Made by a program: the position numbers and the translations under genes
In this document: positions 1 through 64,000 of the stretch, one piece after another
Numbering within the stretch: position 1 is the stretch's first letter
How the letters are laid out: each line of letters opens with the position of its first letter
Notes under the pieces: model-generated
Databases searched by the model: none
Told to the model about the DNA's origin: nothing
The model's input: only the letters and a program-made list of their open reading frames with translations
DNA from: Tumebacillus algifaecis
GTDB taxonomy: Bacteria > Bacillota > Bacilli > Tumebacillales > Tumebacillaceae
Direction: 5' to 3'
DNA length: 64,000 bases
Assembly: GCF_002243515.1 (NCBI RefSeq)
Contig: NZ_CP022657.1
Span: 3,953,501 to 4,017,500, forward strand

Positions 1-74
1 TAATAAAGAGGCAAATGACTGGGTATAAGGGAGCAATAACTTCGACATGCCTCATGTCGGTGATACAGAACAAA

Positions 75-99
75 AGACGCTCACCATAAGTAAGCGTCT
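75..99 (-). terminator. Possible weak terminator hairpin
   Basis: A 7-bp perfect inverted repeat (AGACGCT/AGCGTCT) with an 11-nt loop is followed on the minus strand by TTT, then G and TTC. It lies about 170 bases past the end of the broken gene at 271-941, so it could end that transcript. The stem is short and the T-run poor. The rest of 1-270 shows no gene I can support. Confidence 0.3.
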
Positions 100-270
100 A
101 ACTCTACCAGTCACTCAACGATCCACGAGTCATCACTGCCATTTCCATCCTGCACCTCAGGCAGCGCAATTTTCACTAAATATTCAACGAGGTTATGTCC
201 CTGCATAACTCCTTTTGACTATCTCCGTTAAAGACTTAACCCCGATCAATAAGCCGGGGATTTTGGAGTA

Positions 271-941
271 TTACCACCAGAAAACATATCCATTTCCACT
301 GGTCTTAATAGACGAACGGTTATAAATTCTAAGTTTGTACGTTCCTGCAGGAACATCCAAAAAACTAAACGATGTTGCAGTATCCGTGTAGGTACCATTG
401 ATACGAATTTCTGATGTAGTTGTTCCGCAACACAAAACAGATACTAATTTATAGCCCATTGAAACAGAACCACTGTAATGGGAATACTGTACGAGTTTGA
501 CGGGGACATCTTGCTTGCCACTAAGTTTGTACGATTCCCAAGTGTCAATCTACGTTGCGGAGTCCAATCCAACCTAATTCTAATTCATAGACGTGTAAAA
601 ATCAGGGGCGACGATTGAATCCGTTAGGGTTTCGCTGCTTTTTGAACCTGCTGAAGGAAAGGTCTCCTCACTGATCGGTCTAGGCGCCGTAAAATGCTCA
701 GAGTAAAAACCACCCTTAGCTTGTGCTTCTAACTTTTTATCTCTTTCACGGTCTACTTTGGGCTCTGGCAATTTGGTAAGATCCATCTTCAATAATTCTG
801 CTCTCTCATTCTCCGGGATCGGCATTGGATCGGTAACGCCGTAGCTTTTTTCCTGAGTTGCAGTCGGAGTTGCTCCCGCAGTAATTGGGATCGATGTCAG
901 GACGCAAATTGCAAGTACACTATAGTAGTTTTTTTGATCAT
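271..941 (-). pseudogene. Broken secreted-protein gene (frameshift plus three in-frame TAG codons)
   Basis: The best start is ATG at 941-939 behind a GGAGGGG ribosome site. Read from there the frame stops within 14 codons. If the run of seven T at 929-935 (A on the coding strand) had one more base, the product would begin MIKKNYYSVLAICVLTS, a convincing signal peptide, and run into the long open frame ending at 580. The same frame is then interrupted by three TAG codons (580-582, 574-576, 550-552) and continues open to a TAA at 271-273 through a Thr/Ser/Gly-rich, beta-looking tail ending GNGYVFWW. The total of 671 nt is one base short of a whole number of codons. I do not recognise the family. 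It is read here as a decayed exported protein of about 223 residues; sequencing error or recoding are alternatives. Confidence 0.6.
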
Positions 942-1254
942 ACTTGTTCACCCCTCCATTGCATTCACAGCGTTCACATCTAAGTTTTCCCATATATCAT
1001 TACTACACACACAATTTATTTCCTCTATCATTCTTTATTAAGTAAATATTTTGTCAATAAGATAAATCAAATCGTCTGACCGAAGGACTCCACATTACCC
1101 TTCCTAACAGGTCCCCTATTGTTACTACATTCGACTGTGCAGCACTCACTCAATTCCGACAACATCATTGCCCACCGCGCATCATTGCCCATTGTGCAAC
1201 GATGTGTTAATGTAAATTCTAGTCGATCTATTCGTATCCAAACAAGAGAGGTAG
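942..1254. promoter_or_regulatory. Intergenic region with candidate TetR operator repeats
   Basis: The gap before the TetR gene contains an 11-bp direct repeat (ATCATTGCCCA) at 1164-1174 and 1181-1191. The second copy runs into a TTGTGCAA palindromic core at 1192-1199. Such repeats just upstream of a TetR gene are typical operator candidates. No other gene is supported here. Confidence 0.35.
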
Positions 1255-1887
1255 ATGCGCTGTACGATGAACAAAAACAGCTTGCGTTTTATCAAAAAGG
1301 AGGCGACCGCACAAGCATTGGCGAACGCGGCGTTCGAGCTTGCACTTGAACGGGGGTTGGACGGCTTTGTCGTTGAAGATGTGGTGCAACGCGCCGGTTA
1401 CTCCAGAAGAACGTTTGCGAACCACTATTCTTGTAAGGAAGAAGCTGTGGTGATGGCGGTTGAGCCTATGAATGACATCAACGAATTTGAGAACTTGCTC
1501 GATGAACTGCACGAAAACACGTCCCCGGTTGACGCCCTTTACCACTTTATGAAGATGCAGCTTACAGCAGAGCTGCTATGGAAAATGCGCCATCTCTCGT
1601 CGCTCTCCAAACGGTATCCGACGCTCGAGCCCTATAGACTCAGCGTTCTCCACCAAATGCAAGCGTCGGCTCAGAATTTATTAAGCCAGTTATTTCACGG
1701 GCGTTACCCCGAGGGGTACGCGCATCTGCTTACTGGAGCAGTTGTAGGGGCATCGTTGCCTATCATTGATGGAAGCTTCAACGTGTTGCTACCGGATCAA
1801 TCGACGTCCGATAACCCTGAGGCAATGACATTCGATCAATATTGGGACACGATGTTCAGTTACTTGCGAAACGGTTTTAAGTTTTGA
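1255..1887 (+). CDS. TetR/AcrR-family transcriptional regulator
   Basis: This 210-residue protein has the usual TetR layout. The N-terminal helix-turn-helix covers roughly residues 15-60, with the recognition-helix pattern VVQRAGYSRRTFANHYSCKE close to the family consensus. A helical ligand-binding region follows. An alternative in-frame ATG lies at 1267; the GAGAGG ribosome site upstream does not decide between them. The stop is 38 bases before the MMPL transporter gene on the same strand, and such pairs usually consist of a repressor and the efflux pump it controls. The ligand cannot be read from the sequence. TetR identity is firm; control of the next gene is inferred from position. Confidence 0.85.
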   Translation: MRCTMNKNSLRFIKKEATAQALANAAFELALERGLDGFVVEDVVQRAGYSRRTFANHYSCKEEAVVMAVEPMNDINEFENLLDELHENTSPVDALYHFMKMQLTAELLWKMRHLSSLSKRYPTLEPYRLSVLHQMQASAQNLLSQLFHGRYPEGYAHLLTGAVVGASLPIIDGSFNVLLPDQSTSDNPEAMTFDQYWDTMFSYLRNGFKF

Positions 1888-1925
1888 CCCCTCACGATTT
1901 CTAGCAAAAGGAGACTATCACTTTC

Positions 1926-4247
1926 ATGTCTACATTCTTGTACAGATTAGGGAAGAAAGCATACGACAAACCCTGGTACTTTATCGTCGGTTGGACCTTG
2001 ATCCTCGGGGTTATCATCGCCGCACTCAGCGTGAATGGCATACACGTAAGTTCTGATATGAAAATTGAGGGCACCAAGTCCCAAAAGGTGCTGGACATGT
2101 TGGCGGAAGAACTTCCGGAAGCTTCTGGCGGACAAGCAAGTGTTGTGTTCACAGTGCCCGAGGGTGAACGTCTGGATTCACCAGAACATTTGACCTCGAT
2201 CAGCAAAGCCGTTAACGAAGTCTACAACATGGACTATGTGATTAATCCCGCCGAAATGGCCGCCAAAGCGGGCGCATCGCTTGCTGGATCTCCTCAGAGC
2301 GCTGGAACCGATCAGGCTACCGCGACTGAACGACCTCCGTACGGCCCCTTGATGGCCAATGGCGTTCCGGTTCCTGGTGTGATCATTTCCTCCGATGGCA
2401 ACATCGCCATGTTCCAATTCCAGTTCACCGTACCGCAGATGTCAGTGCCCAAGACCGTCATCGATTCCGTTATCGAGGCCCTTACTGCCGTTGAGGATGG
2501 CACCGACATTACAGCGTTACCCAGCGACTCGATCAAGGGCAAACCCGCAGTGTTCAGCTCAGCTGAGATTATCGGATTGGTAGTTGCCGCTGTTGTTCTC
2601 TTTATGACGCTTGGCTCAGTTGTTACTGCTGGCCTCCCGCTCCTCACCGGAATCTTGGGTGTTGGCGTTGGCGTTGGCGGAGCTTTTGCGATTTCCAAGT
2701 TCATCAATATTGTTGACATCACTCCTGCCTTGGCCCTCATGGTCGGTCTGGCAGTCGGAATCGACTATGCACTATTCATCGTGAACCGTCAGCGCCGCCT
2801 GATTCTCGAACAGGGGCTGAGCGCACGCGAGGCGGCGAGCAGAGCGATCGGCACTTCTGGCAGCGCAGTATTTTTCGCTGGCTTGACAGTCATCATCGCC
2901 TTGTGTGGCATGCTCGTGATCGGGATTGAATTCTTATCCACGATGGCGTTAGTCGCTGCAGCGACCGTCCTCATCAACGTGTTCATTGCTCTGAGCCTGC
3001 TACCTGCACTGCTCGGTTTGGTCGGTGAGCGGATCTGCTCGCAAAAAGCGCGCGAGAACAGTCGCGTCCATGCGACCAAAGTTCGGCGCGGGGTCGCAAC
3101 GAGCTGGATCAAGGGGATCGTGAAGTATCGTTGGCCCTTAATTGTCGGTGTCATCGCGATTCTCGGTGTGGCGACGATTCCGGTAGCCAATATGGAACTG
3201 GGCATTCCGTCTGGTGCCACAGCGAACTTTGATACGACAGTAAGACAGAGTTACGACGCGATTTCAGATGCTTTCGGGGAGGGATTTAACGGTCCGCTTC
3301 TCTTAGTTGCCGAGCCCAAGGGTTCCGACAAAGTGACAATGGAAATGCTCTACTCTCTGCTTCAAGATCTCCAACAGCAAACTAACGTTGCGCTGGTGAC
3401 ACCGTTGGGCGTCAAGGAGACTGGGGACATGGCCATTCTAAGCCTCATTCCGAAAACGGGACCTACCGACGCAGAGACCAAAAACTTGGTGCAAGACTTG
3501 CGTGATCCCGATTCGAGTATCGCTCAGAAATATGGCCTCACGCTTGGGGTTACAGGGTTCACCGCGATCAACATCGATATGTCGTCCAAGCTAGCGGAGG
3601 TCTTCCCGCTCTATATCGGGGTTATCGTCATCCTCTCGCTCATCATTCTTCTGTTGGTATTCCGATCCATCATCATCCCGATTAAAGCCACGCTCGGCTT
3701 CCTGCTTAGTGTGCTTGCCACGTTCGGGATCACAACAGCTGTGTTCCAGTGGGGATGGCTCCACTCTCTATTCGGCTTTGACACGGGCGGTCCGCTGTTG
3801 AGCTTTATGCCGATCATGGTCACCGGTATACTGTACGGGCTGGCGATGGACTATCAGGTCTTCTTGGTCAGTTCGATGCGCGAGTCGTATGTTCATGGGC
3901 ATCGGGGCGTTGCGAGTGTCGTTCACGGATATGAGCAGGCCAGCCGCGTCGTTGTGGCTGCAGCTGTAATCATGGTCGCCGTTTTCGCCGGGTTCTCCTT
4001 TGCCGAAGATGTGATGATCAAACAGATCGGTTTTGCGTTGGCGGTAGGCATACTGCTCGATGCCTTCATCGTCCGGATCATGTTGGTCCCGGCTGTCATG
4101 GCGATCTTTGGCGACAAAGCGTGGTGGCTACCGCAATGGCTGAACCGTCTGCTACCAAACCTAGACGTCGAGGGTGACAAACTAATCGCCGCTCTTAACG
4201 AAAAAGAAGGCACTGACGATACGTTGAAACCATTGAAGACCCACTGA
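1926..4247 (+). CDS. MMPL/RND-family membrane transporter
   Basis: The 773-residue protein has the duplicated RND fold: TM1 at residues 18-38, a soluble loop to about 215, a bundle of five TM helices to about 365, then a second TM-loop-bundle repeat. Each half carries the MMPL signature with an intramembrane Asp-Tyr (GLAVGIDYALF near residue 280, GLAMDYQVFL near 640). It resembles the YdfJ-type MMPL proteins, which export lipids or hydrophobic drugs using the proton gradient. It follows the TetR gene by 38 bases with an AGGAG ribosome site. The substrate is unknown. The short charged C-terminal tail is cytoplasmic by prediction. Confidence 0.88.
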   Translation: MSTFLYRLGKKAYDKPWYFIVGWTLILGVIIAALSVNGIHVSSDMKIEGTKSQKVLDMLAEELPEASGGQASVVFTVPEGERLDSPEHLTSISKAVNEVYNMDYVINPAEMAAKAGASLAGSPQSAGTDQATATERPPYGPLMANGVPVPGVIISSDGNIAMFQFQFTVPQMSVPKTVIDSVIEALTAVEDGTDITALPSDSIKGKPAVFSSAEIIGLVVAAVVLFMTLGSVVTAGLPLLTGILGVGVGVGGAFAISKFINIVDITPALALMVGLAVGIDYALFIVNRQRRLILEQGLSAREAASRAIGTSGSAVFFAGLTVIIALCGMLVIGIEFLSTMALVAAATVLINVFIALSLLPALLGLVGERICSQKARENSRVHATKVRRGVATSWIKGIVKYRWPLIVGVIAILGVATIPVANMELGIPSGATANFDTTVRQSYDAISDAFGEGFNGPLLLVAEPKGSDKVTMEMLYSLLQDLQQQTNVALVTPLGVKETGDMAILSLIPKTGPTDAETKNLVQDLRDPDSSIAQKYGLTLGVTGFTAINIDMSSKLAEVFPLYIGVIVILSLIILLLVFRSIIIPIKATLGFLLSVLATFGITTAVFQWGWLHSLFGFDTGGPLLSFMPIMVTGILYGLAMDYQVFLVSSMRESYVHGHRGVASVVHGYEQASRVVVAAAVIMVAVFAGFSFAEDVMIKQIGFALAVGILLDAFIVRIMLVPAVMAIFGDKAWWLPQWLNRLLPNLDVEGDKLIAALNEKEGTDDTLKPLKTH

Positions 4248-4610
4248 TGAAGCTCGCAGTTGAGATTCACACAGCGATACGACTTGATTTTTCGTGATGC
4301 TGGGGCTGGAATTGGAAGGTAGGACAGGTTACACATCTCCTTCGCCCTACTTTTTGTCCGCTCAAATCAGGAGCGTTGAGAGAAAACAAAAATAGCACTG
4401 GCATTGGTCTTACCCCTGTCACGTAGTCTGTGCGTAAAAAACCTATGATTTTACGCGGCGATCGCTTTAAGGTACTCTACCGAAGAGCGGTCGCCGAACT
4501 TTTTCTGTAAGCGTCTGTTGTTATCGAACATCTAGAATTTTCAATAAATTACGAAGCTACTTTCGATACCCGAAAATGCAAAGTGTACTTTGGAAGGAGT
4601 GAGGCTGTAC
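4248..4610. other. Intergenic gap, one terminator, no gene seen
   Basis: No coding region is supported in this 363-base gap between the transporter and the HIT gene. It holds the hairpin described at 4456-4505 and an AT-rich stretch upstream of the HIT gene that probably contains its promoter. Confidence 0.5.
4456..4505 (+). terminator. Rho-independent terminator downstream of the MMPL gene
   Basis: Arms CGGCGATCGCT (4456-4466) and AGCGGTCGCCG (4486-4496) pair over 11 positions with one mismatch. They are followed by AAC and five T. It lies about 210 bases after the transporter stop codon. Confidence 0.65.
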
Positions 4611-5027
4611 ATGGAATGCTTGGGATGTCGAATCGCTAACGGTGTGGAACCCGATTTGAACATCGTTTATGAAAATGAGCTAATTACCTGCGTGCTTGAT
4701 ATCGCTCCGTTTAATGAAGGACATATCCTAATTCTTCCGAAAAAACATTACTGGGATGTCGAAGAAATGGATTCAGAGACAGCGTATGCTGTCATGGATG
4801 CTGCGAAAAAAATATCCATCGTCTTAAAGACCCTGTTTAAACCTGACGGAATAAGCACATGTCAAAACGGTGGAAAATTTAACGACCTTACCCATTACCA
4901 CATGCATCTTATTCCAAGGTACGAAGGTGACGGATTTTCTTGGAGTGAACCATTGCACCCGCATGGTGCCGAAAAAAGATTACGCCAAACCAAAGAAAAA
5001 ATTCTCGTAGCACTAAATATTGAATGA
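4611..5027 (+). CDS. HIT-family (histidine triad) hydrolase
   Basis: This 138-residue protein carries the histidine triad HYHMHLIP near residues 95-102; the middle histidine is the expected nucleophile. HIT proteins hydrolyse or transfer nucleotides from dinucleoside polyphosphates or AMP-amino conjugates. The N-terminal C-x-x-C (ECLGCRIANG) resembles the zinc-binding start of bacterial Hit proteins. The start at 4611 is chosen because an AAGGAG site precedes it and the sequence then aligns with family N-termini; an upstream TTG at 4590 is less likely. It stands alone between terminators. Confidence 0.85.
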   Translation: MECLGCRIANGVEPDLNIVYENELITCVLDIAPFNEGHILILPKKHYWDVEEMDSETAYAVMDAAKKISIVLKTLFKPDGISTCQNGGKFNDLTHYHMHLIPRYEGDGFSWSEPLHPHGAEKRLRQTKEKILVALNIE

Positions 5028-5028
5028 A

Positions 5029-5056
5029 GGAGTCTCTAGAGGCTCCTTTTTTATTT
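5029..5056 (+). terminator. Rho-independent terminator of the HIT gene
   Basis: A near-perfect palindrome, GGAGTCTCTAGAGGCTCC, is followed by six T and starts directly after the HIT stop codon. Confidence 0.85.
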
Positions 5057-5517
5057 TGTGGTGAATCAGTTTTAATTCAACGTGTTTTTTAGAAAAACGA
5101 CTTTTCAGAAGACGAATTAGCCACGCATGGTCGAGAAACTATACCACGCCACTGATTGCCTTTTACTTATTTTGGACCATCTAAAGCAGAGGGTCTGTTC
5201 CAGAAAATTTGGATGATCGCCCCTTGAGGACAACATTGAAGGAAGTCCATACTGGCAATACCACTTTTGGAATCGATGATACTCTAAGTCCCCTTTAGTA
5301 CGGATCTTCCATTGTTACTGAGACGGGTTGCAAGATCCACTACATGGAGGCAATGGTCTGACCGCAAAATTTTATGCATGAAGGGAACATGAAGAAAATT
5401 CTATGAAGTCTTATCAGTCATAGGTATCCTAGCAGTACACAGAAACCATGTAACAAAATGAAAGTTCAGACGGTGAGATTTTGTATTTCACACGAAATTA
5501 TGGATTTATTATAACAG
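5057..5517. other. Intergenic gap without supported genes
   Basis: About 460 bases with many stops in all frames. I see no RNA gene, repeat or clear promoter. Confidence 0.4.
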
Positions 5518-5682
5518 TCATTGAAAAATGTGATATATATAGGAAAATAATATCAAAGATGTCGTAAACACCAAAAATCCAATTAGCTTCTTCTTGGTAA
5601 ACAACTTTTCTTGCTCGAAGATACTTTTAAGAATCATAAAACCTACACCTGCAATAATTGCTTGGAATATGCCGTTAGACAT
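5518..5682 (-). CDS. Small membrane protein, 54 residues
   Basis: An ATG at 5682-5680 follows an AAGGGAA ribosome site and opens a 54-codon frame ending TGA at 5518-5520. The product has two hydrophobic segments: residues 5-21 (IFQAIIAGVGFMILKSI) and 34-51 (IGFLVFTTSLILFSYIY). They are separated by a charged Lys-rich turn (EQEKLFTKKK), a hairpin-type topology. I do not recognise it. Good start site, balanced amino-acid use and clean TM pattern argue that it is real. The function is unknown. Confidence 0.55.
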   Translation of the reverse strand: MSNGIFQAIIAGVGFMILKSIFEQEKLFTKKKLIGFLVFTTSLILFSYIYHIFQ

Positions 5683-5872
5683 TCTGTTCCCTTCTTTCTA
5701 TTTTTAAGGACTTGAAAACGTCTCCAAGGACAAGATTCCTTTGACCGCCCTATGCCGAAGCATGTTCAGACTGCATGGTAATCTCGTTTCTAGTAACACT
5801 TAATGTGATATGACCGCGCGAGGATCAGGTGATCATCGTGCTATATTACAACTTCCGAATGGGGGAAACTCT

Positions 5873-6121
5873 GTGCTGCGCAAGGTGAACTTTATTTTAT
5901 CACTCCTAACATCCGGTCTACTTTTTCTATTTTTTATGCAAGTGGACAATACCCATTGGTTGTGGACCAGTAGTGATGGACAGACAGTAAGTATGCAACT
6001 TTCCTTTTTTTCCTGTACCTTATCTTCTGACCTACAATCAAAAACTCTTTATAATTTCGGAGCATACTCCTTACTCTTGTTGGTAGCGACCACCTTGCTC
6101 TCAGTAGTCAAAAAGAAATAG
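5873..6121 (+). CDS. Small membrane protein, 82 residues
   Basis: The preferred start is GTG at 5873 behind a GGGGGAAA site; an upstream ATG at 5810 would add 21 unlikely residues. The protein begins VLRKVNFILSLLTSGLLFLF, a TM helix or uncleaved signal. It has a polar middle with Trp and Cys residues and ends with a second TM helix (YSLLLLVATTLLSVV) and a Lys-rich cytoplasmic tail. Unrecognised family. It faces away from the 54-residue membrane protein at 5518-5682 and may share a divergent promoter region with it. Confidence 0.55.
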   Translation: MLRKVNFILSLLTSGLLFLFFMQVDNTHWLWTSSDGQTVSMQLSFFSCTLSSDLQSKTLYNFGAYSLLLLVATTLLSVVKKK

Positions 6122-6229
6122 GGCTCTGGTGCAAACCCTGCATGCTTGCGTTTGCGGACATTAAGCGACAGGGGAAAGATGGTCATAAAGAGCTAATCAG
6201 CCCCGTAATAGTGAGCATTCACCTCAGAA

Positions 6230-6260
6230 CTTTAAAAGCCCCCAACGGAATGTTGGGGGC
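6230..6260 (-). terminator. Strong hairpin, minus-strand terminator
   Basis: Arms GCCCCCAAC (6238-6246) and GTTGGGGGC (6252-6260) pair perfectly around a 5-nt loop, followed on the minus strand by TTTTAAAG. It lies just after the small minus-strand frame at 6309-6443, supporting transcription in that direction. Confidence 0.7.
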
Positions 6261-6308
6261 AGCGACTGTCCCAGACTTATCAAAACGGTCACAGAACGAG
6301 GGTTCTGG

Positions 6309-6443
6309 CTACTTCTTTACAAAAATGGCTTCTCCCAAAACAACAGCTTTTGTTGAGGAATCAATTTCATTTTTACTAGTAGCGATCTCTGATACTTTGT
6401 AAGGCAGTTCCGTGCTTTCATTTACCCTAAAAGTGCTCACCAC
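6309..6443 (-). CDS. Possible 44-residue protein of unknown function
   Basis: Two consecutive GTG codons at 6443-6438 follow a GGGGAGTGGGG stretch that could act as a ribosome site. The frame runs 44 codons to TAG at 6309-6311. The product is soluble and mixed in composition (for example NESTELPYKVSEIATSKNE) and ends AIFVKK. The strong terminator at 6230-6260 follows 48 bases later, suggesting a transcribed unit. No family is recognised. It could instead be the remnant of a larger gene. Confidence 0.3.
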   Translation of the reverse strand: MVSTFRVNESTELPYKVSEIATSKNEIDSSTKAVVLGEAIFVKK

Positions 6444-6489
6444 AATATGCCCCACTCCCCACAAACTCGTCGGCAAAAAATAAGGTACC

Positions 6490-6520
6490 GCTTCCCAAAA
6501 CGAAAGCGGTACCTTTTCTA
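6490..6520. terminator. Bidirectional terminator after the ydjI-like gene
   Basis: The inverted repeat AAGGTACCGCTT/AAAGCGGTACCTT around a short loop has T-runs on both sides. It lies within 60 bases of the stop codon of the SPFH gene and ends the ydjGHI-type operon. Confidence 0.8.
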
Positions 6521-6539
6521 CTAGCTTCCTTACCTGTTC

Positions 6540-7952
6540 TTACTTCTTGTCATTATCGTCAAAAAGGTCGCCGCACTCGGGGCAGAACTTCGGCGGTTGT
6601 GCGGGATTTTCGGGTAACCAGCCGCATTTATCGCATTGATAGCTCAGTTCCCCGGCAGGCTTCTGACTGCCGCACTCGGCGCAGAACTTGCCTTTGTTCA
6701 CCGTTCCACAAGAGCAGCTCCAGCCGTCTGCTTCCGGTTTCGTCTTGCCGCATTCGGCACAGAATTTGCCTGTGTTGACCGCACCGCAGGAACAGTTCCA
6801 GCCGTCGGCGACAGGTTTGGTTTTTCCGCATTCTGCACAGAATTTACCTGTGTTCAATGCACCGCACGTACAGGTCCAGGAGGCTGCCGAAGATCCCGCC
6901 TGCTGAACAGGTTGTGATGCTTGTTGCTGCTGCGCTTGTTGTTGCGCCTGTCCCATCGCGAACAGGCTCTGTGCGTTCATGCCACCTGCCTGCTGAGCCA
7001 TACCGAAGCCCATAAAGCCTGCCATCGCACCGCCCTCGTTGGAAGCGGCCGCTTTCATCGCATCGGCTTGCGCGCCGACCAGAGTTGCCGCCGCCATGTT
7101 CGGATCACGCATAATCGCACTCTTTTGGAGTTGCTTAATCATGTCTTCGTCTTCTTTGGAAGCGGTGACCGAGTTTACGCCAAACGATGCGATCGCCAGA
7201 CCTCTCGTTTCCGCCCATTTCTTGGACAGCACTTCGTTCAGTGCATCGGCCAGTGCCAAGGTATGTCCGGGCAAAGAGCTGTAACGGATGCCCATATCGG
7301 AAATCTTGGCAAAGGCCGGCTGCAAGGCGGTCAGCAATTCGCTCTTGAGCATGCTGTCAATATTGGCACGGTTGTACACATCATCGACGTTGCCACTCAC
7401 ATTGGTGTAGAACAGCATCGGATCGACGATCTTGTACGAGTATTCGCCGTTGCAACGGATGGAAATGTCGATATCAAGACCGATGTTTCGGTCTACTACG
7501 CGGAACGGAACAGGGTTGGCCGTGCCGTATTTGTTGCCTACGATCTCCTTGGTGTTGAAGAAATAAATTCGTTGGTCTTTGCCAGTATCGCCACCGAAGG
7601 TGAAACGCTTGCCGATCGTTTGAAAGGTCTGTCTGATGCTCTCTTTAAGATTACCGGAAAAGATGCTCGGTTCGGTGGATGCGTCCCAAGTGAATTCACC
7701 CGGTTCTGCGCAAAACTCAACGACCTTGCCCTGCTCAACGATGATCATGCACTGGCCATCATTTACGGCGATAACAGAGCCGTTGGTGATGATGTTATCT
7801 TCGCCTTTGGTGTTAGAAGAACGCTTGGAAGTGCGCTTTTGCCCTTTGGCGACAAGGATGTCAGCATCAAGCGAATCACAGTAGAAAAACTCTTTCCATT
7901 GATCGGCAAGTACCCCGCCTACAGCTCCCAATCCTGCTTTAATCAGTCCCAT
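6540..7952 (-). CDS. ydjI: SPFH/band-7 protein with tandem zinc ribbons, YdjI-like
   Basis: The start MGLIKAGLGAVGGVLADQW matches the YdjI type and follows a GAGGAG site; an upstream in-frame ATG at 7961 is less likely. Residues about 30-290 form the SPFH domain that assembles on membranes. After a Gln/Ala-rich linker there are three near-identical zinc-ribbon repeats of about 24 residues (each CxC...KFCAECG) from about residue 358, and a fourth divergent ribbon at the C-terminus (CDKCG...FCPECG). In B. subtilis YdjI works with YdjG and YdjH and the phage-shock protein PspA at stressed membranes. The 470 residues exceed the roughly 320 of the B. subtilis protein, mainly through the linker and extra ribbons. 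It is last of three same-strand genes. Function by homology is likely but unproven here. Confidence 0.85.
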   Translation of the reverse strand: MGLIKAGLGAVGGVLADQWKEFFYCDSLDADILVAKGQKRTSKRSSNTKGEDNIITNGSVIAVNDGQCMIIVEQGKVVEFCAEPGEFTWDASTEPSIFSGNLKESIRQTFQTIGKRFTFGGDTGKDQRIYFFNTKEIVGNKYGTANPVPFRVVDRNIGLDIDISIRCNGEYSYKIVDPMLFYTNVSGNVDDVYNRANIDSMLKSELLTALQPAFAKISDMGIRYSSLPGHTLALADALNEVLSKKWAETRGLAIASFGVNSVTASKEDEDMIKQLQKSAIMRDPNMAAATLVGAQADAMKAAASNEGGAMAGFMGFGMAQQAGGMNAQSLFAMGQAQQQAQQQQASQPVQQAGSSAASWTCTCGALNTGKFCAECGKTKPVADGWNCSCGAVNTGKFCAECGKTKPEADGWSCSCGTVNKGKFCAECGSQKPAGELSYQCDKCGWLPENPAQPPKFCPECGDLFDDNDKK

Positions 7953-8001
7953 TCGAACCACTCCTCAACGTAAGTTTCTTTTTTCTATTGTGTCCTCTTG
8001 C

Positions 8002-8790
8002 TTAAAACTTCCCACCGCCACCGCCGTGTGAATTGCCGCTGCTACTGCTATGCGTACTGCTTCCTCCACTGTTTGACGAGGACTCTACTTTTTGTTTGGT
8101 CGTTGTCGTATACAAGAACAAATCTTTGTCACTCGTCACTTTAAAACTGCCGTCTTTTACATAGTTCAGCGCATAACGCTGTTTGTTTGCCGTTTTCATC
8201 TTGGACTTCATGATCCCTACGACAATAAATGCGATGGCGGCTGAAATCGCAACGGTGAGCAAGGAGAGGAACAAATAATCGCCTGAAGTTATGACCTCGT
8301 GATCGGTGTCAAAAGGCGTTCCAGTCGCCGCTTCTGCTAAGAACATGTCAACATAGTCGAGGTACTTGTCGAATGCCTTGTAATACTCGCCTTCGCTCAA
8401 CAAGCCCACCACATTGTCGCTGATGTATCGAATTCCGTAGTCGGTGAACGCCTTGATGCCGTAACCAGATGTGGAGGTCCAATAGTCTCGGCTGTCCATC
8501 GCGAGCAGGAACAGCAGTCCGTCATGGTCGGGGCCAAAGCCAAAACCGTTTTCATCATAGTAATCGTCAGCATACTCCATCGCGCTCTTTCCGTTGAGCG
8601 AATCGACGGTCACGATCGCCACATCGAAGTTATAGGTTTCAGCAATGTCTTGAAGTCTCTTTTCCAGCAATTGCTTCTCGCTAGCGCTCAGCAGATTCTC
8701 ATTGTCATATACATTGGCCGCAAGGGCCGGGAACGTATAGAAAGAGAGCAGAAGCACGAAGAGAAAGAGTGAAGTAAACAGTTTTTTCAT
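8002..8790 (-). CDS. ydjH: TPM-domain membrane protein, YdjH-like
   Basis: A cleavable signal peptide (residues 1-24, ending PALAA) leads into a TPM domain at about 25-150, starting VYDNENLLSASEKQLLEKRL. One TM helix follows (about 170-192), then a cytoplasmic segment and a Ser/Gly-rich tail ending HGGGGGKF. TPM proteins of this shape accompany SPFH proteins in envelope stress modules. The gene sits between the YdjG-like and YdjI-like genes with short gaps, the same order as in B. subtilis ydjGHI. The tail is low-complexity and its role is unknown. Confidence 0.82.
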   Translation of the reverse strand: MKKLFTSLFLFVLLLSFYTFPALAANVYDNENLLSASEKQLLEKRLQDIAETYNFDVAIVTVDSLNGKSAMEYADDYYDENGFGFGPDHDGLLFLLAMDSRDYWTSTSGYGIKAFTDYGIRYISDNVVGLLSEGEYYKAFDKYLDYVDMFLAEAATGTPFDTDHEVITSGDYLFLSLLTVAISAAIAFIVVGIMKSKMKTANKQRYALNYVKDGSFKVTSDKDLFLYTTTTKQKVESSSNSGGSSTHSSSSGNSHGGGGGKF

Positions 8791-8803
8791 GGTTCAACCC
8801 TCC

Positions 8804-9865
8804 TTATAAGAACACGGTCAGCAAGCCAACGGTACTGAGCACAGCGGTAATGCCGGCAACATAGCCCCAATACTTGCCTTTGGAGATGGGAAGTTCACCG
8901 ATAAATTTCCCGGTCTGACCGTTCATGGCGAAGGTATAGGTTTTGCCCCCGAATTTGGTGTTCAGCATCCATACGGGCAGCAGTGCGTAACGAATTTTGC
9001 CGTCAGTCAGATCGATCGCCGTACTGCGGGGCGTGACGACAGCATAGCCCGAAACGGTTTCTGCAAACTTTTTCTCGGTGCTGTCCTTGATGCGCTGATT
9101 GGCACGCGGTTTGCTGCTTTCTGCGTCCACATCATATTTGTCCGCCAGATAACCGGAGAGGTACGCGGTTGCAAAATCAACAGCTTCCTCATAATTGTAC
9201 GGTTCCAACGCTTCCATATAAGCATCATCCATTTTTTCCGAGCCGTCCACCGGAATCCGTTCGAATCCGATCTTGCCTGCTCGGTGAATCAGGAAGTGGC
9301 TGGTCTCTGTATAGCGGTAGTTCCCTTGCTTCCAAGTTCTCACTTTCTTGGCATCATAGGTGATGTTCGCCTCCGCTTCGCAGTCGAACAGCCAGAACGG
9401 AACATAGACGCCTGTGATTTTCTCGATCCTGTTGTTCGCGAGGAAAAGGCTTGGCAACAAGCGTTTGCCTGAGCAGAATTTTTTCAATTCCGCTTTGGCC
9501 TGTTCTTTCTCGATCTTGAACGGAATCACCAGATCGGGCTTCAACGCACCGGACAGTCTGCCGGAAAGAATGGTTGCGCTATCACAATATGGGCAAAACG
9601 TAGCGGCGGTCGTTTCCTCTGCCACGATTTCAGCCCCGCAGGAATTGCAAAGATGAACGCCCAGGTTCGGATCTTGCCACTCGTCGCTTTCATAAGTGTC
9701 CCAATCCGGATCTTTCGAAGCTTCCTCCTGCAAGACCTCGTCGTACTTTTTGAGCACTTCGGGATCAAACGTACTGTCGCAGTATTCACAAAGCATTTGA
9801 CCAATTTGGCTGTCAAATTTCAATGTGCCTGAGCAGTTGGGACATTTGTAACTCAAAATATCCAT
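8804..9865 (-). CDS. ydjG: Zinc-ribbon membrane-associated protein, YdjG-like
   Basis: The 353-residue protein has two N-terminal zinc ribbons (CPNC...CEYC, residues 8-30; CNSC...CPYC, residues 73-95). A soluble alpha/beta region follows, and a single C-terminal TM helix (YVAGITAVLSTVGLLTVF). This is the architecture of B. subtilis YdjG, which with YdjH and YdjI forms a membrane complex linked to PspA. It is first in the operon and is preceded by a sigma-W-like promoter. The ATG at 9865 has a GGAGGG site 16 bases upstream. No pspA homologue adjoins it in this window. Confidence 0.82.
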   Translation of the reverse strand: MDILSYKCPNCSGTLKFDSQIGQMLCEYCDSTFDPEVLKKYDEVLQEEASKDPDWDTYESDEWQDPNLGVHLCNSCGAEIVAEETTAATFCPYCDSATILSGRLSGALKPDLVIPFKIEKEQAKAELKKFCSGKRLLPSLFLANNRIEKITGVYVPFWLFDCEAEANITYDAKKVRTWKQGNYRYTETSHFLIHRAGKIGFERIPVDGSEKMDDAYMEALEPYNYEEAVDFATAYLSGYLADKYDVDAESSKPRANQRIKDSTEKKFAETVSGYAVVTPRSTAIDLTDGKIRYALLPVWMLNTKFGGKTYTFAMNGQTGKFIGELPISKGKYWGYVAGITAVLSTVGLLTVFL

Positions 9866-9905
9866 CTTCTTTTGTCCTCCCTCTCCTTCTTACTCAACAT
9901 ACTCT

Positions 9906-9932
9906 TACGTAAATACCGTGTGAAAGGATTCA
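9906..9932 (-). promoter_or_regulatory. Sigma-W-like (ECF) promoter for ydjGHI
   Basis: On the minus strand TGAATC (9932-9927) is separated by 17 bases from CGTA (9909-9906). This is close to the B. subtilis sigma-W consensus TGAAAC-16-CGTA. It is positioned about 40 bases before the YdjG start, and the B. subtilis ydj operon is a known sigma-W target. Confidence 0.5.
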
Positions 9933-10574
9933 CCTATTACTAAATTGTATGTTTTGTATTTCCGAAACCATCAATTCGGCGTGTGCGGATTGGGCTACTT
10001 GTACCCGCTCCACAAGTTGCTGATCAATGGTTTCCCGTTAAGACGAACCAACAGTCGGGATTTTTTTGAAACAATCATCCGATTAGGGGTATCTGATTCC
10101 GGCGCCTTTTTAATATATTTAAAATTGACAATTTTTTCATGGTACAAAAGACCTAATTCATACATCAAACGTGATGAAAACAAGGCGTTATGATGTCTTT
10201 ATTTTTTTATCAACACACTTGATGATCTTGCTGTAAAAAGTGTGTATGCGAACCTGTGTTGCGACGCGCACTTAGAGCAAGTGTGGGAGAGCCAATTCGT
10301 GTTCTGAGAGTCAGTGCACACCGAATCGGTCCGAAGTGTTCGAAGCCAATTTTGACCCCACGTTTCCACGACTGTTCCTCCTCGCTTCTTGTAAAACAGG
10401 AAAGGCAACCCCAACGGGTCGCCTTCGAAATTATCCGCTTTTTCCAGTTCGGCTACTGTTCATGCTTACCGTGAGTACCGAACTTCATGACCGCGATTCA
10501 TATAGAAAAAAGGAATGGCCAACTGCCTCTCCCACCTGTGTTCCGTTTGTTGACGTCTGTAGTAACAACATAAG
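9933..10574. other. Intergenic region left of CRISPR array 1, no supported gene
   Basis: Only short frames of odd composition occur here. A hairpin at 10402-10425 (AAGGCAACCC/GGGTCGCCTT) with a weak minus-strand T-run may be a terminator for CRISPR transcripts coming from the right. A second T-run follows a weak CCCG/CGGG hairpin near 10038-10067. Confidence 0.4.
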
Positions 10575-10905
10575 AGACAAGCTCCCCGACTCACGGGCCT
10601 GCCTTTGTTACATCATGATACAGACGCGAAAGTTCTGCAAGGTATTGCTTTTCAGTCCCCTGTAGAACGGGTCTGGCTTTGTTACCAAACATCCGAGACT
10701 ATAACGTTGCTGCATCCGTCGCCTTTCAGTCCCCTATCTAACGGGTCTGTCATTGTTACGTGGCGGTTCGGCAAAACACAGAACTTCCACCTGCTCTTTC
10801 AGTCCCCTATATAACGGGTCTGCCTTTGTTACGGAGGTTTGAACTCGCCAAAGGACAGTGGGTCGGTTCTTTCAGTCCCCTAAATAACGGGTCTGCCATT
10901 GTTAC
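10575..10905 (-). CRISPR. CRISPR array 1: five 37-bp repeats, four spacers
   Basis: Repeat units lie at 10575-10611 (degenerate), 10649-10685, 10723-10759, 10796-10832 and 10869-10905, with spacers of 36-37 bp. Read on the minus strand the repeat begins GTAACAATGGCAGACCCG and ends AGGGGACTGAAAG. The outer parts are conserved and can pair (CAG-CCC with GGG-CTG); the 6-8 bases between them differ from unit to unit. The conserved flank shared with array 2 is on the right, so transcription from right to left is inferred, and the most decayed unit is the leader-distal one, as expected. No cas gene is present in the window. Confidence 0.85.
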
Positions 10906-11100
10906 CGACCGAATCGGGCATCGAAAAAGTGAGGCGTAGCAAGGGTTCACGCGCTCTTTGATTCGGGCTGGATCTTGCTTTTTTTCGAGGATCGACTTTT
11001 TGCTTCAAAACAGGGGGGGATCCTCGAAACTGTGGTTTTCTTGAATTTATTATTTCCCACCTCAGTATACCGTATTCCTTCTTTGGATAGAATAGCTAAG
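10906..11100 (-). promoter_or_regulatory. CRISPR leader of array 1
   Basis: About 190 bases next to the last repeat align with the flank of array 2. Shared parts are the first 19 bases (CGACCGAATCGG...ATCGAAAA), a perfect inverted repeat TTCGAGGATC (10984-10993)/GATCCTCGAA (11019-11028) and a minus-strand TATACT (-10-like) within CAGTATACCG near 11065. The conservation supports a leader with its own promoter reading into the array. Confidence 0.65.
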
Positions 11101-11228
11101 TTATCTTATCGAAGCAACGCGAGACATTCCTGCGGCCTTCGAAACCGATAAAAAAGGCGTGATTATCACAGAAGACACGGCAATTATCGAAAAACCATTT
11201 CAGGTCACAGGATCGGTATGTTCTCAAC

Positions 11229-11255
11229 AAAAAGACGGCCACCAAAGGTCGCCGT
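11229..11255 (-). terminator. Minus-strand terminator
   Basis: ACGGCCACC (11235-11243) and GGTCGCCGT (11247-11255) pair with one mismatch, followed on the minus strand by CTTTTTG. It sits right after the broken small gene at 11265-11442. Confidence 0.75.
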
Positions 11256-11264
11256 ATATGATTC

Positions 11265-11442
11265 CTAATCTTCCAGATGCAACTTCGCATATGTATCCGT
11301 CTCAGCCTCGTACCCGCACCACATCCAAATTCCTTGCCGCGTCTTGCTCTTTTAATAGCAGTATCGCTGTTTCAAGTTCGCTTGATCGTACCATTCTTAT
11401 TGCCATCCTGAATTTACTTGCGTTTTCTAGTTCGAAATTCAC
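11265..11442 (-). pseudogene. Small minus-strand gene, probably frameshifted
   Basis: A GTG at 11442-11440 behind AAGAG opens a plausible frame beginning MNFELENASKFRMAIRMVRS and continuing ELETAILLLKEQDAARNLDV. It closes at TGA 11302-11304 after 46 residues. In the neighbouring frame the sequence goes on as YEAETDTYAKLHLED to TAG at 11265-11267, directly before a good terminator. The two halves together look like one gene with a one-base shift near 11320-11330. Upstream, another open stretch (residues like ADNKIFIEEDDLAFRLDV) may be an earlier part of the same unit. I do not recognise the family. A real 46-residue protein is the alternative. Confidence 0.4.
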
Positions 11443-11593
11443 CTCTTATAAGAGATATTCAAATGGAACATCAAGTCGAAATGCCAAGTCATCTTCTTCG
11501 ATAAATATTTTGTTGTCGGCCCCTCACCGTTACAAAACAGCTAGCTCAGCCTATTTCAATGTGTTAAGAGAACGGGACTGGTAATTTTCAACA

Positions 11594-12055
11594 CTAAGGC
11601 GCTAACGCTGATTCGATCCCGTATGATTTAAGATCATCTCCACTGAGTTTGTAATATCTGTTTTCGTAAAATAAATACGTGGCCTGCCCTTTGGGATAAA
11701 CAAGAAGTTCGGCAGAAGTTTGTTTTTTGTTGTATTCCATTCCTTCTCGGGACGTTGAAAGGACAATTTTGTAAGGGTACGTATTTATGCCCTTCACTTC
11801 ACTTGTCTCTGATGCCTTAGCTAGGGTTAGTACGATACCTCGGATAATGTCTCCTTTCAATTCCACGAGTGACTCCTTGTAAGTACCATCCTCACCAAGT
11901 TTGTACACTTGGACATGATCGAGATAGTCAAATTGCATATCATAGGTTTTGTTGATAGCCACCTCCAAATCTGATTTTAGAGGTGATGAGTCGCTGCATC
12001 CAAGAACGAAAATTGCGGTGAAAAGCAGTAAAACCGTCTGGAAGCTAATTCGCAT
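11594..12055 (-). CDS. Putative lipoprotein, 153 residues
   Basis: The start ATG at 12055 has a strong GAAGGAGGGG site; an upstream ATG at 12112 would run through the terminator hairpin of the preceding gene. The N-terminus MRISFQTVLLLFTAIFVLGC is a lipoprotein signal with lipobox VLGC and lipidated Cys20. The mature part is hydrophilic, with beta-strand-like alternation and no motif I recognise. It follows the secreted-protein gene at 12120-12971 on the same strand, separated by a terminator. Outer-face membrane anchoring is expected. Confidence 0.75.
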   Translation of the reverse strand: MRISFQTVLLLFTAIFVLGCSDSSPLKSDLEVAINKTYDMQFDYLDHVQVYKLGEDGTYKESLVELKGDIIRGIVLTLAKASETSEVKGINTYPYKIVLSTSREGMEYNKKQTSAELLVYPKGQATYLFYENRYYKLSGDDLKSYGIESALAP

Positions 12056-12073
12056 TTTACTCCCCTCCTTCGA

Positions 12074-12110
12074 GATAAAAATGAAAGAGAGTGGAAGCCC
12101 GCTCTCTTTC
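12074..12110 (-). terminator. Terminator after the secreted-protein gene
   Basis: GAAAGAGAG (12083-12091) and CTCTCTTTC (12102-12110) pair perfectly. The minus-strand tail is ATTTTTATC. It starts 10 bases after the stop codon at 12120. Confidence 0.85.
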
Positions 12111-12119
12111 AACTTTAAC

Positions 12120-12971
12120 TTAGCAAGAGTAATCGTGCCACCACTTCACATACAATCCCCAAGATCCCGTTGGCCAAATGTATGAAAGAATCTCTGGATT
12201 TGGCTCGGGAACTTGAACAATAGCATGATACTTATTCGCGGTGTTAGTGTCAGCAAATACCGCCTGATAACGGAATGCACAGGATCCGCAATTATAGGCA
12301 CTCACACATTTGGTATAATCACGTGCAGGATTCCAATCCGCAGAACCACCAGCATAATGAGCTGTTGCATGATAACCTTGATTTAGGAAAATCGTCTGAA
12401 GTTCAGGTAGAGAGTAGAACCAATATAACGTTTGGCGCGGTGGGCACGGATGTGGATTGTCAGTATCCCCTCCACAACCACCATTTGCATCTGGTTGTAT
12501 CACACCAAAGTTCGTGTTTTGTACTACCGGCGGTGCGTTCTTCCCCTCAGCAAGATAGTAGAAGTAATCATTAAAGCTTCCTTCGAAATCATCTGAAAAC
12601 TCCACTTCCGCCATGGTCTTACCAGAAGCAATTTCCGTGATCATGCGATTTTGTTCCTGAAAGTATTTTTCAGCAGTTTGAATCGAACTTTTCGGGACTT
12701 TAGCTGCTTTTGCTGCAACAATGTCTACGGTAACAATATTATCTTCATTCAATGATACATAAGGCATGACACTGCTTAATTGTTCATCAATCTGTTTTCC
12801 TTTTTCTCTCTGCTCACTTGTTTGTTTCTTCTTTAGTTTTGACTGTTCTGTAACAAATTGGGATTTCGAAAAATTATCGTTTGAGGCTAGGGTGAGTTGA
12901 CTTTGACTGCTGAAACTTATCATTCCTGACAGCAAAATCGCCAAAGTAATACTAGAGATTATTTTTTTCAT
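12120..12971 (-). CDS. Secreted protein of unknown function with Cys-rich C-terminus
   Basis: ATG at 12971 follows GGAAGGAGGG and opens MKKIISSITLAILLSGMISF, a signal peptide of about 30-35 residues. The 283-residue product has a Lys/Gln-rich coiled stretch after the signal (KLKKKQTSEQREKGKQIDEQ). A middle domain follows, then a Trp/Tyr/Cys-rich C-terminal half with clustered cysteines (GGCGGDTDNPHPCPP; CVSAYNCGSC; final residue Cys) that probably form disulfides. No catalytic motif is recognised. AT-rich codon use differs from the housekeeping genes and fits an accessory origin. Confidence 0.75.
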   Translation of the reverse strand: MKKIISSITLAILLSGMISFSSQSQLTLASNDNFSKSQFVTEQSKLKKKQTSEQREKGKQIDEQLSSVMPYVSLNEDNIVTVDIVAAKAAKVPKSSIQTAEKYFQEQNRMITEIASGKTMAEVEFSDDFEGSFNDYFYYLAEGKNAPPVVQNTNFGVIQPDANGGCGGDTDNPHPCPPRQTLYWFYSLPELQTIFLNQGYHATAHYAGGSADWNPARDYTKCVSAYNCGSCAFRYQAVFADTNTANKYHAIVQVPEPNPEILSYIWPTGSWGLYVKWWHDYSC

Positions 12972-13139
12972 GATAAACCCTCCTTCCAACATATAGTAAC
13001 TCATAATTTCCATATTGCAAATATAATATATTATTTTCATTATTATTTTACCGAAATGCAAAAGCCGTAATGGGTTATATCACCTCATGGTAGACAAGAG
13101 AAAAAGGACATCGATAAGTTGGATCTATCCTTGTTGAAC

Positions 13140-13525
13140 CGAGGGGATTTCATGTAAAAAATTGGAACAAAGAATAATCGTTACAGTATCGAGATCAAGC
13201 AAGTTGGAGGCTGCCCAACTTGTGTTGGAAGAGGGGATGAGTTACCGTGCAGTTGCGCGAACGTCTTCGACCTCCTGCGCGGCCAGATCACTTTAACTCC
13301 ATTGAAGAAGAACTTGAGTACTACAAAATGGAGAATGCCTAATTAAAAAACGGAATCCAAATCTACATAGGGAAGGAAGTTGGGAAAATCGGGGCGGTTT
13401 AAGTGTTCCGTGAGTTGAACTAACAATTTACGACCGATGCTCCGAATCAGGTCTGGATGGCTGACATCACCTACGTCCCGACCAACGAAGGTTGGCTGTA
13501 TGTGGCCAGCATCATGTGACTTGTG
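13140..13525 (+). mobile_element. IS3-family transposase remnant
   Basis: Pieces of both IS3 frames survive in shifted order. An OrfA start-like segment reads SSKLEAAQLVLEEGMSYRAV (about 13195-13256, helix-turn-helix type). A segment EEELEYYKMENA lies at 13305-13340. An OrfB integrase-core piece reads DAPNQVWMADITYVPTNEGW at about 13437-13494, followed by LYVASIM. Most of OrfB including the catalytic Glu region is missing, and frames and stops do not connect. No terminal inverted repeats were found. The remnant lies directly left of CRISPR array 2. Confidence 0.75.
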
Positions 13526-13637
13526 CACGCGAAAAATCGTGGGGTTCTAGGCTGATGAACGTATGACAAAAGGCCTTGTCCTACGAACGTTAGACCAAGC
13601 CTACAAACGTGAGAAGCCGACGACACCCGTCCTTCAC

Positions 13638-13972
13638 CATTCAGTCCCCTATCCATCGGGTCTGCCATTGTTACCTCTTTGTCGGAGCGGACTTCGGGCT
13701 GTTCGTGCTCGGCTTTCAGTCCCCTATATAACGGGTCTGCCATTGGTACAACCTTAGCGATCTGAGCATCCATGGAGTCCACAATGTACTTTCAGTCCCC
13801 TATCCATCGGGTTTGTCATTGTTACGACCAGCAATTATTAATACTGCGGTACATTTTCATGATTTCAGTCCCCTATCCATCGGGTCTGCCATTGTTACTA
13901 CGTGAAACAAATATGGACGCTGTGTTAATCGAGATCTTTCAATCCCCTAACTTACGGGTCTGTCATTGGTAC
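13638..13972 (-). CRISPR. CRISPR array 2: five 37-bp repeats, four spacers
   Basis: Repeats at 13638-13674, 13713-13749, 13789-13825, 13862-13898 and 13936-13972, with spacers of 36-39 bp. The repeat is the same type as array 1. Its central bases vary (three units carry TATCCATCGGG, one TATATAACGGG, one TAACTTACGGG on the plus strand), while the flanking pairing segments stay constant. The shared leader lies on the right, so minus-strand transcription is inferred. Spacers show no resemblance to each other by eye. Confidence 0.85.
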
Positions 13973-14170
13973 CGACCGAATCGGCCATCGAAAAGCCGAG
14001 GCGTGGCAAGCCTTCCCGCCATTTCTGATACCGACTGGCTTCGGCTTTTTTTCGAGGATCGACTTTTTGCACGAAAACAGGGGGGAATCCTCGAAAAGGT
14101 CACTTCTTGATGCTATGATTCCCACTCACAGTATACCGCATTCGATCCTTGGGAAGAATATCTAAGTTTT
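13973..14170 (-). promoter_or_regulatory. CRISPR leader of array 2
   Basis: Homologous to the array 1 leader. It starts CGACCGAATCGGCCATCGAA and carries TTCGAGGATC at 14051-14060 with ATCCTCGAA at 14087-14095, and the same minus-strand TATACT-containing box (CAGTATACCGCATTC near 14130). A plus-strand CGGCTTTTTTT after an AAAGCCGA arm could also stop transcription coming from the left. Confidence 0.65.
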
Positions 14171-14231
14171 TCTCTCCATCATCCCACGGCACGGCTGGCA
14201 GAAGTCGAAAATAGCGTATAACGATCTACCT

Positions 14232-14414
14232 CTACCTGCGCTGGTCCTTTTTTCTTTTGCCAGTTGACAGGATCATCCTGACGATGATCCAGGTTATGGT
14301 AGCCCCGATGCCGGAGTACGTAAGCTCACCGGTAAACCAGTAATGCGATACCGTCCAAGCTACGCCAAATGCGAGCCCGCCAGCAAGCGCGATGTAAAAT
14401 TCCTTCCAATTCAT
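14232..14414 (-). CDS. Small membrane protein, 60 residues
   Basis: ATG at 14414 follows GAGGTGAG. The product has two TM helices (YIALAGGLAFGVAWTVSHYW and YSGIGATITWIIVRMIL) and a strongly basic tail ending GKRKKDQRR that should stay inside the cell. No family is recognised. It lies alone to the right of CRISPR leader 2. Confidence 0.6.
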   Translation of the reverse strand: MNWKEFYIALAGGLAFGVAWTVSHYWFTGELTYSGIGATITWIIVRMILSTGKRKKDQRR

Positions 14415-14724
14415 CTCCTCACCTCATCTTATGGATACCATCAACTTACAAAAGTTGCAAGCAATACCTTTCGCCCGCTCATCCAAAACAAATCTGTCGC
14501 ACGCCCTTCCCGTGCGATCATTGATACCCCACACTGCTTAACTGACCGATCTTCTTCCGAGCAGAAAAGGGCAACCCAATGGATTGCCCGACGATGATAC
14601 TTCAATAGATCTATTCTCTCTCCATTGCTTCTGCACCCTCTTATTTAGAAAGAACAGACCCACTCTGCATTCCGAATTCCCCAGTTCTGCCATCGGGCCA
14701 CAATCAACTGCTCACGCGCCCCGC
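14415..14724. other. Intergenic gap with terminator, no gene seen
   Basis: Besides the hairpin at 14565-14589 I see no supported feature in this 310-base gap. Confidence 0.4.
14565..14589 (-). terminator. Terminator downstream of the S9 peptidase gene
   Basis: GGGCAA (14569-14574) pairs with TTGCCC (14584-14589), extended by two inner G-C pairs, and the minus strand continues TTTTC. It lies about 280 bases after the peptidase stop, beyond the tandem repeats. Confidence 0.6.
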
Positions 14725-14878
14725 TACTCTTCCTACAAACTACTCTTCCTACAAACTACTCTTCCTACAAACTACTCTTCCTACAAACTACTCTTCCTAC
14801 AAACTACTCTTCCTACAAACTACTCTTCCTACAAACTACTCTTCCTACAAACTACTCTTCCTACAAACTACTCTTCCT
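14725..14878. repeat. 16-bp tandem repeat, nine full copies plus part
   Basis: The unit TACTCTTCCTACAAAC is repeated without a mismatch from 14725 to 14868, and ten further bases match. The S9 peptidase stop codon (TAG, 14868-14870) lies at the edge of the last unit, so the array begins exactly at the 3' end of the gene. A perfect array like this is likely to vary in copy number between strains. Confidence 0.95.
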
Positions 14879-16598
14879 GTACAGACCTCAGCGCGTCATC
14901 GAAAAATTGGGCGCCTTTGCCGATCCATGCACAGATGTTGCTGCGATTGCGAATGGTATGACCTTCTCCTGCTAAGACATACAGTTCATGCCCATGACCA
15001 CCAAGTTTTTCAAACTGAACGTTCACATCTGCAAGCGGTAACTGCAAGTCGTGTTCACCGTGCACTTGCAGGATCGGAAAGTCAGGTGTCCATAACTCAC
15101 CTTCAACTGACGGTTCCAACTCTTCACTTGTAAAGGCGTACTCGGCAAAGCGGCGGACGACAGGATCGCGGCTGTTCTTGAGCACCGTGACATTCAAATA
15201 CGAACTCATGATCAACAGCGCCCCGACCTCATCTCCGAGTGCTTGCGCGGTACGAGTCGCGAGATACCCACCGTAGCTCTCCCCGTACAGCCCGATCTGT
15301 ACAGGGCTGGCCCATGAACGGTTGATCGCCTCACGAATGCAATCGATCACATCCAGTACATCCAACTTCCCAAATTCACCCGGTTTTAGCGGCGGCAACG
15401 GCCAATTGCGCACCGTGCTTCCGCGCGGATTGACGAGGATGACTCGCATCCCCAGACTCTGCAACAGTTGAATCCACGGCGACCAAGAGATGTCCCATGC
15501 TCCTGAAGGCCCGCCGTGCAACAAGAAGACGGCCCGCTTCTGCTCTTTTGCTGGCGGATAGACCAGACAGGGCACCGCATATCCCCGCTCCGTTTCGATG
15601 CCGATCACTTCTGGGGGAGCCGTTTGCGAAAAGTCCTGTTGACGCGTCAGGCACTGGAGTTCATTTTGCTCCGGTTGCCAGCGATACAGGGCAGGCGGCT
15701 GTTGACTGCTTGCTACTTTAAAATATAGTGCACCTTCTCGCCAGCGCGGGATCGAATGTGCAACTCCCGGCAACAGGTCGAACGGAACGACTTCTTTGCT
15801 TTCCAGATGATAGGTGGCAAATCGCGTCCCCGGCCATTCATCCAGTGTCAGCAAAAGCGACCGTCCATCCGGATTCCAGATCGGTGCTTCTGCGAGCAGC
15901 GGCAAATTCAATCGAACGTGCTCCCCGCTCTCCACCTCGATCTGCACGGCATCTAAGCGCCTGCCCACACGCACCAAACAGATCAAGGCGGATTCTTCCA
16001 GATTCCATTGGGCGGAGACCGGCGTCATGTTGCCTTCCCCGCTCAACAAAACGCGCGAGCTTTTTGTCTCCGGGTCGCAAAGCACCAACTCGGTATATGG
16101 ACCTGTCGTTTTTCGCGTCACGATGATGGCGCGGCGGCGTGGTGCGACCGCCACATAGAGTTGGTCCGCTTTTTGTTCGTTCGGCAAATCGAGCAGCTCA
16201 ATCGGCTCCTCGTCGTTGCGATGATGGACCAGCACCAACTTTTGCTGTCCGTCCGCGTTGACCCGCAGGCCAACGATATGCTCTTCGCCGTAGACGCTCG
16301 GTTGGATCGGATAGGTCAGCGGGGCCAGCGCTGGCAAATGTTCGGTCTGGGTGTTCAAATCATGACAGACCACTTGGTAGCCATTTTCCGTATGTTCGAG
16401 GAAACCGACAAACTGAGACGTCCCAAATGGGTACATCTGATGTGTGGAGCGCTCGACCATTGGCGTATCGGTCGCATGTATATAGACGCGGCTCCCGTGC
16501 TGCGTATTGCACCCGAGCAACAGGGTCCCGTCCGTCGTAAAAGAAAAATGCTGGAGCCAAACTGCCTTTTCCAGCTTCTCTAAGTAGTTAGGGATCAT
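14868..16598 (-). CDS. S9-family (prolyl oligopeptidase-type) serine peptidase
   Basis: The 576-residue protein has an N-terminal beta-propeller-like region (about 10-330) and a C-terminal alpha/beta hydrolase domain. The triad is visible: Ser in GESYGG (near 440), Asp in HGEHDLQLP (near 517), His in GEGHTI (near 544). The oxyanion strand is HGGPSGAW. The start at 16598 has GAGGTG seven bases upstream. The peptidase follows a terminator after the precursor gene at 16676-16762, so it may be read by leak-through or its own promoter. In the RiPP context it could trim or inactivate the peptide; this is inference. No signal peptide is seen, so it is cytoplasmic. Confidence 0.85.
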   Translation of the reverse strand: MIPNYLEKLEKAVWLQHFSFTTDGTLLLGCNTQHGSRVYIHATDTPMVERSTHQMYPFGTSQFVGFLEHTENGYQVVCHDLNTQTEHLPALAPLTYPIQPSVYGEEHIVGLRVNADGQQKLVLVHHRNDEEPIELLDLPNEQKADQLYVAVAPRRRAIIVTRKTTGPYTELVLCDPETKSSRVLLSGEGNMTPVSAQWNLEESALICLVRVGRRLDAVQIEVESGEHVRLNLPLLAEAPIWNPDGRSLLLTLDEWPGTRFATYHLESKEVVPFDLLPGVAHSIPRWREGALYFKVASSQQPPALYRWQPEQNELQCLTRQQDFSQTAPPEVIGIETERGYAVPCLVYPPAKEQKRAVFLLHGGPSGAWDISWSPWIQLLQSLGMRVILVNPRGSTVRNWPLPPLKPGEFGKLDVLDVIDCIREAINRSWASPVQIGLYGESYGGYLATRTAQALGDEVGALLIMSSYLNVTVLKNSRDPVVRRFAEYAFTSEELEPSVEGELWTPDFPILQVHGEHDLQLPLADVNVQFEKLGGHGHELYVLAGEGHTIRNRSNICAWIGKGAQFFDDALRSVQEE

Positions 16599-16623
16599 GG
16601 TTCTCACCTCTTTGTGATTTATA

Positions 16624-16667
16624 CAAAAAGGAAAGGATGAGATCGGAATTCCGACCCCATCCTTTCC
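16624..16667 (-). terminator. Terminator or attenuator between precursor and S9 peptidase
   Basis: GGAAAGGATG (16630-16639) and CATCCTTTCC (16658-16667) pair perfectly, with a second inner palindrome TCGGAATTCCGA. The minus strand then has TTTTTG. It starts 9 bases after the precursor stop codon and would cut down transcription into the peptidase gene. Confidence 0.9.
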
Positions 16668-16675
16668 CCCAGTTC

Positions 16676-16762
16676 TTAGAGGTACTCAACCGGTTTCAGC
16701 ACGTCAAATTCTTCCATGAGCTCTTCCATTTGCTCTGCAGTCAGTTGTTCTTTGTTCATCAT
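16676..16762 (-). CDS. Candidate RiPP precursor peptide, 27-28 residues
   Basis: Two adjacent ATGs (16762-16760, 16759-16757) follow a perfect GGAGGTGATA ribosome site. The second start gives better spacing. The peptide is Glu-rich, with the central part TAEQMEELMEEFDVLK, two Glu-Glu pairs, and the end PVEYL. It has no Cys, Ser or His; its only Asn is near the N-terminus. It lies between the E1-like enzyme gene (stop 29 bases upstream) and a strong terminator, the usual position for a precursor. In pantocin A biosynthesis a ThiF/E1-like enzyme cyclises a Glu-Glu pair in a peptide of similar length, so the Glu-Glu pairs are the likely reaction site. Unlike microcin C-type precursors it does not end in Asn. 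Expression and modification are not shown. Confidence 0.72.
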   Translation of the reverse strand: MMNKEQLTAEQMEELMEEFDVLKPVEYL

Positions 16763-16790
16763 TATCACCTCCTTTCAATGGGATGGAAGG

Positions 16791-17861
16791 TTACTTAGTC
16801 GCACAATTGATACAGGATGGATGTTTGGTCAGCGGTTCTACGCGAAACTCCATGTTCGTATCGAATTTCCAACAAGCGTTCACCGTGACTGGTTTCTCAT
16901 AACCGCTCAGAAAGCGCATCACTTCAAATCCCGCCACACCACTGACGATCGCAGGGAAACTTACGACACTGCCCACCGTGCGTTCAAAGAGGAAGTCGCC
17001 TTGATTGAGGATCGTGTCCATAAGGTTCGGGTACTTGTCCGTGCGGAAGGTGAACTCGCAGAGTGGACAAGCCTGATCCGAATCTGGCACCGCAAGCGGT
17101 CCGACTTGACCCCCGATCGTAAACAGGTATGGCACTTTGGCTTGCGTACATGCTTCGGAGATCCATTTTGTGATCAGAAAGACCGGTTTATCGGCGCATC
17201 CGAGCACAAGGTCCACGCCGTCCAAATGTGGCAGGAGATCCTCCGGCCCCGTCACGAATTGGGGAATGGCTTCCACTTTCGTGTGCGGCGAGAATTCTTT
17301 GGCATACGCAACCGCGCAATCGACCTTCAATTTCCCCGCATCTGCTGGCTTGTACATCGCCGTGCGGTTCAGGTTGGAAACTTCCACATGGTCCCCGTCG
17401 AGCAGTACGATGTGCCCGATGCCCAGACCCAACAATTGTGTGGTCATCCAACTACCCATGCCGCCGACCCCGACCACCAACACTTTCGAGTGACGAATCC
17501 GTCGCATATATTCGTAGCGGTTGGTCTCCTCCGTCTCGTAGCGGGAGAGATAATCCATCATCCGCGTCCAACGCCCAACTTCTTCCGCGGTCAGCTCATG
17601 CTCCACATCCATGTCCTCAAAGAATCCCAGTTCCAGGAGTCGATCAAAATGGGGCTTGAACGTGTCCCAACTCGTCGGGTGCTGTTCTTCTGTCACCTGC
17701 CGAAAATGGTCTTCCGAACCGCCAGCGATCCAGTGCTTCACACAATGATGAAGAGCATCGTTGTTTGGTGTGATCACGACCATTTCATCGTTCAAGCGAA
17801 GGACGAAATGTTGTCCTTTCGAGAGAACATTGACTTGTTCCCGTAGTCGTACCCTTTTCAC
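16791..17861 (-). CDS. E1/ThiF-like adenylating enzyme with N-terminal recognition-type domain (RiPP)
   Basis: The preferred start is GTG at 17861 behind GGAAGGGG; upstream in-frame ATG (17879) and TTG (17894) lack good sites. About the first 95 residues resemble the small winged-helix peptide-recognition domains of RiPP enzymes. The ThiF fold follows, with nucleotide loop GVGGMGSW and the acidic/Asn-Arg motif LLDGDHVEVSNLNR. Two CxxC pairs (CPLC, CINC) complete a structural zinc site at the C-terminus. The length and split fit MccB/PaaA-type enzymes, which activate a peptide carboxylate with ATP. It lies between an MFS exporter and a Glu-rich 28-residue peptide. E1 fold is firm; the exact reaction is inferred. 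Confidence 0.85.
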   Translation of the reverse strand: MKRVRLREQVNVLSKGQHFVLRLNDEMVVITPNNDALHHCVKHWIAGGSEDHFRQVTEEQHPTSWDTFKPHFDRLLELGFFEDMDVEHELTAEEVGRWTRMMDYLSRYETEETNRYEYMRRIRHSKVLVVGVGGMGSWMTTQLLGLGIGHIVLLDGDHVEVSNLNRTAMYKPADAGKLKVDCAVAYAKEFSPHTKVEAIPQFVTGPEDLLPHLDGVDLVLGCADKPVFLITKWISEACTQAKVPYLFTIGGQVGPLAVPDSDQACPLCEFTFRTDKYPNLMDTILNQGDFLFERTVGSVVSFPAIVSGVAGFEVMRFLSGYEKPVTVNACWKFDTNMEFRVEPLTKHPSCINCATK

Positions 17862-17894
17862 ATCGCTACCCCTTCCCATGTAATGTGACTGCAA

Positions 17895-19142
17895 TTAGCG
17901 CGCTTCGCGCACCGCTTTTTGAGAGGTGATGAAAACGCCCGCTGCGACCAGCACGAAGGCCGCCACAATCAACACTTTGCCCACGCCGTAGCTGGCAGCC
18001 AGCCCCCCCATGACCAAGATACAGAAGGGGATCAGTGCCGATGCTACCGATTGGATCGCCGAGAAAACGCGACCTCTAAACTGCGGATCGATGCATTGCT
18101 GCACATACGTATTGACGCTGATCGCCGCAGCACCGGAAGGAATGCCCATCAAGAAGAAGGCGATGACCATGATCCAAGTCGATGTCGTCATCCCGATGAT
18201 GATCAACATCGCACCTTGCAGGAACAGGTTGAGGCAGAAGACCAAGCCTCTTCTGTTGTTCAGACCAAACCGTCGGACGATCGTAATTCCGATGACGCTG
18301 CCGAGTGAGAAAAACCCGATTAAGATCGCAAAGAGCTTCGCATTTTGCCCGTTCGCGGCGAGCAAGATCGGCAACAGATAGTACATCGACAGCATGACGC
18401 CTTCCAAGATCGGCAACACGAGAAACTGTGGGCCCAGCACAGGTTCACGCAGCAGAAAGCGAAGTCCTGCCCACGCATCTTTCCAGATGCTGCTGCGTTC
18501 AGCCCGCTCCTTGGGGGCGATATTCTTCACGCTCTTCAGTTGCTTGATCATCTTTTGCACCATGACGGCCGAGAAAAGGAACGTCACCGCATCGATGGAT
18601 AAGATCCATTCAATACTGATAAAGGGAAGCAACATTCCGGCTAATGCAGGACCGATGACACGGACGACAGTAGCGCTTGACATGTACCAAGCATTCATCC
18701 GCATCAATTGTTCCTTGTCATCTCCGGCAATCTCTGGCATCAGGGTCTGTACGGACGGGTTGAACATCAACCCGGCCAGCCCGATCAGCGCGGTGACCGC
18801 ATAGATCACCCACAGATTTGGCTCCATAAACAGGAGCATCAGTACGAGCGCGCCCGAGATGGCAGCTCGTGACAGATCGGTGATCAACAGCAGTTTCGAG
18901 CGATCGAAGCGATCGACGATAGCCCCTGCGAACAAAGCCGCAAGCGCCATCGGCAATGCCATTGCGATACCCAAACCTGCTTGACTATAAGCACTGCCAA
19001 ACGCCTCGTGGACGAACCAGATCATCCCGACCTGATGCAAGTCATCTCCCAGCCAGGAGACGATCTGCCCGATCAATAAGAACTGGAACACCGTCGAGAG
19101 GGCAAGCATTTTATTAAGAGTTGATACTCGATTAACCTTAAT
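17895..19142 (-). CDS. MFS transporter, probable exporter/immunity of the RiPP locus
   Basis: Twelve TM helices and the MFS loop motif (GAIVDRFDRSKLL near residue 70) are clear. The central cytoplasmic loop is basic. The first ATG (19109) has no ribosome site. The frame is open further up, and an ATT codon at 19142-19140 lies 10 bases after GGAGG, adding 11 residues (IKVNRVSTLNK) that look like a normal cytoplasmic MFS N-terminus. ATT starts are rare, so either is possible. The stop lies 33 bases before the E1-like gene start. Pantocin-type loci also pair the E1 enzyme with an MFS protein that gives resistance or export. Confidence 0.82.
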   Translation of the reverse strand: MKVNRVSTLNKMLALSTVFQFLLIGQIVSWLGDDLHQVGMIWFVHEAFGSAYSQAGLGIAMALPMALAALFAGAIVDRFDRSKLLLITDLSRAAISGALVLMLLFMEPNLWVIYAVTALIGLAGLMFNPSVQTLMPEIAGDDKEQLMRMNAWYMSSATVVRVIGPALAGMLLPFISIEWILSIDAVTFLFSAVMVQKMIKQLKSVKNIAPKERAERSSIWKDAWAGLRFLLREPVLGPQFLVLPILEGVMLSMYYLLPILLAANGQNAKLFAILIGFFSLGSVIGITIVRRFGLNNRRGLVFCLNLFLQGAMLIIIGMTTSTWIMVIAFFLMGIPSGAAAISVNTYVQQCIDPQFRGRVFSAIQSVASALIPFCILVMGGLAASYGVGKVLIVAAFVLVAAGVFITSQKAVREAR

Positions 19143-19194
19143 GGCAGTATCACCTCCGGGAATTACAGGTTAATATATTGTATTTTCTGACTTA

Positions 19195-19230
19195 ATTATA
19201 GCACTGTCGTTTTGTTTTTGTATAGATTAA
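19195..19230 (-). promoter_or_regulatory. Probable promoter of the RiPP operon
   Basis: A consensus TATAAT lies on the minus strand at 19200-19195, about 55 bases before the ATT/GGAGG start region. The -35 is weak (TATACA at 18-base spacing). From here to about 19490 the sequence is AT-rich with no supported gene. Confidence 0.5.
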
Positions 19231-19489
19231 TCAACAAAATTACAAAAATATTTTTTGATTATTTGGGTTTTGTTGTTCTAATATATTGATCCTTCCAATT
19301 AGGAAATATATAAATGCTCATTTGTTCTCTTGTTTTCTCTGTTTTTCTCATTTTTCTAGCTCCACCCAAAAAGCTCCTGACGATTTCGCTCGAGTTTCGT
19401 TTGGAAGACGTTACTGTTTTGTCCAGAGTTTAACTGGGGTATATTTCCAATACGATGTCTGCTCGATTTTTCTCATCCATGATTTTTAC

Positions 19490-19535
19490 TTTATCAAATA
19501 AAAAACCCTTGAGCTTTATAAAAAGCTCAAGGGTT
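19490..19535 (-). terminator. Terminator of the yknWXYZ-type operon
   Basis: AACCCTTGAGCTTT (19504-19517) and AAAGCTCAAGGGTT (19522-19535) form a perfect 14-bp stem, followed on the minus strand by TTTTTTATTTG. It ends 15 bases after the permease stop. Confidence 0.95.
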
Positions 19536-19549
19536 GGTGTTGTCGTCGA

Positions 19550-20737
19550 TCACTCATACCGCAACGATTCAATCGGTTGCATCCGTGCTGCTTTATTTGC
19601 TGGGTACAGACCAAAGAAGATTCCGACTGCGGCGGAGAATGCAAACGCCAGCAAAATCGTCCCCCACGAGACGAGGAACGGCCATCCGGTCGCGAGGGAG
19701 AAGATCCCTGCTGCGAACAGGCCGAGCAAGGTGCCGATCAGTCCGCCGAAGAAGCAGAGGATCACCGCTTCCACCAAAAACTGGCGCATGATCATCCCTG
19801 GCGTGGCACCGATCGCTTTGCGAATACCGATCTCACGGGTGCGCTCAGTCACGGAGACGAGCATGATGTTCATCACACCGATCCCGCCGACCAGAAGCGA
19901 GATGCCCGCAATCGATCCGATGATCGTCTGCATGACATTAAAAGCTGACTTGACCGCCTCTTGCGTCTCTTCACCCGTTTGCGCGATGTAGTTGGCAACC
20001 GCTGTGTTGTGACGCTTGGCGAGCAGTTTTTTCACCGCTTTGACCTGTTCGCGCACCAGCGTTTCGTCCTTTTCCACCGCTTTAGCCTGAATGTATTGGA
20101 CATCCCGCACATCGCCCGCTCCCGGCAAGGCGCCGATCGGCAGGAAAGCATTGTACACTTTCCCACCCAGACCTGAGAGCAGTGATTCTTCCGGTTTGTA
20201 CACACCGACGATGCGGTAGATGCTGCTGTTCAAGGTCACTTTCTTGTTCATCGCGGCGGCGGCCGAACCGAATACCTCTTCCGCATACTTCGCTTCAACG
20301 ACCAGCGACTTCTGGCGCGAACGCTCCTCGCCTGAGCTGAAAAAGCGGCCCGCCACCATCTTCAAATTGTTGATTTTCGGATAGTCGGCATGCGTGCCGT
20401 TGAGCATGAAGTTGACCGTATCTTTGCCCTTTTTCGACTCGGCGGGAAGGGTCAGCAGCCCGACCACCGCGTCGATGCCCTTGAGACGCTTGATCTGCTC
20501 GACATCATCGACCGTCAAGCCGCCCGTCTCCCCTTGGCTTTGCGGGATGACGAGGAACGAACCTTCCGCCACTTGCCCGAGTTCACTGACCAGCGACGAT
20601 TTGCCCGCCTGACCGATCGACACGACGGCGATGACCGCCGCCACCCCGACCACGATCCCGATGATCGTGAGGAACGAGCGCATTTTGTTGACCCGCACAT
20701 TTTCCAGTGCCAACAGGATGCTCTCCCATAGATTCAT
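19550..20737 (-). CDS. yknZ: ABC transporter permease, MacB/YknZ-type
   Basis: The 395-residue protein has the MacB topology: TM1 at about 20-45, a large extracytoplasmic domain (about 50-270), then three TM helices (near 280, 330, 365) with the FtsX-type coupling motif [20 protein letters not shown]. The ATG overlaps the end of the ATPase gene by four bases, so translation is coupled. In B. subtilis YknWXYZ protects against the SdpC toxin. Order and content here match yknW-X-Y-Z. The terminator follows directly. Confidence 0.88.
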
Positions 20738-21438
20738 GCTCGCACCTCCTCAACGGCGCACTGCTCGTTGCGCACATCTTCGCGGATCACTCCGTCGCCA
20801 AAACGCAGGACGCGCTTGGCATGTTCGGCGATGTCCGCTTCATGCGTGACAAGAATCACTGTCGCCCCTTCGTCATTGATCTGACGGAACAGGTGCATGA
20901 TGTCGAGCGAGGACTTGGAGTCGAGGTTCCCCGTCGGCTCGTCGGCCAGCAGGATCGGCGGATTCATCGCCAGCGAGCGGGCGATCGCGACGCGCTGTTT
21001 TTGCCCGCCGGACAGCTCGTTGGGACGATGGTCGAGGCGGTCGGCCAAGCCGACTTTGGACAAAAGTTCCTTTGCCCGCTCGGTGCGTTCCGCTTTCGGC
21101 ACACCGCCATAGAGCATCGGCAGCTCGACATTTTTCAAAATGGTCTGACGGGGCAACAGGTTGAAGCTTTGGAAGACGAACCCGATCTTTTGGTTGCGCA
21201 CAATCGCCAGTTCATCTTCGGTCAAGCTCTGCACTTCTTCCCCATCCAACACATAGCGGCCCGAGCTTGGGATGTCGAGACAGCCGAGCAGGTTCATCAA
21301 AGTAGATTTGCCGGAGCCGGACGGACCCATGATCGCGACAAATTCCCCCTTGTCGATGAACAGGTCGGTCGGATGGAGCGCCTGCACTTCCAGTCCGCCT
21401 TGGTCGTAGGTTTTGGAAATGCCGTTCAGGGTGATCAT
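20734..21438 (-). CDS. yknY: ABC transporter ATPase, MacB/YknY-type
   Basis: Typical 234-residue ATPase with Walker [10 protein letters not shown], signature LSGGQKQR, Walker [10 protein letters not shown] and the switch His in LVTHEAD. It belongs to the LolD/MacB branch ([18 protein letters not shown]). It overlaps both neighbours by four bases. It powers the permease encoded next and is not itself membrane-bound. Confidence 0.92.
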
Positions 21439-22484
21439 TGCACCTTCACCTTTTTACCTGCGCGCAGACCTTCCGGCACGGAGGCGATGATCTCCTCGCC
21501 CGCCGTCAGCCCTTCGAGGATCTCGACATGCGTGTCATCCTCTTTGCCCGTCTTGACTTCGACGGCGACCGATTTGCCATTTTCGATGCGGAAGACGAGC
21601 GCCTTCTCCCCTTCGCGCTTGATCGCTTCTGGCGGCACCAACGGGTGCTTTTGCGTTTCGGTCAGCGTGACCTCCACCGTCGCGTTGTAGCCAGGGCGCA
21701 GTTCGGGTGCTGAGTTGTCCAAGGTGACGAGCATCTCCACCGATGGGTCTTTGGCTGCCGGGTTGGACAGGCTGGCCGTCGGCGCGAGGTAGCTGACGAT
21801 GCCGCTGTAGGTGTTGTCGGCAAACGCATCGCCGCTCACCGTGACGGTCAGGTCCTGTTTCACCTTGCCCGCATCGAGCTCCCCGATCTGCGCGCGCACT
21901 TGCAGCGCATCGAGGTTGGCGGTGACGAGCGCCGGAGCGCCTTCCATCACGATCTGTCCGGCTTTGATGTCCAAGTGGGTGACCACGCCGTCTTTCGCCG
22001 CAGTGACTGTGGCCGAGGCGATTTTTTTCTGCACCGCCTGCACTGCCAGATCTGCATTTTCAATCTTCATATCATACAGGGTAAAGTCGATCTCCTGTTT
22101 TGGCACCAGCGGGTTGGCGTTCGCCGCATCCTGTTGTTTGCGGGCCGCCTCCCGCTCCGCCTGAGCGATCTTCAGGTTGTTTTGCTCCATGCGGAGTTGC
22201 TGTTGCAAGTCCTCGACGCGCAAGGTGTAGAGGGTCTGCCCTTTTTTCACCGCATCTCCCGCTCGGACCTCCACTTTGTCCACGACGCCACTTGCCGGAG
22301 CAAAGTAGTTCTGCACATCGGCCGACTCCAACTGCCCGCTGGCGAAAACAGTTTCGGAGATCGCACCTTCTTCCGCTTGCGTAACGCTCACATCGATCGT
22401 TTTGTTCAAGCTATAGATGTTCATCCCGGCGACACCCGCTACCGACAAAGCGAGCACCGCGCCCCAGATCACTTTTTTATTCAT
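21435..22484 (-). CDS. yknX: Efflux adaptor (HlyD/MFP family), YknX-type
   Basis: The protein has an N-terminal TM anchor (residues 5-22), a split lipoyl domain ([20 protein letters not shown] and the matching half [18 protein letters not shown]) around a coiled-coil hairpin (residues about 100-160), then beta-barrel and membrane-proximal domains. It couples the ABC pump to extracellular release. The ATG is two bases after the stop of the Yip1 gene, and the 3' end overlaps the ATPase gene. Confidence 0.88.
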
Positions 22485-22486
22485 AC

Positions 22487-23152
22487 TTATGCTGCCTTCG
22501 ATCCGATCAGCGTCAGGAAGGTAACGATCGTCCAGCCGATGACGATCCAGAGCGCAACCGAACCACGGCTTTTGCGCGTCATGACCGCGGTGCCGATGAT
22601 CATCAACGCCAAGCTCCAGAGGCTGAACGGGTTGATGATTTGGGCGATCACGAACGCCATCGACGATTTATCAGAGACGAACGCACCTGCGCTCAACGAC
22701 ACATCGTACAACGAGGTAGCGCCAGTTGCATAGGCGATGATCCCCGTCAAAACAATACCGATGACCGACGGAATGTAGGAGTAGAGCGCCACTTTCGACA
22801 GTTGCATGTAGGTAGCTTCCCCGCGAACGAACAAGTTGACGAGCAAGAGGAGCAAACCGCCCAAGAACATCGTAACGATGACGCCTAGCGTTCCGCTGAA
22901 ATAGGTGATGAACTTGCCACTTGCGAGCGCCACATCTTTGATTTCATCCGGAATCGGCTGGCCTTGCTCAGCCTGCTTGTTAAATTCCTGTTCGATCGTG
23001 CCCATGATCGCATCGTTTTGCAGCCACAGCGCGAACACCGACAGCACCATCAGCAAAATCAGGGTGAGCACCCAGCCACCTTTGCCACGCAAGCGCTCAA
23101 ACGCTGCTGTAGGTTGCGTCAATACCCCAAAAAAGTTCCCCATGTTGTACAC
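22487..23152 (-). CDS. yknW: Yip1-domain membrane protein, YknW-type
   Basis: A 221-residue protein with five predicted TM helices starting at residues 27-45 and an N-terminal motif (FFGVLTQPTAAFERLRGKGG) common to Yip1-family proteins beside ABC exporters. In B. subtilis YknW is required for full function of YknXYZ. It is first in the four-gene operon, preceded by an inverted repeat (TTTACCAG/CTGGTAAA, around 23197-23219) and a sigma-W-like promoter. Confidence 0.82.
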   Translation of the reverse strand: MYNMGNFFGVLTQPTAAFERLRGKGGWVLTLILLMVLSVFALWLQNDAIMGTIEQEFNKQAEQGQPIPDEIKDVALASGKFITYFSGTLGVIVTMFLGGLLLLLVNLFVRGEATYMQLSKVALYSYIPSVIGIVLTGIIAYATGATSLYDVSLSAGAFVSDKSSMAFVIAQIINPFSLWSLALMIIGTAVMTRKSRGSVALWIVIGWTIVTFLTLIGSKAA

Positions 23153-23196
23153 CCTTTCCTACTGGTATTTGATAGATTAGAACTACTTCCTTGCTA

Positions 23197-23279
23197 GTTT
23201 ACCAGATTCTAACTGGTAAATCTGTGAGGATTTTTCAGAATTACTTATGGTAGTACGAATCAAGTGATGAAAAGGTTCA
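23197..23279 (-). promoter_or_regulatory. Sigma-W-like promoter and palindrome upstream of yknW
   Basis: TGAACC (23279-23274) is followed after exactly 16 bases by CGTA (23257-23254), five of six plus four of four matches to the B. subtilis sigma-W consensus. An 8-bp perfect inverted repeat (TTTACCAG-7-CTGGTAAA) lies further down in the untranslated leader and could bind a regulator. B. subtilis yknWXYZ is a known sigma-W operon. Confidence 0.6.
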
Positions 23280-23289
23280 CATTTTGGCG

Positions 23290-23333
23290 AAAAAAAAAAG
23301 AAAACCCGGGAAGTTGTTACACTTCACGGGTTT
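23290..23333 (-). terminator. Terminator of the arginine operon
   Basis: AAACCCGGGAAGT (23302-23314) pairs with ACTTCACGGGTTT (23321-23333). The argH stop codon (23317) lies in the loop and the minus strand ends TTTTCTTTTTTTTT. Confidence 0.92.
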
Positions 23334-24705
23334 GTGTGGCCAGCCACTCTTGTTGCAAGTGCAGTTGATGCTCGACACTCTTCGTGCCGGTGCCGCCCAG
23401 CGAGTTGCGCGCTTCCACGACGTTGACCACATCGATCGCTTGGTAGAGATCTTCTGCAAACAGCGTGGAGAAGCTTTGATATTCGGCAAATGTGAGCTCG
23501 GGGAGGTACTTCCCTTCCGCGATGCAAAACAGCACGATCTTGCCGATCACCTCATGCGCCTGTCGGAACGGAAGCCCTTTGCGGACCAGATAGTCGGCGA
23601 GGTCGGTGGCGACGGAGAAGTCTTGCTTGACCGCCTTCTCCGTATTTTCGCGGCGCACTTCCATCGTTTCGATCATGCCTGCAAAGAGGATCAACGAGGT
23701 CTTGAGCGTGTCCACGGTGTCGAACATCCCTTCTTTGTCCTCTTGCAGGTCTTTGTTATAGGCGAGGGGCAAGCCCTTCAGCACGGTCAGCAAGGAAAAC
23801 AAATGCCCGTAGACGCGGCCCGTCTTGCCGCGAATCAGTTCGGCGACGTCCGGGTTCTTTTTCTGCGGCATGATCGAGGAACCGGTGCAGTACGCATCAT
23901 CCAGTTCGACAAAGCCGAACTCGGTCGAGGACCACAAGACTAGCTCTTCACAAAAACGGGACAGGTGCATCATCACGATCGAGGCGGCCGACAAAAATTC
24001 CAAGATGAAGTCGCGGTCGCTGACAGCGTCCATCGAGTTCTCATAGATCCGGCCAAAACCAAGTTCGGCTGCGACCATTTCCCGATCGATCGGGAAGGTC
24101 GTCCCGGCCAATGCCCCCGCCCCGAGCGGCATGGTGTCGATCCGCTTCAGCGCATCTTGCAGACGCTCCACATCGCGGCGGAACATGCCCACATAGGCGA
24201 GAAAATGCTGAGCCAGCAACACCGGTTGCGCCCGTTGCAGATGGGTGTAGCCAGGGATGATCACATCGAGATTTTGCTCCGCTTTTTCGACGAGCACGGC
24301 GATCAGTTCGGTGAGCAGTCCAGCCAGCACGCCCGCCTCTTCTTTCAAATAGAGGTGCATGTCGAGCGCCACTTGGTCGTTGCGGGAGCGGCCCGTGTGC
24401 AATTTTCCGCCGACGGGGCCAATCTCTTCGATCAGGTGTTTTTCGAGGTTCATGTGCACATCCTCATCCTTGATCGAAAAAGCCAGTTCGCCGATCGCCC
24501 ATTTTTCTTGGAGTTTCAACAGCCCTGCGCGGATGGTGTCCGCATCGGCCTGCGGAATGATTCCGCAGGCACCGAGCATTTTGACATGCGCGAGGGAGCC
24601 TTTGATGTCCTGTGCGGCGAGGCGCTGGTCGAACGAAATCGATGCGGTGAATTCTTCGACAAGTTCATTGGTCGGTTTGGTGAAGCGTCCGCCCCATAGT
24701 TTCAT
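23317..24705 (-). CDS. argH: Argininosuccinate lyase
   Basis: Splits argininosuccinate into arginine and fumarate, the last step of arginine synthesis. The 462-residue protein starts [10 protein letters not shown] and carries the fumarase/aspartase signature [12 protein letters not shown] near residue 275, plus HTGRSRNDQ near residue 103. Length is normal. It is last in carA-carB-argF-argG-argH, 12 bases after argG, and its stop lies within the terminator hairpin. Confidence 0.97.
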
Positions 24706-24717
24706 GTTCGTGCCCCC

Positions 24718-25911
24718 CTACTTGCTTTGATTGACTTTGGAGTAAACTTTGGTCGGCAAGCCCCAGAGCTTGATGAAGCCTTTTGCCGCATTGTGGTCGA
24801 ACGCATCGTCTGGCGAGTAGGTCGCAAGGTCGAGGTCGTAGAGCGACTGCTCAGACTTTCTGCCCACCGGTTGATAGGTGCCTTTGTGCAGTTTGACGCG
24901 CACAGTTCCGGTGACGGTCGCTTGCGTTTCTTCGATGAACGCGTCGAGCGCCTTTTTCAGCGGCGAGAACCAGAGGCCGTTATACACGAGTTCGGTGTAT
25001 TTCAGTTCGAGCTGCGGTTTGAAGTGTGCCACTTCGCGCGGCAGGGTGATCGTCTCCAACTCGCGGTGTGCGGCGATCAGGATCAGCGCGCCCGGTGCTT
25101 CGTACACTTCGCGGGACTTGATGCCGATCAAGCGGTTTTCGACATGGTCGATACGGCCGACGCCGTGTGCGCCGCCCAGTTTGTTCAACTGCTCGATCAG
25201 TTCTACCAGTCCGAGCGCTTGGCCGTTCAGCGAGACGGGAACCCCTTTTTCAAAACCGATCTCCACATATTCTGGCGTGTTCGGCGCATCCTGAGCGTTT
25301 ACTGTCCACTCGAATGCCGCTTCCGGCGCTTCGGCCCACGGATCTTCGAGCACGCCGCATTCACAGGAACGGCCCCACAGGTTGGCATCGACGGAGAACG
25401 GGTTTTCTTTGGTAATCGGGATCGGAATGTTGTGCTGTTTGGCATATTCGATCTCTTCGTCGCGCGACCAGCCCCATTCGCGCACCGGAGCTACGATTTC
25501 CAAGTTCGGGTTGAGCGCGGTGACAGAGACGTCGAAGCGCACTTGGTCGTTGCCTTTGCCTGTGCAGCCGTGAGCGACTGCTACTGCGCCTTCTTGCTCC
25601 GCATATTCGACCATCAGCTGCGAGATCAGCGGACGGGACAGCGCCGCGGAAAGCGGGTATTTATGTTCGTACAGCGCGTTCGCTTTCAAAGACGGCAGAA
25701 TGAATTCTTTGGCAAACAGCTCGCGAGCGTCGATCATGTAGGACTTGGAAGCGCCGACTTGGAGCGCTTTGTTTTTGACAAATTCGAGGTCTTTGCCTTC
25801 CCCGACATCGGCAGAAACGGCGATGACTTCATAGCCTTGTTCGTTCAACCAGGTGATGGCAACCGAGGTGTCGAGGCCGCCGGAGTACGCGAGGATCAAT
25901 TTTTTCTTCAT
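24718..25911 (-). CDS. argG: Argininosuccinate synthase
   Basis: Joins citrulline and aspartate with ATP. The 397-residue protein has the N-type ATP pyrophosphatase loop YSGGLDTS at the N-terminus and the conserved [12 protein letters not shown] motif near residue 115. Length is as expected. It lies between argF and argH on the same strand. Confidence 0.97.
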
Positions 25912-25944
25912 GAGTGATTTCCCCTTTTTAAGATGATAGGTAGG

Positions 25945-26907
25945 TTAGGCCATCGTGGCCACGATGATCGCTTTTTGTACGTGCAGGCGGTTTTCCGCTT
26001 CGTCGAAGATGACCGAATTCGGGCCGTCGATCACTTCTGCCGTCACCTCTTCGCCGCGATGCGCGGGCAGGCAGTGCATGAACAGGTAGTCCGGCTTGGC
26101 ATGGGCGACCAGTTCTTGGTTGACCTGATAGGCGGCAAAATGCTGTTCGCGCAGCTTTTGCTCCTCTTCCTGACCCATCGAGGCCCAAACGTCGGTGTAG
26201 ATCATGTCGGTGTCGGTCACAGCCGCAACCGGGTCGTGCGTCAAGAGCAGTTCGGTGCCGTGCTCGGCGGCGAGTTTTTGCGCCTGCTCGACGACCTGCG
26301 GGTCGCATTCATAGCCCTGCGGAGTGGCGATTCGCAGATTGATGCCAAATTTCGGCGCTGCGATCAGCCAAGAGTTGGCCATGTTGTTACCGTCTCCGAT
26401 GTAGGTGACGGTCAGGCCCTGCACCTTGCCTTTTTTCTCCCAAAGGGTGAGCACGTCGGCCAGCACTTGGCACGGGTGATGCAGATCGGTCAGACCGTTG
26501 ATCACAGGCACAGTGGCATAGTGAGCGAATTCGATCACGCTTTCATGTCCGAACGTGCGGATCATGACGCCGTCCAGATAGCGGGACAGCACGCGCGCCG
26601 TGTCGGGAAGCGGCTCGCCGCGGCCGATCTGCGTATCGCGGCCGGAGAGGAACATCGCTTGCCCACCCAGTTGGTTCATCGCCACTTCGAACGAGACCCG
26701 AGTGCGGGTGGACGCTTTTTCAAAAATCATGCCGAGCGTTTTTCCAGCCAGCGGGCGGTAGGGTACGCCCGCTTTGTGTTTCTGTTTCAATTCGATCGAC
26801 AGGTCGAGCAGTTGTTGCAGCTCTGCGGCCGAAAAATCGGCAAAATCGAGAAAATCACGCCCCTGCAAATCGTGCACAGGCAAATTAGGAAGCGGAATGG
26901 CTGCCAT
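25945..26907 (-). CDS. argF: Ornithine carbamoyltransferase
   Basis: Transfers carbamoyl phosphate to ornithine to give citrulline. Carbamoyl phosphate motif STRTRVSFE (near residue 67), ornithine-binding [10 protein letters not shown] (near 280) and the HHPCQVLAD motif are present. The 320 residues start with a short proline-containing extension. The ATG lies inside the 3' end of carB (23-base overlap), so production is tied to the carbamoyl phosphate synthase. Confidence 0.96.
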
Positions 26908-29900
26908 GTGAAATCCCTCCTTGAGAGTCTAGTGCGTACGGTCTAAAGTGCGAGCCCGCTTGCAGTGACAACAGCCATGCTGTAGCTGTGTCGAGCGAAG
27001 TCAGGCAGGGTATTTTCATTTCCACAGTGAAGCGGCGGATCAGGCAACCGAGTCGCTTCGGGTCGTTGCCGATCGTCGGCAGGTTCAGCACAAGGTTGAT
27101 CTTGCCCGATTTGAGCAGGTTCAGCACTTCGTCTTCTTCGCGGGAGACAGGATGTGCGGACAATCCCTGTTCCGACAAGAAGGCGGCAGTGTTTTCGGTC
27201 GCATACAGCGTCATCCCCTGCTCGGCCAGTTGTTGCAACAGCGGCAGCGCTTCTGCTTTTAAGCGGTCGGTGATCGACACCAGCACACCGCCTCCTGCGG
27301 GCAATGTCAGGCCGCTGCCGAGAAACGCTTTGCCCAGCGCTTCCGGATAGGTCAGACCAATCCCGAGCGCTTCTCCGGTCGATTTCATCTCCGGGCCGAG
27401 TTGGATGTCGAGCCCGGTCAGTTTGCCAAAGGAGAAGACTGGAGATTTGACAACCACGTGGTCCTTGGCCGGATACAGCCCGGTGCCGTAGCCGCAATCG
27501 ACGAGCTTTTCACCGCACTGCACGCGGACGGCCAACTCGACCAGTGGCACACCCGTCACTTTGGACAGGATCGGCACGGTGCGCGACGCGCGCGGGTTGG
27601 CTTCCAACACGTAGACGGCGTCACTTACCAGCACAAACTGGATGTTGAGCAGGCCGATGATGCCAAGCGCCTTGGCGATCTGCTGGGTGTAGGTGACGAG
27701 CGTCTCGATCGTTTGCTCGCTCAGCCTCTGCGGCGGATATACCGCCATCGAGTCGCCAGAGTGGACACCTGCCCGCTCGATGTGCTCGAAGATGCCTGGG
27801 ATGAGGACCGTTTCGCCGTCACAGACGGCATCCACTTCGACCTCTTGACCAGTCAGATACTGGTCGATCAGGATCGGATGGGCAGCTGAATGGCTCGCTG
27901 TGTCCTGCAACTCAGCAGTCGGCTGTGCGCTTTGTGCGCTCGCCGCTTGCTCGTGGTGACTGGCGTTGGCATACGTAAGTTTGGTGGCCTGTTCCATGTA
28001 GCGAACCAATTCGCTTTCGTCATACACGACCGCCATCCCCCGCCCGCCGATCACATAGGAGGGGCGCACCATCACGGGATAGCCGATCTGTGCGGCGACT
28101 TTTTTGGCCGTTTCGATGTCGTGTGCCGAACCGCCCACCGTCTGCGGAATGCTGAGTCCATCGAGCAGTTGGCGGAACGCTTCGCGGTCTTCCGCTTTGT
28201 CGATCGCATCGGTCGTCGTACCAGCTAAGGTCAGACCTTTCTGTTGCAACGGCTCAGCGAGATTGATCGCCGTCTGGCCGCCAAATTGGACGAACACGCG
28301 GTCAATCTGCTCGCGATGTGCCACTTCCAGCACATCTTCTGCCGTGAGTGGCTCAAAGAACAGGCGGTGTGCGGTGTCAAAATCGGTGGAGACCGTCTCA
28401 GGGTTGTTGTTGAGAATCACCGTCTCATAGCCGAGCTTTTCCAACGCCTTGACCGCATGCACCGAGCAGTAGTCAAACTCGATGCCCTGCCCGATCCGAA
28501 TCGGGCCGGAGCCTAAGACCAGCGCTTTTTGCTTGTCGGTCGGCGGCAGGAATTCATCTTCGCCCCAGTAAGTTGAGTAAAAATACGGTGTGGTGGATAC
28601 AAATTCAGCCGCACACGTATCGACCAACTGATAGGACGGATGGATCTTCCAGCTTTTGCGCAGTTCGAGCACTTCCTCTGGCGCGATGCCGGTCAGAGCG
28701 GCGATGCGTGCGTCGGAGAAGCCTTTTTGTTTATAGTGCGTGAGTTTTTCCGGCGTGAGCGGCACGCTTTTCATCTCGCGCTCCAATTCGACGAGCTGGT
28801 TGAGCTTTTGCAGGAACCACGCGTCCACGCCAGTCGCCGCTTGCAGGTCTTGCCACGATTGGCCGCGGCGAAGCGCTTCGGTCAATGCGAACAGGCGCAG
28901 ATCGTCCGGCTCGGCAACCGCCGCCAACTCCCCTGTCCACTGCAGACCATCCGCACCGATTTCTAAGGAACGAACCGCTTTTTGCAGCGCTTCTTCGAAA
29001 GTGCGGCCAAGCGACATCACTTCGCCAGTCGCTTTCATCTGCGTGCCAAGCGTGCGGTTAGCGTGCGGAAACTTATCAAACGGCCAGCGCGGAATTTTCA
29101 CCACGATGTAGTCGAGCGCCGGCTCGAAGCTGGCGAACGTCTTACCTGTGACCGGATTCACAATCTCGTGCAAATGTTGCCCGATCGCAATTTTCGCCGC
29201 AATCTTGGCGATCGGATACCCGGTCGCTTTCGACGCCAAAGCGGAGGAACGCGATACGCGCGGGTTGACCTCGATCACGCAGTAGCGCTCCGAGTGCGGG
29301 TCCAGCGCAAACTGAACGTTGCATCCGCCTTCGATCTTCAAGCCGCGAATGATGTCGAGCGAAGCGGTGCGCAACATCTGGTACTCGCGGTCGGTCAGCG
29401 TTTGCGACGGAGCGACGACGATCGAGTCTCCGGTGTGCACGCCGACCGGGTCGAGATTCTCCATGTTGCAGATCGTGATGCAAGTGTCGTTGCTGTCGCG
29501 CATCACTTCGTATTCGATCTCTTTCCAGCCCTTGATGCTGCGTTCGATCAGCACCTGCGAGATCGGCGACTGTTTCAGCCCGCGCAACAGAATCTCTTGA
29601 AAATCTTCAAACGTCTCTGCGATCCCGCCGCCTGTGCCGCCCAGCGTGAAGGCGGGGCGAATGATGACAGGCAGGCCGATCTCTTGCAGAAATGCATAGC
29701 CCTCTTCGAGCGTATGAACGATAGCACTCTCTGGGATCGGTTGGCTCAACTCTTCCATCAGATCTTTGAACAGCTGGCGATCTTCTGCCCGCTTGATCGA
29801 GTCGAGCGGAGTGCCGAGCAGTTGTACATCGTACTCGGCGAGCACGCCCGCTTCGGCCAACTCGACAGCGAGGTTGAGCGCCGTCTGGCCGCCGAGTGTT

Positions 29901-30184
29901 GCGAGCAGCCCCTGTGGACGTTCGCTCGCGATGATCGCGGTGATCATCGGCACGGTCAGCGGTTCGATGTAGATGCGGTCGGCCACCTCATGATCGGTCA
30001 TGATCGTCGCCGGATTGGAATTGACAAGGATGACTTCACAGCCTTCCTCACGCAGCGCTTTGCAGGCTTGCGTTCCGGCGTAGTCGAACTCGGCAGCCTG
30101 CCCGATGACGATCGGGCCAGAGCCGATGACGAGGATTTTGGCGAGATTAGGTGAGGCTGACAAGTTGCGATCCCTTCCTTTCAT
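26885..30184 (-). CDS. carB: Carbamoyl-phosphate synthase large subunit, arginine-operon type
   Basis: Two ATP-grasp halves and a C-terminal methylglyoxal-synthase-like allosteric domain give the standard layout (motifs [15 protein letters not shown] and [15 protein letters not shown] open the halves). The 1099 residues exceed the usual roughly 1070 because of an Ala/Gln/His-rich insertion of about 28 residues in the second ATP-grasp half (about residues 740-768, between KLTYANAS and HPILIDQYL). The start is uncertain: ATG at 30184 overlaps carA by 38 bases, while TTG at 30163 lies eight bases after GGAAGGG and begins [10 protein letters not shown]. Position next to argF marks it as the arginine-directed enzyme. 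Confidence 0.95.
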
Positions 30185-31235
30185 TCATCCGCGCGAGAAA
30201 ACGGTGGAACAATTCTTCCGCATCCTGCGGACCTGGGCACGCTTCCGGGTGAAACTGCACCGAGAAAGCCGGCCAGGTTTTATGTGCCACCCCTTCGATT
30301 GTGCCGTCGTTCACATGCTGATGCGTGACGAGCAGTTCGGCAGGCAAGCTCTCCGTTTGCACGCTGTAGCCATGGTTTTGCGAGGTGATCCAGACTTTGC
30401 CCGTCTGCAGATCCTGCACGGGATGGTTCGACCCGCGATGGCCGAAGCTCATCTTGGCTGTCTTGGCTCCAAAGGCCATCGCCAGCAATTGATGGCCGAG
30501 GCAGATGCCAAACAGCGGGTAAGTCTCTGCCAACTTTTTCACAAGCGGCAACACATCGGCACAGTCGGCCGGATCGCCCGGTCCGTTGGAAAGCATGATG
30601 CCGTCCGGATGCAGCGCGGCAATTTTTTCAAAAGAGGTATTGGCTGGCACCACGGTCACTTGGCAGCCCAGCCGCGCCAACGATTTGGCGATATTTCCTT
30701 TGGCACCGAAATCAACTAACACCACATGCAGGTCGCCCGCCGCGTTCACGCGATAGATCTCCTGGGTGCTGACCCGTTTGACGAGGTCGCGGGGCAACGC
30801 CGGAAATTCGAGTGCGCTCGCGGTGGCGAGACTTGCTTCTGACAATATATATCCTTTCAAACTGCCCTCTTCACGGATCGTTCGCACCAGTGCTCGCGTG
30901 TTGACGCCGATCAATCCGGTGATGCCGTGTTGAGTCAGATAGTCATGCAACGTTTGTTTGCTCCGAAAGTGGCTCGGGGAGTCACACGCCTCTCCTGTGA
31001 CGAACCCGGTCAGCCACGGGCGCTTTGCTTCAAAATCCCCTTCGTTGATCCCATAATTCCCGATCAGTGGGTAGGTCATCGCCACGATCTGGCCAGCGTA
31101 TGAAGGGTCGGTCAAAATCTCCTGATACCCGGTCATCCCCGTATGAAACACCACTTCTCCATATCCCTGAGCGGACGAGCCGATTAACTCGCCGCGAAAC
31201 TGTCGTCCATTCTCCAAAACGAGAACACCTTTCAT
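30147..31235 (-). CDS. carA: Carbamoyl-phosphate synthase small (glutaminase) subunit
   Basis: Supplies ammonia from glutamine to CarB. The C-terminal class I glutaminase domain has the nucleophile Cys in [10 protein letters not shown] and the His/Glu pair in [10 protein letters not shown]. The N-terminal CarA domain starts [15 protein letters not shown]. Its 362 residues are normal. First gene of the arginine operon, it follows the promoter at 31275-31303. Confidence 0.96.
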
Positions 31236-31274
31236 GCTGTCCTTACCTCCCCATGGGTTCGTCGTTGTCTTGTG

Positions 31275-31303
31275 TTATTATACATATTCATGCATGTTTA
31301 TTC
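31275..31303 (-). promoter_or_regulatory. Arginine operon promoter with ArgR-like site
   Basis: On the minus strand TTGAAT (31303-31298) and a perfect TATAAT (31280-31275) are 17 bases apart. The spacer contains CATGAATA, and the -35 overlaps TTGAATAA; both match halves of the ArgR/AhrC box (TGAATA repeats). Repression by an ArgR/AhrC protein is therefore likely; that regulator is not in the window. Confidence 0.7.
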
Positions 31304-31520
31304 AAGAACTGATTTTGACCTTTTTTGAGGGGAGGGCAAGCACCCAATCGGGCGCGGGCTCATATCGTATATCAAGTCAAGCGAAAGGCGCGAGAGATTG
31401 GTGAGACGCGCACCCTGTCGTTCAGAGAGAGAGAAAAGAGAGGTGGCAACGGCACACGACGACAGCGTCGCGATAACATAGATGGTCCTGGCTGCAGACG
31501 GGGCCCCTTCCCTTTCGTAT

Positions 31521-31566
31521 AAAAAGGGACGGATGCAGGAGAAACTCCCGCACCCGTCCCTTTTTT
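31521..31566. terminator. Bidirectional terminator
   Basis: AAAAAGGGACGG and CCGTCCCTTTTTT arms with an inner GAG/CTC stem give a strong hairpin with T-runs on both strands. It ends the minus-strand gene at 31578-31793. Confidence 0.85.
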
Positions 31567-31577
31567 GTCATGGTCAG

Positions 31578-31793
31578 CTACCAGAAAAATCCGCCACCGA
31601 CGAGCGGTCCGACTTGGCCCCAGACCCGCCAAAACACAAACCCGATGAAAAACAGCACGAGAAATGCTATCGCCCAGCCAAAATAGCCAAAGCCAGCTGC
31701 CATCCCCGGCCAATACCCTTGTGCCGCGCCGATCGGATAGGATCGTTCTGTTCCTCCTGCGCGGCCAAAGGGGAAAGAGACTTTTCCTGCCAT
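31578..31793 (-). CDS. Small membrane protein, 71 residues
   Basis: ATG at 31793 follows AAAGGAGGAG. The N-terminal 35 residues are Gly-rich and polar (PFGRAGGTERSYPIGAAQGY). One TM helix follows (FGYFGWAIAFLVLFFIGFVF), then a short Gly/Trp tail ending VGGGFFW. The overall pattern is like small spore-coat or envelope peptides of Bacilli but I recognise no named family. It has its own terminator. Confidence 0.7.
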   Translation of the reverse strand: MAGKVSFPFGRAGGTERSYPIGAAQGYWPGMAAGFGYFGWAIAFLVLFFIGFVFWRVWGQVGPLVGGGFFW

Positions 31794-32011
31794 CCCGTCT
31801 CCTCCTTTGTCTCCGTTCTGCTCGATTTTAGTCTATGCCGTGCCGTGACAAAACGTATAGACGATCGCCCGCTGCGCTCCATATAAACGTTTTCAGAAAA
31901 ACTTTGAGCGAAAATAATTGCACTCTCTGGGAGGAGTCAATTTCACAATTGGAGAATTGTTATCTCACAAAAGAGAAATATAACCTGCACGCTGCGCGGA
32001 GGTGAACAGGG

Positions 32012-32230
32012 ATGGACAGGGATGCGATCAACCGGATGCTGGAACAGTTGGATGATGATCCGGAACTTCATGTGCTACAAAAGCAACTTTCTTCCTTAGA
32101 AGAGCAGATCAAAACGGTCGTCTCCGAGGATGCTTGGGATCTGGTGCTGGAATGGGAAGCGCTGTGGGCACAGTATGTCACGATTTGTCTGGAAAAGCTG
32201 CACCGGACAAAAGGCACAGCAGAATTGTGA
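32012..32230 (+). CDS. Small acidic helical protein, 72 residues
   Basis: ATG at 32012 follows GCGGAGGTG. The sequence is almost all helix-forming and acidic (MLEQLDDDPELHVLQKQLSS, then VSEDAWDLVLEWEALWAQYV). It has no TM segment and one Cys. No family is recognised. A good ribosome site and a terminator at 32238-32279 bracket it as a single-gene unit. Confidence 0.65.
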   Translation: MDRDAINRMLEQLDDDPELHVLQKQLSSLEEQIKTVVSEDAWDLVLEWEALWAQYVTICLEKLHRTKGTAEL

Positions 32231-32237
32231 TACAGAC

Positions 32238-32279
32238 AAAAGAGAACGGTCGTCACATCAATGACGGCGTTCTCTTTTT
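32238..32279 (+). terminator. Terminator after the 72-residue protein
   Basis: AAAGAGAACG-TCGTCA pairs with TGACG-CGTTCTCTTT and is followed by TTT; 8 bases after the stop codon. Confidence 0.9.
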
Positions 32280-32355
32280 GGTGTCCCTTGGTCGAACGGT
32301 TGGGAACTTCACCGCTCCAAGAGACGTCCAACCTTCTACAAAGGGGGAATTTTCC

Positions 32356-32970
32356 ATGAACAGGACAGTCTGGTTGCTAGGCGCTATGTTGCTCCTCTCC
32401 GCGCTCAGCCTTTACTTGCTGAATCGAGGGCCAGTCCCCTCCCATGTCAGCACAGGATTTGGCATTCCCGAATATATGCACTATACAAAAGTCGAACAGT
32501 TGGAACAGGAAGCCGACCTGATCATCCGAGCCCGATTCACCGGGACACGGAATCGGATCGACCTTAGCATCACTTGGCCTGCGGCAATTGACTCCGCCCC
32601 ATATTTCGTCTCTCAATCGACCGTGAAAGTCACCAAGGTCTTTAAAGGCAATGTCCAAAAGGGTGATCTGCTGTTGGTTAATGAAGAAGGGTACATCGAA
32701 AAGGATACGTACCACGGATCGATCGGCTACAAATGGATGACGAAAAAAGGAGACTACCTGCTCTTTCTCGAACGCTCGCCAAACAGCCATGTAAGCTATA
32801 TCGTCGGCAATTACCAAGGGAAATTTGACTACACCACCCCTGTCGATCGTCCAGAAGATCCGTCCAGCCAACTGGAAGCGTTTCGGAATCATCGTTACGA
32901 ATATTACGGCGAACATCCTAACGAATTCTATGCGCTCAAGAAACAAGCGATCGCCCATTATCCAAACTGA
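32356..32970 (+). CDS. Membrane-anchored extracytoplasmic protein of unknown function
   Basis: ATG at 32356 has an AAGGGGG site upstream; longer in-frame starts run through a terminator. Residues 1-24 are an uncleaved signal/TM segment (TVWLLGAMLLLSALSLYLL). The rest is a soluble domain with alternating strands, including VEQLEQEADLIIRARFTG and VSQSTVKVTKVFKGNVQKGD. That pattern, a secreted domain with F-KG-V--GD, is common in uncharacterised Bacilli proteins of about 200 residues. No catalytic residues are evident. Confidence 0.7.
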   Translation: MNRTVWLLGAMLLLSALSLYLLNRGPVPSHVSTGFGIPEYMHYTKVEQLEQEADLIIRARFTGTRNRIDLSITWPAAIDSAPYFVSQSTVKVTKVFKGNVQKGDLLLVNEEGYIEKDTYHGSIGYKWMTKKGDYLLFLERSPNSHVSYIVGNYQGKFDYTTPVDRPEDPSSQLEAFRNHRYEYYGEHPNEFYALKKQAIAHYPN

Positions 32971-33102
32971 CCTTCATACTGATCGAATCTCGTGCTCCCC
33001 TGCAATGCTACGTGCTTAAAACCTACCAAAATTTCCGTCACCCTCGCGTTTTTCGGATCACGTCGGACATGTAATTTTCGTCAAAGACCCATCATTTTCT
33101 AT

Positions 33103-33133
33103 GAAAAAAGGCTCAGGGGAATCCCCTAAGCCT
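33103..33133 (-). terminator. Terminator of the DUF3050/MNIO operon
   Basis: AGGCTCAGGGG (33109-33119) pairs with CCCCTAAGCCT (33123-33133), and the minus strand continues TTTTTTC. The stop codon of the last gene lies inside the stem. Confidence 0.88.
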
Positions 33134-33908
33134 TCGATGCTCCACTCAACAACCCCATCTTTTGCAGCTTTTGCACCGTTGTCCGCACCTGCTCCTCCGC
33201 TCCCGCCTCCACAGCTCCTTCCGTCCTCGAAAGCAACTCTGCCACGAGTGGCGACACGGGGCCGGATAGAAAGTGTGCGGTCGTCGCCGCATACAACCAG
33301 ATTACCTCATCGTCGCCTTGCAACGCCCGTCCGGCCAAAGCGTCTGCCACTTGGCGAGGGTAGCGCTGGAGCGCAAAGCGAGCGACTGCGTTTTGTTGTA
33401 ACAACTCGGTACGCACAACAAACGCTGGTGCTTGGTTCACCGTCAAAATCCCGAGCAGCGCTGTCAAAAATTCGTGCGTCAACAGGCACATCAACCATTC
33501 ATCGCGCACGAACCATTGATCACGCTTCAAAAATTCATAAAATGCTTCTTCCACGCAAATGCCTGTCCCCGCATACGGCACTTCGCGATAGGCTTCGTAC
33601 TGCTGTGATTCGACAAACGCATCCACCACGTCAAGCGCCGGTCGCCCCGCCGCTTCCAGCGCCTGAAACACGCGACCAAACGCCCCGCGCAGCCCTTTGC
33701 TGCTCGTGCGATCGCCTGCCAGCAGGCGGCGGGAGATCTGCTTGGCTGTCGCTGTCAGCTCGTCACGATCCACCGTCTCAAACGCCTGGGCAACCTGCTC
33801 CGACCAGCCTAACTCCGCATACCTGCCAGCCAGAAATGCTTCGCGATACGTCCGTTGATGCAACAGCCGATACAACGCCCGATCGATCGTCACAAGCTGA
33901 TCGGTCAC
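33126..33908 (-). CDS. MNIO partner-type protein (unknown family) of RiPP locus
   Basis: The GTG at 33908 overlaps the MNIO stop (GTGA), a coupled start behind GGGAG; an upstream GTG at 33920 is possible. The 260-residue protein is largely helical. Its last 60 residues (ATTAHFLSGPVSPLVAELLS, then a helix ending LQKMGLL) look like the winged-helix peptide-recognition fold of RiPP partners. The N-terminal part has no catalytic motif I know. DUF692/MNIO enzymes usually need such a partner (for example MbnC, TglI) encoded next door, so this role is inferred from position and fold pattern. Confidence 0.6.
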   Translation of the reverse strand: MTDQLVTIDRALYRLLHQRTYREAFLAGRYAELGWSEQVAQAFETVDRDELTATAKQISRRLLAGDRTSSKGLRGAFGRVFQALEAAGRPALDVVDAFVESQQYEAYREVPYAGTGICVEEAFYEFLKRDQWFVRDEWLMCLLTHEFLTALLGILTVNQAPAFVVRTELLQQNAVARFALQRYPRQVADALAGRALQGDDEVIWLYAATTAHFLSGPVSPLVAELLSRTEGAVEAGAEEQVRTTVQKLQKMGLLSGASKA

Positions 33909-34867
33909 GCTCCCGCCCACCTTTCCACGATTTCCTGCATGCGTAAAAAGTTCGGCTGGGCTTTGGCGATCAGCGTTCCGTCTTCTGTATAGTGAGGGTC
34001 TTCGTACGTGACCGCTTTCAACTGAGGGCAGCGCGGGAGCAAATACTCCAGCAACTGCAACTGCTCATCGAGCAACACCCCATGATGCAGGTCACGAAAC
34101 TTGCCCTTGATGATCTGACATCCAGAGAGATGGAACTCAAAACAATGCTCGAGCGGCATTCGTTCCAATCCCTCAAACATCCGCTCGCCCGTGTTCCCTT
34201 TCAGCCATTGATAACTAAGCACATGGCCAAGGTCGATCGTCACAGGCGATCCGGTCTCCATCGCGATCTCACGAAAGTAATCGAACGCATCCAACTCGCC
34301 GATATAAAAGTTGGAACCTTCCGTGAAGCCAGCAAACTCAACACAAAGCGGAGCCAACAGCTTCTCCTGATACTCCGCGATGTTTCGAATGCACGCCTTT
34401 AGCCCCTCTTGGGTCAAATAGGGCGGCAAAGGAAATGGCAAGACTTTGCCATGCAACGACCACAGTCCGAGGTCCTCGACAATCCATGTCAATCGATAGC
34501 GCTCGATCAGCGCATTGGTAAACTCGATGATCTCCGCTTTCTCATACGGCTCCAACGAGCCCATGTTCAGCATCGTGTGATGAAACGCCCGATGCTTGAT
34601 GTCCGGCACTTCCGCAAACAAGCGGTCATAGGCGGTAAAATAATCTTCTGCTCGCAGCCGATTCCGATTTTTCGGCTGAAATGCGAAAAAGAGATACGAA
34701 AAGTCCCCTCGGTACTTTGCGAAAAACGCCTTCATCTTTGGCGTGATCGTCTCGCCTTGCACCGCGTCTTGTTGAAAACCGATCTCGCCTCCCCAAGGCA
34801 AGTCCATACCAAGCCCAAGTCCCAATTTTGTTGCAACCTTGGGCATTCGAATCGTGTACGCCCCCAT
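33905..34867 (-). CDS. DUF692 / MNIO-type multinuclear iron enzyme
   Basis: The 320-residue protein starts with the family opening KLGLGLGMDLPW and shows the TIM-barrel metal-site motifs in order: HHTMLNMG (near 105), VEDLG (near 132), FAGFTEGSNFY (near 178), IDLGHVLS (near 210), EFHLSGC (near 245) and YEDPHY (near 290). MNIO enzymes such as MbnB and TglH use two or three irons and oxygen to rearrange residues in ribosomal peptides. The ATG has AAGGAGG upstream and follows the radical SAM gene by 11 bases. Family assignment is strong; the residue it modifies is unknown. The nearby precursor has no Cys. Confidence 0.85.
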   Translation of the reverse strand: MGAYTIRMPKVATKLGLGLGMDLPWGGEIGFQQDAVQGETITPKMKAFFAKYRGDFSYLFFAFQPKNRNRLRAEDYFTAYDRLFAEVPDIKHRAFHHTMLNMGSLEPYEKAEIIEFTNALIERYRLTWIVEDLGLWSLHGKVLPFPLPPYLTQEGLKACIRNIAEYQEKLLAPLCVEFAGFTEGSNFYIGELDAFDYFREIAMETGSPVTIDLGHVLSYQWLKGNTGERMFEGLERMPLEHCFEFHLSGCQIIKGKFRDLHHGVLLDEQLQLLEYLLPRCPQLKAVTYEDPHYTEDGTLIAKAQPNFLRMQEIVERWAGA

Positions 34868-34878
34868 AAGCGTCCTCC

Positions 34879-36804
34879 TTACGATGTAGGTAGCCCTAAC
34901 TCCATTTGCACAAACAGTTGTAAGACGCTGTGTCCCTCCTCGCGCTCTGCCAGCAAAAGCCCTTCATCCCCCTGCTGGATCAAGACGTCTGGCAAAACAT
35001 ACAGGCGTTGCCACAACAGATCGGCCACAAACTTCTGCCGAGGCTGATCAGGCTTTTGCACCGCCTCGATCACGCGGACCCAAGGCAACAGCTGTACACG
35101 CGTTACTGGCTCTGGCTGTGTCTTGGCACCACGCTTTCGCTTATGCGGCGCGAGGTTGCTGTTCTTCTGCGGTGTGACCGTTTCGTAAATCTCGACAAAC
35201 CGCTCCAACCGCTTGGCAAATGTATCCCCGTCTTTGTACAAAAAATCTTTCCCCATCCGGCCCATCCCATAGTTGAGTAGCCGGTTTCCCCTGAGTTCTT
35301 CTGTGTCCTTCCACACGATGTCAAACCGCTCGGCCTCGTCGGTCAGATAAGTCTTCGGCTCGGCCACCAGCATCTGCATGACATCGATGCCGATCTTGTG
35401 CGCATTTTCTGCCAAGAAAGCTTGCGAGGCGGCCACTTCAGCTTCCGTTTCATCCAAAATGCCCCCCATGATCGACAGCTGCAGAAGTATCCCCGCTTCA
35501 TGCAGGTTGTCGATGATCGCTTGGTAGTCGCTGGCCTGTACACCTTTGTCCAATCTGTCGAGCAGGCGCTGTGAATTGGTCTCATATCCGGTAGACATCA
35601 TCACGCAACCGAGTTCTTTCAATTCCTGCACGAACGCCTTGTCCAGCAGACACGGCTCCAAACGGTTGCGCGTGGTAAACTGCAAGCTGTACCCCTGTTC
35701 CCGCAGGTGGTGCATCGCATGACGCACAAGTTGCAGATTGGTGTTTTCGTCAACAAAGTTGATCCGTGACACGCCGTATGTATCGACTAACTCCCGGCAC
35801 TCGGACGCCAATTGCCGTGCTGTCTTCTGCTGATAGCTCTTCTCGCGCCGCGATCGATTGCCATAGGAGCAAAACACGCATTTCCCGTAATAGCAACCCA
35901 CACAGGTCGTCAGTCCAAAATGGAACTCCTCATGCAGATAGCCCTTTACGGGCAAGCCTGTAAAATCGGGCGTCGGCACGTCCTGAATGCGCACGCTGGA
36001 ACGAGGCCCGCGCGAGCTCACGATGCCGTCCTCGATCCAGATAAAATCGGGCACGTCCTGCTTGGGCAAATTGGAAAAAAGCGCTTGCAGCAGTTTGTCC
36101 ATCGTCTCCTCTCCGGCACCGACCCCAATGCCATCGATGTGCTGAACAAATTCGGGCAGCGCGCAGATCTCCTCATGGCGCAGCATCATCTGCTGTCCAC
36201 CCACTACGACAAACGTCTGTGGGCGCAACTGTTTGACCCATTTGGCGAGCAATAAAGTCGGCAACAATTGGCTGTAGTAGGCCACCGACAGCGCAAACAC
36301 GTCAGGCTTCTCGCGCTCCAATCCTTCAACGAGCATCGCGTACAGTTCGGCAGCGGCAAAATCCCCTTCGGCCAACTGCTCATACTCCGCGGCGCGCCTG
36401 GCGATGCGAGCGAGCGAGGTGATCTCTTCTTTCACGATCGAACCTTCGAGCAGCAATTCCACCCCTTGGCGAACAAAGGGCAGCCCTGTGGCCGTTTCGC
36501 GCACAGACCCCGTCGCTTTTTCGATCACATCACGCCACAGCGTATCATGGTGGCGCAGCAAAAAGCGGGCAAGTTCGGTGCGATATTCCTGCTTCAGCAA
36601 TCCAACTGACGTGCGCTCCTGTCTGTGCAAAAAGTCACCGAGGCTCTTTTTCGAAAACAGGCGGTGGCAGAGGTCCAAATTAAAGTCGTATTGGCCCACA
36701 TCGACGCCGGCGCGGCGCAGAAAGGCGGTGATCATCGGCAAACTCAGGTAGGGGAAGAGACGTGCTTCCGTCGTTGGCGGAAACACAATCATTACTTTTC
36801 TCAT
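34879..36804 (-). CDS. B12-binding-type radical SAM protein of RiPP locus
   Basis: ATG at 36804 follows GAGGGG (MRKVMIVFPPTTEARLFPYL). Residues 1-260 form a cobalamin-binding-type Rossmann region (VVVGGQQMMLR near 205) without the classic DxHxxG. The radical SAM core follows, with its cysteines in GCYYGKCVFCSYG (spacing C-x4-C-x2-C, near 310), then INFVDENTNL and MMSTGYETNSQRLLDRLDKG. Such proteins often C-methylate or otherwise modify unactivated carbons. About 100 C-terminal residues are extra. It lies between the precursor candidate and the MNIO gene, 11 bases upstream of the latter. Confidence 0.85.
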   Translation of the reverse strand: MRKVMIVFPPTTEARLFPYLSLPMITAFLRRAGVDVGQYDFNLDLCHRLFSKKSLGDFLHRQERTSVGLLKQEYRTELARFLLRHHDTLWRDVIEKATGSVRETATGLPFVRQGVELLLEGSIVKEEITSLARIARRAAEYEQLAEGDFAAAELYAMLVEGLEREKPDVFALSVAYYSQLLPTLLLAKWVKQLRPQTFVVVGGQQMMLRHEEICALPEFVQHIDGIGVGAGEETMDKLLQALFSNLPKQDVPDFIWIEDGIVSSRGPRSSVRIQDVPTPDFTGLPVKGYLHEEFHFGLTTCVGCYYGKCVFCSYGNRSRREKSYQQKTARQLASECRELVDTYGVSRINFVDENTNLQLVRHAMHHLREQGYSLQFTTRNRLEPCLLDKAFVQELKELGCVMMSTGYETNSQRLLDRLDKGVQASDYQAIIDNLHEAGILLQLSIMGGILDETEAEVAASQAFLAENAHKIGIDVMQMLVAEPKTYLTDEAERFDIVWKDTEELRGNRLLNYGMGRMGKDFLYKDGDTFAKRLERFVEIYETVTPQKNSNLAPHKRKRGAKTQPEPVTRVQLLPWVRVIEAVQKPDQPRQKFVADLLWQRLYVLPDVLIQQGDEGLLLAEREEGHSVLQLFVQMELGLPTS

Positions 36805-36839
36805 CGGTAATCCCCTCAATTACGGTCGTCTTCATAAAG

Positions 36840-36889
36840 ATAGAGAAGCGTCCGATACCTGCACTCTCCAAGTACCTTCACTTCTCTAT
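36840..36889 (-). terminator. Stem-loop between precursor and radical SAM gene
   Basis: ATAGAGAAG (36840-36848) pairs perfectly with CTTCTCTAT (36881-36889), with a second inner pairing (GATACC/GGTAC-like). The minus strand continues CTTTATG. The T-run is modest, so it may be a partial terminator or an RNA-stabilising hairpin that keeps the peptide mRNA in excess. Confidence 0.5.
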
Positions 36890-36917
36890 GCCGAAAACAA
36901 GCCTACCCGCTTGTGAT

Positions 36918-37034
36918 TCATGCTTCTTCTGGTTCGTCCTCCATGTGCGACTGAAACATAAACGTGTGAAACGCATGTCCAACTTGCAAATCTGCCACTT
37001 CGACGACCTCTAACTGATCCAACTCATTCTTCAT
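36918..37034 (-). CDS. Candidate RiPP precursor peptide, 38 residues
   Basis: ATG at 37034-37032 follows a perfect GGGAGGTGA ribosome site. The leader-like first half is acidic and hydrophobic (MKNELDQLEVVEVADLQ), the usual pattern for recognition by RRE-type domains. The second half has a compact aromatic/His section, GHAFHTFMFQSHMEDE, and ends PEEA. There is no Cys, Ser or Lys in the second half. It lies between the DUF3050 gene (107 bases upstream) and the radical SAM gene, followed by a stem-loop. Its size, ribosome site and position make it the probable substrate of the three enzymes; no relative is known to me. Confidence 0.75.
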   Translation of the reverse strand: MKNELDQLEVVEVADLQVGHAFHTFMFQSHMEDEPEEA

Positions 37035-37141
37035 TTGTGTCACCTCCCTGAAATAAACTATACCTCAAGTGGCGATAAACACAAAGAGTCGTAATCATCA
37101 TTTTGATGATAGTCAAACTAAAAATTTTTAACTACCATGAT

Positions 37142-37906
37142 TTATTTTGTAAGAGAATTGGAAACTCCATCCCAAAGCTGGACTCTGCTTTGCAAACATT
37201 GCTTCGCTGTCGCCAACGCTTCTTGTTCTTTTTGCGGATCACCTGCGCACAGATAGGACAAAAGTCGCTCCGCCAACGGGCCGTGTTCATCTCCGTCCAG
37301 TTCGATGTGACGCTTCAAATAGTACAAAAGGCGTTCGGCCGACTTGCCGCTGGCCTCAAGTTCCCGAACGAGGTGGGTGAACATGTCAGGGATGATGTCT
37401 TCGCGCCCATAGAAAAAGGCGGCGGCCACCTGATGCGATTGTCCATGCAACGCGATGTCGAGCGTCGTTTCGACAAACTGCCGCACCGACTGCGGGATGT
37501 CCGCAGCGTTCAGCGCTTCTGCTGGCGTGCTGCCTGCAGCCAACCGCGCTAAGAACTGACGAATCGGAGCGGTGTCAGCACCTGCTTCTTCCATCGCTTC
37601 TATATAAAGATCGAAATGTGAGATGTATCCTCCGCGCCCGTCCTCGTCCGTTTCTTCCCCAAGCACGATCTCATTGATAAAGCGGGCATATTGCGCCTCG
37701 CGCCCTGGCATCCAAGGCACGGTGGTCACAGTCAGGTCGCGCTGCAAACGCTTGAGCAAACTCATAAAATCCCAGACGGCAAACACGTGATGTTCCATAA
37801 ACTGTCGCACGCGCTCGGCCGAGGTCAATTTTTGATACACGGGATGCTGGAGCAAACTGTCGCGAACCTCTTCAAATGTTTGTGAATTTTGCATAATGGC
37901 TGTCAT
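37142..37906 (-). CDS. DUF3050-family, heme-oxygenase-like (HDO) protein
   Basis: The 254-residue all-helical protein matches the DUF3050 pattern: FMEHHVFAVWDFMSLLKRLQ near residue 40, INEIVLGEETDEDGRGG near 85, SHFDLYIEAMEEAGAD near 105 and KRHIELDGDEHGPLA near 205. His and Glu residues in these helices could bind two irons as in heme-oxygenase-like oxidases. ATG at 37906 is close to its GAGG site; ATG at 37894 (MQNSQTF) has wider spacing and may be the true start. First gene of the operon, behind a promoter covered by a palindrome. A role as oxygenase acting on the peptide is inferred. Confidence 0.8.
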   Translation of the reverse strand: MTAIMQNSQTFEEVRDSLLQHPVYQKLTSAERVRQFMEHHVFAVWDFMSLLKRLQRDLTVTTVPWMPGREAQYARFINEIVLGEETDEDGRGGYISHFDLYIEAMEEAGADTAPIRQFLARLAAGSTPAEALNAADIPQSVRQFVETTLDIALHGQSHQVAAAFFYGREDIIPDMFTHLVRELEASGKSAERLLYYLKRHIELDGDEHGPLAERLLSYLCAGDPQKEQEALATAKQCLQSRVQLWDGVSNSLTK

Positions 37907-37929
37907 CTCCTCTAGCTTTGATAGATAGC

Positions 37930-37954
37930 TTGGGAAATTATATCACTCCCAAGT
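37930..37954 (-). promoter_or_regulatory. Promoter -10 enclosed by a palindrome
   Basis: A consensus TATAAT (minus strand, 37943-37938) lies exactly between the arms CTTGGGA (37930-37936) and TCCCAAG (37948-37954). A protein binding this inverted repeat would block RNA polymerase, so the site is a good operator candidate for the RiPP operon. The -35 is poor. Confidence 0.6.
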
Positions 37955-38098
37955 AATCTGGAATAGGAATCAATTTCAACAATCAAATGACAAACTAAAG
38001 GCAAGCAACTTGGTTGAACGATTGAACGATAAATGCCCTCGGTCACTCGCCCGCAGGAAAACGTGGTGACGAGCAGTCGGCCCAAGGCCCGCACCGCA

Positions 38099-38137
38099 CA
38101 GAAAAGGCCGTTGCCGACATCTGCTGGCAAACGGCCT
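38099..38137 (-). terminator. Terminator after the phosphatase-like membrane gene
   Basis: AGGCCGTTGCC (38105-38115) and GGCAAACGGCCT (38126-38137) pair with one bulge, then TTTCTG on the minus strand, about 80 bases after the stop at 38214. Confidence 0.65.
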
Positions 38138-38213
38138 GTGAGGTAACCCCTACCCAAACGAGCCGACCTGAAGCGAACGTGAACAGGAACTGCCCGCCAC
38201 GCTGCCGTCGCTT

Positions 38214-40433
38214 TCAGCGCCGCAGAGAGACGGAGCGTTTTGGCGTTCGCATCGGACCCGTGTCGAGTTCCAGCCAGATCAACATGGTCGGGAACAAGGC
38301 GAACAACGATATCAAGCCCAACACGACGATGCCCGAGTCGTTGGTGAACAGGCCGACCACAGCGCCTGTGAGCATACCGCCGATCACCGATCTGTACTCG
38401 GGATAGCGCGTCTGCCACGCTCTTTTTTGATCGCGGTACAGCAGATAGACAAACAGGGACAAAAACAGCAGGAATACGGTCGGCCAGATCGACGAGAACA
38501 GCAGGCGGACGAACATGTCCGACTTGCGGGCGAAGATTCGCGCCATCTCTTCAAAGCCTCCGGTCAGCACCTGCCCCGCTGCCGCACCGATGTGAGAGGG
38601 AGGCGCGCTGGGTTGGTTGAGCAGGATCAAGAGCCCCGCCCCCACGCACAGCGATGCGGCCAGCACGCCGAGCGTCGGGAGCGGTCGCCAGCGCTTTTGC
38701 ATCGCGAAACAAAGTCCGGTCGTCGCGGCCATCGTCAGTGCGCCGCCCGTGTTTGTCCCCAAAGCGGGCGAAGCGAAAAAGGCGGTGAGCAACAGCCCGC
38801 CAAGCACCGCGGAAGCGCCGAGCCCGCGCCGTCTGACTCGGCTGGAATGGAGCAACATCGCATAGAGCAGCGCGGCCGCTCCGACCACCACGCCCATGTA
38901 TTCATTGCCGACCCCGTAATAGCGCGCCCCGACGATCGGGTCGTAGGAAAGCAGTCCGCGCTTGGCGAGCAACCCGCCCTGCCACGTGTCGCATACGACC
39001 ACGGCGATCGTCCACGTGCAAAGCCAAGTCAGGCGACCGGTCAACGTTTGGCAAAACGGCAGGATGCGAAACGGGATCGCCGCAAACAGCAGGTAGAGCG
39101 CCCAAAGTCCGCCCGCCACCTCCCACAATCCTGACGGGCACAAGATCGGCAACAGGTACAGGCAGAGCGGCATCGTCAACGCCACCCACAGCAGGGCGCG
39201 GATCGCGCCAAGGTTGACCCCGAGCTGCAAGCGGTACAGGCGCAGCACGGCCAGCAACAGGCCACAGCCGATCAACGTGCCGACTACGCCCAACACCACC
39301 GCCCGGTTGCTGTACGTCCAGATGGTCGCCGCTTTCAACGCGCCAAGGCGCTGCTGCTCAAGCGCAGAAGTCGCTTGCAGTGGATAGCCGATCATCCCCT
39401 GTGGCTTGGGCACCTGAAGAAAGTCGAGCAGCGTCGGGGCGACGTCGAGGTTGGAGACGATGCCTTCACGCCGCGTCGTCGCTGAGGTCAGCACCGAATC
39501 GGCGCCGATCCCACCGCCCACAGCGATCACCGGGCTCAGCCATTCCGCTTCCGACTTGGCGGCGACAGTCACCTGTGGGGAAGCGATCAGGAGCATGCGA
39601 TCGCTCGGTTGCTCAGCGGCGAGTCTGCCGATAAATTGATCGAGTTCCTGTAGCACCGTTTGGCGCAGGGCGACCCACTGCGTTTCGTCGAGGTGATGCC
39701 GATATTCGGCGAGGCGATACAGATCGGCGAGGTCGAACACGACGAGCGATGCTTGTCCGCGCAGTGCTTGGTATTCGCTCCACAAACGATCATAATCGGT
39801 GCGCACGCCGTATGGACGAGCTGGATCGCGGGCCAACAGACGACTGCTCACGTCACCATATGGCGTGCGCCCAGTTTCGTCCGAGGTGAACAGGGTGGCC
39901 GGACGCCACAGCACGTCTGCGCGATCGCCAGAACCGAGCACAGCTGCGCGCAGACCGTGGCGGTACAACGCTTCGCCAAGCGAGACGGCCGACGCTTTAA
40001 AATTCCACCGCTCCTCTTTGCGCAAGATGCTCGGAAGCGACAAGAGCAACACTTCATGATCCGCCCGCCTGCCATGCAGCCCGGCATAAACCGCCGTGAC
40101 AGGCACATCCTGAAATTGCTCATCGGCGTTGAACGCTTGGACATCGACGGGCTCCAGCGTCGCAGGAGCGCCTGCTGCCATCGTCACATAGGCGTTGGAG
40201 TCGGTGCGCTTGCCACCTGTGTTGACGTTCATCAAGGCGATCGCCCCTTGCTGTGACAGCTTTTGCAATTCCGGCATGGCGGCGAGGTCGTCATACCCCA
40301 GCCGATTGATCAAAACGAGCAGAGCTTGGCGCTTTTGCGCCGTATCGTGCGCCAGCGTAGACGCTTGGACAGTTGGCAGCGGCGGCAGGATCGAGAACAG
40401 CAGGCAGAGCAGCACCACTCGCATCAGCATCAT
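38214..40433 (-). CDS. Alkaline-phosphatase-like ectodomain fused to a polytopic membrane domain
   Basis: The 739-residue protein has a signal peptide (1-24). An extracytoplasmic domain of about 350 residues ends with the sulfatase/phosphatase-type sequence GIVSNLDVAPTLLDFLQVP. About ten TM helices fill the C-terminal half. The opening metal site is not the classic DGxR (here LVLINRLGYDDL), so activity is uncertain. The layout recalls membrane enzymes that move or trim phosphorylated cell-wall groups, but I do not know a named member. It is a single gene between a terminator and a DnaA-box region. Confidence 0.6.
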   Translation of the reverse strand: MMLMRVVLLCLLFSILPPLPTVQASTLAHDTAQKRQALLVLINRLGYDDLAAMPELQKLSQQGAIALMNVNTGGKRTDSNAYVTMAAGAPATLEPVDVQAFNADEQFQDVPVTAVYAGLHGRRADHEVLLLSLPSILRKEERWNFKASAVSLGEALYRHGLRAAVLGSGDRADVLWRPATLFTSDETGRTPYGDVSSRLLARDPARPYGVRTDYDRLWSEYQALRGQASLVVFDLADLYRLAEYRHHLDETQWVALRQTVLQELDQFIGRLAAEQPSDRMLLIASPQVTVAAKSEAEWLSPVIAVGGGIGADSVLTSATTRREGIVSNLDVAPTLLDFLQVPKPQGMIGYPLQATSALEQQRLGALKAATIWTYSNRAVVLGVVGTLIGCGLLLAVLRLYRLQLGVNLGAIRALLWVALTMPLCLYLLPILCPSGLWEVAGGLWALYLLFAAIPFRILPFCQTLTGRLTWLCTWTIAVVVCDTWQGGLLAKRGLLSYDPIVGARYYGVGNEYMGVVVGAAALLYAMLLHSSRVRRRGLGASAVLGGLLLTAFFASPALGTNTGGALTMAATTGLCFAMQKRWRPLPTLGVLAASLCVGAGLLILLNQPSAPPSHIGAAAGQVLTGGFEEMARIFARKSDMFVRLLFSSIWPTVFLLFLSLFVYLLYRDQKRAWQTRYPEYRSVIGGMLTGAVVGLFTNDSGIVVLGLISLFALFPTMLIWLELDTGPMRTPKRSVSLRR

Positions 40434-40948
40434 CGATGGTCACTCCTTTTTCGACAAGATACTTGTTACCAGCATTCCCAACAAACAGCGAAATCAGGCA
40501 AAAGCAAAGTCTGCCTCGCGACTTCCCTTTTCGAAGTTAGGATTCGCACACATAACTTGTGAGTAAATAGTTATAATTTTCAATTCATCCACACAATCCA
40601 CAGAGATATCCACAGCAATGAGCCCCCACAATTCAACATTTCACCCGAAAATCGATAACTTATCCCCAAAACCAGCTTCTACTTTACATAATTTTTTGTG
40701 GAATGATGTCGATCATGAAAACGCTGTGTTACAGGCGGTCTTGGCGTTATCCACAAATGGTTGTGCACAACTTCGTGGATATGTGTACAACGCTGTTGAT
40801 AACCTGAACAGCAGCATTGCGTTTCCGTTCATTTTTACAAATAAACTATAAAAAATAAAATTTTCTGATTGAAATGCTAGTTACTTGTGAGTATCATATG
40901 GTTATGGACTCCTGATTCGTCCGAATGCATGACATGACAGGTGATGAG
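40434..40948. other. DnaA-box cluster with adjacent AT-rich segment
   Basis: Ten DnaA-box-like 9-mers lie within 40585-40802. The one perfect TTATCCACA is at 40747-40755. Single-mismatch copies are at 40585-40593, 40606-40614, 40660-40668 and (minus) 40794-40802. Two-mismatch copies lie at 40594-40602, 40697-40705 (minus), 40761-40769, 40774-40782 (minus) and 40782-40790 (minus). An AT-rich tract follows at 40826-40890. No dnaA, dnaN or parAB lies nearby, so this is read as a DnaA-binding cluster rather than oriC. No gene is seen in the region. Confidence 0.7.
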
Positions 40949-41923
40949 ATGAAGAAACGTATCTGGATAGCAGCAAGTGGTCTAGTCATCTTACTAAGTG
41001 GCGCTCTGTTGCTGTATGCAGGGCTGTATTACAATCCGCTGGTGTTTGTGGTCGAAGATCAGGCTCTGCGCAAAGCAGAGTGGATCGAGATGCGTCCCTC
41101 CGTGTTCGCTGGGGTCGGCTATAGCCAAGAGGAAGAGCACAATCTGCTGGAGCGGCGCAGTTTGGAAGAACTCGTGCTCTACAAAGGAAGGCAGATCGGA
41201 ATTTCCGCCGATGAAACTTTCGTCGAGCAACAGCTCTTGCAACTTGGCGCAACGCCCGACGAGCGCGCCTCCGTGCTCAAAGAGATGAACATGACCGAAG
41301 AGGACGCGAAAAACAACTACCGCCGCGCCTTAACAGGCTTTGAGTTGAAAAAGCGCATCACGCAGGACGTGAAGGTCACCGATGAAGAGATTCTCGCCTA
41401 TTACAACACGAACAAAGAGGCGTTCTACGTGCCAGAATTCCGCACCATCCGCTATCTGCGTGCCAAAGCGGACGATGCTGCCACGCGCTCCCGCCTGCAC
41501 GGTGTTTCCGCTGAACAATTTCAAAGCGTGATCGAAGAGTTTCCGATCGACCCGGACGGCCGGGTACACAGTTGGGAAGAGTTGACCTCCCAAGGCACAT
41601 TTGCACAAAACACATCGGAGGTGCTCGCCGAAGCGGCCTTCCAAGCACCGAAAGATCAAGTGACCGGACCGATTCAGGACGGGGCGTGGATCTATTGGGT
41701 GGTCATTGAAGATGTCACCACCGCGTACCAACAGACCTATCCAGAAGTCCGCAAAAAAATTAACGAACTCCTCTATCAGGACAAGCAGACGACTCAATTC
41801 CGCACTTGGATGGAAGCACAAAAAGAATCGTCAGGCTACGGCTTGTACAAGGAAAATCTGACGGCAAGCAGGTGGGATGCCTTTTGGAAGGACCTGCCGC
41901 AAAACATTCGGCTGTTGTTCTAG
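40949..41923 (+). CDS. SurA/PrsA-type peptidyl-prolyl isomerase or foldase, membrane-anchored
   Basis: The start at 40949 follows AGGTGATGAG; an upstream ATG at 40925 is weaker. Residues 5-27 are a single TM anchor (WIAASGLVILLSGALLLYAG). A helical chaperone domain of SurA_N type (to about 160) is followed by a parvulin-like region (residues about 165-270: PEFRTIRYLRAKADD, FQAPKDQVTGPIQDGAWIYW). The protein should act outside the membrane in folding of secreted proteins. Some parvulin active-site residues are not obvious, so it may be a chaperone only. Confidence 0.72.
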   Translation: MKKRIWIAASGLVILLSGALLLYAGLYYNPLVFVVEDQALRKAEWIEMRPSVFAGVGYSQEEEHNLLERRSLEELVLYKGRQIGISADETFVEQQLLQLGATPDERASVLKEMNMTEEDAKNNYRRALTGFELKKRITQDVKVTDEEILAYYNTNKEAFYVPEFRTIRYLRAKADDAATRSRLHGVSAEQFQSVIEEFPIDPDGRVHSWEELTSQGTFAQNTSEVLAEAAFQAPKDQVTGPIQDGAWIYWVVIEDVTTAYQQTYPEVRKKINELLYQDKQTTQFRTWMEAQKESSGYGLYKENLTASRWDAFWKDLPQNIRLLF

Positions 41924-42006
41924 CCGGATCTCAAGCTGTCTATACGGAGCGCATCGCGCTTTGATATAGAAAATATTATAGAACTCATTTAAGGGAGAGG
42001 TTATCT

Positions 42007-42756
42007 ATGAAAATGTCTAAAACTTTGGTAGCAGCACTCGTTTGCACCAGCATCCTGTCCACGCCTGCACTGGCTGCTAAGGACAACTCGATCAACGCGA
42101 TCGCACCGGAAGGTCTTTCCACCTCCGAACAAGCACCGGCGAACTACAACCCGGCGCTGAAATCTGCGAACGATGGGAAATCTTCTGCAAAAGGCACTGA
42201 AGCATCCATCGAAGTAGCGAACCCGATCATCGTGCTCGACCCGGGCCACGGCGGTTCCGATCCGGGTGCTGTTGGCAACGGCATCGAAGAAGCAGCAGTC
42301 GTACTCGACATCGCGACCCGTTCCAAAAACTACATCGTCGCGAACTACCCGGCTACTGTACACATGACTCGTACTGCTAACACCACGCTGACCCTGGCAG
42401 ACCGCACGACGTTTGCGAACAACAAAGGTGCGAACTTCTTCGTATCCTTCCACATCAACTCGTACTCCACTACGACCCCGAACGGTCTGGAAACGTACTA
42501 CTATCCGGGCAGCACCAACGGTCAAAAACTTGCGACCGACCTGTACAACAAGCTGAAAGCAAACTACTCCACCCTGCGCGGTGTTAAATCTGCAGACTTC
42601 TACGTTCTGCACTACACCAACATGCCGGCATCCCTCGGTGAAACTGGCTTCATCTCCAACGCCACCGATGCAACGAACCTGAAATCGGCAACCTTCAAGC
42701 AAAACCTGGCTGTTGCCTATGCTCAAGGTATGCACGTTTACTGGTGGGGCTTCTAA
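42007..42756 (+). CDS. Secreted N-acetylmuramoyl-L-alanine amidase (Amidase_3)
   Basis: A signal peptide (residues 1-24, ending ALAAK) and a linker lead to an Amidase_3 domain. The zinc ligands and catalytic residues are visible: DPGHGGSDPGA (His), GIEEA (Glu), VSFHINS (His) and LGETGFISN (Glu). It cuts the lactyl-alanine bond of peptidoglycan. There is no wall-binding domain. Codon choice is markedly biased to C-ending and GCT/GGT codons compared with its neighbours, a sign of high expression. A GGGAGAGG site precedes the start and a strong terminator follows. Confidence 0.93.
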   Translation: MKMSKTLVAALVCTSILSTPALAAKDNSINAIAPEGLSTSEQAPANYNPALKSANDGKSSAKGTEASIEVANPIIVLDPGHGGSDPGAVGNGIEEAAVVLDIATRSKNYIVANYPATVHMTRTANTTLTLADRTTFANNKGANFFVSFHINSYSTTTPNGLETYYYPGSTNGQKLATDLYNKLKANYSTLRGVKSADFYVLHYTNMPASLGETGFISNATDATNLKSATFKQNLAVAYAQGMHVYWWGF

Positions 42757-42772
42757 TATCGCTTGAAACGCA

Positions 42773-42807
42773 AACAGCACCCTTTACGGGTGCTGTTGCT
42801 TTTTTTA
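42773..42807 (+). terminator. Terminator of the amidase gene
   Basis: AACAGCACCC (42773-42782) and GGGTGCTGTT (42788-42797) form a perfect stem, followed by GC and seven T. Confidence 0.95.
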
Positions 42808-42840
42808 TGGCCAAGCGTAGTTTTAGACGTCCTTGATTTG

Positions 42841-43926
42841 TCAGATCGTCGGCGTATCCGCCCATTTGGTCAAGCTAAGGCTGGCCAGCGCGTTCAGATC
42901 GAGATCGTGGAACTGTCCTGCTTCGTACAGCGGGAAAGCAGCGGCTGCGATCATCGCCGCATTGTCTGTGCAGAGGTCGAGCGTGGGGAAGTGGACGTGA
43001 AAAGACGCTTCGGCGGCACGTTCGGTCAGCCGCTTACGCAGACCTTTGTTGGCGGCGACACCTCCCGCGACGACCACGTTGCGGACACCTGTCCGCTCCA
43101 CCGCCCGCACCGTTTTTTCCACGAGCACTTCGACGACAGCCGCTTGAAATGAGGCGGCGACATCCTCACGCACGATCTCCTCACCGCGTTGCTCAGCGTT
43201 GTGCAACGCATTGATCACCGCCGATTTCAACCCCGAGAAGGAAAAGTCCATCGACTGCTCATCGATCCAAGCGCGCGGGAAGGCATACGCCTCCGGATTC
43301 CCCGTTTGCGCCAGACGGTCGATCAACGGGCCGCCAGGGTAATCAAGGCCCATCGAACGAGCCACTTTGTCGTACGCCTCGCCTGCCGCATCATCGCGGG
43401 TGCGGCCCAGGAAGGAGAACTCGCCGTGGGTCGGCATGTGCACAAGCTCGGTGTGCCCGCCGGACACGACCAAAGCGATCAATGGTGGCTCCATCCCGCC
43501 CGACAAAAAGTTGGCGTAGATGTGCCCGGCAATGTGTTGCACTCCGATCATCGGAATGCCTTTCGCCCAGCAAAGCCCTTTGGCAAATGCCACTCCGGTC
43601 AACAGCGCCCCGACCAAACCGGGCCCGTAGGTCACCGCCACAGCAGACAGGTCGTCCAGCGTCAGACCGGCCTGTTCCAGCGCTGCATCGACGACGCCGC
43701 TGATGCTTTCGACATGTTTGCGCGAGGCCACTTCCGGCACGACACCGCCAAAGCGCTTGTGAATTTCGATCTGCGAGGCGATCACATTGGACAAGATCTC
43801 CTTGCCATCGCGAATCACCGCCGCTGAGGTCTCGTCGCAGCTCGTCTCGATGCCCAAGATCACCACCGGTTTGCCAGCCGCTCGATCTTGCTCATATTTG
43901 CTGCGGATTCTATCAACAAAGCTCAT
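42841..43926 (-). CDS. tsaD: tRNA threonylcarbamoyl-transferase subunit TsaD
   Basis: Transfers threonylcarbamoyl to A37 of ANN-decoding tRNAs (t6A) together with TsaB and TsaE. The ASKHA-fold protein has the ATP/metal motifs [23 protein letters not shown] (metal His pair), VSGGHTEL and [10 protein letters not shown]. Its 361 residues are slightly longer than many because of the N-terminal extension. Last gene of thiL-tsaE-tsaB-rimI-tsaD, 6 bases after rimI. Confidence 0.97.
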
Positions 43927-43932
43927 GCGGAT

Positions 43933-44412
43933 CTACTCCATTCCCAACTCCGCGTCTGCACGAGGCATCTCCGCCCACATGATCATCGCGTCTTCGTTGT
44001 TGTCCGTGTAATAACCTTTGCGGATGCCGTAGCTTTGGAAGCCCAACTTGTCATATAGCTTTTGCGCAGGCAGGTTGGAAACTCGCACCTCTAGCGTCAT
44101 CCGCTCCGCTCCGTTCGCCATGCTCCAAGCCATCATTTCCCGCATCAGTCGCTCCCCGAGTTGCCGCCCGCGCACGCTCGGGTCGATCGCGATGTTGGTG
44201 ATGTGCGCTTCGTCTAAAATCACCCACATCCCCGCATAGCCAACCACCACATCGCCCAGCGTCGCCACTAAATATTTCGCAAAATGGTTCTTCGTCAATT
44301 CTGCCTCATACGCCTCGCGCGACCACGGCAGCGTAAATGATTGATGCTCGATCTCCATCACCCGGTCGAGGTCTTCCAGCACCATCTTCCGGTAGCCAAG
44401 CGGGTCTGTCAC
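43933..44412 (-). CDS. rimI: Ribosomal-protein-alanine N-acetyltransferase RimI-type
   Basis: GNAT acetyltransferase of 159 residues with acetyl-CoA loop DPSVRGRQLGERLM and the C-terminal motif NLPAQKLYDKLGF. The start is GTG at 44412, overlapping the tsaB stop (GTGA) with GGGAGGG upstream. RimI acetylates the N-terminus of ribosomal protein S18 in E. coli. In Bacilli it is commonly encoded between tsaB and tsaD, as here. Confidence 0.9.
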   Translation of the reverse strand: MTDPLGYRKMVLEDLDRVMEIEHQSFTLPWSREAYEAELTKNHFAKYLVATLGDVVVGYAGMWVILDEAHITNIAIDPSVRGRQLGERLMREMMAWSMANGAERMTLEVRVSNLPAQKLYDKLGFQSYGIRKGYYTDNNEDAMIMWAEMPRADAELGME

Positions 44413-45158
44413 TGCGTCGTCCCTCCCGCTTGCTGCGCCTCCAGCCATTTTTTCTCCGCTTCGACCAACTGCAAATATTCGGGGGCAAAGGTCGCCGCAT
44501 CGTGCGTCTCACCAGCTTCGATCAGCGGAATGCCGACATCGAGCAAATGAGCGGCTCGCACGAAGTCATGACTCGGAGACGGGGCAAATTGCGCCTTTTC
44601 GCCAAGTCGTTCGCGAAGCTCTTCGCGATGCGCCTGCGCGCCGTCGCCGAGCAACAGCACTTTGACCGGACGCTTGTCCAAACGGCGCACCACCATCCGC
44701 GAGTTGATCGCTTTGATCAGATCGTCGAGCACCAACAACCGATCTTCTGCAATCTTTTCAAAAACTCCGTTCTGCTGCTCGTAAAACGCGGTGTACGCCT
44801 GCTTCCGGCGAGCGTCGAACATCGGCACGACCAGCGCATCGCTCAGTTCCCCATGCCGTGCCAATCCATCGAGCGAAGAGACGCCGACCAGCGGAATGTT
44901 CAATGCCATCGCGAACGCCTTCACCGCGGTCACCGCGATGCGCACGCCCGTGTAGGAACCGGGGCCGCGTCCGACGACGATGCCTTGCAAGCTGTCGGGC
45001 GTGAGGTCGAGGTTGCTCATCAATCCTTCGAGCAGTGGCATCATCTTCACCGAATGGTTGCGCGACAACTGGGTGGTCGCTTCCCCGAGCAGTTTTCCTT
45101 TTTCTCCAACCGCGACGCTCAGCGTCTGGGTGGCCGTATCTATCGCCAGGTAGGGCAC
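44409..45158 (-). CDS. tsaB: tRNA threonylcarbamoyladenosine synthesis protein TsaB
   Basis: ASKHA-fold partner of TsaD. The start is GTG at 45158 (PYLAIDTATQTLSVAVGEKG follows the first residue), inside the 3' end of tsaE, with a GGAG site. The motif VVGRGPGSYTGVRI near residue 70 is diagnostic. The 249 residues are within the usual range. A longer frame upstream only runs antisense-free through tsaE and is not used. Confidence 0.93.
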   Translation of the reverse strand: MPYLAIDTATQTLSVAVGEKGKLLGEATTQLSRNHSVKMMPLLEGLMSNLDLTPDSLQGIVVGRGPGSYTGVRIAVTAVKAFAMALNIPLVGVSSLDGLARHGELSDALVVPMFDARRKQAYTAFYEQQNGVFEKIAEDRLLVLDDLIKAINSRMVVRRLDKRPVKVLLLGDGAQAHREELRERLGEKAQFAPSPSHDFVRAAHLLDVGIPLIEAGETHDAATFAPEYLQLVEAEKKWLEAQQAGGTTQ

Positions 45159-45616
45159 GTCTTCTCCAACTCCTTTAGCCTTGCTTCCGAACGCGGGCCT
45201 GTCGCCGCAAACGTGATCTCGCGGTGCGTCGGGGTCAGGTTGTGCACCACCTGCACTCGGTCGGCAGGCAGTACCTCCTGCAACCATTCGGCCCACTCCA
45301 CAACCGACACGCCCTCGCCATAAAAATAATCGTCAAATCCCAACTCTTCTTCTGCCGCCGACTCGCCCAAGCGGTAGATGTCCATATGATACAGAGGGAT
45401 GCGCCCTTCATCATACTCCTTAATGATCGTAAACGTCGGCGAAGAGACCGGCTCTTCCACGCCCAAGCCTCGGGCCAGACCTTGTGTAAAAGTCGTCTTG
45501 CCCGCACCGAGATCGCCCGACAGGCAGAGCAGATCGCCCGGCTGCACAATCGCTCCGAGCGCACGCGCCACCGCTTGCGTCTCTTCCACCGTTGTCGTGT
45601 GATAGGTCAACATCAT
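45140..45616 (-). CDS. tsaE: tRNA threonylcarbamoyladenosine synthesis ATPase TsaE
   Basis: P-loop ATPase of 158 residues: Walker A GDLGAGKTTF, then the conserved SPTFTIIKEY and HMDIYRL, and VVEWAEW. It drives the TsaBD cycle. The start is ATG at 45616, with GGGAG just before; the thiL stop is two bases upstream. The 3' end overlaps tsaB by 19 bases. Confidence 0.94.
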   Translation of the reverse strand: MMLTYHTTTVEETQAVARALGAIVQPGDLLCLSGDLGAGKTTFTQGLARGLGVEEPVSSPTFTIIKEYDEGRIPLYHMDIYRLGESAAEEELGFDDYFYGEGVSVVEWAEWLQEVLPADRVQVVHNLTPTHREITFAATGPRSEARLKELEKTCPTWR

Positions 45617-45617
45617 G

Positions 45618-46622
45618 TCAGCTCCCAAAATGATTAAATCCTTTTGCAGGCAATTCGCGGCCAACCCCGTCTTGCATCAAGGTCACACCAGCCCCCGCTT
45701 CGACCTGCCCGATGATCGTAAACTCCACACCCGCTTCTGCAAAGCGAGCCTTGATCTGCTCTTGCATGGCCGGATCGATCGTGCCGATCAACTGGTAATC
45801 TTCCCCGCCAAATAGCGCCCATTCCAGCGGGTCGCGACCGCGCAAGGCGGCATAGGCACGCACGCTGTCGTGCAGGGGAATCTGCTCAGCCTCCACCACC
45901 AGTTTGACTCCACTTTGCTTGCTGATCTCATGCAGTTCGCTCGACACGCCATCCGACACATCGTTGGCCGACGTGCAACCGCCCGCTTGCAACAGTCGTC
46001 CGGCCAGGATTTGCGGAGCGGGACGCTGATGAAAACGCAATAGATCGCTTTTTTGCTCGATAGCAAGCTCGATCCCTTGCCCGTGCAGCAACAGATCAAG
46101 TCCAGCCGCCGAGCCTCCCGCCGTGCCAGTCAAAAAGATCAGATCGCCAGGCCGAGCGCCGGAGCGCAGCAAAGCGCGACCGCACTCCACTTCCCCTAAC
46201 ACCGTCACCGATATCACAAACGGCCCCGTCGTTTTCACCACGTCGCCGCCGACCACATATGTTCCATATTCTGTGCATATCTCCTGAACACCTATGTATA
46301 GCTCTTCCAGACGCTCCACCTCAAGATCGACCGGAATCGCCAATGAAATCACAGCATGTTTGGCCCGTCCGCCCATCGCGGCGATGTCGGAGATCGAAAC
46401 GGCGAGCGATCTGTAGCCGAGCGAGCGGTCATCGATCGTATCGCGGCGGAAATGGACGCCCTCGACCAACATATCGGTCGTCGTCACCACTTGCATGTTT
46501 GACGCATATTGTAAAACAGCAGCATCATCGCCGATGCCGACAACAACGCTCTCATCCCCTTGGCCTAACCGTGCGGCCAGCCTGTCGATCAGGCCAAATT
46601 CGCCAAGTTCATCGATTCGCAT
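45618..46622 (-). CDS. thiL: Thiamine-monophosphate kinase
   Basis: Phosphorylates thiamine phosphate to thiamine diphosphate. The PurM-like fold is clear: VVVGIGDDAAVL, TTTDMLVEGVHF, VVGGDVVKT, ANDVSDGVSSEL and FGGEDYQLIGT. Its 334 residues are normal. It is first in the operon with the t6A genes, an arrangement common in Bacilli. Confidence 0.96.
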   Translation of the reverse strand: MRIDELGEFGLIDRLAARLGQGDESVVVGIGDDAAVLQYASNMQVVTTTDMLVEGVHFRRDTIDDRSLGYRSLAVSISDIAAMGGRAKHAVISLAIPVDLEVERLEELYIGVQEICTEYGTYVVGGDVVKTTGPFVISVTVLGEVECGRALLRSGARPGDLIFLTGTAGGSAAGLDLLLHGQGIELAIEQKSDLLRFHQRPAPQILAGRLLQAGGCTSANDVSDGVSSELHEISKQSGVKLVVEAEQIPLHDSVRAYAALRGRDPLEWALFGGEDYQLIGTIDPAMQEQIKARFAEAGVEFTIIGQVEAGAGVTLMQDGVGRELPAKGFNHFGS

Positions 46623-46758
46623 CTGTCACCCCGCCCTTACTTTACCTGCTCCTATTATACCCGACGGTCGCAAAAGGCACAAAATACCCATTTTATTTTG
46701 TCTGGTTTTCGCGTATCTTTAAAGGAGAAGAAAAATACTTACGATGAGGTGAAATTGC

Positions 46759-46941
46759 TTGGGCAGTATATGGATGTTTCTTGCGGAAGCTTTTTTCATG
46801 GGGGTTATTTTTACAGGTGTTTGGCTCTTGGTTCGCTACGTCTTTAAGCAAACGGACGGTTCGGAACGAGGCCGCTCATCACAACCCATCGAATTTGTTC
46901 CGTGTCTAGAGGGACACCACGACAGTCGCGCATCCTCGTAA
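46759..46941 (+). CDS. Small membrane protein, 60 residues
   Basis: The start is TTG at 46759, seven bases after GAGGTG. One TM helix (WMFLAEAFFMGVIFTGVWLL) is followed by a basic then polar cytoplasmic tail with one Cys (FVPCLEGHHD). A strong terminator follows 8 bases after the stop, supporting a real gene. No family is recognised. Confidence 0.6.
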   Translation: MGSIWMFLAEAFFMGVIFTGVWLLVRYVFKQTDGSERGRSSQPIEFVPCLEGHHDSRASS

Positions 46942-46948
46942 TCGTACC

Positions 46949-46986
46949 AAGAGCAGGAGTCCTCACATGGGCTCCTGCTCTTTTTT
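46949..46986 (+). terminator. Terminator after the 60-residue protein
   Basis: AAGAGCAGGAG (46949-46959) pairs perfectly with CTCCTGCTCTT (46972-46982), followed by more T. Confidence 0.93.
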
Positions 46987-47051
46987 CACGTGCCGATTTC
47001 TTTTTAATGAGATTTACAGCGAAACTGACTTAGGAGTATAATTTAGATATC

Positions 47052-47115
47052 AATAGTTGAGCACAAGCAGAACTTTTTTCATAGAAGCTGAGCAAAAGTA
47101 GAACCTGAGCAGAAG
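47052..47115 (+). repeat. Imperfect direct repeats upstream of glpD
   Basis: The motif TGAGCAnAAGnAGAAC occurs twice (starting near 47054 and 47088), and a third partial copy TGAGCAGAAG follows at about 47106. They lie immediately before the glpD ribosome site. They could be regulator sites or a chance product of slippage; no GlpP-type hairpin is evident. Confidence 0.4.
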
Positions 47116-47132
47116 GATGAGGTGAAGGAGAG

Positions 47133-48860
47133 ATGACAGAAAGCGGTTGGATGGGTCGTCCCCGCTCGCACTGGGTCGAACGGTTGCGGCAAGACGTGTA
47201 CGATGTGATCGTCATCGGAGGCGGAATCACCGGGGCTGGCATCGCGCGCGAAGCGTCGCTGGCCGGGCTGCGCGTGGCCGTGTTGGAGGCTGCCGATTTT
47301 GCGGCGGGAACATCTTCTCGCTCGACCAAGCTGATCCACGGCGGGTTGCGCTATCTGGCCCAAGGGCATGTGCGCCTCGTGCGGGAAGCCGGTTCGGAGC
47401 GGGCGGTGTTGCGTCGGCTCGCCCCGCATCTGGTCGAGCCGGTGCCGTTTGTGTTGCCGATTTATCGCGGGATGCAACATGGAAAACTGACGATGGCGAC
47501 GGCGATCTGGCTCTATGACCGCTTGGCAGGCGTCGTGAAAAAGGAGCGGCGCCAAGTGCTTTCCGCCGCGAAGTTGTTGCAGTCTCATCCTCATCTGTCT
47601 CCCCACGGGCTGCAAGGCGGCGTGTTGTATCACGAATATGTGACAGATGACGCTCGGCTGACCTTGGCGACGTTGCAAAGCGCCAGCGAATGGGGTGCCG
47701 TGGTACTCAATGACTGCCCGGTGCGAAATCTGCTCCACGCCGACGGCAAAGTGTGCGGCGTCGTCGCCCATGACCGCGTGTCCGGACAGCCGATCGTCGT
47801 CAGCGGGCGCGTGGTGGTCAATGCGGCCGGGCCGTGGATTGAAGATGTGCTGGCGCTGGAGCAAGGGCAAGACCCTGCTCCAGCCGAGTCGTTCCAGCAG
47901 GTGGCGGCTGGGCAAGACGTTTCTCGACCCCACGCCCACCGCCGTGCAACGCGCGTGACGCACAGCCGCGGGATTCACCTCTCCTTTGATGCAAAGAGGC
48001 TCCCGTTGCCGCACGCGCTCGCCGTGCAGACGCAAGATGGCCGACTGGTCTTCCTGATTCCTAAAGGGGACATCTGCTATGTCGGCACGACCGACAAACG
48101 ATATGCTGGGGATTTGCTTCATCCCGACGTTCCCGAGCAGGAGATCGCGTATCTGCTCGACATCGTCAACTCTTTGCGACCCGATCTGCTCCTGACGCGA
48201 GCGGACGTGATCGGCATCTGGTCGGGCGTGCGGCCTTTGGTGACCGCTGGCGGTAGTGAAGAGGGCAAAGACACGAAAGACGTCTCACGCGAAGATGAAA
48301 TCTGGGTCTCGCCTGCGGGGCTGATCACCATCGCGGGCGGCAAACTCACCGCTTACCGCAAGATGGCCGAGCGCGTGTTGAACACGCTTCGCAACTCGCT
48401 TGGAGCAAACGGTGACTGGACGCGCCGCGACGAGTTGTCCGCCCGCCTGCCGCTGTTCGGAGCCAAAGAAATCCCGCTTGCCAACATCGAGAGCTGGTGG
48501 CAACTTGAAGTCGGTCAGCTCATCGAACGGTATGCTCTATCCGAGACAGAAGCCCGCAGCTTGCTCCACCGCTACGGCGACCGCGTGGAAGCGGTGCTGT
48601 CCACAGGTGTTGCCCGACCTGTCGTGCCGAACGTCCCACTGCTTGAGGCGGAGATCGCCTACATGGTGCGCTGGGAACAGGCCAACCATCTCGATGACAT
48701 CATCTCTCGCCGCACCGAACTGGGGCGGTTTCGCGGGTTGCAACTGCGCGAGTTGATCGAAGCGGTCTCCATGCGGATGAGCACACTGCTCGGCTGGACG
48801 GAAGAGGATCGCCAAAACGAAGTGACCGCCTGTTTGCGCGAATGTCACGTGACCAAATAG
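47133..48860 (+). CDS. glpD: Aerobic glycerol-3-phosphate dehydrogenase
   Basis: FAD enzyme that oxidises glycerol-3-phosphate to dihydroxyacetone phosphate at the membrane. The FAD motif VIVIGGGITGAGIAREAS, then SSRSTKLIHGGLRYL and GKLTAYRKMAERV, are typical, with the alpha-helical C-terminal domain at about 460-575. An Ala/Gln/His-rich segment near residues 245-275 (between NAAGPWIEDVL and SRGIHLSFD) is longer than in the usual enzyme. No glpF or glpK lies beside it. Confidence 0.95.
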   Translation: MTESGWMGRPRSHWVERLRQDVYDVIVIGGGITGAGIAREASLAGLRVAVLEAADFAAGTSSRSTKLIHGGLRYLAQGHVRLVREAGSERAVLRRLAPHLVEPVPFVLPIYRGMQHGKLTMATAIWLYDRLAGVVKKERRQVLSAAKLLQSHPHLSPHGLQGGVLYHEYVTDDARLTLATLQSASEWGAVVLNDCPVRNLLHADGKVCGVVAHDRVSGQPIVVSGRVVVNAAGPWIEDVLALEQGQDPAPAESFQQVAAGQDVSRPHAHRRATRVTHSRGIHLSFDAKRLPLPHALAVQTQDGRLVFLIPKGDICYVGTTDKRYAGDLLHPDVPEQEIAYLLDIVNSLRPDLLLTRADVIGIWSGVRPLVTAGGSEEGKDTKDVSREDEIWVSPAGLITIAGGKLTAYRKMAERVLNTLRNSLGANGDWTRRDELSARLPLFGAKEIPLANIESWWQLEVGQLIERYALSETEARSLLHRYGDRVEAVLSTGVARPVVPNVPLLEAEIAYMVRWEQANHLDDIISRRTELGRFRGLQLRELIEAVSMRMSTLLGWTEEDRQNEVTACLRECHVTK

Positions 48861-48867
48861 ATGAAAA

Positions 48868-48906
48868 AACGAGCAGGCGCGCCGTAACGCGCACCTGCTC
48901 GTTTTC
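48868..48906. terminator. Terminator of glpD
   Basis: AACGAGCAGG (48868-48877) and CCTGCTCGTT (48894-48903) with inner GCGC/GCGC pairs; A-run before and T after, so it can work in both directions. The region to 49065 holds no other supported gene. Confidence 0.88.
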
Positions 48907-49065
48907 CTTTATGCGAAGAACTTGAACGCACTACCCACAAAACGATGCTGACGACCGCTGTAAGCAACAGTCGCGTGAAGCCCCAAGAGCGAAGTACGCC
49001 TTTTGAAAGGTCTGATACATTTCGTGGAGTGCATTATTTTTCTGTCTTATCAGATAATTTTAAGT

Positions 49066-49452
49066 TCAATCGCGGACGACACTCAAGTGCTCATGAACGA
49101 TCTGCCAGCGCCCATCGCGTTTGGTCAACACGTTGGTGCCGCGCCCACTGCCCGCTTGCAGCACGCCGTCGATCAGGCCCTGCCAATGGAACTCATACGT
49201 GCAGGTAGACACCGACTCGCTTTGCGCCAGCCAGCGCACGCCGCGAATGCTGTACACTTCCTCCAAAACGGTCGCCCAACCTTTGTCAAAATAGGCTTGG
49301 ATCTCGGCGGTGCCTTCACAATTGCTGTCGGTAAACCAGTAGACCGCATCTTCGGCGATCAACTCTGCCACCTGCGCAAAGTCATGCGAGTTGGTGGCGT
49401 CTTCGTACCGCTTCATAAACAGGTTCAATTCGGCGCTGAGCGTTTTGTTCAT
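49066..49452 (-). CDS. SnoaL/NTF2-like domain protein (DUF4440-type)
   Basis: This 128-residue protein has the cone-shaped NTF2-like pattern: helix FMKRYEDATNSHDFAQVAEL, the segment DAVYWFTDSNCEGTAEIQAY, and C-terminal strands ending GRWQIVHEHLS. Such proteins act on small hydrophobic ligands or serve as dimer partners; the ligand is unknown. It follows the PaiB-like gene by 6 bases, so they form one unit. Confidence 0.78.
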   Translation of the reverse strand: MNKTLSAELNLFMKRYEDATNSHDFAQVAELIAEDAVYWFTDSNCEGTAEIQAYFDKGWATVLEEVYSIRGVRWLAQSESVSTCTYEFHWQGLIDGVLQAGSGRGTNVLTKRDGRWQIVHEHLSVVRD

Positions 49453-49458
49453 CGGAGA

Positions 49459-50088
49459 TTACTCCTTTGCCATTTTCTTAGTCGCCTGTCGCTCCATCAA
49501 TTCAGCGACCGCAGCTGCTTGGGCGCTGTCTTGAGAGCGAAGCGCTTCGACCACATGTTGCTGCAGTTCTGGAGATTTATTTTGATTGAGTTTTTGCTTG
49601 CCTTCCAACTTCGTGAGCACGATTTTAAACCCGACGATCCCGCCCAAGATGCGCTCGGCATAATCTTGGCTTTCTGCCATCTTCCAAGGCTTGGGCAACC
49701 CCGATTCAAAGAAGTCCACCGATCGATCCAACAGTTCCAACAGCGCTTCCCGCTCCTCGAACACTTCGATCTTGCCATACGCGTGCACCGCCGTATAGTT
49801 CCACGTCGGCACATTGTCCGCCTTTTGGTACCAGGTCGGTGAAATGTAGTGATGCGGGCCAGAAAAGACGACCAACACGTTATCGACTGTGCTCTGCCAA
49901 TGCGGGTTGGCCCGCGCCATGTGTCCGTAGAGCACGCCGTACTCTCCTTCATCCACCAAGAAGAACGGCAGGTGTGTGCCCATCGGACCTTGCTCCGTTT
50001 GCGAGAAGAGAATGCCAAACGGTTGTGCTTCGATCATCTGCTTGATTTCAGCGACATCAACAACCTTAAAATGTTGCGGAGTATACAT
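49459..50088 (-). CDS. paiB: PaiB-family FMN-binding protein
   Basis: The start MYTPQHFKVVDVAEIKQMIE and the motifs GTHLPFFLVDEGEYGVLYGH and SPTWYQKADNVPTWNYTAVH match the PaiB family, which has a flavin-reductase-like split barrel. In B. subtilis PaiB acts with PaiA as a negative regulator of sporulation and protease genes. The 209 residues are normal. The usual paiA acetyltransferase partner is absent, an NTF2-like gene stands downstream instead. Confidence 0.88.
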   Translation of the reverse strand: MYTPQHFKVVDVAEIKQMIEAQPFGILFSQTEQGPMGTHLPFFLVDEGEYGVLYGHMARANPHWQSTVDNVLVVFSGPHHYISPTWYQKADNVPTWNYTAVHAYGKIEVFEEREALLELLDRSVDFFESGLPKPWKMAESQDYAERILGGIVGFKIVLTKLEGKQKLNQNKSPELQQHVVEALRSQDSAQAAAVAELMERQATKKMAKE

Positions 50089-50245
50089 CTTGTGCTCCCT
50101 CCGTTTCTCTTTTAATTGTAATTCTTTCCTGCTCCTGTGTGAAGCTCGACCAAGAAGAATTGCGCATCCACTGGTTTTTTGCTTGCCTGCGCTGGAAGTT
50201 GCGAGTATGCTGTGTGTTCAGGAGAGCAAAGGAGGCAGAGAAGAA

Positions 50246-50848
50246 ATGGAGATCTTGCTGATTCGTCACGGGGAGTCTGAAGCCGATCTGTTGCAGGTGC
50301 ACGAAGGTCGGGCCGATTTCCCCTTGACGGAGCGCGGCCGACAGCAGGTGCGGGCGATGGCGGCACGAGTACAAGCGGAGATGCCGCCTGAACTCATTTT
50401 CGGAAGCACATTGCTGCGAGCACAAGAGACGGCCACCCTGTTGTCTGAGGCGGTCGGTTGCCCCTTGGAACTGTTGCCCGATCTGATGGAGATCAACAAT
50501 GGCAAGCAGGCCGGACTGCCGCTTGCAGAAGGCGATCGACTCCATCCGATCCCGACCTTGCCGCATGTGCCATTCGAGGAAGGCGAGTCGTGGTTTCAAT
50601 TTCGAATGCGGGCAGAAAGTGTCTTGTCACAGATCATCACGACCTGTGCCGGGAGAAACGAGCGGATCGCAATCGTTTCACACGGCGGGATGATCTCCGC
50701 ACTGCTCCAGTCTTTCTTGCGGATGCCGGTGCTGAACACTTGCTATTTCCACTCGGGAGATACGGCGATTCATGTGTTGGTGCATCGAGAGCCGCAACGC
50801 ATGGTGCGGGTGCTCAATGATACGGAGCATCTGAAGAGCCTCAGCTAG
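50246..50848 (+). CDS. Histidine phosphatase (phosphoglycerate mutase-like) family protein
   Basis: The start ATG at 50246 follows AGGAGG; a much longer upstream frame lacks a site. The catalytic RHGE motif opens the protein (LLIRHGESEADL), with the second His in VSHGGMISALLQ near 150 and Arg in GSTLLRAQETA near 60. The 200 residues fit the branch that includes cobalamin ribazole and sugar phosphatases. The substrate cannot be told. Confidence 0.88.
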   Translation: MEILLIRHGESEADLLQVHEGRADFPLTERGRQQVRAMAARVQAEMPPELIFGSTLLRAQETATLLSEAVGCPLELLPDLMEINNGKQAGLPLAEGDRLHPIPTLPHVPFEEGESWFQFRMRAESVLSQIITTCAGRNERIAIVSHGGMISALLQSFLRMPVLNTCYFHSGDTAIHVLVHREPQRMVRVLNDTEHLKSLS

Positions 50849-50916
50849 GCGATCTGCTTTTGGTACACTGTGCCAAGCTGTCTTAGTGTATTATCTAGCG
50901 GTACGCAAGGTACGCG

Positions 50917-50946
50917 AAAAAGAGCCTCACCGATCGGCGAGGCTCT
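50917..50946 (-). terminator. Terminator of the regulator-peptide pair
   Basis: AGAGCCTC (50921-50928) and GAGGCTCT (50939-50946) with inner CCGATCGG give a long stem, then TTTTCG on the minus strand. It is 36 bases after the peptide gene. Confidence 0.9.
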
Positions 50947-50981
50947 TCTGCATCCTTCTGTTGTCGATCTGCTACGTTCGT

Positions 50982-51122
50982 CTACACGAGCGGTTGTGTG
51001 GCCAGCGGGCTCACAACTTCCGGGTCCGGCCAAAAAATCTCAGTGCCCGCTGCAGATGCTGTAGCGGTGTTCATCGCGAGCGCTGCGGCGGCGAGCAAAA
51101 CAAGAAGTCCAGCTTTTTTCAT
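50982..51122 (-). CDS. Secreted signalling peptide precursor candidate, 46 residues
   Basis: The ATG (51122-51120) overlaps the regulator stop codon as ATGA and follows GAGAGGGGAA. The peptide starts MKKAGLLVLLAAAALAMNTA, a compact Sec signal with an ASA cleavage site near residue 24. The secreted part is short (GTEIFWPDPEVVSPLATQPL, then Val). This is the layout of Phr/NprX-type pheromone precursors encoded directly after their RRNPP receptor. Which residues form the mature signal is unknown; the C-terminal end is the usual place. A terminator closes the unit. Confidence 0.78.
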   Translation of the reverse strand: MKKAGLLVLLAAAALAMNTATASAAGTEIFWPDPEVVSPLATQPLV

Positions 51123-52408
51123 AATACAATTCCCCTCTCTTCTAATATCTGCCGACTATATCTACGAATTTCCTCTAAGATGCCGACTGCCTGCTTGTGT
51201 TCGTTTGCTTCGAGATACAGTCCGGCAAGCTCGTACATCGTGTCATCCCATTCCTTGACTTCATCCATCTGCTTGAAACAATCGGCGGCCGACTGCAGAC
51301 GACGAATCGCTTCCTCGCGCTGTGACCGCTTAACGGCCATCCGCCCGTACACGCGATTGATCCAAGCCTGATACAGGTGTAATTCTGGCAATAGTGCTCG
51401 GGCCTCTCGACACAACTCTTCCGCCTCTTGAAATTCCCCTTCGAGAAACAAAAGCTTGGCCAATTCCACTTTCGCCATGCCCTCTTCCTCTCGTTGCCCC
51501 AGTTCTTGGAGTTTGACGATCGCATCCTGCAGCATTCGCTTTGCTTCTTCTCCTCGACCCTGTTGGCCGTGTAGAACAGCGCAAGTCACTTGCGTTTTGA
51601 CCGTCATGAGCACATTGTCCAAACCCTCAAAAATAGCCGTTGCCCGCTCCGAATAGGCCGACGCTTTCTCCAAGTCGTTGAGGCGTTTATAACTCATGCC
51701 AAGCCCCATGTACACTTTGCCGACTTGATACAGGCTGTTCGAACATTCGTAAAGGCCGGACGCTCCGTTGAAGTAATCGACCGCATCTTCCAAATTCCCC
51801 AGCTTGGAATGAACCAACCCCAAGTTGAACAAAATGCCCGCTTTCAAAAACACGTCTTGCTCGTCCATTTTGTCCGCTTCTTCCAACCCTTTGTGCCATT
51901 GATAGGCGGCCAGTTGATAGCGTTTGCGGCGGAATTCGATGTGACCGATGTTTTTCAAGGTGAGAGCCTGTTGCTGATGGTCTTGACGGAGGATGGATAG
52001 CTCGTAAACATTGTTGAACAGCCGTTCCGCATCCTCCAATTGCCCGGTGTGCAGATAGCAATCGGCCAGTTCGAACATGATATCCGTCGTCGAGATCTGG
52101 GAACGCGGAGTATCCAGCAGCTCTTTTAACAACGGGATCGCCGAACTGTGCTCCTTCGCTGCCACCATCGCCCGCGCCATCTTATATGTGCTCACATACT
52201 CCAAATTCAGATCGACATCTGACAATAGCTTCTCAAGCGGCACTTCCAACCTTTCTGCAATTGCGAAAAGAATCTTATAGGACGGTCGCGCCCGATCCGA
52301 TTCGATCTGCGAAATCATGCTGGGGGTGCACAAACCTTTTGCCAAGTCAATCTGGGTGATTCCTTTCTTCATACGCAATTCACGAATACGCTGCCCGAGG
52401 GAAAACAT
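51119..52408 (-). CDS. RRNPP-type regulator: HTH plus TPR (NprR/PlcR-like)
   Basis: The start ATG at 52408 has AGGTG upstream; GTG at 52420 is possible. Residues 2-58 are an XRE-type HTH (LGQRIRELRMKKGITQIDLA), and residues about 65-425 form TPR repeats (AIPLLKELLD, DAERLFNNVYELS, GILFNLGLVHSKLGNLEDAV and others). The length of about 430 equals NprR-type quorum-sensing receptors, which bind a re-imported peptide through the TPRs and then change DNA binding. An overlapping 46-residue secreted peptide gene supports this. Its target genes are not known. Confidence 0.85.
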   Translation of the reverse strand: MFSLGQRIRELRMKKGITQIDLAKGLCTPSMISQIESDRARPSYKILFAIAERLEVPLEKLLSDVDLNLEYVSTYKMARAMVAAKEHSSAIPLLKELLDTPRSQISTTDIMFELADCYLHTGQLEDAERLFNNVYELSILRQDHQQQALTLKNIGHIEFRRKRYQLAAYQWHKGLEEADKMDEQDVFLKAGILFNLGLVHSKLGNLEDAVDYFNGASGLYECSNSLYQVGKVYMGLGMSYKRLNDLEKASAYSERATAIFEGLDNVLMTVKTQVTCAVLHGQQGRGEEAKRMLQDAIVKLQELGQREEEGMAKVELAKLLFLEGEFQEAEELCREARALLPELHLYQAWINRVYGRMAVKRSQREEAIRRLQSAADCFKQMDEVKEWDDTMYELAGLYLEANEHKQAVGILEEIRRYSRQILEERGIVL

Positions 52409-52596
52409 ATTGCCGGCCACCTGCCTTCCTATTTTATCTCACCTGCATAGATTATACAATAGGAGAATTAATTTGTCTATAAATACTTTACTATCATTTT
52501 ATGTTTAAAATCATTTTGTCGAATCACACAACTTTTTTGATAGGCATTTACAGGGATATATTTCCTCCGCTGAAGATCTGCGACGCTTTTGGGGAC

Positions 52597-52632
52597 AAAA
52601 AAAACCGCCTCTGGCACAAGGCGCAGAGGCGG
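52597..52632 (-). terminator. Terminator downstream of tex
   Basis: CCGCCTCTG (52605-52613) and CAGAGGCGG (52624-52632) pair perfectly and are followed by eight T on the minus strand, about 180 bases beyond the tex stop. Confidence 0.88.
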
Positions 52633-52815
52633 ATGCAACCCACCGATAATTTTCTCAAACCAGCGGTCGTCGCAATAGGAAAGTAGTGGTGTGATTCCGT
52701 CAACTCCATCGTACTCCGAAATAATTATGAAGTCAATCGTTATCAGAAAATTTCCGTTCATTACAACGCGGTTACAAAACGATTTCATGTAAGTTGCAAG
52801 CCCTGTAGGGTGCAC

Positions 52816-55011
52816 TTACATCCCCGCTGCTTCTACTTCTGATTGTATGCCTTTTGCGGTCAGCGCAATCCGCCCTTTTTTCAGATCGACCGACAGCACC
52901 TTCACATCGAGCACATCCCCGATTGCCACCACATCCATCGGATGTTTGACAAAGCGATCGGACAGCACCGAAATGTGCACCAATCCGTCCTGCTTGACTC
53001 CGATGTCCACAAACGCGCCAAAATCGACGACGTTGCGCACCGTCCCTTTCAAGATCATGCCCGGCTGGAGATCTTCCATTTTCAGCACGTCGGTGCGGAA
53101 CACTGGCTTGGGCAGTTCATCACGCGGGTCGCGGCCCGGTTTGCGCAACGCTTCGACGATGTCGCGCAACGTCGGCACGCCCGCCCCCAACTGCTCGGCC
53201 AGCGCGTCGAGATCGATCTGTTCCAGGCTCGCCTTCAGTTCGGCGCGTTTGCGCAGGTCGGCAACATCTTCGACCCGATAGCCTAGCGTTTGCAGCAGTT
53301 CCTTCGCCACCGCATAGGACTCCGGATGGATCGGCGTGTTGTCGAGCGGATTTTTCCCATCGGAAATGCGCAGGAAGCCCACCGCCTGTTGGTAGGTTTT
53401 CGGCCCCAAGCGCGGAACTTTGCCCAACTGCTTGCGATCTGTAAATTTGCCGACCTCTTCGCGGTACAGCACCACATTTTTCGCCACGTTCGCCGAAAGA
53501 CCTGATATGTAAGACAACAGCGATGGCGACGCGGTATTCAGATCGACGCCGACCGAGTTGACCGCCGATTCGACGACGCCTGCAAGCTGCTCTTCCAAGC
53601 GTTTTTGCGACACGTCATGCTGATACAGACCTACGCCGATCGACTTCGGGTCGATCTTGACCAGTTCGGCCAACGGGTCTTGCAGACGACGGCCGATCGA
53701 AATGGCCGAACGCTCCGCCACGTCGAGGTCGGGAAACTCCTCCCCAGCCAGCTTCGATGCGGAGTAGACGGAGGCGCCCGCTTCGCTGACGATCAGATAG
53801 ACCAGCTCCGGATGGGTCGATTTGACCTCTTGGATCAGATCGGCGACAAACAGTTCGGTCTCGCGGGATGCGGTGCCGTTGCCGATGGTGATCACTTCTA
53901 CGCCGTGCTGGTCGATCAAGTTTTTGAAAATCCGCTTCGCCTCGTCGATCTTGTTCAGCGGCGGAGTCGGATAGGTGACGGCGATGGCCAGCACTTTGCC
54001 CGTTTCGTCGATCACCGCCACTTTACAGCCGGTGCGGTAGGCCGGATCGACGGCTAGCACCGTCTTACCTTTGATCGGAGACTGCAAGAGCAGATTTTTC
54101 AAATTTTGCGCGAAGACTTTGATCGCCTGCTCTTCGGCCACTTCGGTCAGCATCGTGCGGATTTCCCGTTCGATCGAGGGAGCGATCAAGCGCTTGTAGC
54201 TGTCTTCCAATGCGGAGCGCAGATGCTCGCTGGCAGAAGTCGGCTTGTTCGGCAGGTGCATCTGTTCCAGCACGCGTTGGATGTCGCCTGTTGGTGCGAT
54301 GATCGAGATGCGCAGCGCCTCTTCCTTTTCGCCGCGGTTCATCGCCAACACCCGATGCGGGGGGAGTTTCTCCAGCCGTTCCTCATGTTCCGCATACTGA
54401 GCGTACACGTCGCGCTCCTCATCGCCTTTGCCTGTGGCCGCACTTTTGATCGATCCTTTGCGGCGGGTCAGATCGCGGATCTTCTGCCGGGTCGGCGCAT
54501 CGTCCGCCACTTCTTCCGCATAGATGTCGAGCGCGCCCTGCAAAGCCTCTTCCCCGCTCGCGACGCCTTTCTCCGCATCCACGTAGCGAGTCGCCTCTTG
54601 CAACACATCGCCGTGTCCCTCCGCGACCAGCCAGCTTTTGAGCGGTTCCAACCCTTTTTCCCGCGCCACGCTGGCTCGCGTTTTGCGCTTCGGACGGTAG
54701 GGGCGGTAGATGTCTTCCAATTCGGTCAGCGTCGTCGCTTGGGCGATCGCCGCCGCCAGCTCGTCGGTCATCTTCTCCTGCTCGCTGATCAGGCGGTGCA
54801 CCTCCGCACGGCGTTCCGAGAGGTTGCGCAAGAACTGCAGACGCTCTTGGATGCTGCGGAGCTGGTTTTCATCCAATTCCCCCGTCATCTCCTTGCGGTA
54901 ACGGGCGATAAACGGAATCGTATTGCCTTCATCGAGCAGCCCGGTTACAGCGCTCACCTGCTGTGGGCGGAGCTTGAGCTCACCTGCGATCACTTTGGAA
55001 AAATCGGTCAT
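52816..55011 (-). CDS. tex: Tex-family RNA-binding transcription accessory protein
   Basis: The 731-residue protein shows the Tex order: N-terminal helical domain, YqgF-like RNase-H fold (GKTVLAVDPAYRTGCKVAVI near 325), helix-hairpin-helix pair (YREEVGKFTDRKQLGKVPRL near 515) and a C-terminal S1 domain (GMILKGTVRNVVDFGAFVDIG near 650). It binds nucleic acids and influences transcription. Monocistronic by spacing. Confidence 0.95.
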   Translation of the reverse strand: MTDFSKVIAGELKLRPQQVSAVTGLLDEGNTIPFIARYRKEMTGELDENQLRSIQERLQFLRNLSERRAEVHRLISEQEKMTDELAAAIAQATTLTELEDIYRPYRPKRKTRASVAREKGLEPLKSWLVAEGHGDVLQEATRYVDAEKGVASGEEALQGALDIYAEEVADDAPTRQKIRDLTRRKGSIKSAATGKGDEERDVYAQYAEHEERLEKLPPHRVLAMNRGEKEEALRISIIAPTGDIQRVLEQMHLPNKPTSASEHLRSALEDSYKRLIAPSIEREIRTMLTEVAEEQAIKVFAQNLKNLLLQSPIKGKTVLAVDPAYRTGCKVAVIDETGKVLAIAVTYPTPPLNKIDEAKRIFKNLIDQHGVEVITIGNGTASRETELFVADLIQEVKSTHPELVYLIVSEAGASVYSASKLAGEEFPDLDVAERSAISIGRRLQDPLAELVKIDPKSIGVGLYQHDVSQKRLEEQLAGVVESAVNSVGVDLNTASPSLLSYISGLSANVAKNVVLYREEVGKFTDRKQLGKVPRLGPKTYQQAVGFLRISDGKNPLDNTPIHPESYAVAKELLQTLGYRVEDVADLRKRAELKASLEQIDLDALAEQLGAGVPTLRDIVEALRKPGRDPRDELPKPVFRTDVLKMEDLQPGMILKGTVRNVVDFGAFVDIGVKQDGLVHISVLSDRFVKHPMDVVAIGDVLDVKVLSVDLKKGRIALTAKGIQSEVEAAGM

Positions 55012-55125
55012 GAAAGTCCTCCTCTTGCCTTGCGTTTTCCTAATCTTATCTTTTCGTTTCGATCCCAGCTAATTCCTATCTCAGAGCCAACTGGGGATCG
55101 GAACGGACCACCTCGACAAATTCAA

Positions 55126-55158
55126 CAAAAACGGCAGCGTCTCTCGTTACGCTGCCGT
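55126..55158 (-). terminator. Terminator overlapping the PAP2 stop codon
   Basis: ACGGCAGCGT (55131-55140) and ACGCTGCCGT (55149-55158) form a perfect stem with the stop codon in the loop; TTTTTG follows on the minus strand. Confidence 0.93.
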
Positions 55159-55782
55159 CCGTTTCTGCTGATGATACCATACGGCTAAGGCCAGCAGACT
55201 CGCCCCGCCCAAAAAACCGCCGACCACATCGCTTGGGTAATGCACGCCCAAATAGATACGCGACGTCCCGATCGAAAGCACCATCAGGATGCAGATCGTC
55301 AGGATCAAGGTGCGGACTTTGCGGTTCTCCACCTTCAGCCACGCGAGGAAGCCCAGCACCCCATACAGCGCAAACGCCGACATGGAGTGTCCGCTCGGAA
55401 AGGAGAAGCCGTCGGCGTGCACCAGCGGATTGAAATCGGGACGCATGCGCTGAAACACGTTTTTCAACAGATAATTGAACAGGCCCGACGAGATCACCAC
55501 CGCCATAAAGAGGAGCAGTTCCATACGAGAAGTGCCCAGCTTATAAAGCAAAAACAGCGCTACGAGCGAAACGACCACCACCATGCCGCCGTTGCCGATC
55601 GCCGTAAACAACAGCATCACTTTGGTCATCAGTTCAGAGTGTAGCCCGGTGATAAACGCGATCACCGACTCGTCAAATCCATCCATATACTTGCCATCGG
55701 TCACTTGTGCGATCAACAGCAATCCGCACACCGAAAGCAAGCTGATATAAAAAGCTCGCGTCAATTTCATGTTGAGATTCAT
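55147..55782 (-). CDS. PAP2-family membrane phosphatase
   Basis: Six TM helices carry the three PAP2 motifs: KNVFQRMRP (near 110), FPSGHS (near 130) and SRIYLGVHYPSDV (near 180). It probably removes phosphate from a lipid such as undecaprenyl pyrophosphate or phosphatidylglycerol phosphate. The start is uncertain among GTG 55794, ATG 55782 and ATG 55770. A separate gene at 59208-60515 carries a degenerate copy of this fold. Confidence 0.9.
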   Translation of the reverse strand: MNLNMKLTRAFYISLLSVCGLLLIAQVTDGKYMDGFDESVIAFITGLHSELMTKVMLLFTAIGNGGMVVVVSLVALFLLYKLGTSRMELLLFMAVVISSGLFNYLLKNVFQRMRPDFNPLVHADGFSFPSGHSMSAFALYGVLGFLAWLKVENRKVRTLILTICILMVLSIGTSRIYLGVHYPSDVVGGFLGGASLLALAVWYHQQKRTAA

Positions 55783-55917
55783 CCGTAGTATCACCCGCTC
55801 TTTCCACAGTGTCCTGTAGTAAATTATACGGACAAGCCGCGCAAAGAAAACCCCAGTTTGGAAATCTGAGATTTTTTGTCACTATTTAGGGAAATATTGT
55901 ATGTCTCATAAATAGGC

Positions 55918-55951
55918 TGACCAGAGTGACCAGAGTGACCAGAGTGACCAG
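55918..55951. repeat. 9-bp tandem repeat, nearly four copies
   Basis: TGACCAGAG is repeated from 55918 to 55950 between the PAP2 promoter region and the pfkB 3' end. No gene function is apparent; copy number probably varies. Confidence 0.9.
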
Positions 55952-55986
55952 TGCGTCCTAAGCACCCTGAGCTACCTGAAACCGCT

Positions 55987-57003
55987 TTACCGAGTCTCCC
56001 CCACTTTGCCGCCACCAATTCTACGGCGGTTCTCGTACATGAAGTCGTACACTTCCTGCTTGGTCGGCAAGGCGGGAATCGCACCGAGGCGCGAGACGGT
56101 CAACGCCCCGACCGCATTGGCGTAGCGGGCCATCTCCTCGATTTCTTCGGAGATCGACAGCGAGTAGTCGAGCGACCGCCCTTGCACCCGATCGACCAAT
56201 TGACGCAAAAAGCCTGCGACAAAGCCATCGCCAGCCCCGGTTGCATCGAGCAGTTTCGTGCGAAACGGCATCACGCGCGCCTGCAAGTTTTGCGTTTTAT
56301 AAAAAACGCCTTTCTCAGCGAGCGTCACAAAGACGATCTTCGGCCCGAGCGCGAGCAGCTCGGCCGCCCCTTTTTCCAAATCGGTTGTGCCCGTCAGGAA
56401 TTCCAACTCCTCTTCGCTGACTTTCAACAGATCGGACAGCGATGCGGTCTCCCGCACTTTTGCTTTGCCTTCCTCTTCTCGCCCGCGCCAGAGGCCGAGT
56501 CGGAAATTGACGTCAAAGGAAACGATCACGCCATGCGTGCGGGCCAGCTGTTGCGCTTTCACAGTCGCGCGGAACGCGTCTTGCAGCAGTTGGGTCACCG
56601 AGCCGATGTGGATGACGCGCGCCTGTTTGATCAGTTCTTCGCTGATGTCCGCTTCTTCGAGTAACATGTCGGCCGACGGATTTCGGTAAAAATGAAAGGA
56701 GCGATCGCCCGCCTCGTCGATCGCCACAAACGCCAGCCCCGTCTTGGCCTCCTGTGTGCGCACACAACCGGACGTGTCCACACCATGCGCTCGCAACGTC
56801 TCCAGCAAATAATCGCCGAACGGGTCGGCGCTAAATTTCCCTAAAAAAGCGGCGCGGCCGCCAAGCTTGGCCACACCGACCGCCACGTTGGCCGGAGCTC
56901 CGCCTGCCGCTTTTTGAAAACCGGGCACTTTGTCCAGCGTCACGCCCGTCTCCTGCGGCATAAAGTCGATGATCATCTCACCGATCGAAAGCACGTCGTA
57001 CAT
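55987..57003 (-). CDS. PfkB-family carbohydrate kinase, fructokinase-type
   Basis: The start ATG at 57003 follows GCGGAGG; the longer frame upstream overlaps crcB antisense-free but lacks a site. Ribokinase signatures are present: GGAPANVAVGVAKLGG near 35 and DATGAGDGFVAGFL near 255, with the catalytic Asp in the latter. The 338 residues and the segment NPSADMLL fit bacterial fructokinases. No transporter or hydrolase neighbours it, so the sugar is inferred only. Confidence 0.9.
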   Translation of the reverse strand: MYDVLSIGEMIIDFMPQETGVTLDKVPGFQKAAGGAPANVAVGVAKLGGRAAFLGKFSADPFGDYLLETLRAHGVDTSGCVRTQEAKTGLAFVAIDEAGDRSFHFYRNPSADMLLEEADISEELIKQARVIHIGSVTQLLQDAFRATVKAQQLARTHGVIVSFDVNFRLGLWRGREEEGKAKVRETASLSDLLKVSEEELEFLTGTTDLEKGAAELLALGPKIVFVTLAEKGVFYKTQNLQARVMPFRTKLLDATGAGDGFVAGFLRQLVDRVQGRSLDYSLSISEEIEEMARYANAVGALTVSRLGAIPALPTKQEVYDFMYENRRRIGGGKVGETR

Positions 57004-57026
57004 CAAATAACCTCCGCATCGAGTTG

Positions 57027-57386
57027 TTACCAACCAAGATTCCACACATAGCCCAGCCCTGCGGCGCCGATGCCAATACAGGCAGAGGCGAGCACATAGG
57101 CTATCGCAAGGCCCGTTCTCCCGCGTTCCCAGAGCGTCACCGCTTCCACGCCAAACGTGGAAAACGTTGTGAACGCCCCTAGCACGCCGGTGCCAAGAAA
57201 CCAGCGCAGCGTGCCTTCCGCTGTGACGGCGACCAAAAGACCCATACAAAACGACCCGAGCACATTGACCAGAAACGTGGGCAGCGGCCATGCCCCGCTC
57301 CACCGTTTGATGATCAACTGCCCGAGCCCATAGCGCAGCGGTGCGCCGAGCGCCCCGCCAAGCAGAACGGCTAGCCACGCCTCCAT
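57027..57386 (-). CDS. crcB: Fluoride channel subunit CrcB/FluC (second copy)
   Basis: Four TM helices in 119 residues, with the pore motif GAFTTFSTFGVE and N-terminal GGALGAPLRYGL. It starts at ATG 57386, overlapping the stop of the upstream crcB by one base (TGATG). Two adjacent crcB genes usually encode the two halves of an antiparallel dimer that expels fluoride. Confidence 0.93.
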   Translation of the reverse strand: MEAWLAVLLGGALGAPLRYGLGQLIIKRWSGAWPLPTFLVNVLGSFCMGLLVAVTAEGTLRWFLGTGVLGAFTTFSTFGVEAVTLWERGRTGLAIAYVLASACIGIGAAGLGYVWNLGW

Positions 57387-57751
57387 CAAGCACGCACCGT
57401 CCTTCTTGCTGCCAACCAGCCGCACCCGGCCAGGGCGATTCCACCGAGCAAACTGCCCCCGACATAGAGGAGTGCACTCCACCAGCGCTCCTGTTGCACA
57501 AAGGCCAGCGTCTCCACGCTAAACGTGGAGAAAGTCGTAAATCCGCCGAGGACGCCTGCCGATATGCCGATGCGAACCGCTTCTGGCAGTTTGCCCTTCA
57601 CCGCCGTATAGGGCAGAAAAAAACCGAGCACGAGACAGCCGAGCCAATTGATGCCCATCGTGGTCCACGCGCCATACGGCAAAATTTCCCCTGCTGCCAA
57701 ACGCAACATGGCGCCGAGCGCGCCGCCGACAAACAGTGCTGCATAGACCAC
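57386..57751 (-). CDS. crcB: Fluoride channel subunit CrcB/FluC (first copy)
   Basis: A 121-residue paralogue of the next gene with GGFTTFSTFSVE and GGALGAMLRLAAGE. It probably starts at GTG 57751 with GAGGGAGG upstream. The C-terminus is basic (AARRTVRA), opposite in charge balance to the neighbour, as expected for dual-topology partners. Confidence 0.92.
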   Translation of the reverse strand: MVYAALFVGGALGAMLRLAAGEILPYGAWTTMGINWLGCLVLGFFLPYTAVKGKLPEAVRIGISAGVLGGFTTFSTFSVETLAFVQQERWWSALLYVGGSLLGGIALAGCGWLAARRTVRA

Positions 57752-57766
57752 GCTCGACGCCTCCCT

Positions 57767-58561
57767 CTAGTCTGCCGCTTTGACCGCTTTCCAGATCGTC
57801 CAGCGATCCTGCTCCAACACCTCTTGGATGCCGCGCTTGAACATCTGCTCCTGAATGTGGGCGACCAACTCCTGCAATTCCGGGTCGCTCAACTCATGCA
57901 AGATCGAGCGTCCCGTGCGGGTGAGCAGATCGGCGGCAAGATCTTCGAGATCTGAGTAGACCTTGCGCGTCTCCCACATCTCGTGCACCTCAAGTCCGGT
58001 AAACCCGGCCGCTTGCAGGCAAGAGAGCATCGTCTCGCTGGAATGACGGCGCTTGATTTCGCGTTCGATCAAGCGCGGGTATAGCTCAAAAAAGTAGCCG
58101 CGCAAATGATTTTCATTGCCCGGCATCAGACAGTCTTCCGGCGTGCGGTTTTGGATGAGCAACGTGCCGCCCGGACGCAAAATGCGCAACGCTTCGGCAA
58201 ACGTCGCCGTCAGTTCTTCCGCTTTGATGTGATGAGTCAGCGCCCGTTTTAAGATCAGGTCGCACGATGCATCCGCCAGCCCCGTCACCTGCGCATCGCC
58301 GTTCTGGTACGTGATCTGCGGATAGCCTGCCGTCTGAGCGCGCGCCCCGGCCAGCATTTCTGCTGAAAAATCAATGCCGGTGACGCTCGCTGCCCCTAGA
58401 TTTGCAAACGCCCGCGAATAGATACCGCCGCCACAGCCGATATCGACCGCATGTTTGCCGCGCACATCGACTAGCTTTTCAATCATGGCCGTCCACGAAA
58501 CGTCCGCGTGACGGCGCGCATAGGTAAAGCGGTTTCTCTCCGCATGAAAATTGATCGCCAT
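57767..58561 (-). CDS. Class I SAM-dependent methyltransferase
   Basis: The SAM-binding motif VDIGCGGGIYSRAFANLGA near residue 40, then GDAQVTGLADASCDLI and LRILRPGGTLLIQNRTPED, define the fold. The 264 residues include a helical C-terminal part. It resembles the UbiE/Methyltransf_11 group; the substrate is unknown. It lies 15 bases before the crcB pair in transcription order, perhaps in one operon. Confidence 0.87.
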   Translation of the reverse strand: MAINFHAERNRFTYARRHADVSWTAMIEKLVDVRGKHAVDIGCGGGIYSRAFANLGAASVTGIDFSAEMLAGARAQTAGYPQITYQNGDAQVTGLADASCDLILKRALTHHIKAEELTATFAEALRILRPGGTLLIQNRTPEDCLMPGNENHLRGYFFELYPRLIEREIKRRHSSETMLSCLQAAGFTGLEVHEMWETRKVYSDLEDLAADLLTRTGRSILHELSDPELQELVAHIQEQMFKRGIQEVLEQDRWTIWKAVKAAD

Positions 58562-58625
58562 GATCGGTCCCCTCCACGTACTCCGATACTCACTTCCCTT
58601 GTGTATAGTTTACCACTTTTAGGAA

Positions 58626-58665
58626 CAAAAAAGATACGGACATCTGTAGAAGATGTGCGTATCTT
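58626..58665 (-). terminator. Terminator of the BsuPI-domain gene
   Basis: AAGATACGGACATC (58631-58644) pairs with GATGTGCGTATCTT (58652-58665) with one mismatch; TTTTTTG follows on the minus strand. Just right of it, a 21-bp direct repeat (GTTCGGTATAGATGTGTGCT and its variant) spans about 58669-58710. Confidence 0.88.
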
Positions 58666-58708
58666 CGCGGTTCGGTATAGATGTGTGCTGTTCAGTATAG
58701 ATGCGTGC

Positions 58709-59083
58709 TTAAACGACAGGCTCGTTCCTGCCCACCAACTCGATCTGCGTCTCTGCACGCTCCTCAGTTCCCACGATCCAACCGCAGAGCTTGATCGGGC
58801 CGCGCGCTACTTGGCGGCCATTAAAGTCGGTTTGCTTCCATTCAGCTTTGAACATCCGCGAGTCGCCCGGCTGGATGATCAAAGTGGACAGCATCTGTGC
58901 GAAGAGGCGATCGTGGCTCCATTGCCACAGTGTTTGACCCTCCCGTTCGGCTGTCACATCGAAGCGTTGTGCAGTTGCAAAATGGTACTCGCGCGCCTCA
59001 GCCCCCTCATTTTGCAAAAGCAGTGTGATGAGCACCGTTTCATGCGGACGATAGGTAGTCTTGTCTGTGCGGATGGTGAGCAT
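58709..59083 (-). CDS. BsuPI-type (intracellular proteinase inhibitor) domain protein
   Basis: ATG at 59083 follows ACGGAGGT; the longer frame to 59122 is unlikely. The 124-residue all-beta protein has the pattern of BsuPI domains: TDKTTYRPHETVLITLLLQN, AQRFDVTAEREGQTLWQWSH, and FKAEWKQTDFNGRQVARGPI. B. subtilis IpiA with this domain inhibits an intracellular protease. No signal peptide, so cytoplasmic. Confidence 0.82.
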   Translation of the reverse strand: MLTIRTDKTTYRPHETVLITLLLQNEGAEAREYHFATAQRFDVTAEREGQTLWQWSHDRLFAQMLSTLIIQPGDSRMFKAEWKQTDFNGRQVARGPIKLCGWIVGTEERAETQIELVGRNEPVV

Positions 59084-59172
59084 CAAAAGTACCTCCGTTT
59101 CCAAAGAGTCCTTTTTTATCAATACTCATCGTCCGGCCAGTTTAGCACGCACCCAGGTCTGCATGCCTGTCC

Positions 59173-59202
59173 AAAAAAAGAGAGCCAAAGCAATTGGCTC
59201 TC
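59173..59202 (-). terminator. Terminator of the DedA-PAP2 gene
   Basis: GAGAGCCAA (59180-59188) and TTGGCTCTC (59194-59202) pair perfectly, then seven T on the minus strand. Confidence 0.95.
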
Positions 59203-59207
59203 GTCGT

Positions 59208-60515
59208 TTATTCATGTGAGATCTTAAAATTTCCACGCTCCACAGCTCGAAATACAAATCGCGTGATCAGACAGCCGATCATCCACAGGATTCCAGCCGT
59301 CAATCCACCCATCGTCGAGGATAGCGCATACTCTCCGACCAACATGGCCGAGAGCGGTGCGATGATGATCAGCGAAAAGGCGATGAGCAAGCCCAACACG
59401 CGCTTCCACCAGTGCTTTTGCGTGATCCAGACCAGATAAGCAAGCGACGTGTAGAGCAGAATCGCCGTCATCACTTGACCGCTCGGCAACGTGTGCAGCT
59501 GCAGTGCCAACGTGTCTCCCGTCACCTCAAGCAACATGTCAACGGTGTTTTCCACCGTGGCCGGGAAGAAGTAGCGAAACGATGCTTGAATCAGCAACGT
59601 CCCGATCACAAGCCCTGCAAACAACCGCATCTTCGTACTTTTGCGCAGATGGAACAACAACACGAAGGAAATGAATAGATAACCGAGCACCACGACTGGC
59701 ACCGAGAACGCCCAGCTCACAATCTTAGCTGGCGACCCCCACTTCGGATGCAAGGTCTGTTGCACCCAATCGTGAGTCAGCCCGTCCGTTTTTTTAAGCA
59801 GTTCTGTGACCACATCGCCCGCGAAGACAGCCACGACAAGCGAAACGAGAATCCCGATGATCAGCAACAGCACACCACGGCGCGATCCGCGTCGAAGCGG
59901 GGTCAGAAAATCTTTGCGGAAAAAGGTGAGCAGTCCACTAAGCCGCTCACGCAACCAAGCGCCGCGTTTTGATTTCAAATAGAACCAAAGCACGAGCACC
60001 CCGACGATAATGAGTAGCCCGATCAAAAATTGCATCTCCAGCCCTTCCGGAATCTTGATCACACCGATCTGGCGCACCAAGAGCACAAGTCCGAAAAAGC
60101 GGATGCCGCGTCCGATCAACGCGCCGATGATCAGCGGCAGGCGACGCAGTTTGAACACACCGGCTGCGATTGTGAACAGTTTGAAAGGCAGCGGGATCAA
60201 CCCGGCGACCACGATCGCCCAGATGCCCCAGCGCTCAAACATGCGCTGGACGGTGCCCAACCGCTCTTCCGACATAAATTTGCGGAGAATCGGATACCCC
60301 GCTTTGGAACCGATAAAATGTCCAAACAAAGAGCCAAACACCGACCCGGCCAACGCGATCGCTCCATACATAAAGCCAAGATCGGGAGCGGCGCCAGTCA
60401 ACGGAATCAAGAGCAAATCGGGTGCGACAGGGAGAAACGAAGCTTCAGCAAGTGAGACGATCAGTAAGCCGATCCATCCGTAGTTCATCAACATTTCCAT
60501 GATCCAGTGGAACAT
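59208..60515 (-). CDS. DedA (VTT-domain) membrane protein fused to a degenerate PAP2 domain
   Basis: Residues 1-165 are a DedA/VTT domain (SLAEASFLPVAPDLLLIPLT, GHFIGSKAGYPILRKF, GLIPLPFKLFTIAAGVF), a family involved in lipid scrambling or recycling of C55-P carriers. After a TM and a basic linker, residues about 225-430 form a six-TM PAP2-like fold. In this part only LHTLPSGQVM and RYFFP are recognisable: the key His of PSGH is Gln, and the HYPSD-type motif is missing. The second domain is therefore probably not a phosphatase. The single frame has no break. Role in envelope lipid handling is inferred. Confidence 0.85.
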   Translation of the reverse strand: MFHWIMEMLMNYGWIGLLIVSLAEASFLPVAPDLLLIPLTGAAPDLGFMYGAIALAGSVFGSLFGHFIGSKAGYPILRKFMSEERLGTVQRMFERWGIWAIVVAGLIPLPFKLFTIAAGVFKLRRLPLIIGALIGRGIRFFGLVLLVRQIGVIKIPEGLEMQFLIGLLIIVGVLVLWFYLKSKRGAWLRERLSGLLTFFRKDFLTPLRRGSRRGVLLLIIGILVSLVVAVFAGDVVTELLKKTDGLTHDWVQQTLHPKWGSPAKIVSWAFSVPVVVLGYLFISFVLLFHLRKSTKMRLFAGLVIGTLLIQASFRYFFPATVENTVDMLLEVTGDTLALQLHTLPSGQVMTAILLYTSLAYLVWITQKHWWKRVLGLLIAFSLIIIAPLSAMLVGEYALSSTMGGLTAGILWMIGCLITRFVFRAVERGNFKISHE

Positions 60516-60705
60516 AACGAATCCCCCTCCTTAACGCACAGCGTTTATTAAAATCGAATCTTTTTGACTTCGTGAGATTTCGACACATTTCTACCTCTAT
60601 TGTATCACCTTTCACAGGGCTGATACAGACGATTCTTGTCTTTTTTTATGATACAATACCTGTGGGAAAAAGCCTTCCCAAAATGGATTGGAAGGAAGGA
60701 CTGAC

Positions 60706-60960
60706 ATGAGCCAAAAAATTACCAAACTCGATGTCTGCATCGGCAACCTCGATAAGGGAACCGACTGGGTCATCGAACAACTCAAAGCTGAGAAACCAGA
60801 CCTGCAAGGTCAGCGCTGGGGATGTCTTGGCAACTGTGGCGACTGCTACAAACGTCCGTTTGTGCTCGCCGACGACCGCTGGCTGTATGAAGCGACGTCC
60901 AAAGAAGAACTGCTCACTAAACTCCGCACTGATATGAATATAGAAGACTCCTCTAAATAG
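60706..60960 (+). CDS. DUF1450 protein, YuzB-like
   Basis: The 84-residue protein starts at ATG 60706 behind GGAAGGAAGG. It has the DUF1450 pattern: LDVCIGNLDKGTDWVIEQL, then WGCLGNCGDCYKRPFVLADD, with three Cys in CLGNCGDC and one upstream, suggesting metal or redox binding. Size matches B. subtilis YuzB. Function unknown. Confidence 0.85.
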   Translation: MSQKITKLDVCIGNLDKGTDWVIEQLKAEKPDLQGQRWGCLGNCGDCYKRPFVLADDRWLYEATSKEELLTKLRTDMNIEDSSK

Positions 60961-60966
60961 TATGAC

Positions 60967-61007
60967 AAAAAACCACCTGTCGCCCCATGGCAACAGGTGG
61001 TTTTTTT
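60967..61007 (+). terminator. Terminator of the DUF1450 gene
   Basis: AACCACCTGT (60971-60980) and ACAGGTGGTT (60993-61002) pair perfectly, followed by more T. A preceding A-run lets it also serve the minus-strand genes on the right. Confidence 0.93.
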
Positions 61008-61021
61008 GGAATTAGGTGTCA

Positions 61022-61237
61022 CTAGATCGTCAATTCGGCAATATCCGTCGCCACGATGCGTGCGGACGCTTTGGAGACCAGACGGCCTTGTGCGAAGCCG
61101 AAGATCCCTTTTTGCAAAATCAGGTCCATCACCGCGTTGACTGTGGATGACGTGATGCCCGATTTCGGTTCCGGAATGGAAATTTTCACTTTTTTGTTCA
61201 TGTCGGTCAGGAAGTACAGTTCGAGTTCGCGTTTCAT
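61022..61237 (-). CDS. DUF2922 protein
   Basis: A 71-residue protein with the DUF2922 pattern (LELYFLTDMNKKVKISIPEP, then VNAVMDLILQKGIF, and ATDIAELTI at the end). It follows the DUF1659 gene; the two families are nearly always paired in Bacilli. Function unknown. GGAGGTGA precedes the ATG. Confidence 0.88.
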   Translation of the reverse strand: MKRELELYFLTDMNKKVKISIPEPKSGITSSTVNAVMDLILQKGIFGFAQGRLVSKASARIVATDIAELTI

Positions 61238-61267
61238 GTGCGGTCACCTCCGAGTTTTTTGGGAACG

Positions 61268-61489
61268 TTAGATGCGAACGAGATCTTCGCGGTCTACGCG
61301 CTGGATGAAGCTCAAGCGCCAGGATGAAAGCGAAGCGAGCGCTTCCCCGACCTGATAGAGGTCGTCTGCTGTTGCCGTCGGGAGTACGCGCGGATAGGAT
61401 TTGTCTTTGTACACCGCGTTGCCCTCCCCGTCTGTGCCCGTTTGCAAACGAAGCACCATGCTGGAGAAACCTTGGTTGATGTCGATCAT
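61268..61489 (-). CDS. DUF1659 protein
   Basis: A 73-residue protein with the DUF1659 pattern (MVLRLQTGTDGEGNAVYKDK, SYPRVLPTATADDLYQVGEA, final WRLSFIQRVDREDLV). GGAGGGCGATGAC precedes the start. First of the DUF1659-DUF2922 pair. Function unknown. Confidence 0.88.
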   Translation of the reverse strand: MIDINQGFSSMVLRLQTGTDGEGNAVYKDKSYPRVLPTATADDLYQVGEALASLSSWRLSFIQRVDREDLVRI

Positions 61490-61579
61490 GTCATCGCCCT
61501 CCTTTTGGGTTGTGGAGGCTTGTCCTGCGCCTCACACCCTTTCTATGCAGGAAAGGCGGCCGATCGGGGACATGGCAAC

Positions 61580-61626
61580 CCAAAATTGAAAACCTCCAGC
61601 CAAAGGAATCTCCCTGACTGGAGGTT
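61580..61626 (-). terminator. Terminator of the 35-residue YjcZ-like gene
   Basis: AACCTCCAG (61591-61599) and CTGGAGGTT (61618-61626) pair perfectly; minus strand continues TTCAATTTTG. Confidence 0.75.
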
Positions 61627-61640
61627 TGCCGCCACAGCGA

Positions 61641-61748
61641 TTAGCAGCCTTGAGCTCCGTCACCGTAGCCCGGCACGAACAGGAAAAACAGGACGAAGAT
61701 AATCAGAAACACAACCGCCCAACGGGTATAAATACCGAAAGTACCCAT
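61641..61748 (-). CDS. YjcZ-like sporulation peptide, 35 residues
   Basis: ATG at 61748-61746 follows AAAGGGGGT, and TAA is at 61641-61643. The product is a short polar start (MGTFGIYTRW), one TM helix (AVVFLIIFVLFFLFV) and the tail PGYGDGAQGC. This resembles YjcZ/YhaL-type tiny spore membrane peptides of Bacilli, though the Gly-rich part is at the C-terminus here. Confidence 0.65.
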   Translation of the reverse strand: MGTFGIYTRWAVVFLIIFVLFFLFVPGYGDGAQGC

Positions 61749-61873
61749 GGAACAGACCCCCTTTCAAAATGGGTATTGTTCCCTCAAGGTGTTCCCTCAA
61801 GCGATACTTCAGTAGATGCATCTATTCCGCTTTTTGTGGCGGACAAGTGTCTAGGATCGGTCAAAATGTGCGT

Positions 61874-63049
61874 TTACCTCGCCAGATAGGTCAGCACGCC
61901 TGCCGTCAGTAACTGCACCCCGATCGGCAACACGCGCTCATCGATGTCAAAGGCCGGATGATGCACATTGTACGAGTCAACCAGCGGCTCGGGATGCTTG
62001 CAACCGAGGAAGGTGAAGCACCCCGGCACCTGTTGCAGAAAATAGGCGAAATCCTCGCCGCTCATCTGCGGCGGCGCATCGAGCACCCGACCCGCTCCGA
62101 ACTGCTCTGCCGCCACTTCGCGCATAAGCTTGGTCGCTTCCGGATGGTTGATCAGCACCGGGTATTTGAACTGGTAGTCCAGTTCGCAGGAAGCCCCAAA
62201 GCCAGCCGCGATCGAGCTGGCGATGCTTTCGATCCGCTTTGGCAACTCCTCTCGCAAAAGCGGGTCGAACGTGCGCACCGTGCCTGTCATCTCCACGACG
62301 TCCGCGATGACGTTCGCTTTGGTGCCGCCTTGGATCGTGCCGATCGACAGCACCGCCGTCTGCGTCGGATCGACCGCCCGCGAGACGATCTGCTGCAACG
62401 CCGTCACGACCTGGGCTGCCACCGGGATCGCATCGAGCGCCAGGTGCGGATAGGCAGCGTGGCCGCCTGTGCCCTTGATGCGCAGCGTAAACTCATCGGC
62501 TGATGCCATCGCCGGCCCCGGCGAAACGGCGACGATCCCCGCCGGGGCAACGGGAGCCATATGGATGCCAAATACCATGTCCACGCCTTCCAGCACACCT
62601 TCTGCGATCATCGGTGCCGCACCGCCCGGCCCTTCTTCGGCAGGCTGAAAAATGAACAGCACATCGCCTGTCAACTCCTCCCGTAGCTCAGCGAGCAACG
62701 TGGCCGCACCGAGCACGATCGTCGTATGCGCATCATGCCCGCAGGCATGCATCTTGCCCGGCACTTTGCTCGCGTACTCACACGACTTGAGATCCTGAAT
62801 CGGCAACGCATCCATGTCAGCGCGCAAGGCCACCGTCTTCCCCTGCTTCGCACCGCGCAAACGCCCGACCACCCCCGTCTTGGCGATGCCCGTCCGCACC
62901 TCAAGCCCGAGGTCGGTCAACCACTCGGCGATGATCTTGCTCGTCCGCACCTCTTCAAATCCCAGTTCAGGATGCTGATGTAAATCCCGACGTGTGGCAA
63001 CTAATCTCGGATATAATTCGGAAAGTCTCTTTTCAAGTAATACTTTCAT
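61874..63049 (-). CDS. M20-family amidohydrolase (hippurate hydrolase/aminoacylase type)
   Basis: The metal ligands of M20D peptidases are visible: RRDLHQHPELGFEE, HACGHDAHTT, QPAEEGPGGA, GIHMAPV and the final His near VHHPAFDIDERVLP. The 391 residues have the catalytic domain split by a lid domain (about 185-295). Such enzymes split N-acyl amino acids or indole conjugates. The start at 63049 is ATG. It lies between unrelated single genes. Confidence 0.92.
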   Translation of the reverse strand: MKVLLEKRLSELYPRLVATRRDLHQHPELGFEEVRTSKIIAEWLTDLGLEVRTGIAKTGVVGRLRGAKQGKTVALRADMDALPIQDLKSCEYASKVPGKMHACGHDAHTTIVLGAATLLAELREELTGDVLFIFQPAEEGPGGAAPMIAEGVLEGVDMVFGIHMAPVAPAGIVAVSPGPAMASADEFTLRIKGTGGHAAYPHLALDAIPVAAQVVTALQQIVSRAVDPTQTAVLSIGTIQGGTKANVIADVVEMTGTVRTFDPLLREELPKRIESIASSIAAGFGASCELDYQFKYPVLINHPEATKLMREVAAEQFGAGRVLDAPPQMSGEDFAYFLQQVPGCFTFLGCKHPEPLVDSYNVHHPAFDIDERVLPIGVQLLTAGVLTYLAR

Positions 63050-63109
63050 TCGCTCGACCTCCTATTTAACTTATTAAAAAGTTCTAACTCTATTATATGT
63101 GATCATAAG

Positions 63110-63137
63110 AAAAAAGACCTCCTGAAAAAGGAGGTCT
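63110..63137 (-). terminator. Terminator of the C26 hydrolase gene
   Basis: AGACCTCC (63115-63122) and GGAGGTCT (63130-63137) pair perfectly; TTTTTTC follows on the minus strand. Confidence 0.9.
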
Positions 63138-63150
63138 CGTTTCTTCCGCA

Positions 63151-63870
63151 TCATTTCGCGTTGCAGGCAGCAACAAACGTTTCGAACAGACGCAGAACCG
63201 TTTGGTCCTTGCGCCACATGTTCTCCGGGTGCCACTGCACACCGAGCAGGAACGGGCCGTGCGGACGCTCGATCGCTTCGATCACGCCGTCATCGGCCAC
63301 GCCCGATACGATCAGCCCCGGTGCCGCATCGCGCACCGCTTGGTGGTGATAGGTGTTGGTGCGGATGCGGGTCGCGCCATAGATCGCATGCAGTTGCGAG
63401 CCTGGCGCGACATTGACATGATGCGCGCCAAACCAGCGCGGTGCTTTTTGGCTGTGCTGGATCAGGTCGCCATCCTTTTGTGACGGAAGGTCTTGATAGA
63501 TCGTCCCGCCCATCAGGATGTTGATCACTTGAACCCCGCGGCAGATGCCGAGCACCGGCTTGCCCTGCTTTTGCATCTCGTCGAACAAAATCGTCTCCAG
63601 CCAGTCGCGTACCGGGCACATCTCCCCATTGCCCGGTACGGGCTGCTCCCCGAACAGCGTCGGGTCCATATCCTCCCCGCCGCCGAGCAGCAGACCGTCC
63701 AGCTTGTGCGCCAGTGCGCGGACATGCTCTTCCTGCTCCAAAAACGGAATGGCAAGCGGTACCGCACCGACTTCAGCTAGAGCATTGGTATAGTCAGCAC
63801 CGACGAAGACACCTTCAACTTCCCGCGAATACGGATGCAGGTACCCGGTCACCCCGATCAATGGTTTCAT
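63151..63870 (-). CDS. Peptidase C26, gamma-glutamyl-GABA hydrolase-type
   Basis: Class I glutamine-amidotransferase-like hydrolase of 239 residues. Nucleophile Cys is in PVLGICRGVQVIN, and His/Glu in LGVQWHPENM; the oxyanion segment is LLLGGGEDMDPTLFGEQP. It resembles PuuD and related enzymes that cleave gamma-glutamyl amides. The exact substrate is open. Single gene with its own terminator. Confidence 0.92.
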   Translation of the reverse strand: MKPLIGVTGYLHPYSREVEGVFVGADYTNALAEVGAVPLAIPFLEQEEHVRALAHKLDGLLLGGGEDMDPTLFGEQPVPGNGEMCPVRDWLETILFDEMQKQGKPVLGICRGVQVINILMGGTIYQDLPSQKDGDLIQHSQKAPRWFGAHHVNVAPGSQLHAIYGATRIRTNTYHHQAVRDAAPGLIVSGVADDGVIEAIERPHGPFLLGVQWHPENMWRKDQTVLRLFETFVAACNAK

Positions 63871-63919
63871 GTTGAAGCTCCTCCCCTATGCCAGGCAGAA
63901 AATCCGATTTCCTGAACGC

Positions 63920-64000
63920 TTACTCAGCCCAAGAATCGAGATAGCGCGCTTGTTCGGTCGACAGCTTGTCGATGCCCACGCCCCATGTTTGCAAACGCAG
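63920..64000 (-). CDS. 3' end of a gene, possibly adenosylhomocysteinase
   Basis: The frame enters from the right edge and stops at TAA 63920-63922 with the C-terminus VGIDKLSTEQARYLDSWAE. This resembles the end of Bacillota S-adenosylhomocysteine hydrolases, but 26 codons are too few for certainty. Confidence 0.4.
   Translation of the reverse strand: MRLQTWGVGIDKLSTEQARYLDSWAE

Follow-up and report, generated by a model that had tools for sequence, protein, structure and literature searches.

A tight run of four minus-strand genes in Tumebacillus algifaecis raises the question of whether it encodes a ribosomal peptide (RiPP) pathway and, if so, of which type. The window analysed here comprises 64,000 nucleotides (NZ_CP022657.1, positions 3,953,501 to 4,017,500). 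In a preliminary description an MFS gene had been placed upstream, followed by an E1/ThiF gene, a Glu-rich reading frame of 28 residues and an S9 peptidase gene, and all of these elements were found in this arrangement (Table 1). Two congeners aligned to the window from position 19552 upward but not below it, which points to an accessory location of the four-gene unit. The evidence for the promoter is weak, because the consensus scan gave 3 promoter-like sites in the scanned region against a shuffle mean of 4.4. No Rfam match was obtained between 12000 and 20500.

Table 1. Features of the four-gene unit, in window positions
Feature	Position	Strand	Basis
Possible sigma-A promoter (TATACA-18-TATAAT, with TG ahead of TATAAT)	19195..19224	-	consensus scan, 10/12
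MFS exporter (MFS_1/MFS_3)	17895..19142	-	Pfam; start by eye
RRE-fused ThiF/E1-like adenylyltransferase (TLAT)	16791..17861	-	Pfam, phmmer, AF2; start by eye
Predicted RRE-type winged-helix domain, N-terminus of the enzyme	17607..17861	-	residues 12-96 of the 367-residue frame, AF2 model
Ribosome-binding site of the peptide gene, AAAGGAGGTGAT	16764..16775	-	anti-SD match
Candidate precursor peptide, 28 aa (27 from the second ATG)	16676..16762	-	anti-SD match, coding score
Terminator-like stem-loop and U5, downstream of the peptide gene	16625..16666	-	folding, z -5.66
S9 (prolyl oligopeptidase-type) serine peptidase	14868..16607	-	Pfam Peptidase_S9; triad by eye
Terminator-like stem-loop closing the unit	14569..14589	-	consensus scan

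The reading frame of the enzyme opens at 17894, and its start, judged by eye, is probably the GTG codon that follows GGAAGGGG, which gives a protein of 356 residues. Pfam identified a ThiF domain (9.2e-41) and gave no match for an RRE or recognition domain. With phmmer the enzyme matched PaaA at 2.2e-21, its best PDB sequence match, and MccB at 2.2e-17. The AF2 model (pLDDT 86.7) starts with four strands, three helices and one strand. MccB, which was first in the Foldseek and VIA structural lists, aligned to residues 13-365 of the model (Z 31.4) and PaaA to residues 18-358 (Z 28.9, rmsd 3.7), whereas MoeB (residues 99-365) and ThiF (from about 99) covered only its second part. The predicted structure clearly joins an RRE fold to an adenylyltransferase domain of the E1 type; the N-terminal recognition domain that had been proposed earlier is therefore missed by Pfam but clear in the model. 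Since MccB and PaaA align end to end and the housekeeping enzymes only in the second part, the locus is very probably of the RRE-ThiF (TLAT) RiPP kind. Both CxxC pairs noted before were present as well: in an alignment of 22 sequences, including that of the window, C276, C279 and C361 were invariant and C364 nearly so. The same alignment showed R177 and K190 to be invariant and D235 nearly so. These three residues share the spacings of Arg167, Lys180 and Asp225, the ATP/Mg residues of EnfB according to PMC12250964.

Relatives of the enzyme were also searched elsewhere. A viral structure library gave 16 matches at E<=0.001 with a query-length TM of at most 0.45, and no RiPP enzyme was among those named; a phage collection gave only 2 weak matches, to Moraxella phages. 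The single-protein scan of genome contigs returned 6 pattern matches and 0 relatives, and in the sampled genomes no close orthologue of the enzyme, the peptide or the S9 peptidase was found.

The small reading frame encodes MMNKEQLTAEQMEELMEEFDVLKPVEYL and is preceded by a 12-nt match to the anti-Shine-Dalgarno sequence. No reading frame of 15-60 aa in a 400-kb portion of this genome, 5 kb of which was masked, had a match as long as this 12-mer; 13 entries (12 distinct reading frames) reached 9 nt and none exceeded 10. The codon score of the peptide was 0.725 per codon, compared to a mean of 0.24 for 540 real gene fragments. The mean for intergenic open frames (4067, overlapping) was -0.15, and 0.05% of these scored as high as the peptide. 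As only 0.2% of the real fragments reached this score, the value is partly due to the Glu-rich composition. Between 13900 and 19700 the peptide was the only reading frame of 6-90 aa on either strand with a good Shine-Dalgarno site (6 nt or more in the motif list), and its two ATGs gave one entry each. With the ribosome-binding site, the codon score, this singular position and the hairpin that follows, the small reading frame looks like a real gene.

Seven of the 28 residues are Glu, with pairs at 13-14 and 17-18. Neither pair is followed by Asn, EEF standing in place of EEN, and the peptide contains no Trp, no Cys and no terminal Asn; its last residue is Leu28. When 398 genomes of the class were searched with the peptide, 10 matches were found at E<=0.5, one of them its own. 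At the three foreign matches that were inspected (L235, L236 and L241) no short reading frame with a good Shine-Dalgarno site was present, and in none of the nine foreign loci did ThiF, MFS or S9 give a match closer than about 1.5 kb. In 7 genomes of the family, the search gave the peptide itself and a single chance match (E 2.25).

Nine bases past the stop codon of the peptide a stem-loop begins (16666-16631), with a stem of 16 bp and a tetraloop, and U5 follows at 16629-16625. The 83-nt stretch folds at an MFE of -36.5 kcal/mol, and none of 200 shuffles was as stable. It is probably a terminator that is partly read through into the S9 gene and would hold the S9 transcript below that of the precursor. 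The list of the consensus terminator scan did not contain this hairpin.

The MFS frame has an ATG at 19109 and is probably read from an ATT at 19142 that follows GGAGGTGAT; its Pfam matches were MFS_1 (1.5e-35) and MFS_3 (2.4e-26). The peptidase, with an alternative ATG at 16598, matched Peptidase_S9 (1.2e-14), and its best PDB matches were acylaminoacyl peptidases. Ser444, Asp520 and His550, motifs assigned by eye, were in place and are common to the S9 protein of an Oceanobacillus locus (L111, see below). No signal sequence was evident by eye, which suggests a cytoplasmic location. The structural model, built from a two-sequence alignment, was too poor (pLDDT 42.5) to judge an N-terminal beta-propeller. 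AtxE2, the lasso isopeptidase, is of the S9 type. The lasso isopeptidase model NF033523 gave no match to the window peptidase at E 0.001, and its membership in this type is held to be improbable. No S9 match at E 1e-10 was found in the other 6 genomes of the family. Peptidases of this family are known from RiPP maturation: FlaP is an S9/POP leader peptidase cutting after Pro (PMC10885120) and a POP likely acts in the myxarylin pathway (PMC12951456). Term searches of the open-licence literature yielded no paper that joins a ThiF-type RiPP enzyme with an S9 or prolyl oligopeptidase. On balance we lean towards a maturation protease rather than an immunity enzyme; an isopeptidase or immunity role is a possibility that we do not favour.

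The surroundings of related enzymes were compared in 28 loci, 20 from one search and 8 of 80 from another. In the 600 nt upstream of the enzyme, a short reading frame with a good Shine-Dalgarno site was present in 18 of them (17 of 27 when the duplicate locus L070/L094 is counted once), compared to 6 of 172 for the other reading frames of at least 200 aa in these loci. Within 300 nt downstream, such a frame was seen only in the L070/L094 locus. The candidate precursor of the window lies downstream of its enzyme, contrary to the position in the relatives. In L112 the short reading frame had the marks of enterofaecin, a WWIII end behind a VRKA leader. An MFS gene stood beside a ThiF gene of the TLAT kind in four of eight annotated plasmid loci, the remaining four having MATE, none, ABC and DMT, and also in L065, L070, L101 and L107.

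The link to an S9 peptidase is rare. A screen of 171 loci, of which many were short or carried housekeeping enzymes, gave S9 matches at E 1e-6 only in L111 and in the window's own copies. This locus of Oceanobacillus sp. J11TS1 encodes a short peptide, an ACP, the ThiF enzyme, an acyltransferase-like protein, an MFS protein and the S9 peptidase. It resembles the four-gene unit in having a short acidic peptide, a ThiF enzyme of this kind, an MFS protein and an S9 peptidase in a single run, but its peptide ends in Cys and lies upstream, the ACP and acyltransferase-like genes are additional, and the identities to the window proteins are only about 20-25% for ThiF and 22% for S9. Its S9 protein scored 21 bits with NF033523 (cut-off 400). 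On the boldest reading, which is unlikely, L111 would be a lipidated cousin bearing a thiolactone. Since its peptide, whose start site is below the good Shine-Dalgarno criterion, has no Pro, cleavage after proline is not a common rule.

The phylogeny of the enzyme was then set against the rival readings. In the free tree the enzyme stood on a long branch outside the PaaA pair (L105 and L218, 100/100), and MccB with L142 formed a separate pair (100/100). Joining the enzyme with the PaaA-like rows (AU test, p 0.167), with MccB (p 0.063) or with the housekeeping rows (p 0.167) was not rejected in any case, and the tree is therefore not taken as proof. Grouping with ThiF/MoeB, named in the preliminary description as the result that would speak against it, was not seen in the free tree but was left standing by the AU test; the RRE domain and the low equivalog scores argue against it. 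An E1 of the housekeeping or defence type, such as ThiF/MoeB or the E1 of a ubiquitin-like conjugation system, would account for the E1 domain, for this AU result and for PADLOC E1-E2 models that match the enzyme, though only in its Rossmann part. However, all 22 listed NCBIfam models stayed below their cut-offs (ThiF 90.9 against 275), no Ubl, E2, JAB, ThiS or MoaD gene is among the four, and the genome has three other PF00899 genes elsewhere, which makes this reading extremely improbable. The small reading frame might instead encode a leader peptide that attenuates the S9 gene, with the enzyme substrate elsewhere, as a short reading frame with a terminator hairpin at once and then S9 is also the layout of an attenuator. 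The strong coding score and ribosome-binding site, the absence of a run of a single regulatory codon and the absence of another candidate substrate for the RRE enzyme in the unit render this very improbable.

The preliminary description had called the locus pantocin-like, and this is the rival closest to our reading: the enzyme would activate the side chains of E17-E18 to form a bicyclic core, which the S9 peptidase would release. Besides the sequence match to PaaA, it draws on the Glu pairs, of which E17-E18 fall on positions 16-17 from the second Met, the positions of the pair in PaaP (PMC12250964), and the AU result for joining PaaA keeps Glu-side-chain chemistry in play. However, TIGR04310, the model of the pantocin A precursor, gave the peptide no match at E<=1 but scored 64.4 bits on a genuine pantocin precursor from Vibrio, the oxygenase PaaB, the EamA/DMT exporter PaaC and an EEN motif are missing, the PaaA-like rows form a pair of their own, and with seven Glu in a 28-mer the pairs are likely by chance. 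Pantocin-type chemistry is therefore unlikely, and membership in the pantocin family was rejected by the precursor, oxygenase and exporter tests. What holds of the earlier name is the RiPP locus with RRE-E1 enzyme, MFS protein and small reading frame; its claim that the pantocin A layout is reproduced was wrong, the true layout being precursor, ThiF, 2OG-Fe(II) oxygenase and DMT exporter. A peptide nucleotide like microcin C would combine an MccB-type enzyme with an MccC-type MFS protein and an S9 immunity enzyme in place of MccF/MccG. MccC is an MFS protein, so the ThiF-MFS pairing agrees with this, as does the first rank of MccB in both structural lists, and peptidase immunity has a precedent in the class (PMC9239234). 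Against it, no MccD/E/F/H/S-like gene is among the four, MccB pairs separately with L142 and the peptide ends in Leu, by which the missing C-terminal Asn had already been read correctly as an argument against this type; we hold it to be improbable.

The RiPP frame with the following gene roles is likely, and pantocin-type chemistry would share this frame and overlap with it. The RRE would bind the 28-mer through its acidic N-terminal part. The E1 domain would then adenylate one of its carboxylates at the expense of ATP, and C-terminal Leu28 is the most likely site, on the model of EnfB and IndF, which act with a C-terminal Ile of their peptides. The alternative targets would be Glu side chains, as in PaaA, and our preference for the C-terminus is tentative, at not quite even chances. 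An internal nucleophile (a backbone amide, Lys23 or Tyr27) might then attack, giving a cyclised or imide C-terminus with a loss of 18 Da. The S9 peptidase would cut off the leader, possibly after the sole proline (LKP|VEYL), and the MFS protein would export the small product. With only four genes, the chemistry could be read from a single co-expression experiment.

ThiF-like enzymes make phosphoramidates, the pantocin bicycle, thiolactones, indolylamides and imides. They are present in numerous uncharacterised RiPP pathways, as stated in a 2025 review. With microcin C the locus shares the RRE-ThiF fold and an MFS exporter beside an MccB-type enzyme, but its peptide has 28 residues and MccA has 7 (19 in the precursor of the Bacillus amyloliquefaciens analogue; PMC12250964), and the known immunity and tailoring genes of microcin C are all missing. 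Pantocin A has a similar RRE-ThiF enzyme and a precursor of about 30 residues with EE pairs, but differs in its EEN core, its oxygenase and its EamA/DMT exporter, where the present locus has an MFS protein and an added S9 peptidase. FlaP-type S9 POPs of class III/IV lanthipeptides and AtxE2 isopeptidases are, like the window peptidase, S9-family enzymes in RiPP pathways, but their partner pathways are unlike that of the present locus. The GRC type does not apply, as the peptide has no C-terminal Cys and the locus no radical SAM enzymes. The enterofaecin (EnfB) and indolylamide (IndF) systems resemble the present locus in the RRE-ThiF enzyme, the exporter and a short precursor with a branched aliphatic end, and the Ind cluster also has a peptidase. 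Unlike these, the window peptide has neither the (V/I)RKA leader of the enterofaecin motif (PMC12250964) nor a WW core, nor a Trp near a C-terminal Ile, it is encoded downstream of the enzyme, the peptidase is of the S9 instead of the M16 family and the exporter is an MFS protein. The precursor of this locus lacks Trp, Cys and a terminal Asn, and its peptidase is of a type that the consulted papers do not name for ThiF-like enzymes. The cluster thus belongs to a kind of peptide-modifying pathway that is known and growing fast, but it looks like a new version of it.

The genes for an MFS exporter, an E1/ThiF-type enzyme, a 28-residue peptide and an S9 peptidase, which a preliminary description had placed in the window, were all found and lie on one strand. 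The MFS gene probably starts at ATT 19142-19140, read by eye after GGAGGTGAT and 11 codons 5' of the first ATG. The enzyme start was read, also by eye from the sequence, as GTG 17861; with this start the gap before the enzyme is only 33 nt, and that between enzyme and peptide is likewise short (28 nt). The unit is bracketed by two terminator-like stem-loops, and such sites exceeded expectation in the consensus scan (15 vs 5.5). We infer a single transcript for all four genes.

Positions of the gene unit and its flanking signals in the window
Feature	Position	Strand or basis
MFS exporter, ThiF/E1-type enzyme, 28-codon ORF, S9 peptidase	19142-14868	minus, all four
Terminator-like stem-loop after upstream macB-type gene	19535-19504	consensus scan
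Terminator-like stem-loop after S9	14589-14569	consensus scan
Promoter-like site	19224-19195	consensus scan; weak, as the scan gave fewer promoter sites than shuffled DNA

The S9 stop codon is overlapped by a 16-bp tandem repeat (14724-14878, 9.7 perfect copies), and on the minus strand every unit repeats GGAAGAGTAG, the S9 end including the stop. Nearby are a CRISPR-array-like stretch (13639-13975; five 39-nt direct repeats with 73-76 nt spacing, the last copy diverged) and a gene for a 313-aa protein (12120-13061), by eye probably secreted and with a Cys-containing C-terminal part, for which Pfam, NCBIfam and PADLOC searches at E 0.001 were all negative.

The peptide ORF is preceded by AAAGGAGGTGAT, a 12-nt anti-Shine-Dalgarno match. 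Among ORFs of 15-60 aa in 400 kb of the own genome (with 5 kb masked), a match of at least 9 nt was seen for 12 distinct ORFs and one of more than 10 nt for none. The codon score of the peptide was 0.725 per codon vs 0.24 (sd 0.21) in 540 real-gene fragments. Of 4067 intergenic open frames, which overlap one another, 0.05% scored as high, and of the real-gene fragments only 0.2%; part of the score therefore reflects the Glu-rich composition. Between 13900 and 19700, this was the sole ORF of 6-90 aa with a good Shine-Dalgarno (SD) site on either strand. A hairpin with a 16-pair stem, a tetraloop and then a U run begins nine bases 3' of the peptide stop; it is absent from the list of the consensus terminator scan. 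When the 83-nt stretch was folded, the MFE was -36.5 kcal/mol (z -5.66), a value that none of 200 shuffles equalled. A terminator placed right after the precursor gene would make its transcript more abundant than that of S9. The order of short ORF, hairpin and S9 gene is shared by another reading, in which ORF and hairpin would form an attenuator of S9.

Pfam showed the ThiF domain alone in the enzyme (9.2e-41), and all 22 NCBIfam models listed scored below their cut-offs, the best being ThiF with 90.9 vs 275 bits. The PDB sequence search gave first the pantocin A enzyme PaaA (2.2e-21), then the microcin C enzyme MccB (2.2e-17) and MoeB (2.3e-17). An AlphaFold2 model built on an alignment of 22 sequences was good (mean pLDDT 86.7, pTM 0.82), and its residues 1-95, numbered in the 367-residue open frame, form four strands, three helices and one strand. 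With MccB, 331 residues aligned across 13-365 (Z 31.4, rmsd 4.9); with PaaA, 311 did so across 18-358 (Z 28.9, rmsd 3.7). The structures of MoeB and ThiF, by contrast, cover the model from about residue 99 onward only. With Foldseek MccB led, and PaaA had a slightly higher TM-score. The proposed N-terminal RRE-type domain is seen in this predicted structure, and the modelled enzyme has an RRE-plus-E1 architecture. The mutual spacing of R177, K190 and D235 is identical to that of Arg167, Lys180 and Asp225 in the enterofaecin enzyme EnfB, which are ATP/Mg residues according to PMC12250964; in the alignment R177 and K190 never vary and D235 hardly does. The enzyme would accordingly be read from model and alignment as an active adenylyltransferase and not a docking domain.

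No orthologue of the enzyme was found in the family (7), class (398) or phylum (398) genomes or among the best 80 of 378 relatives from a profile-guided scan of genome contigs. Matches occurred in 5 of 7 family genomes, own included (E<=1e-14; 28-32% identity apart from itself), in 33/398 of the class sample (1e-17) and in 274/398 of the phylum sample (1e-10), the last including many probable housekeeping enzymes, with up to 41% identity in short stretches of the core. The closest by E-value among the best 80 of 378 (27-34% identity) came from Buchananella, Solirubrobacterales MAGs and Tumebacillus permanentifrigoris. Short ORFs were surveyed at 28 loci with related enzymes (20, and 8 from the best 80 of 378). 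At 18 of them (17/27 with L070/L094, one locus entered twice, counted once), a good-SD ORF of 15-45 aa lies upstream of the enzyme gene at a distance of no more than 600 nt, compared with 6/172 other ORFs of at least 200 aa at the same loci; related species are not independent here, and some of the control ORFs are mechanical ones. Since such ORFs mostly precede the relatives, the surrounding enzyme family is largely a RiPP family. The short ORFs fall into several sequence families, among them MKIKxKKVEKL..., MSVKVKKTSKKAAVLYSFLG, MKKxxEVKxxxxxxKxGSC and MKNVKVRKAEKVDATAWWIII, the last from a Streptococcaceae MAG (L112) and bearing the enterofaecin marks that PMC12250964 describes. The window peptide matches none of their leaders, and its gene lies downstream of the enzyme whereas theirs lie upstream.

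Nine loci from the class of the host, some from its family (L066, L068, L069, L072, L074, L078, L079, L081, L083), hold 1-3 MKIKxKKVEKL-type peptides of about 20 aa and a related ThiF enzyme. Several have a partner of about 400 aa, which in L072 gave weak M50-peptidase and PqqD hits below cut-offs.

The window enzyme was a long branch in a tree of 43 rows, joined at 84/87, with a long-branch warning, to an enzyme on a Streptomyces plasmid (L085) whose neighbours are a HEXXH peptide-modification protein, an MFS protein, a TldD-like protease and LanB. The PaaA-like rows L105 and L218 formed a separate 100/100 pair, as did MccB and the MccB-like L142. AU tests did not reject a position with PaaA (p 0.167), MccB (p 0.063) or the housekeeping rows (p 0.167), so the tree alone settles nothing.

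The S9 peptidase has an S9 domain (Pfam, 1.2e-14), and its PDB relatives are acylaminoacyl-releasing enzymes and prolyl oligopeptidases (POP). The six other genomes of the family gave no match at E 1e-10; in the class sample 24/398 genomes, own included, matched at 1e-12, the best 29% identical. The sole other S9 among 171 compared loci, many of them short or with housekeeping enzymes, is in Oceanobacillus sp. J11TS1 (L111), with Ser444/Asp520/His550 in common. There, a 22-aa ORF and genes for an ACP, a ThiF enzyme of the same kind, an acyltransferase-like protein (18.4 bits, short of the Pfam cut-off), MFS and S9 are consecutive (4340-10030). The 22-aa ORF, MKFEIEETVELVEASKSSDTAC, follows a GGTGGTGAT site not counted as a good SD by the scan, and ends in Cys; the locus may encode a lipidated thiolactone RiPP. 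POP-type enzymes are known to accept short peptides only, which would suit the 28-mer. Precedents for S9/POP enzymes as RiPP leader peptidases are FlaP, which according to PMC10885120 cuts after Pro and needs a modified peptide for efficient cutting, and the POP proposed for myxarylin in PMC12951456.

Two congeners share the DNA from 19552 upward (79-80% over 4.0-4.6 kb, as far as the fetched stretches reach), and the match breaks off at that point, right where the macB-type gene ends. The window genes below 19550 had no match in the roughly 15 kb beyond this point in either congener; the genome is variable in the region that holds the cluster. The G+C of the three large genes, 0.53-0.55, is near the window mean of 0.534, and the third-position G+C of the cluster genes (0.62-0.69) is somewhat below the 0.73 of two flanking genes; composition thus offers no clear indication that the cluster was transferred recently.

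Elsewhere in this genome, a second, different RiPP-like cluster lies in L234 (G000:C1:2697000-2712000; 5237-6114 and 2648-5154) and L209 (2237-2774). It has a run of peptides of about 30 aa, MERKLVMELPYFNDIRKGLVMHTHEYIDIRKK and variants (five seen), whose SDs are good; next come a nucleotidyltransferase (PF14907) that is uncharacterised and an MFS_3 exporter. L231 (G000:C1:2634000-2648000) holds YcaO, a second protein in which two stretches are of nitroreductase type, a protein assigned by eye as an ABC-type ATPase and a ThiF-like protein that, also by eye, has apparently lost NxxR and Lys; it is probably an azole/thiopeptide-type RiPP cluster.

The layout had been likened to that of pantocin A, which did not hold: the pantocin locus of a Vibrio plasmid has the order precursor, ThiF, 2OG-Fe(II) oxygenase and DMT transporter, and the latter two are missing from the window unit. 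The precursor model TIGR04310 gave 64.4 bits with the Vibrio precursor and no match, at E up to 1, with the window peptide, and the reading as a pantocin A pathway fails on these tests. Glu chemistry may still operate, as EE pairs occur at 13-14 and 17-18, the latter at 16-17 from the second Met, which is the position in the pantocin A precursor PaaP (PMC12250964). Such pairs are, however, less telling in a peptide with 7 Glu among 28 residues, and we consider it unlikely that the enzyme works like that of pantocin A. The unit likely encodes a new RiPP of the RRE-fused ThiF/E1-type adenylyltransferase (TLAT) pathways with an S9 peptidase, ordinary in its kind and new in its version.
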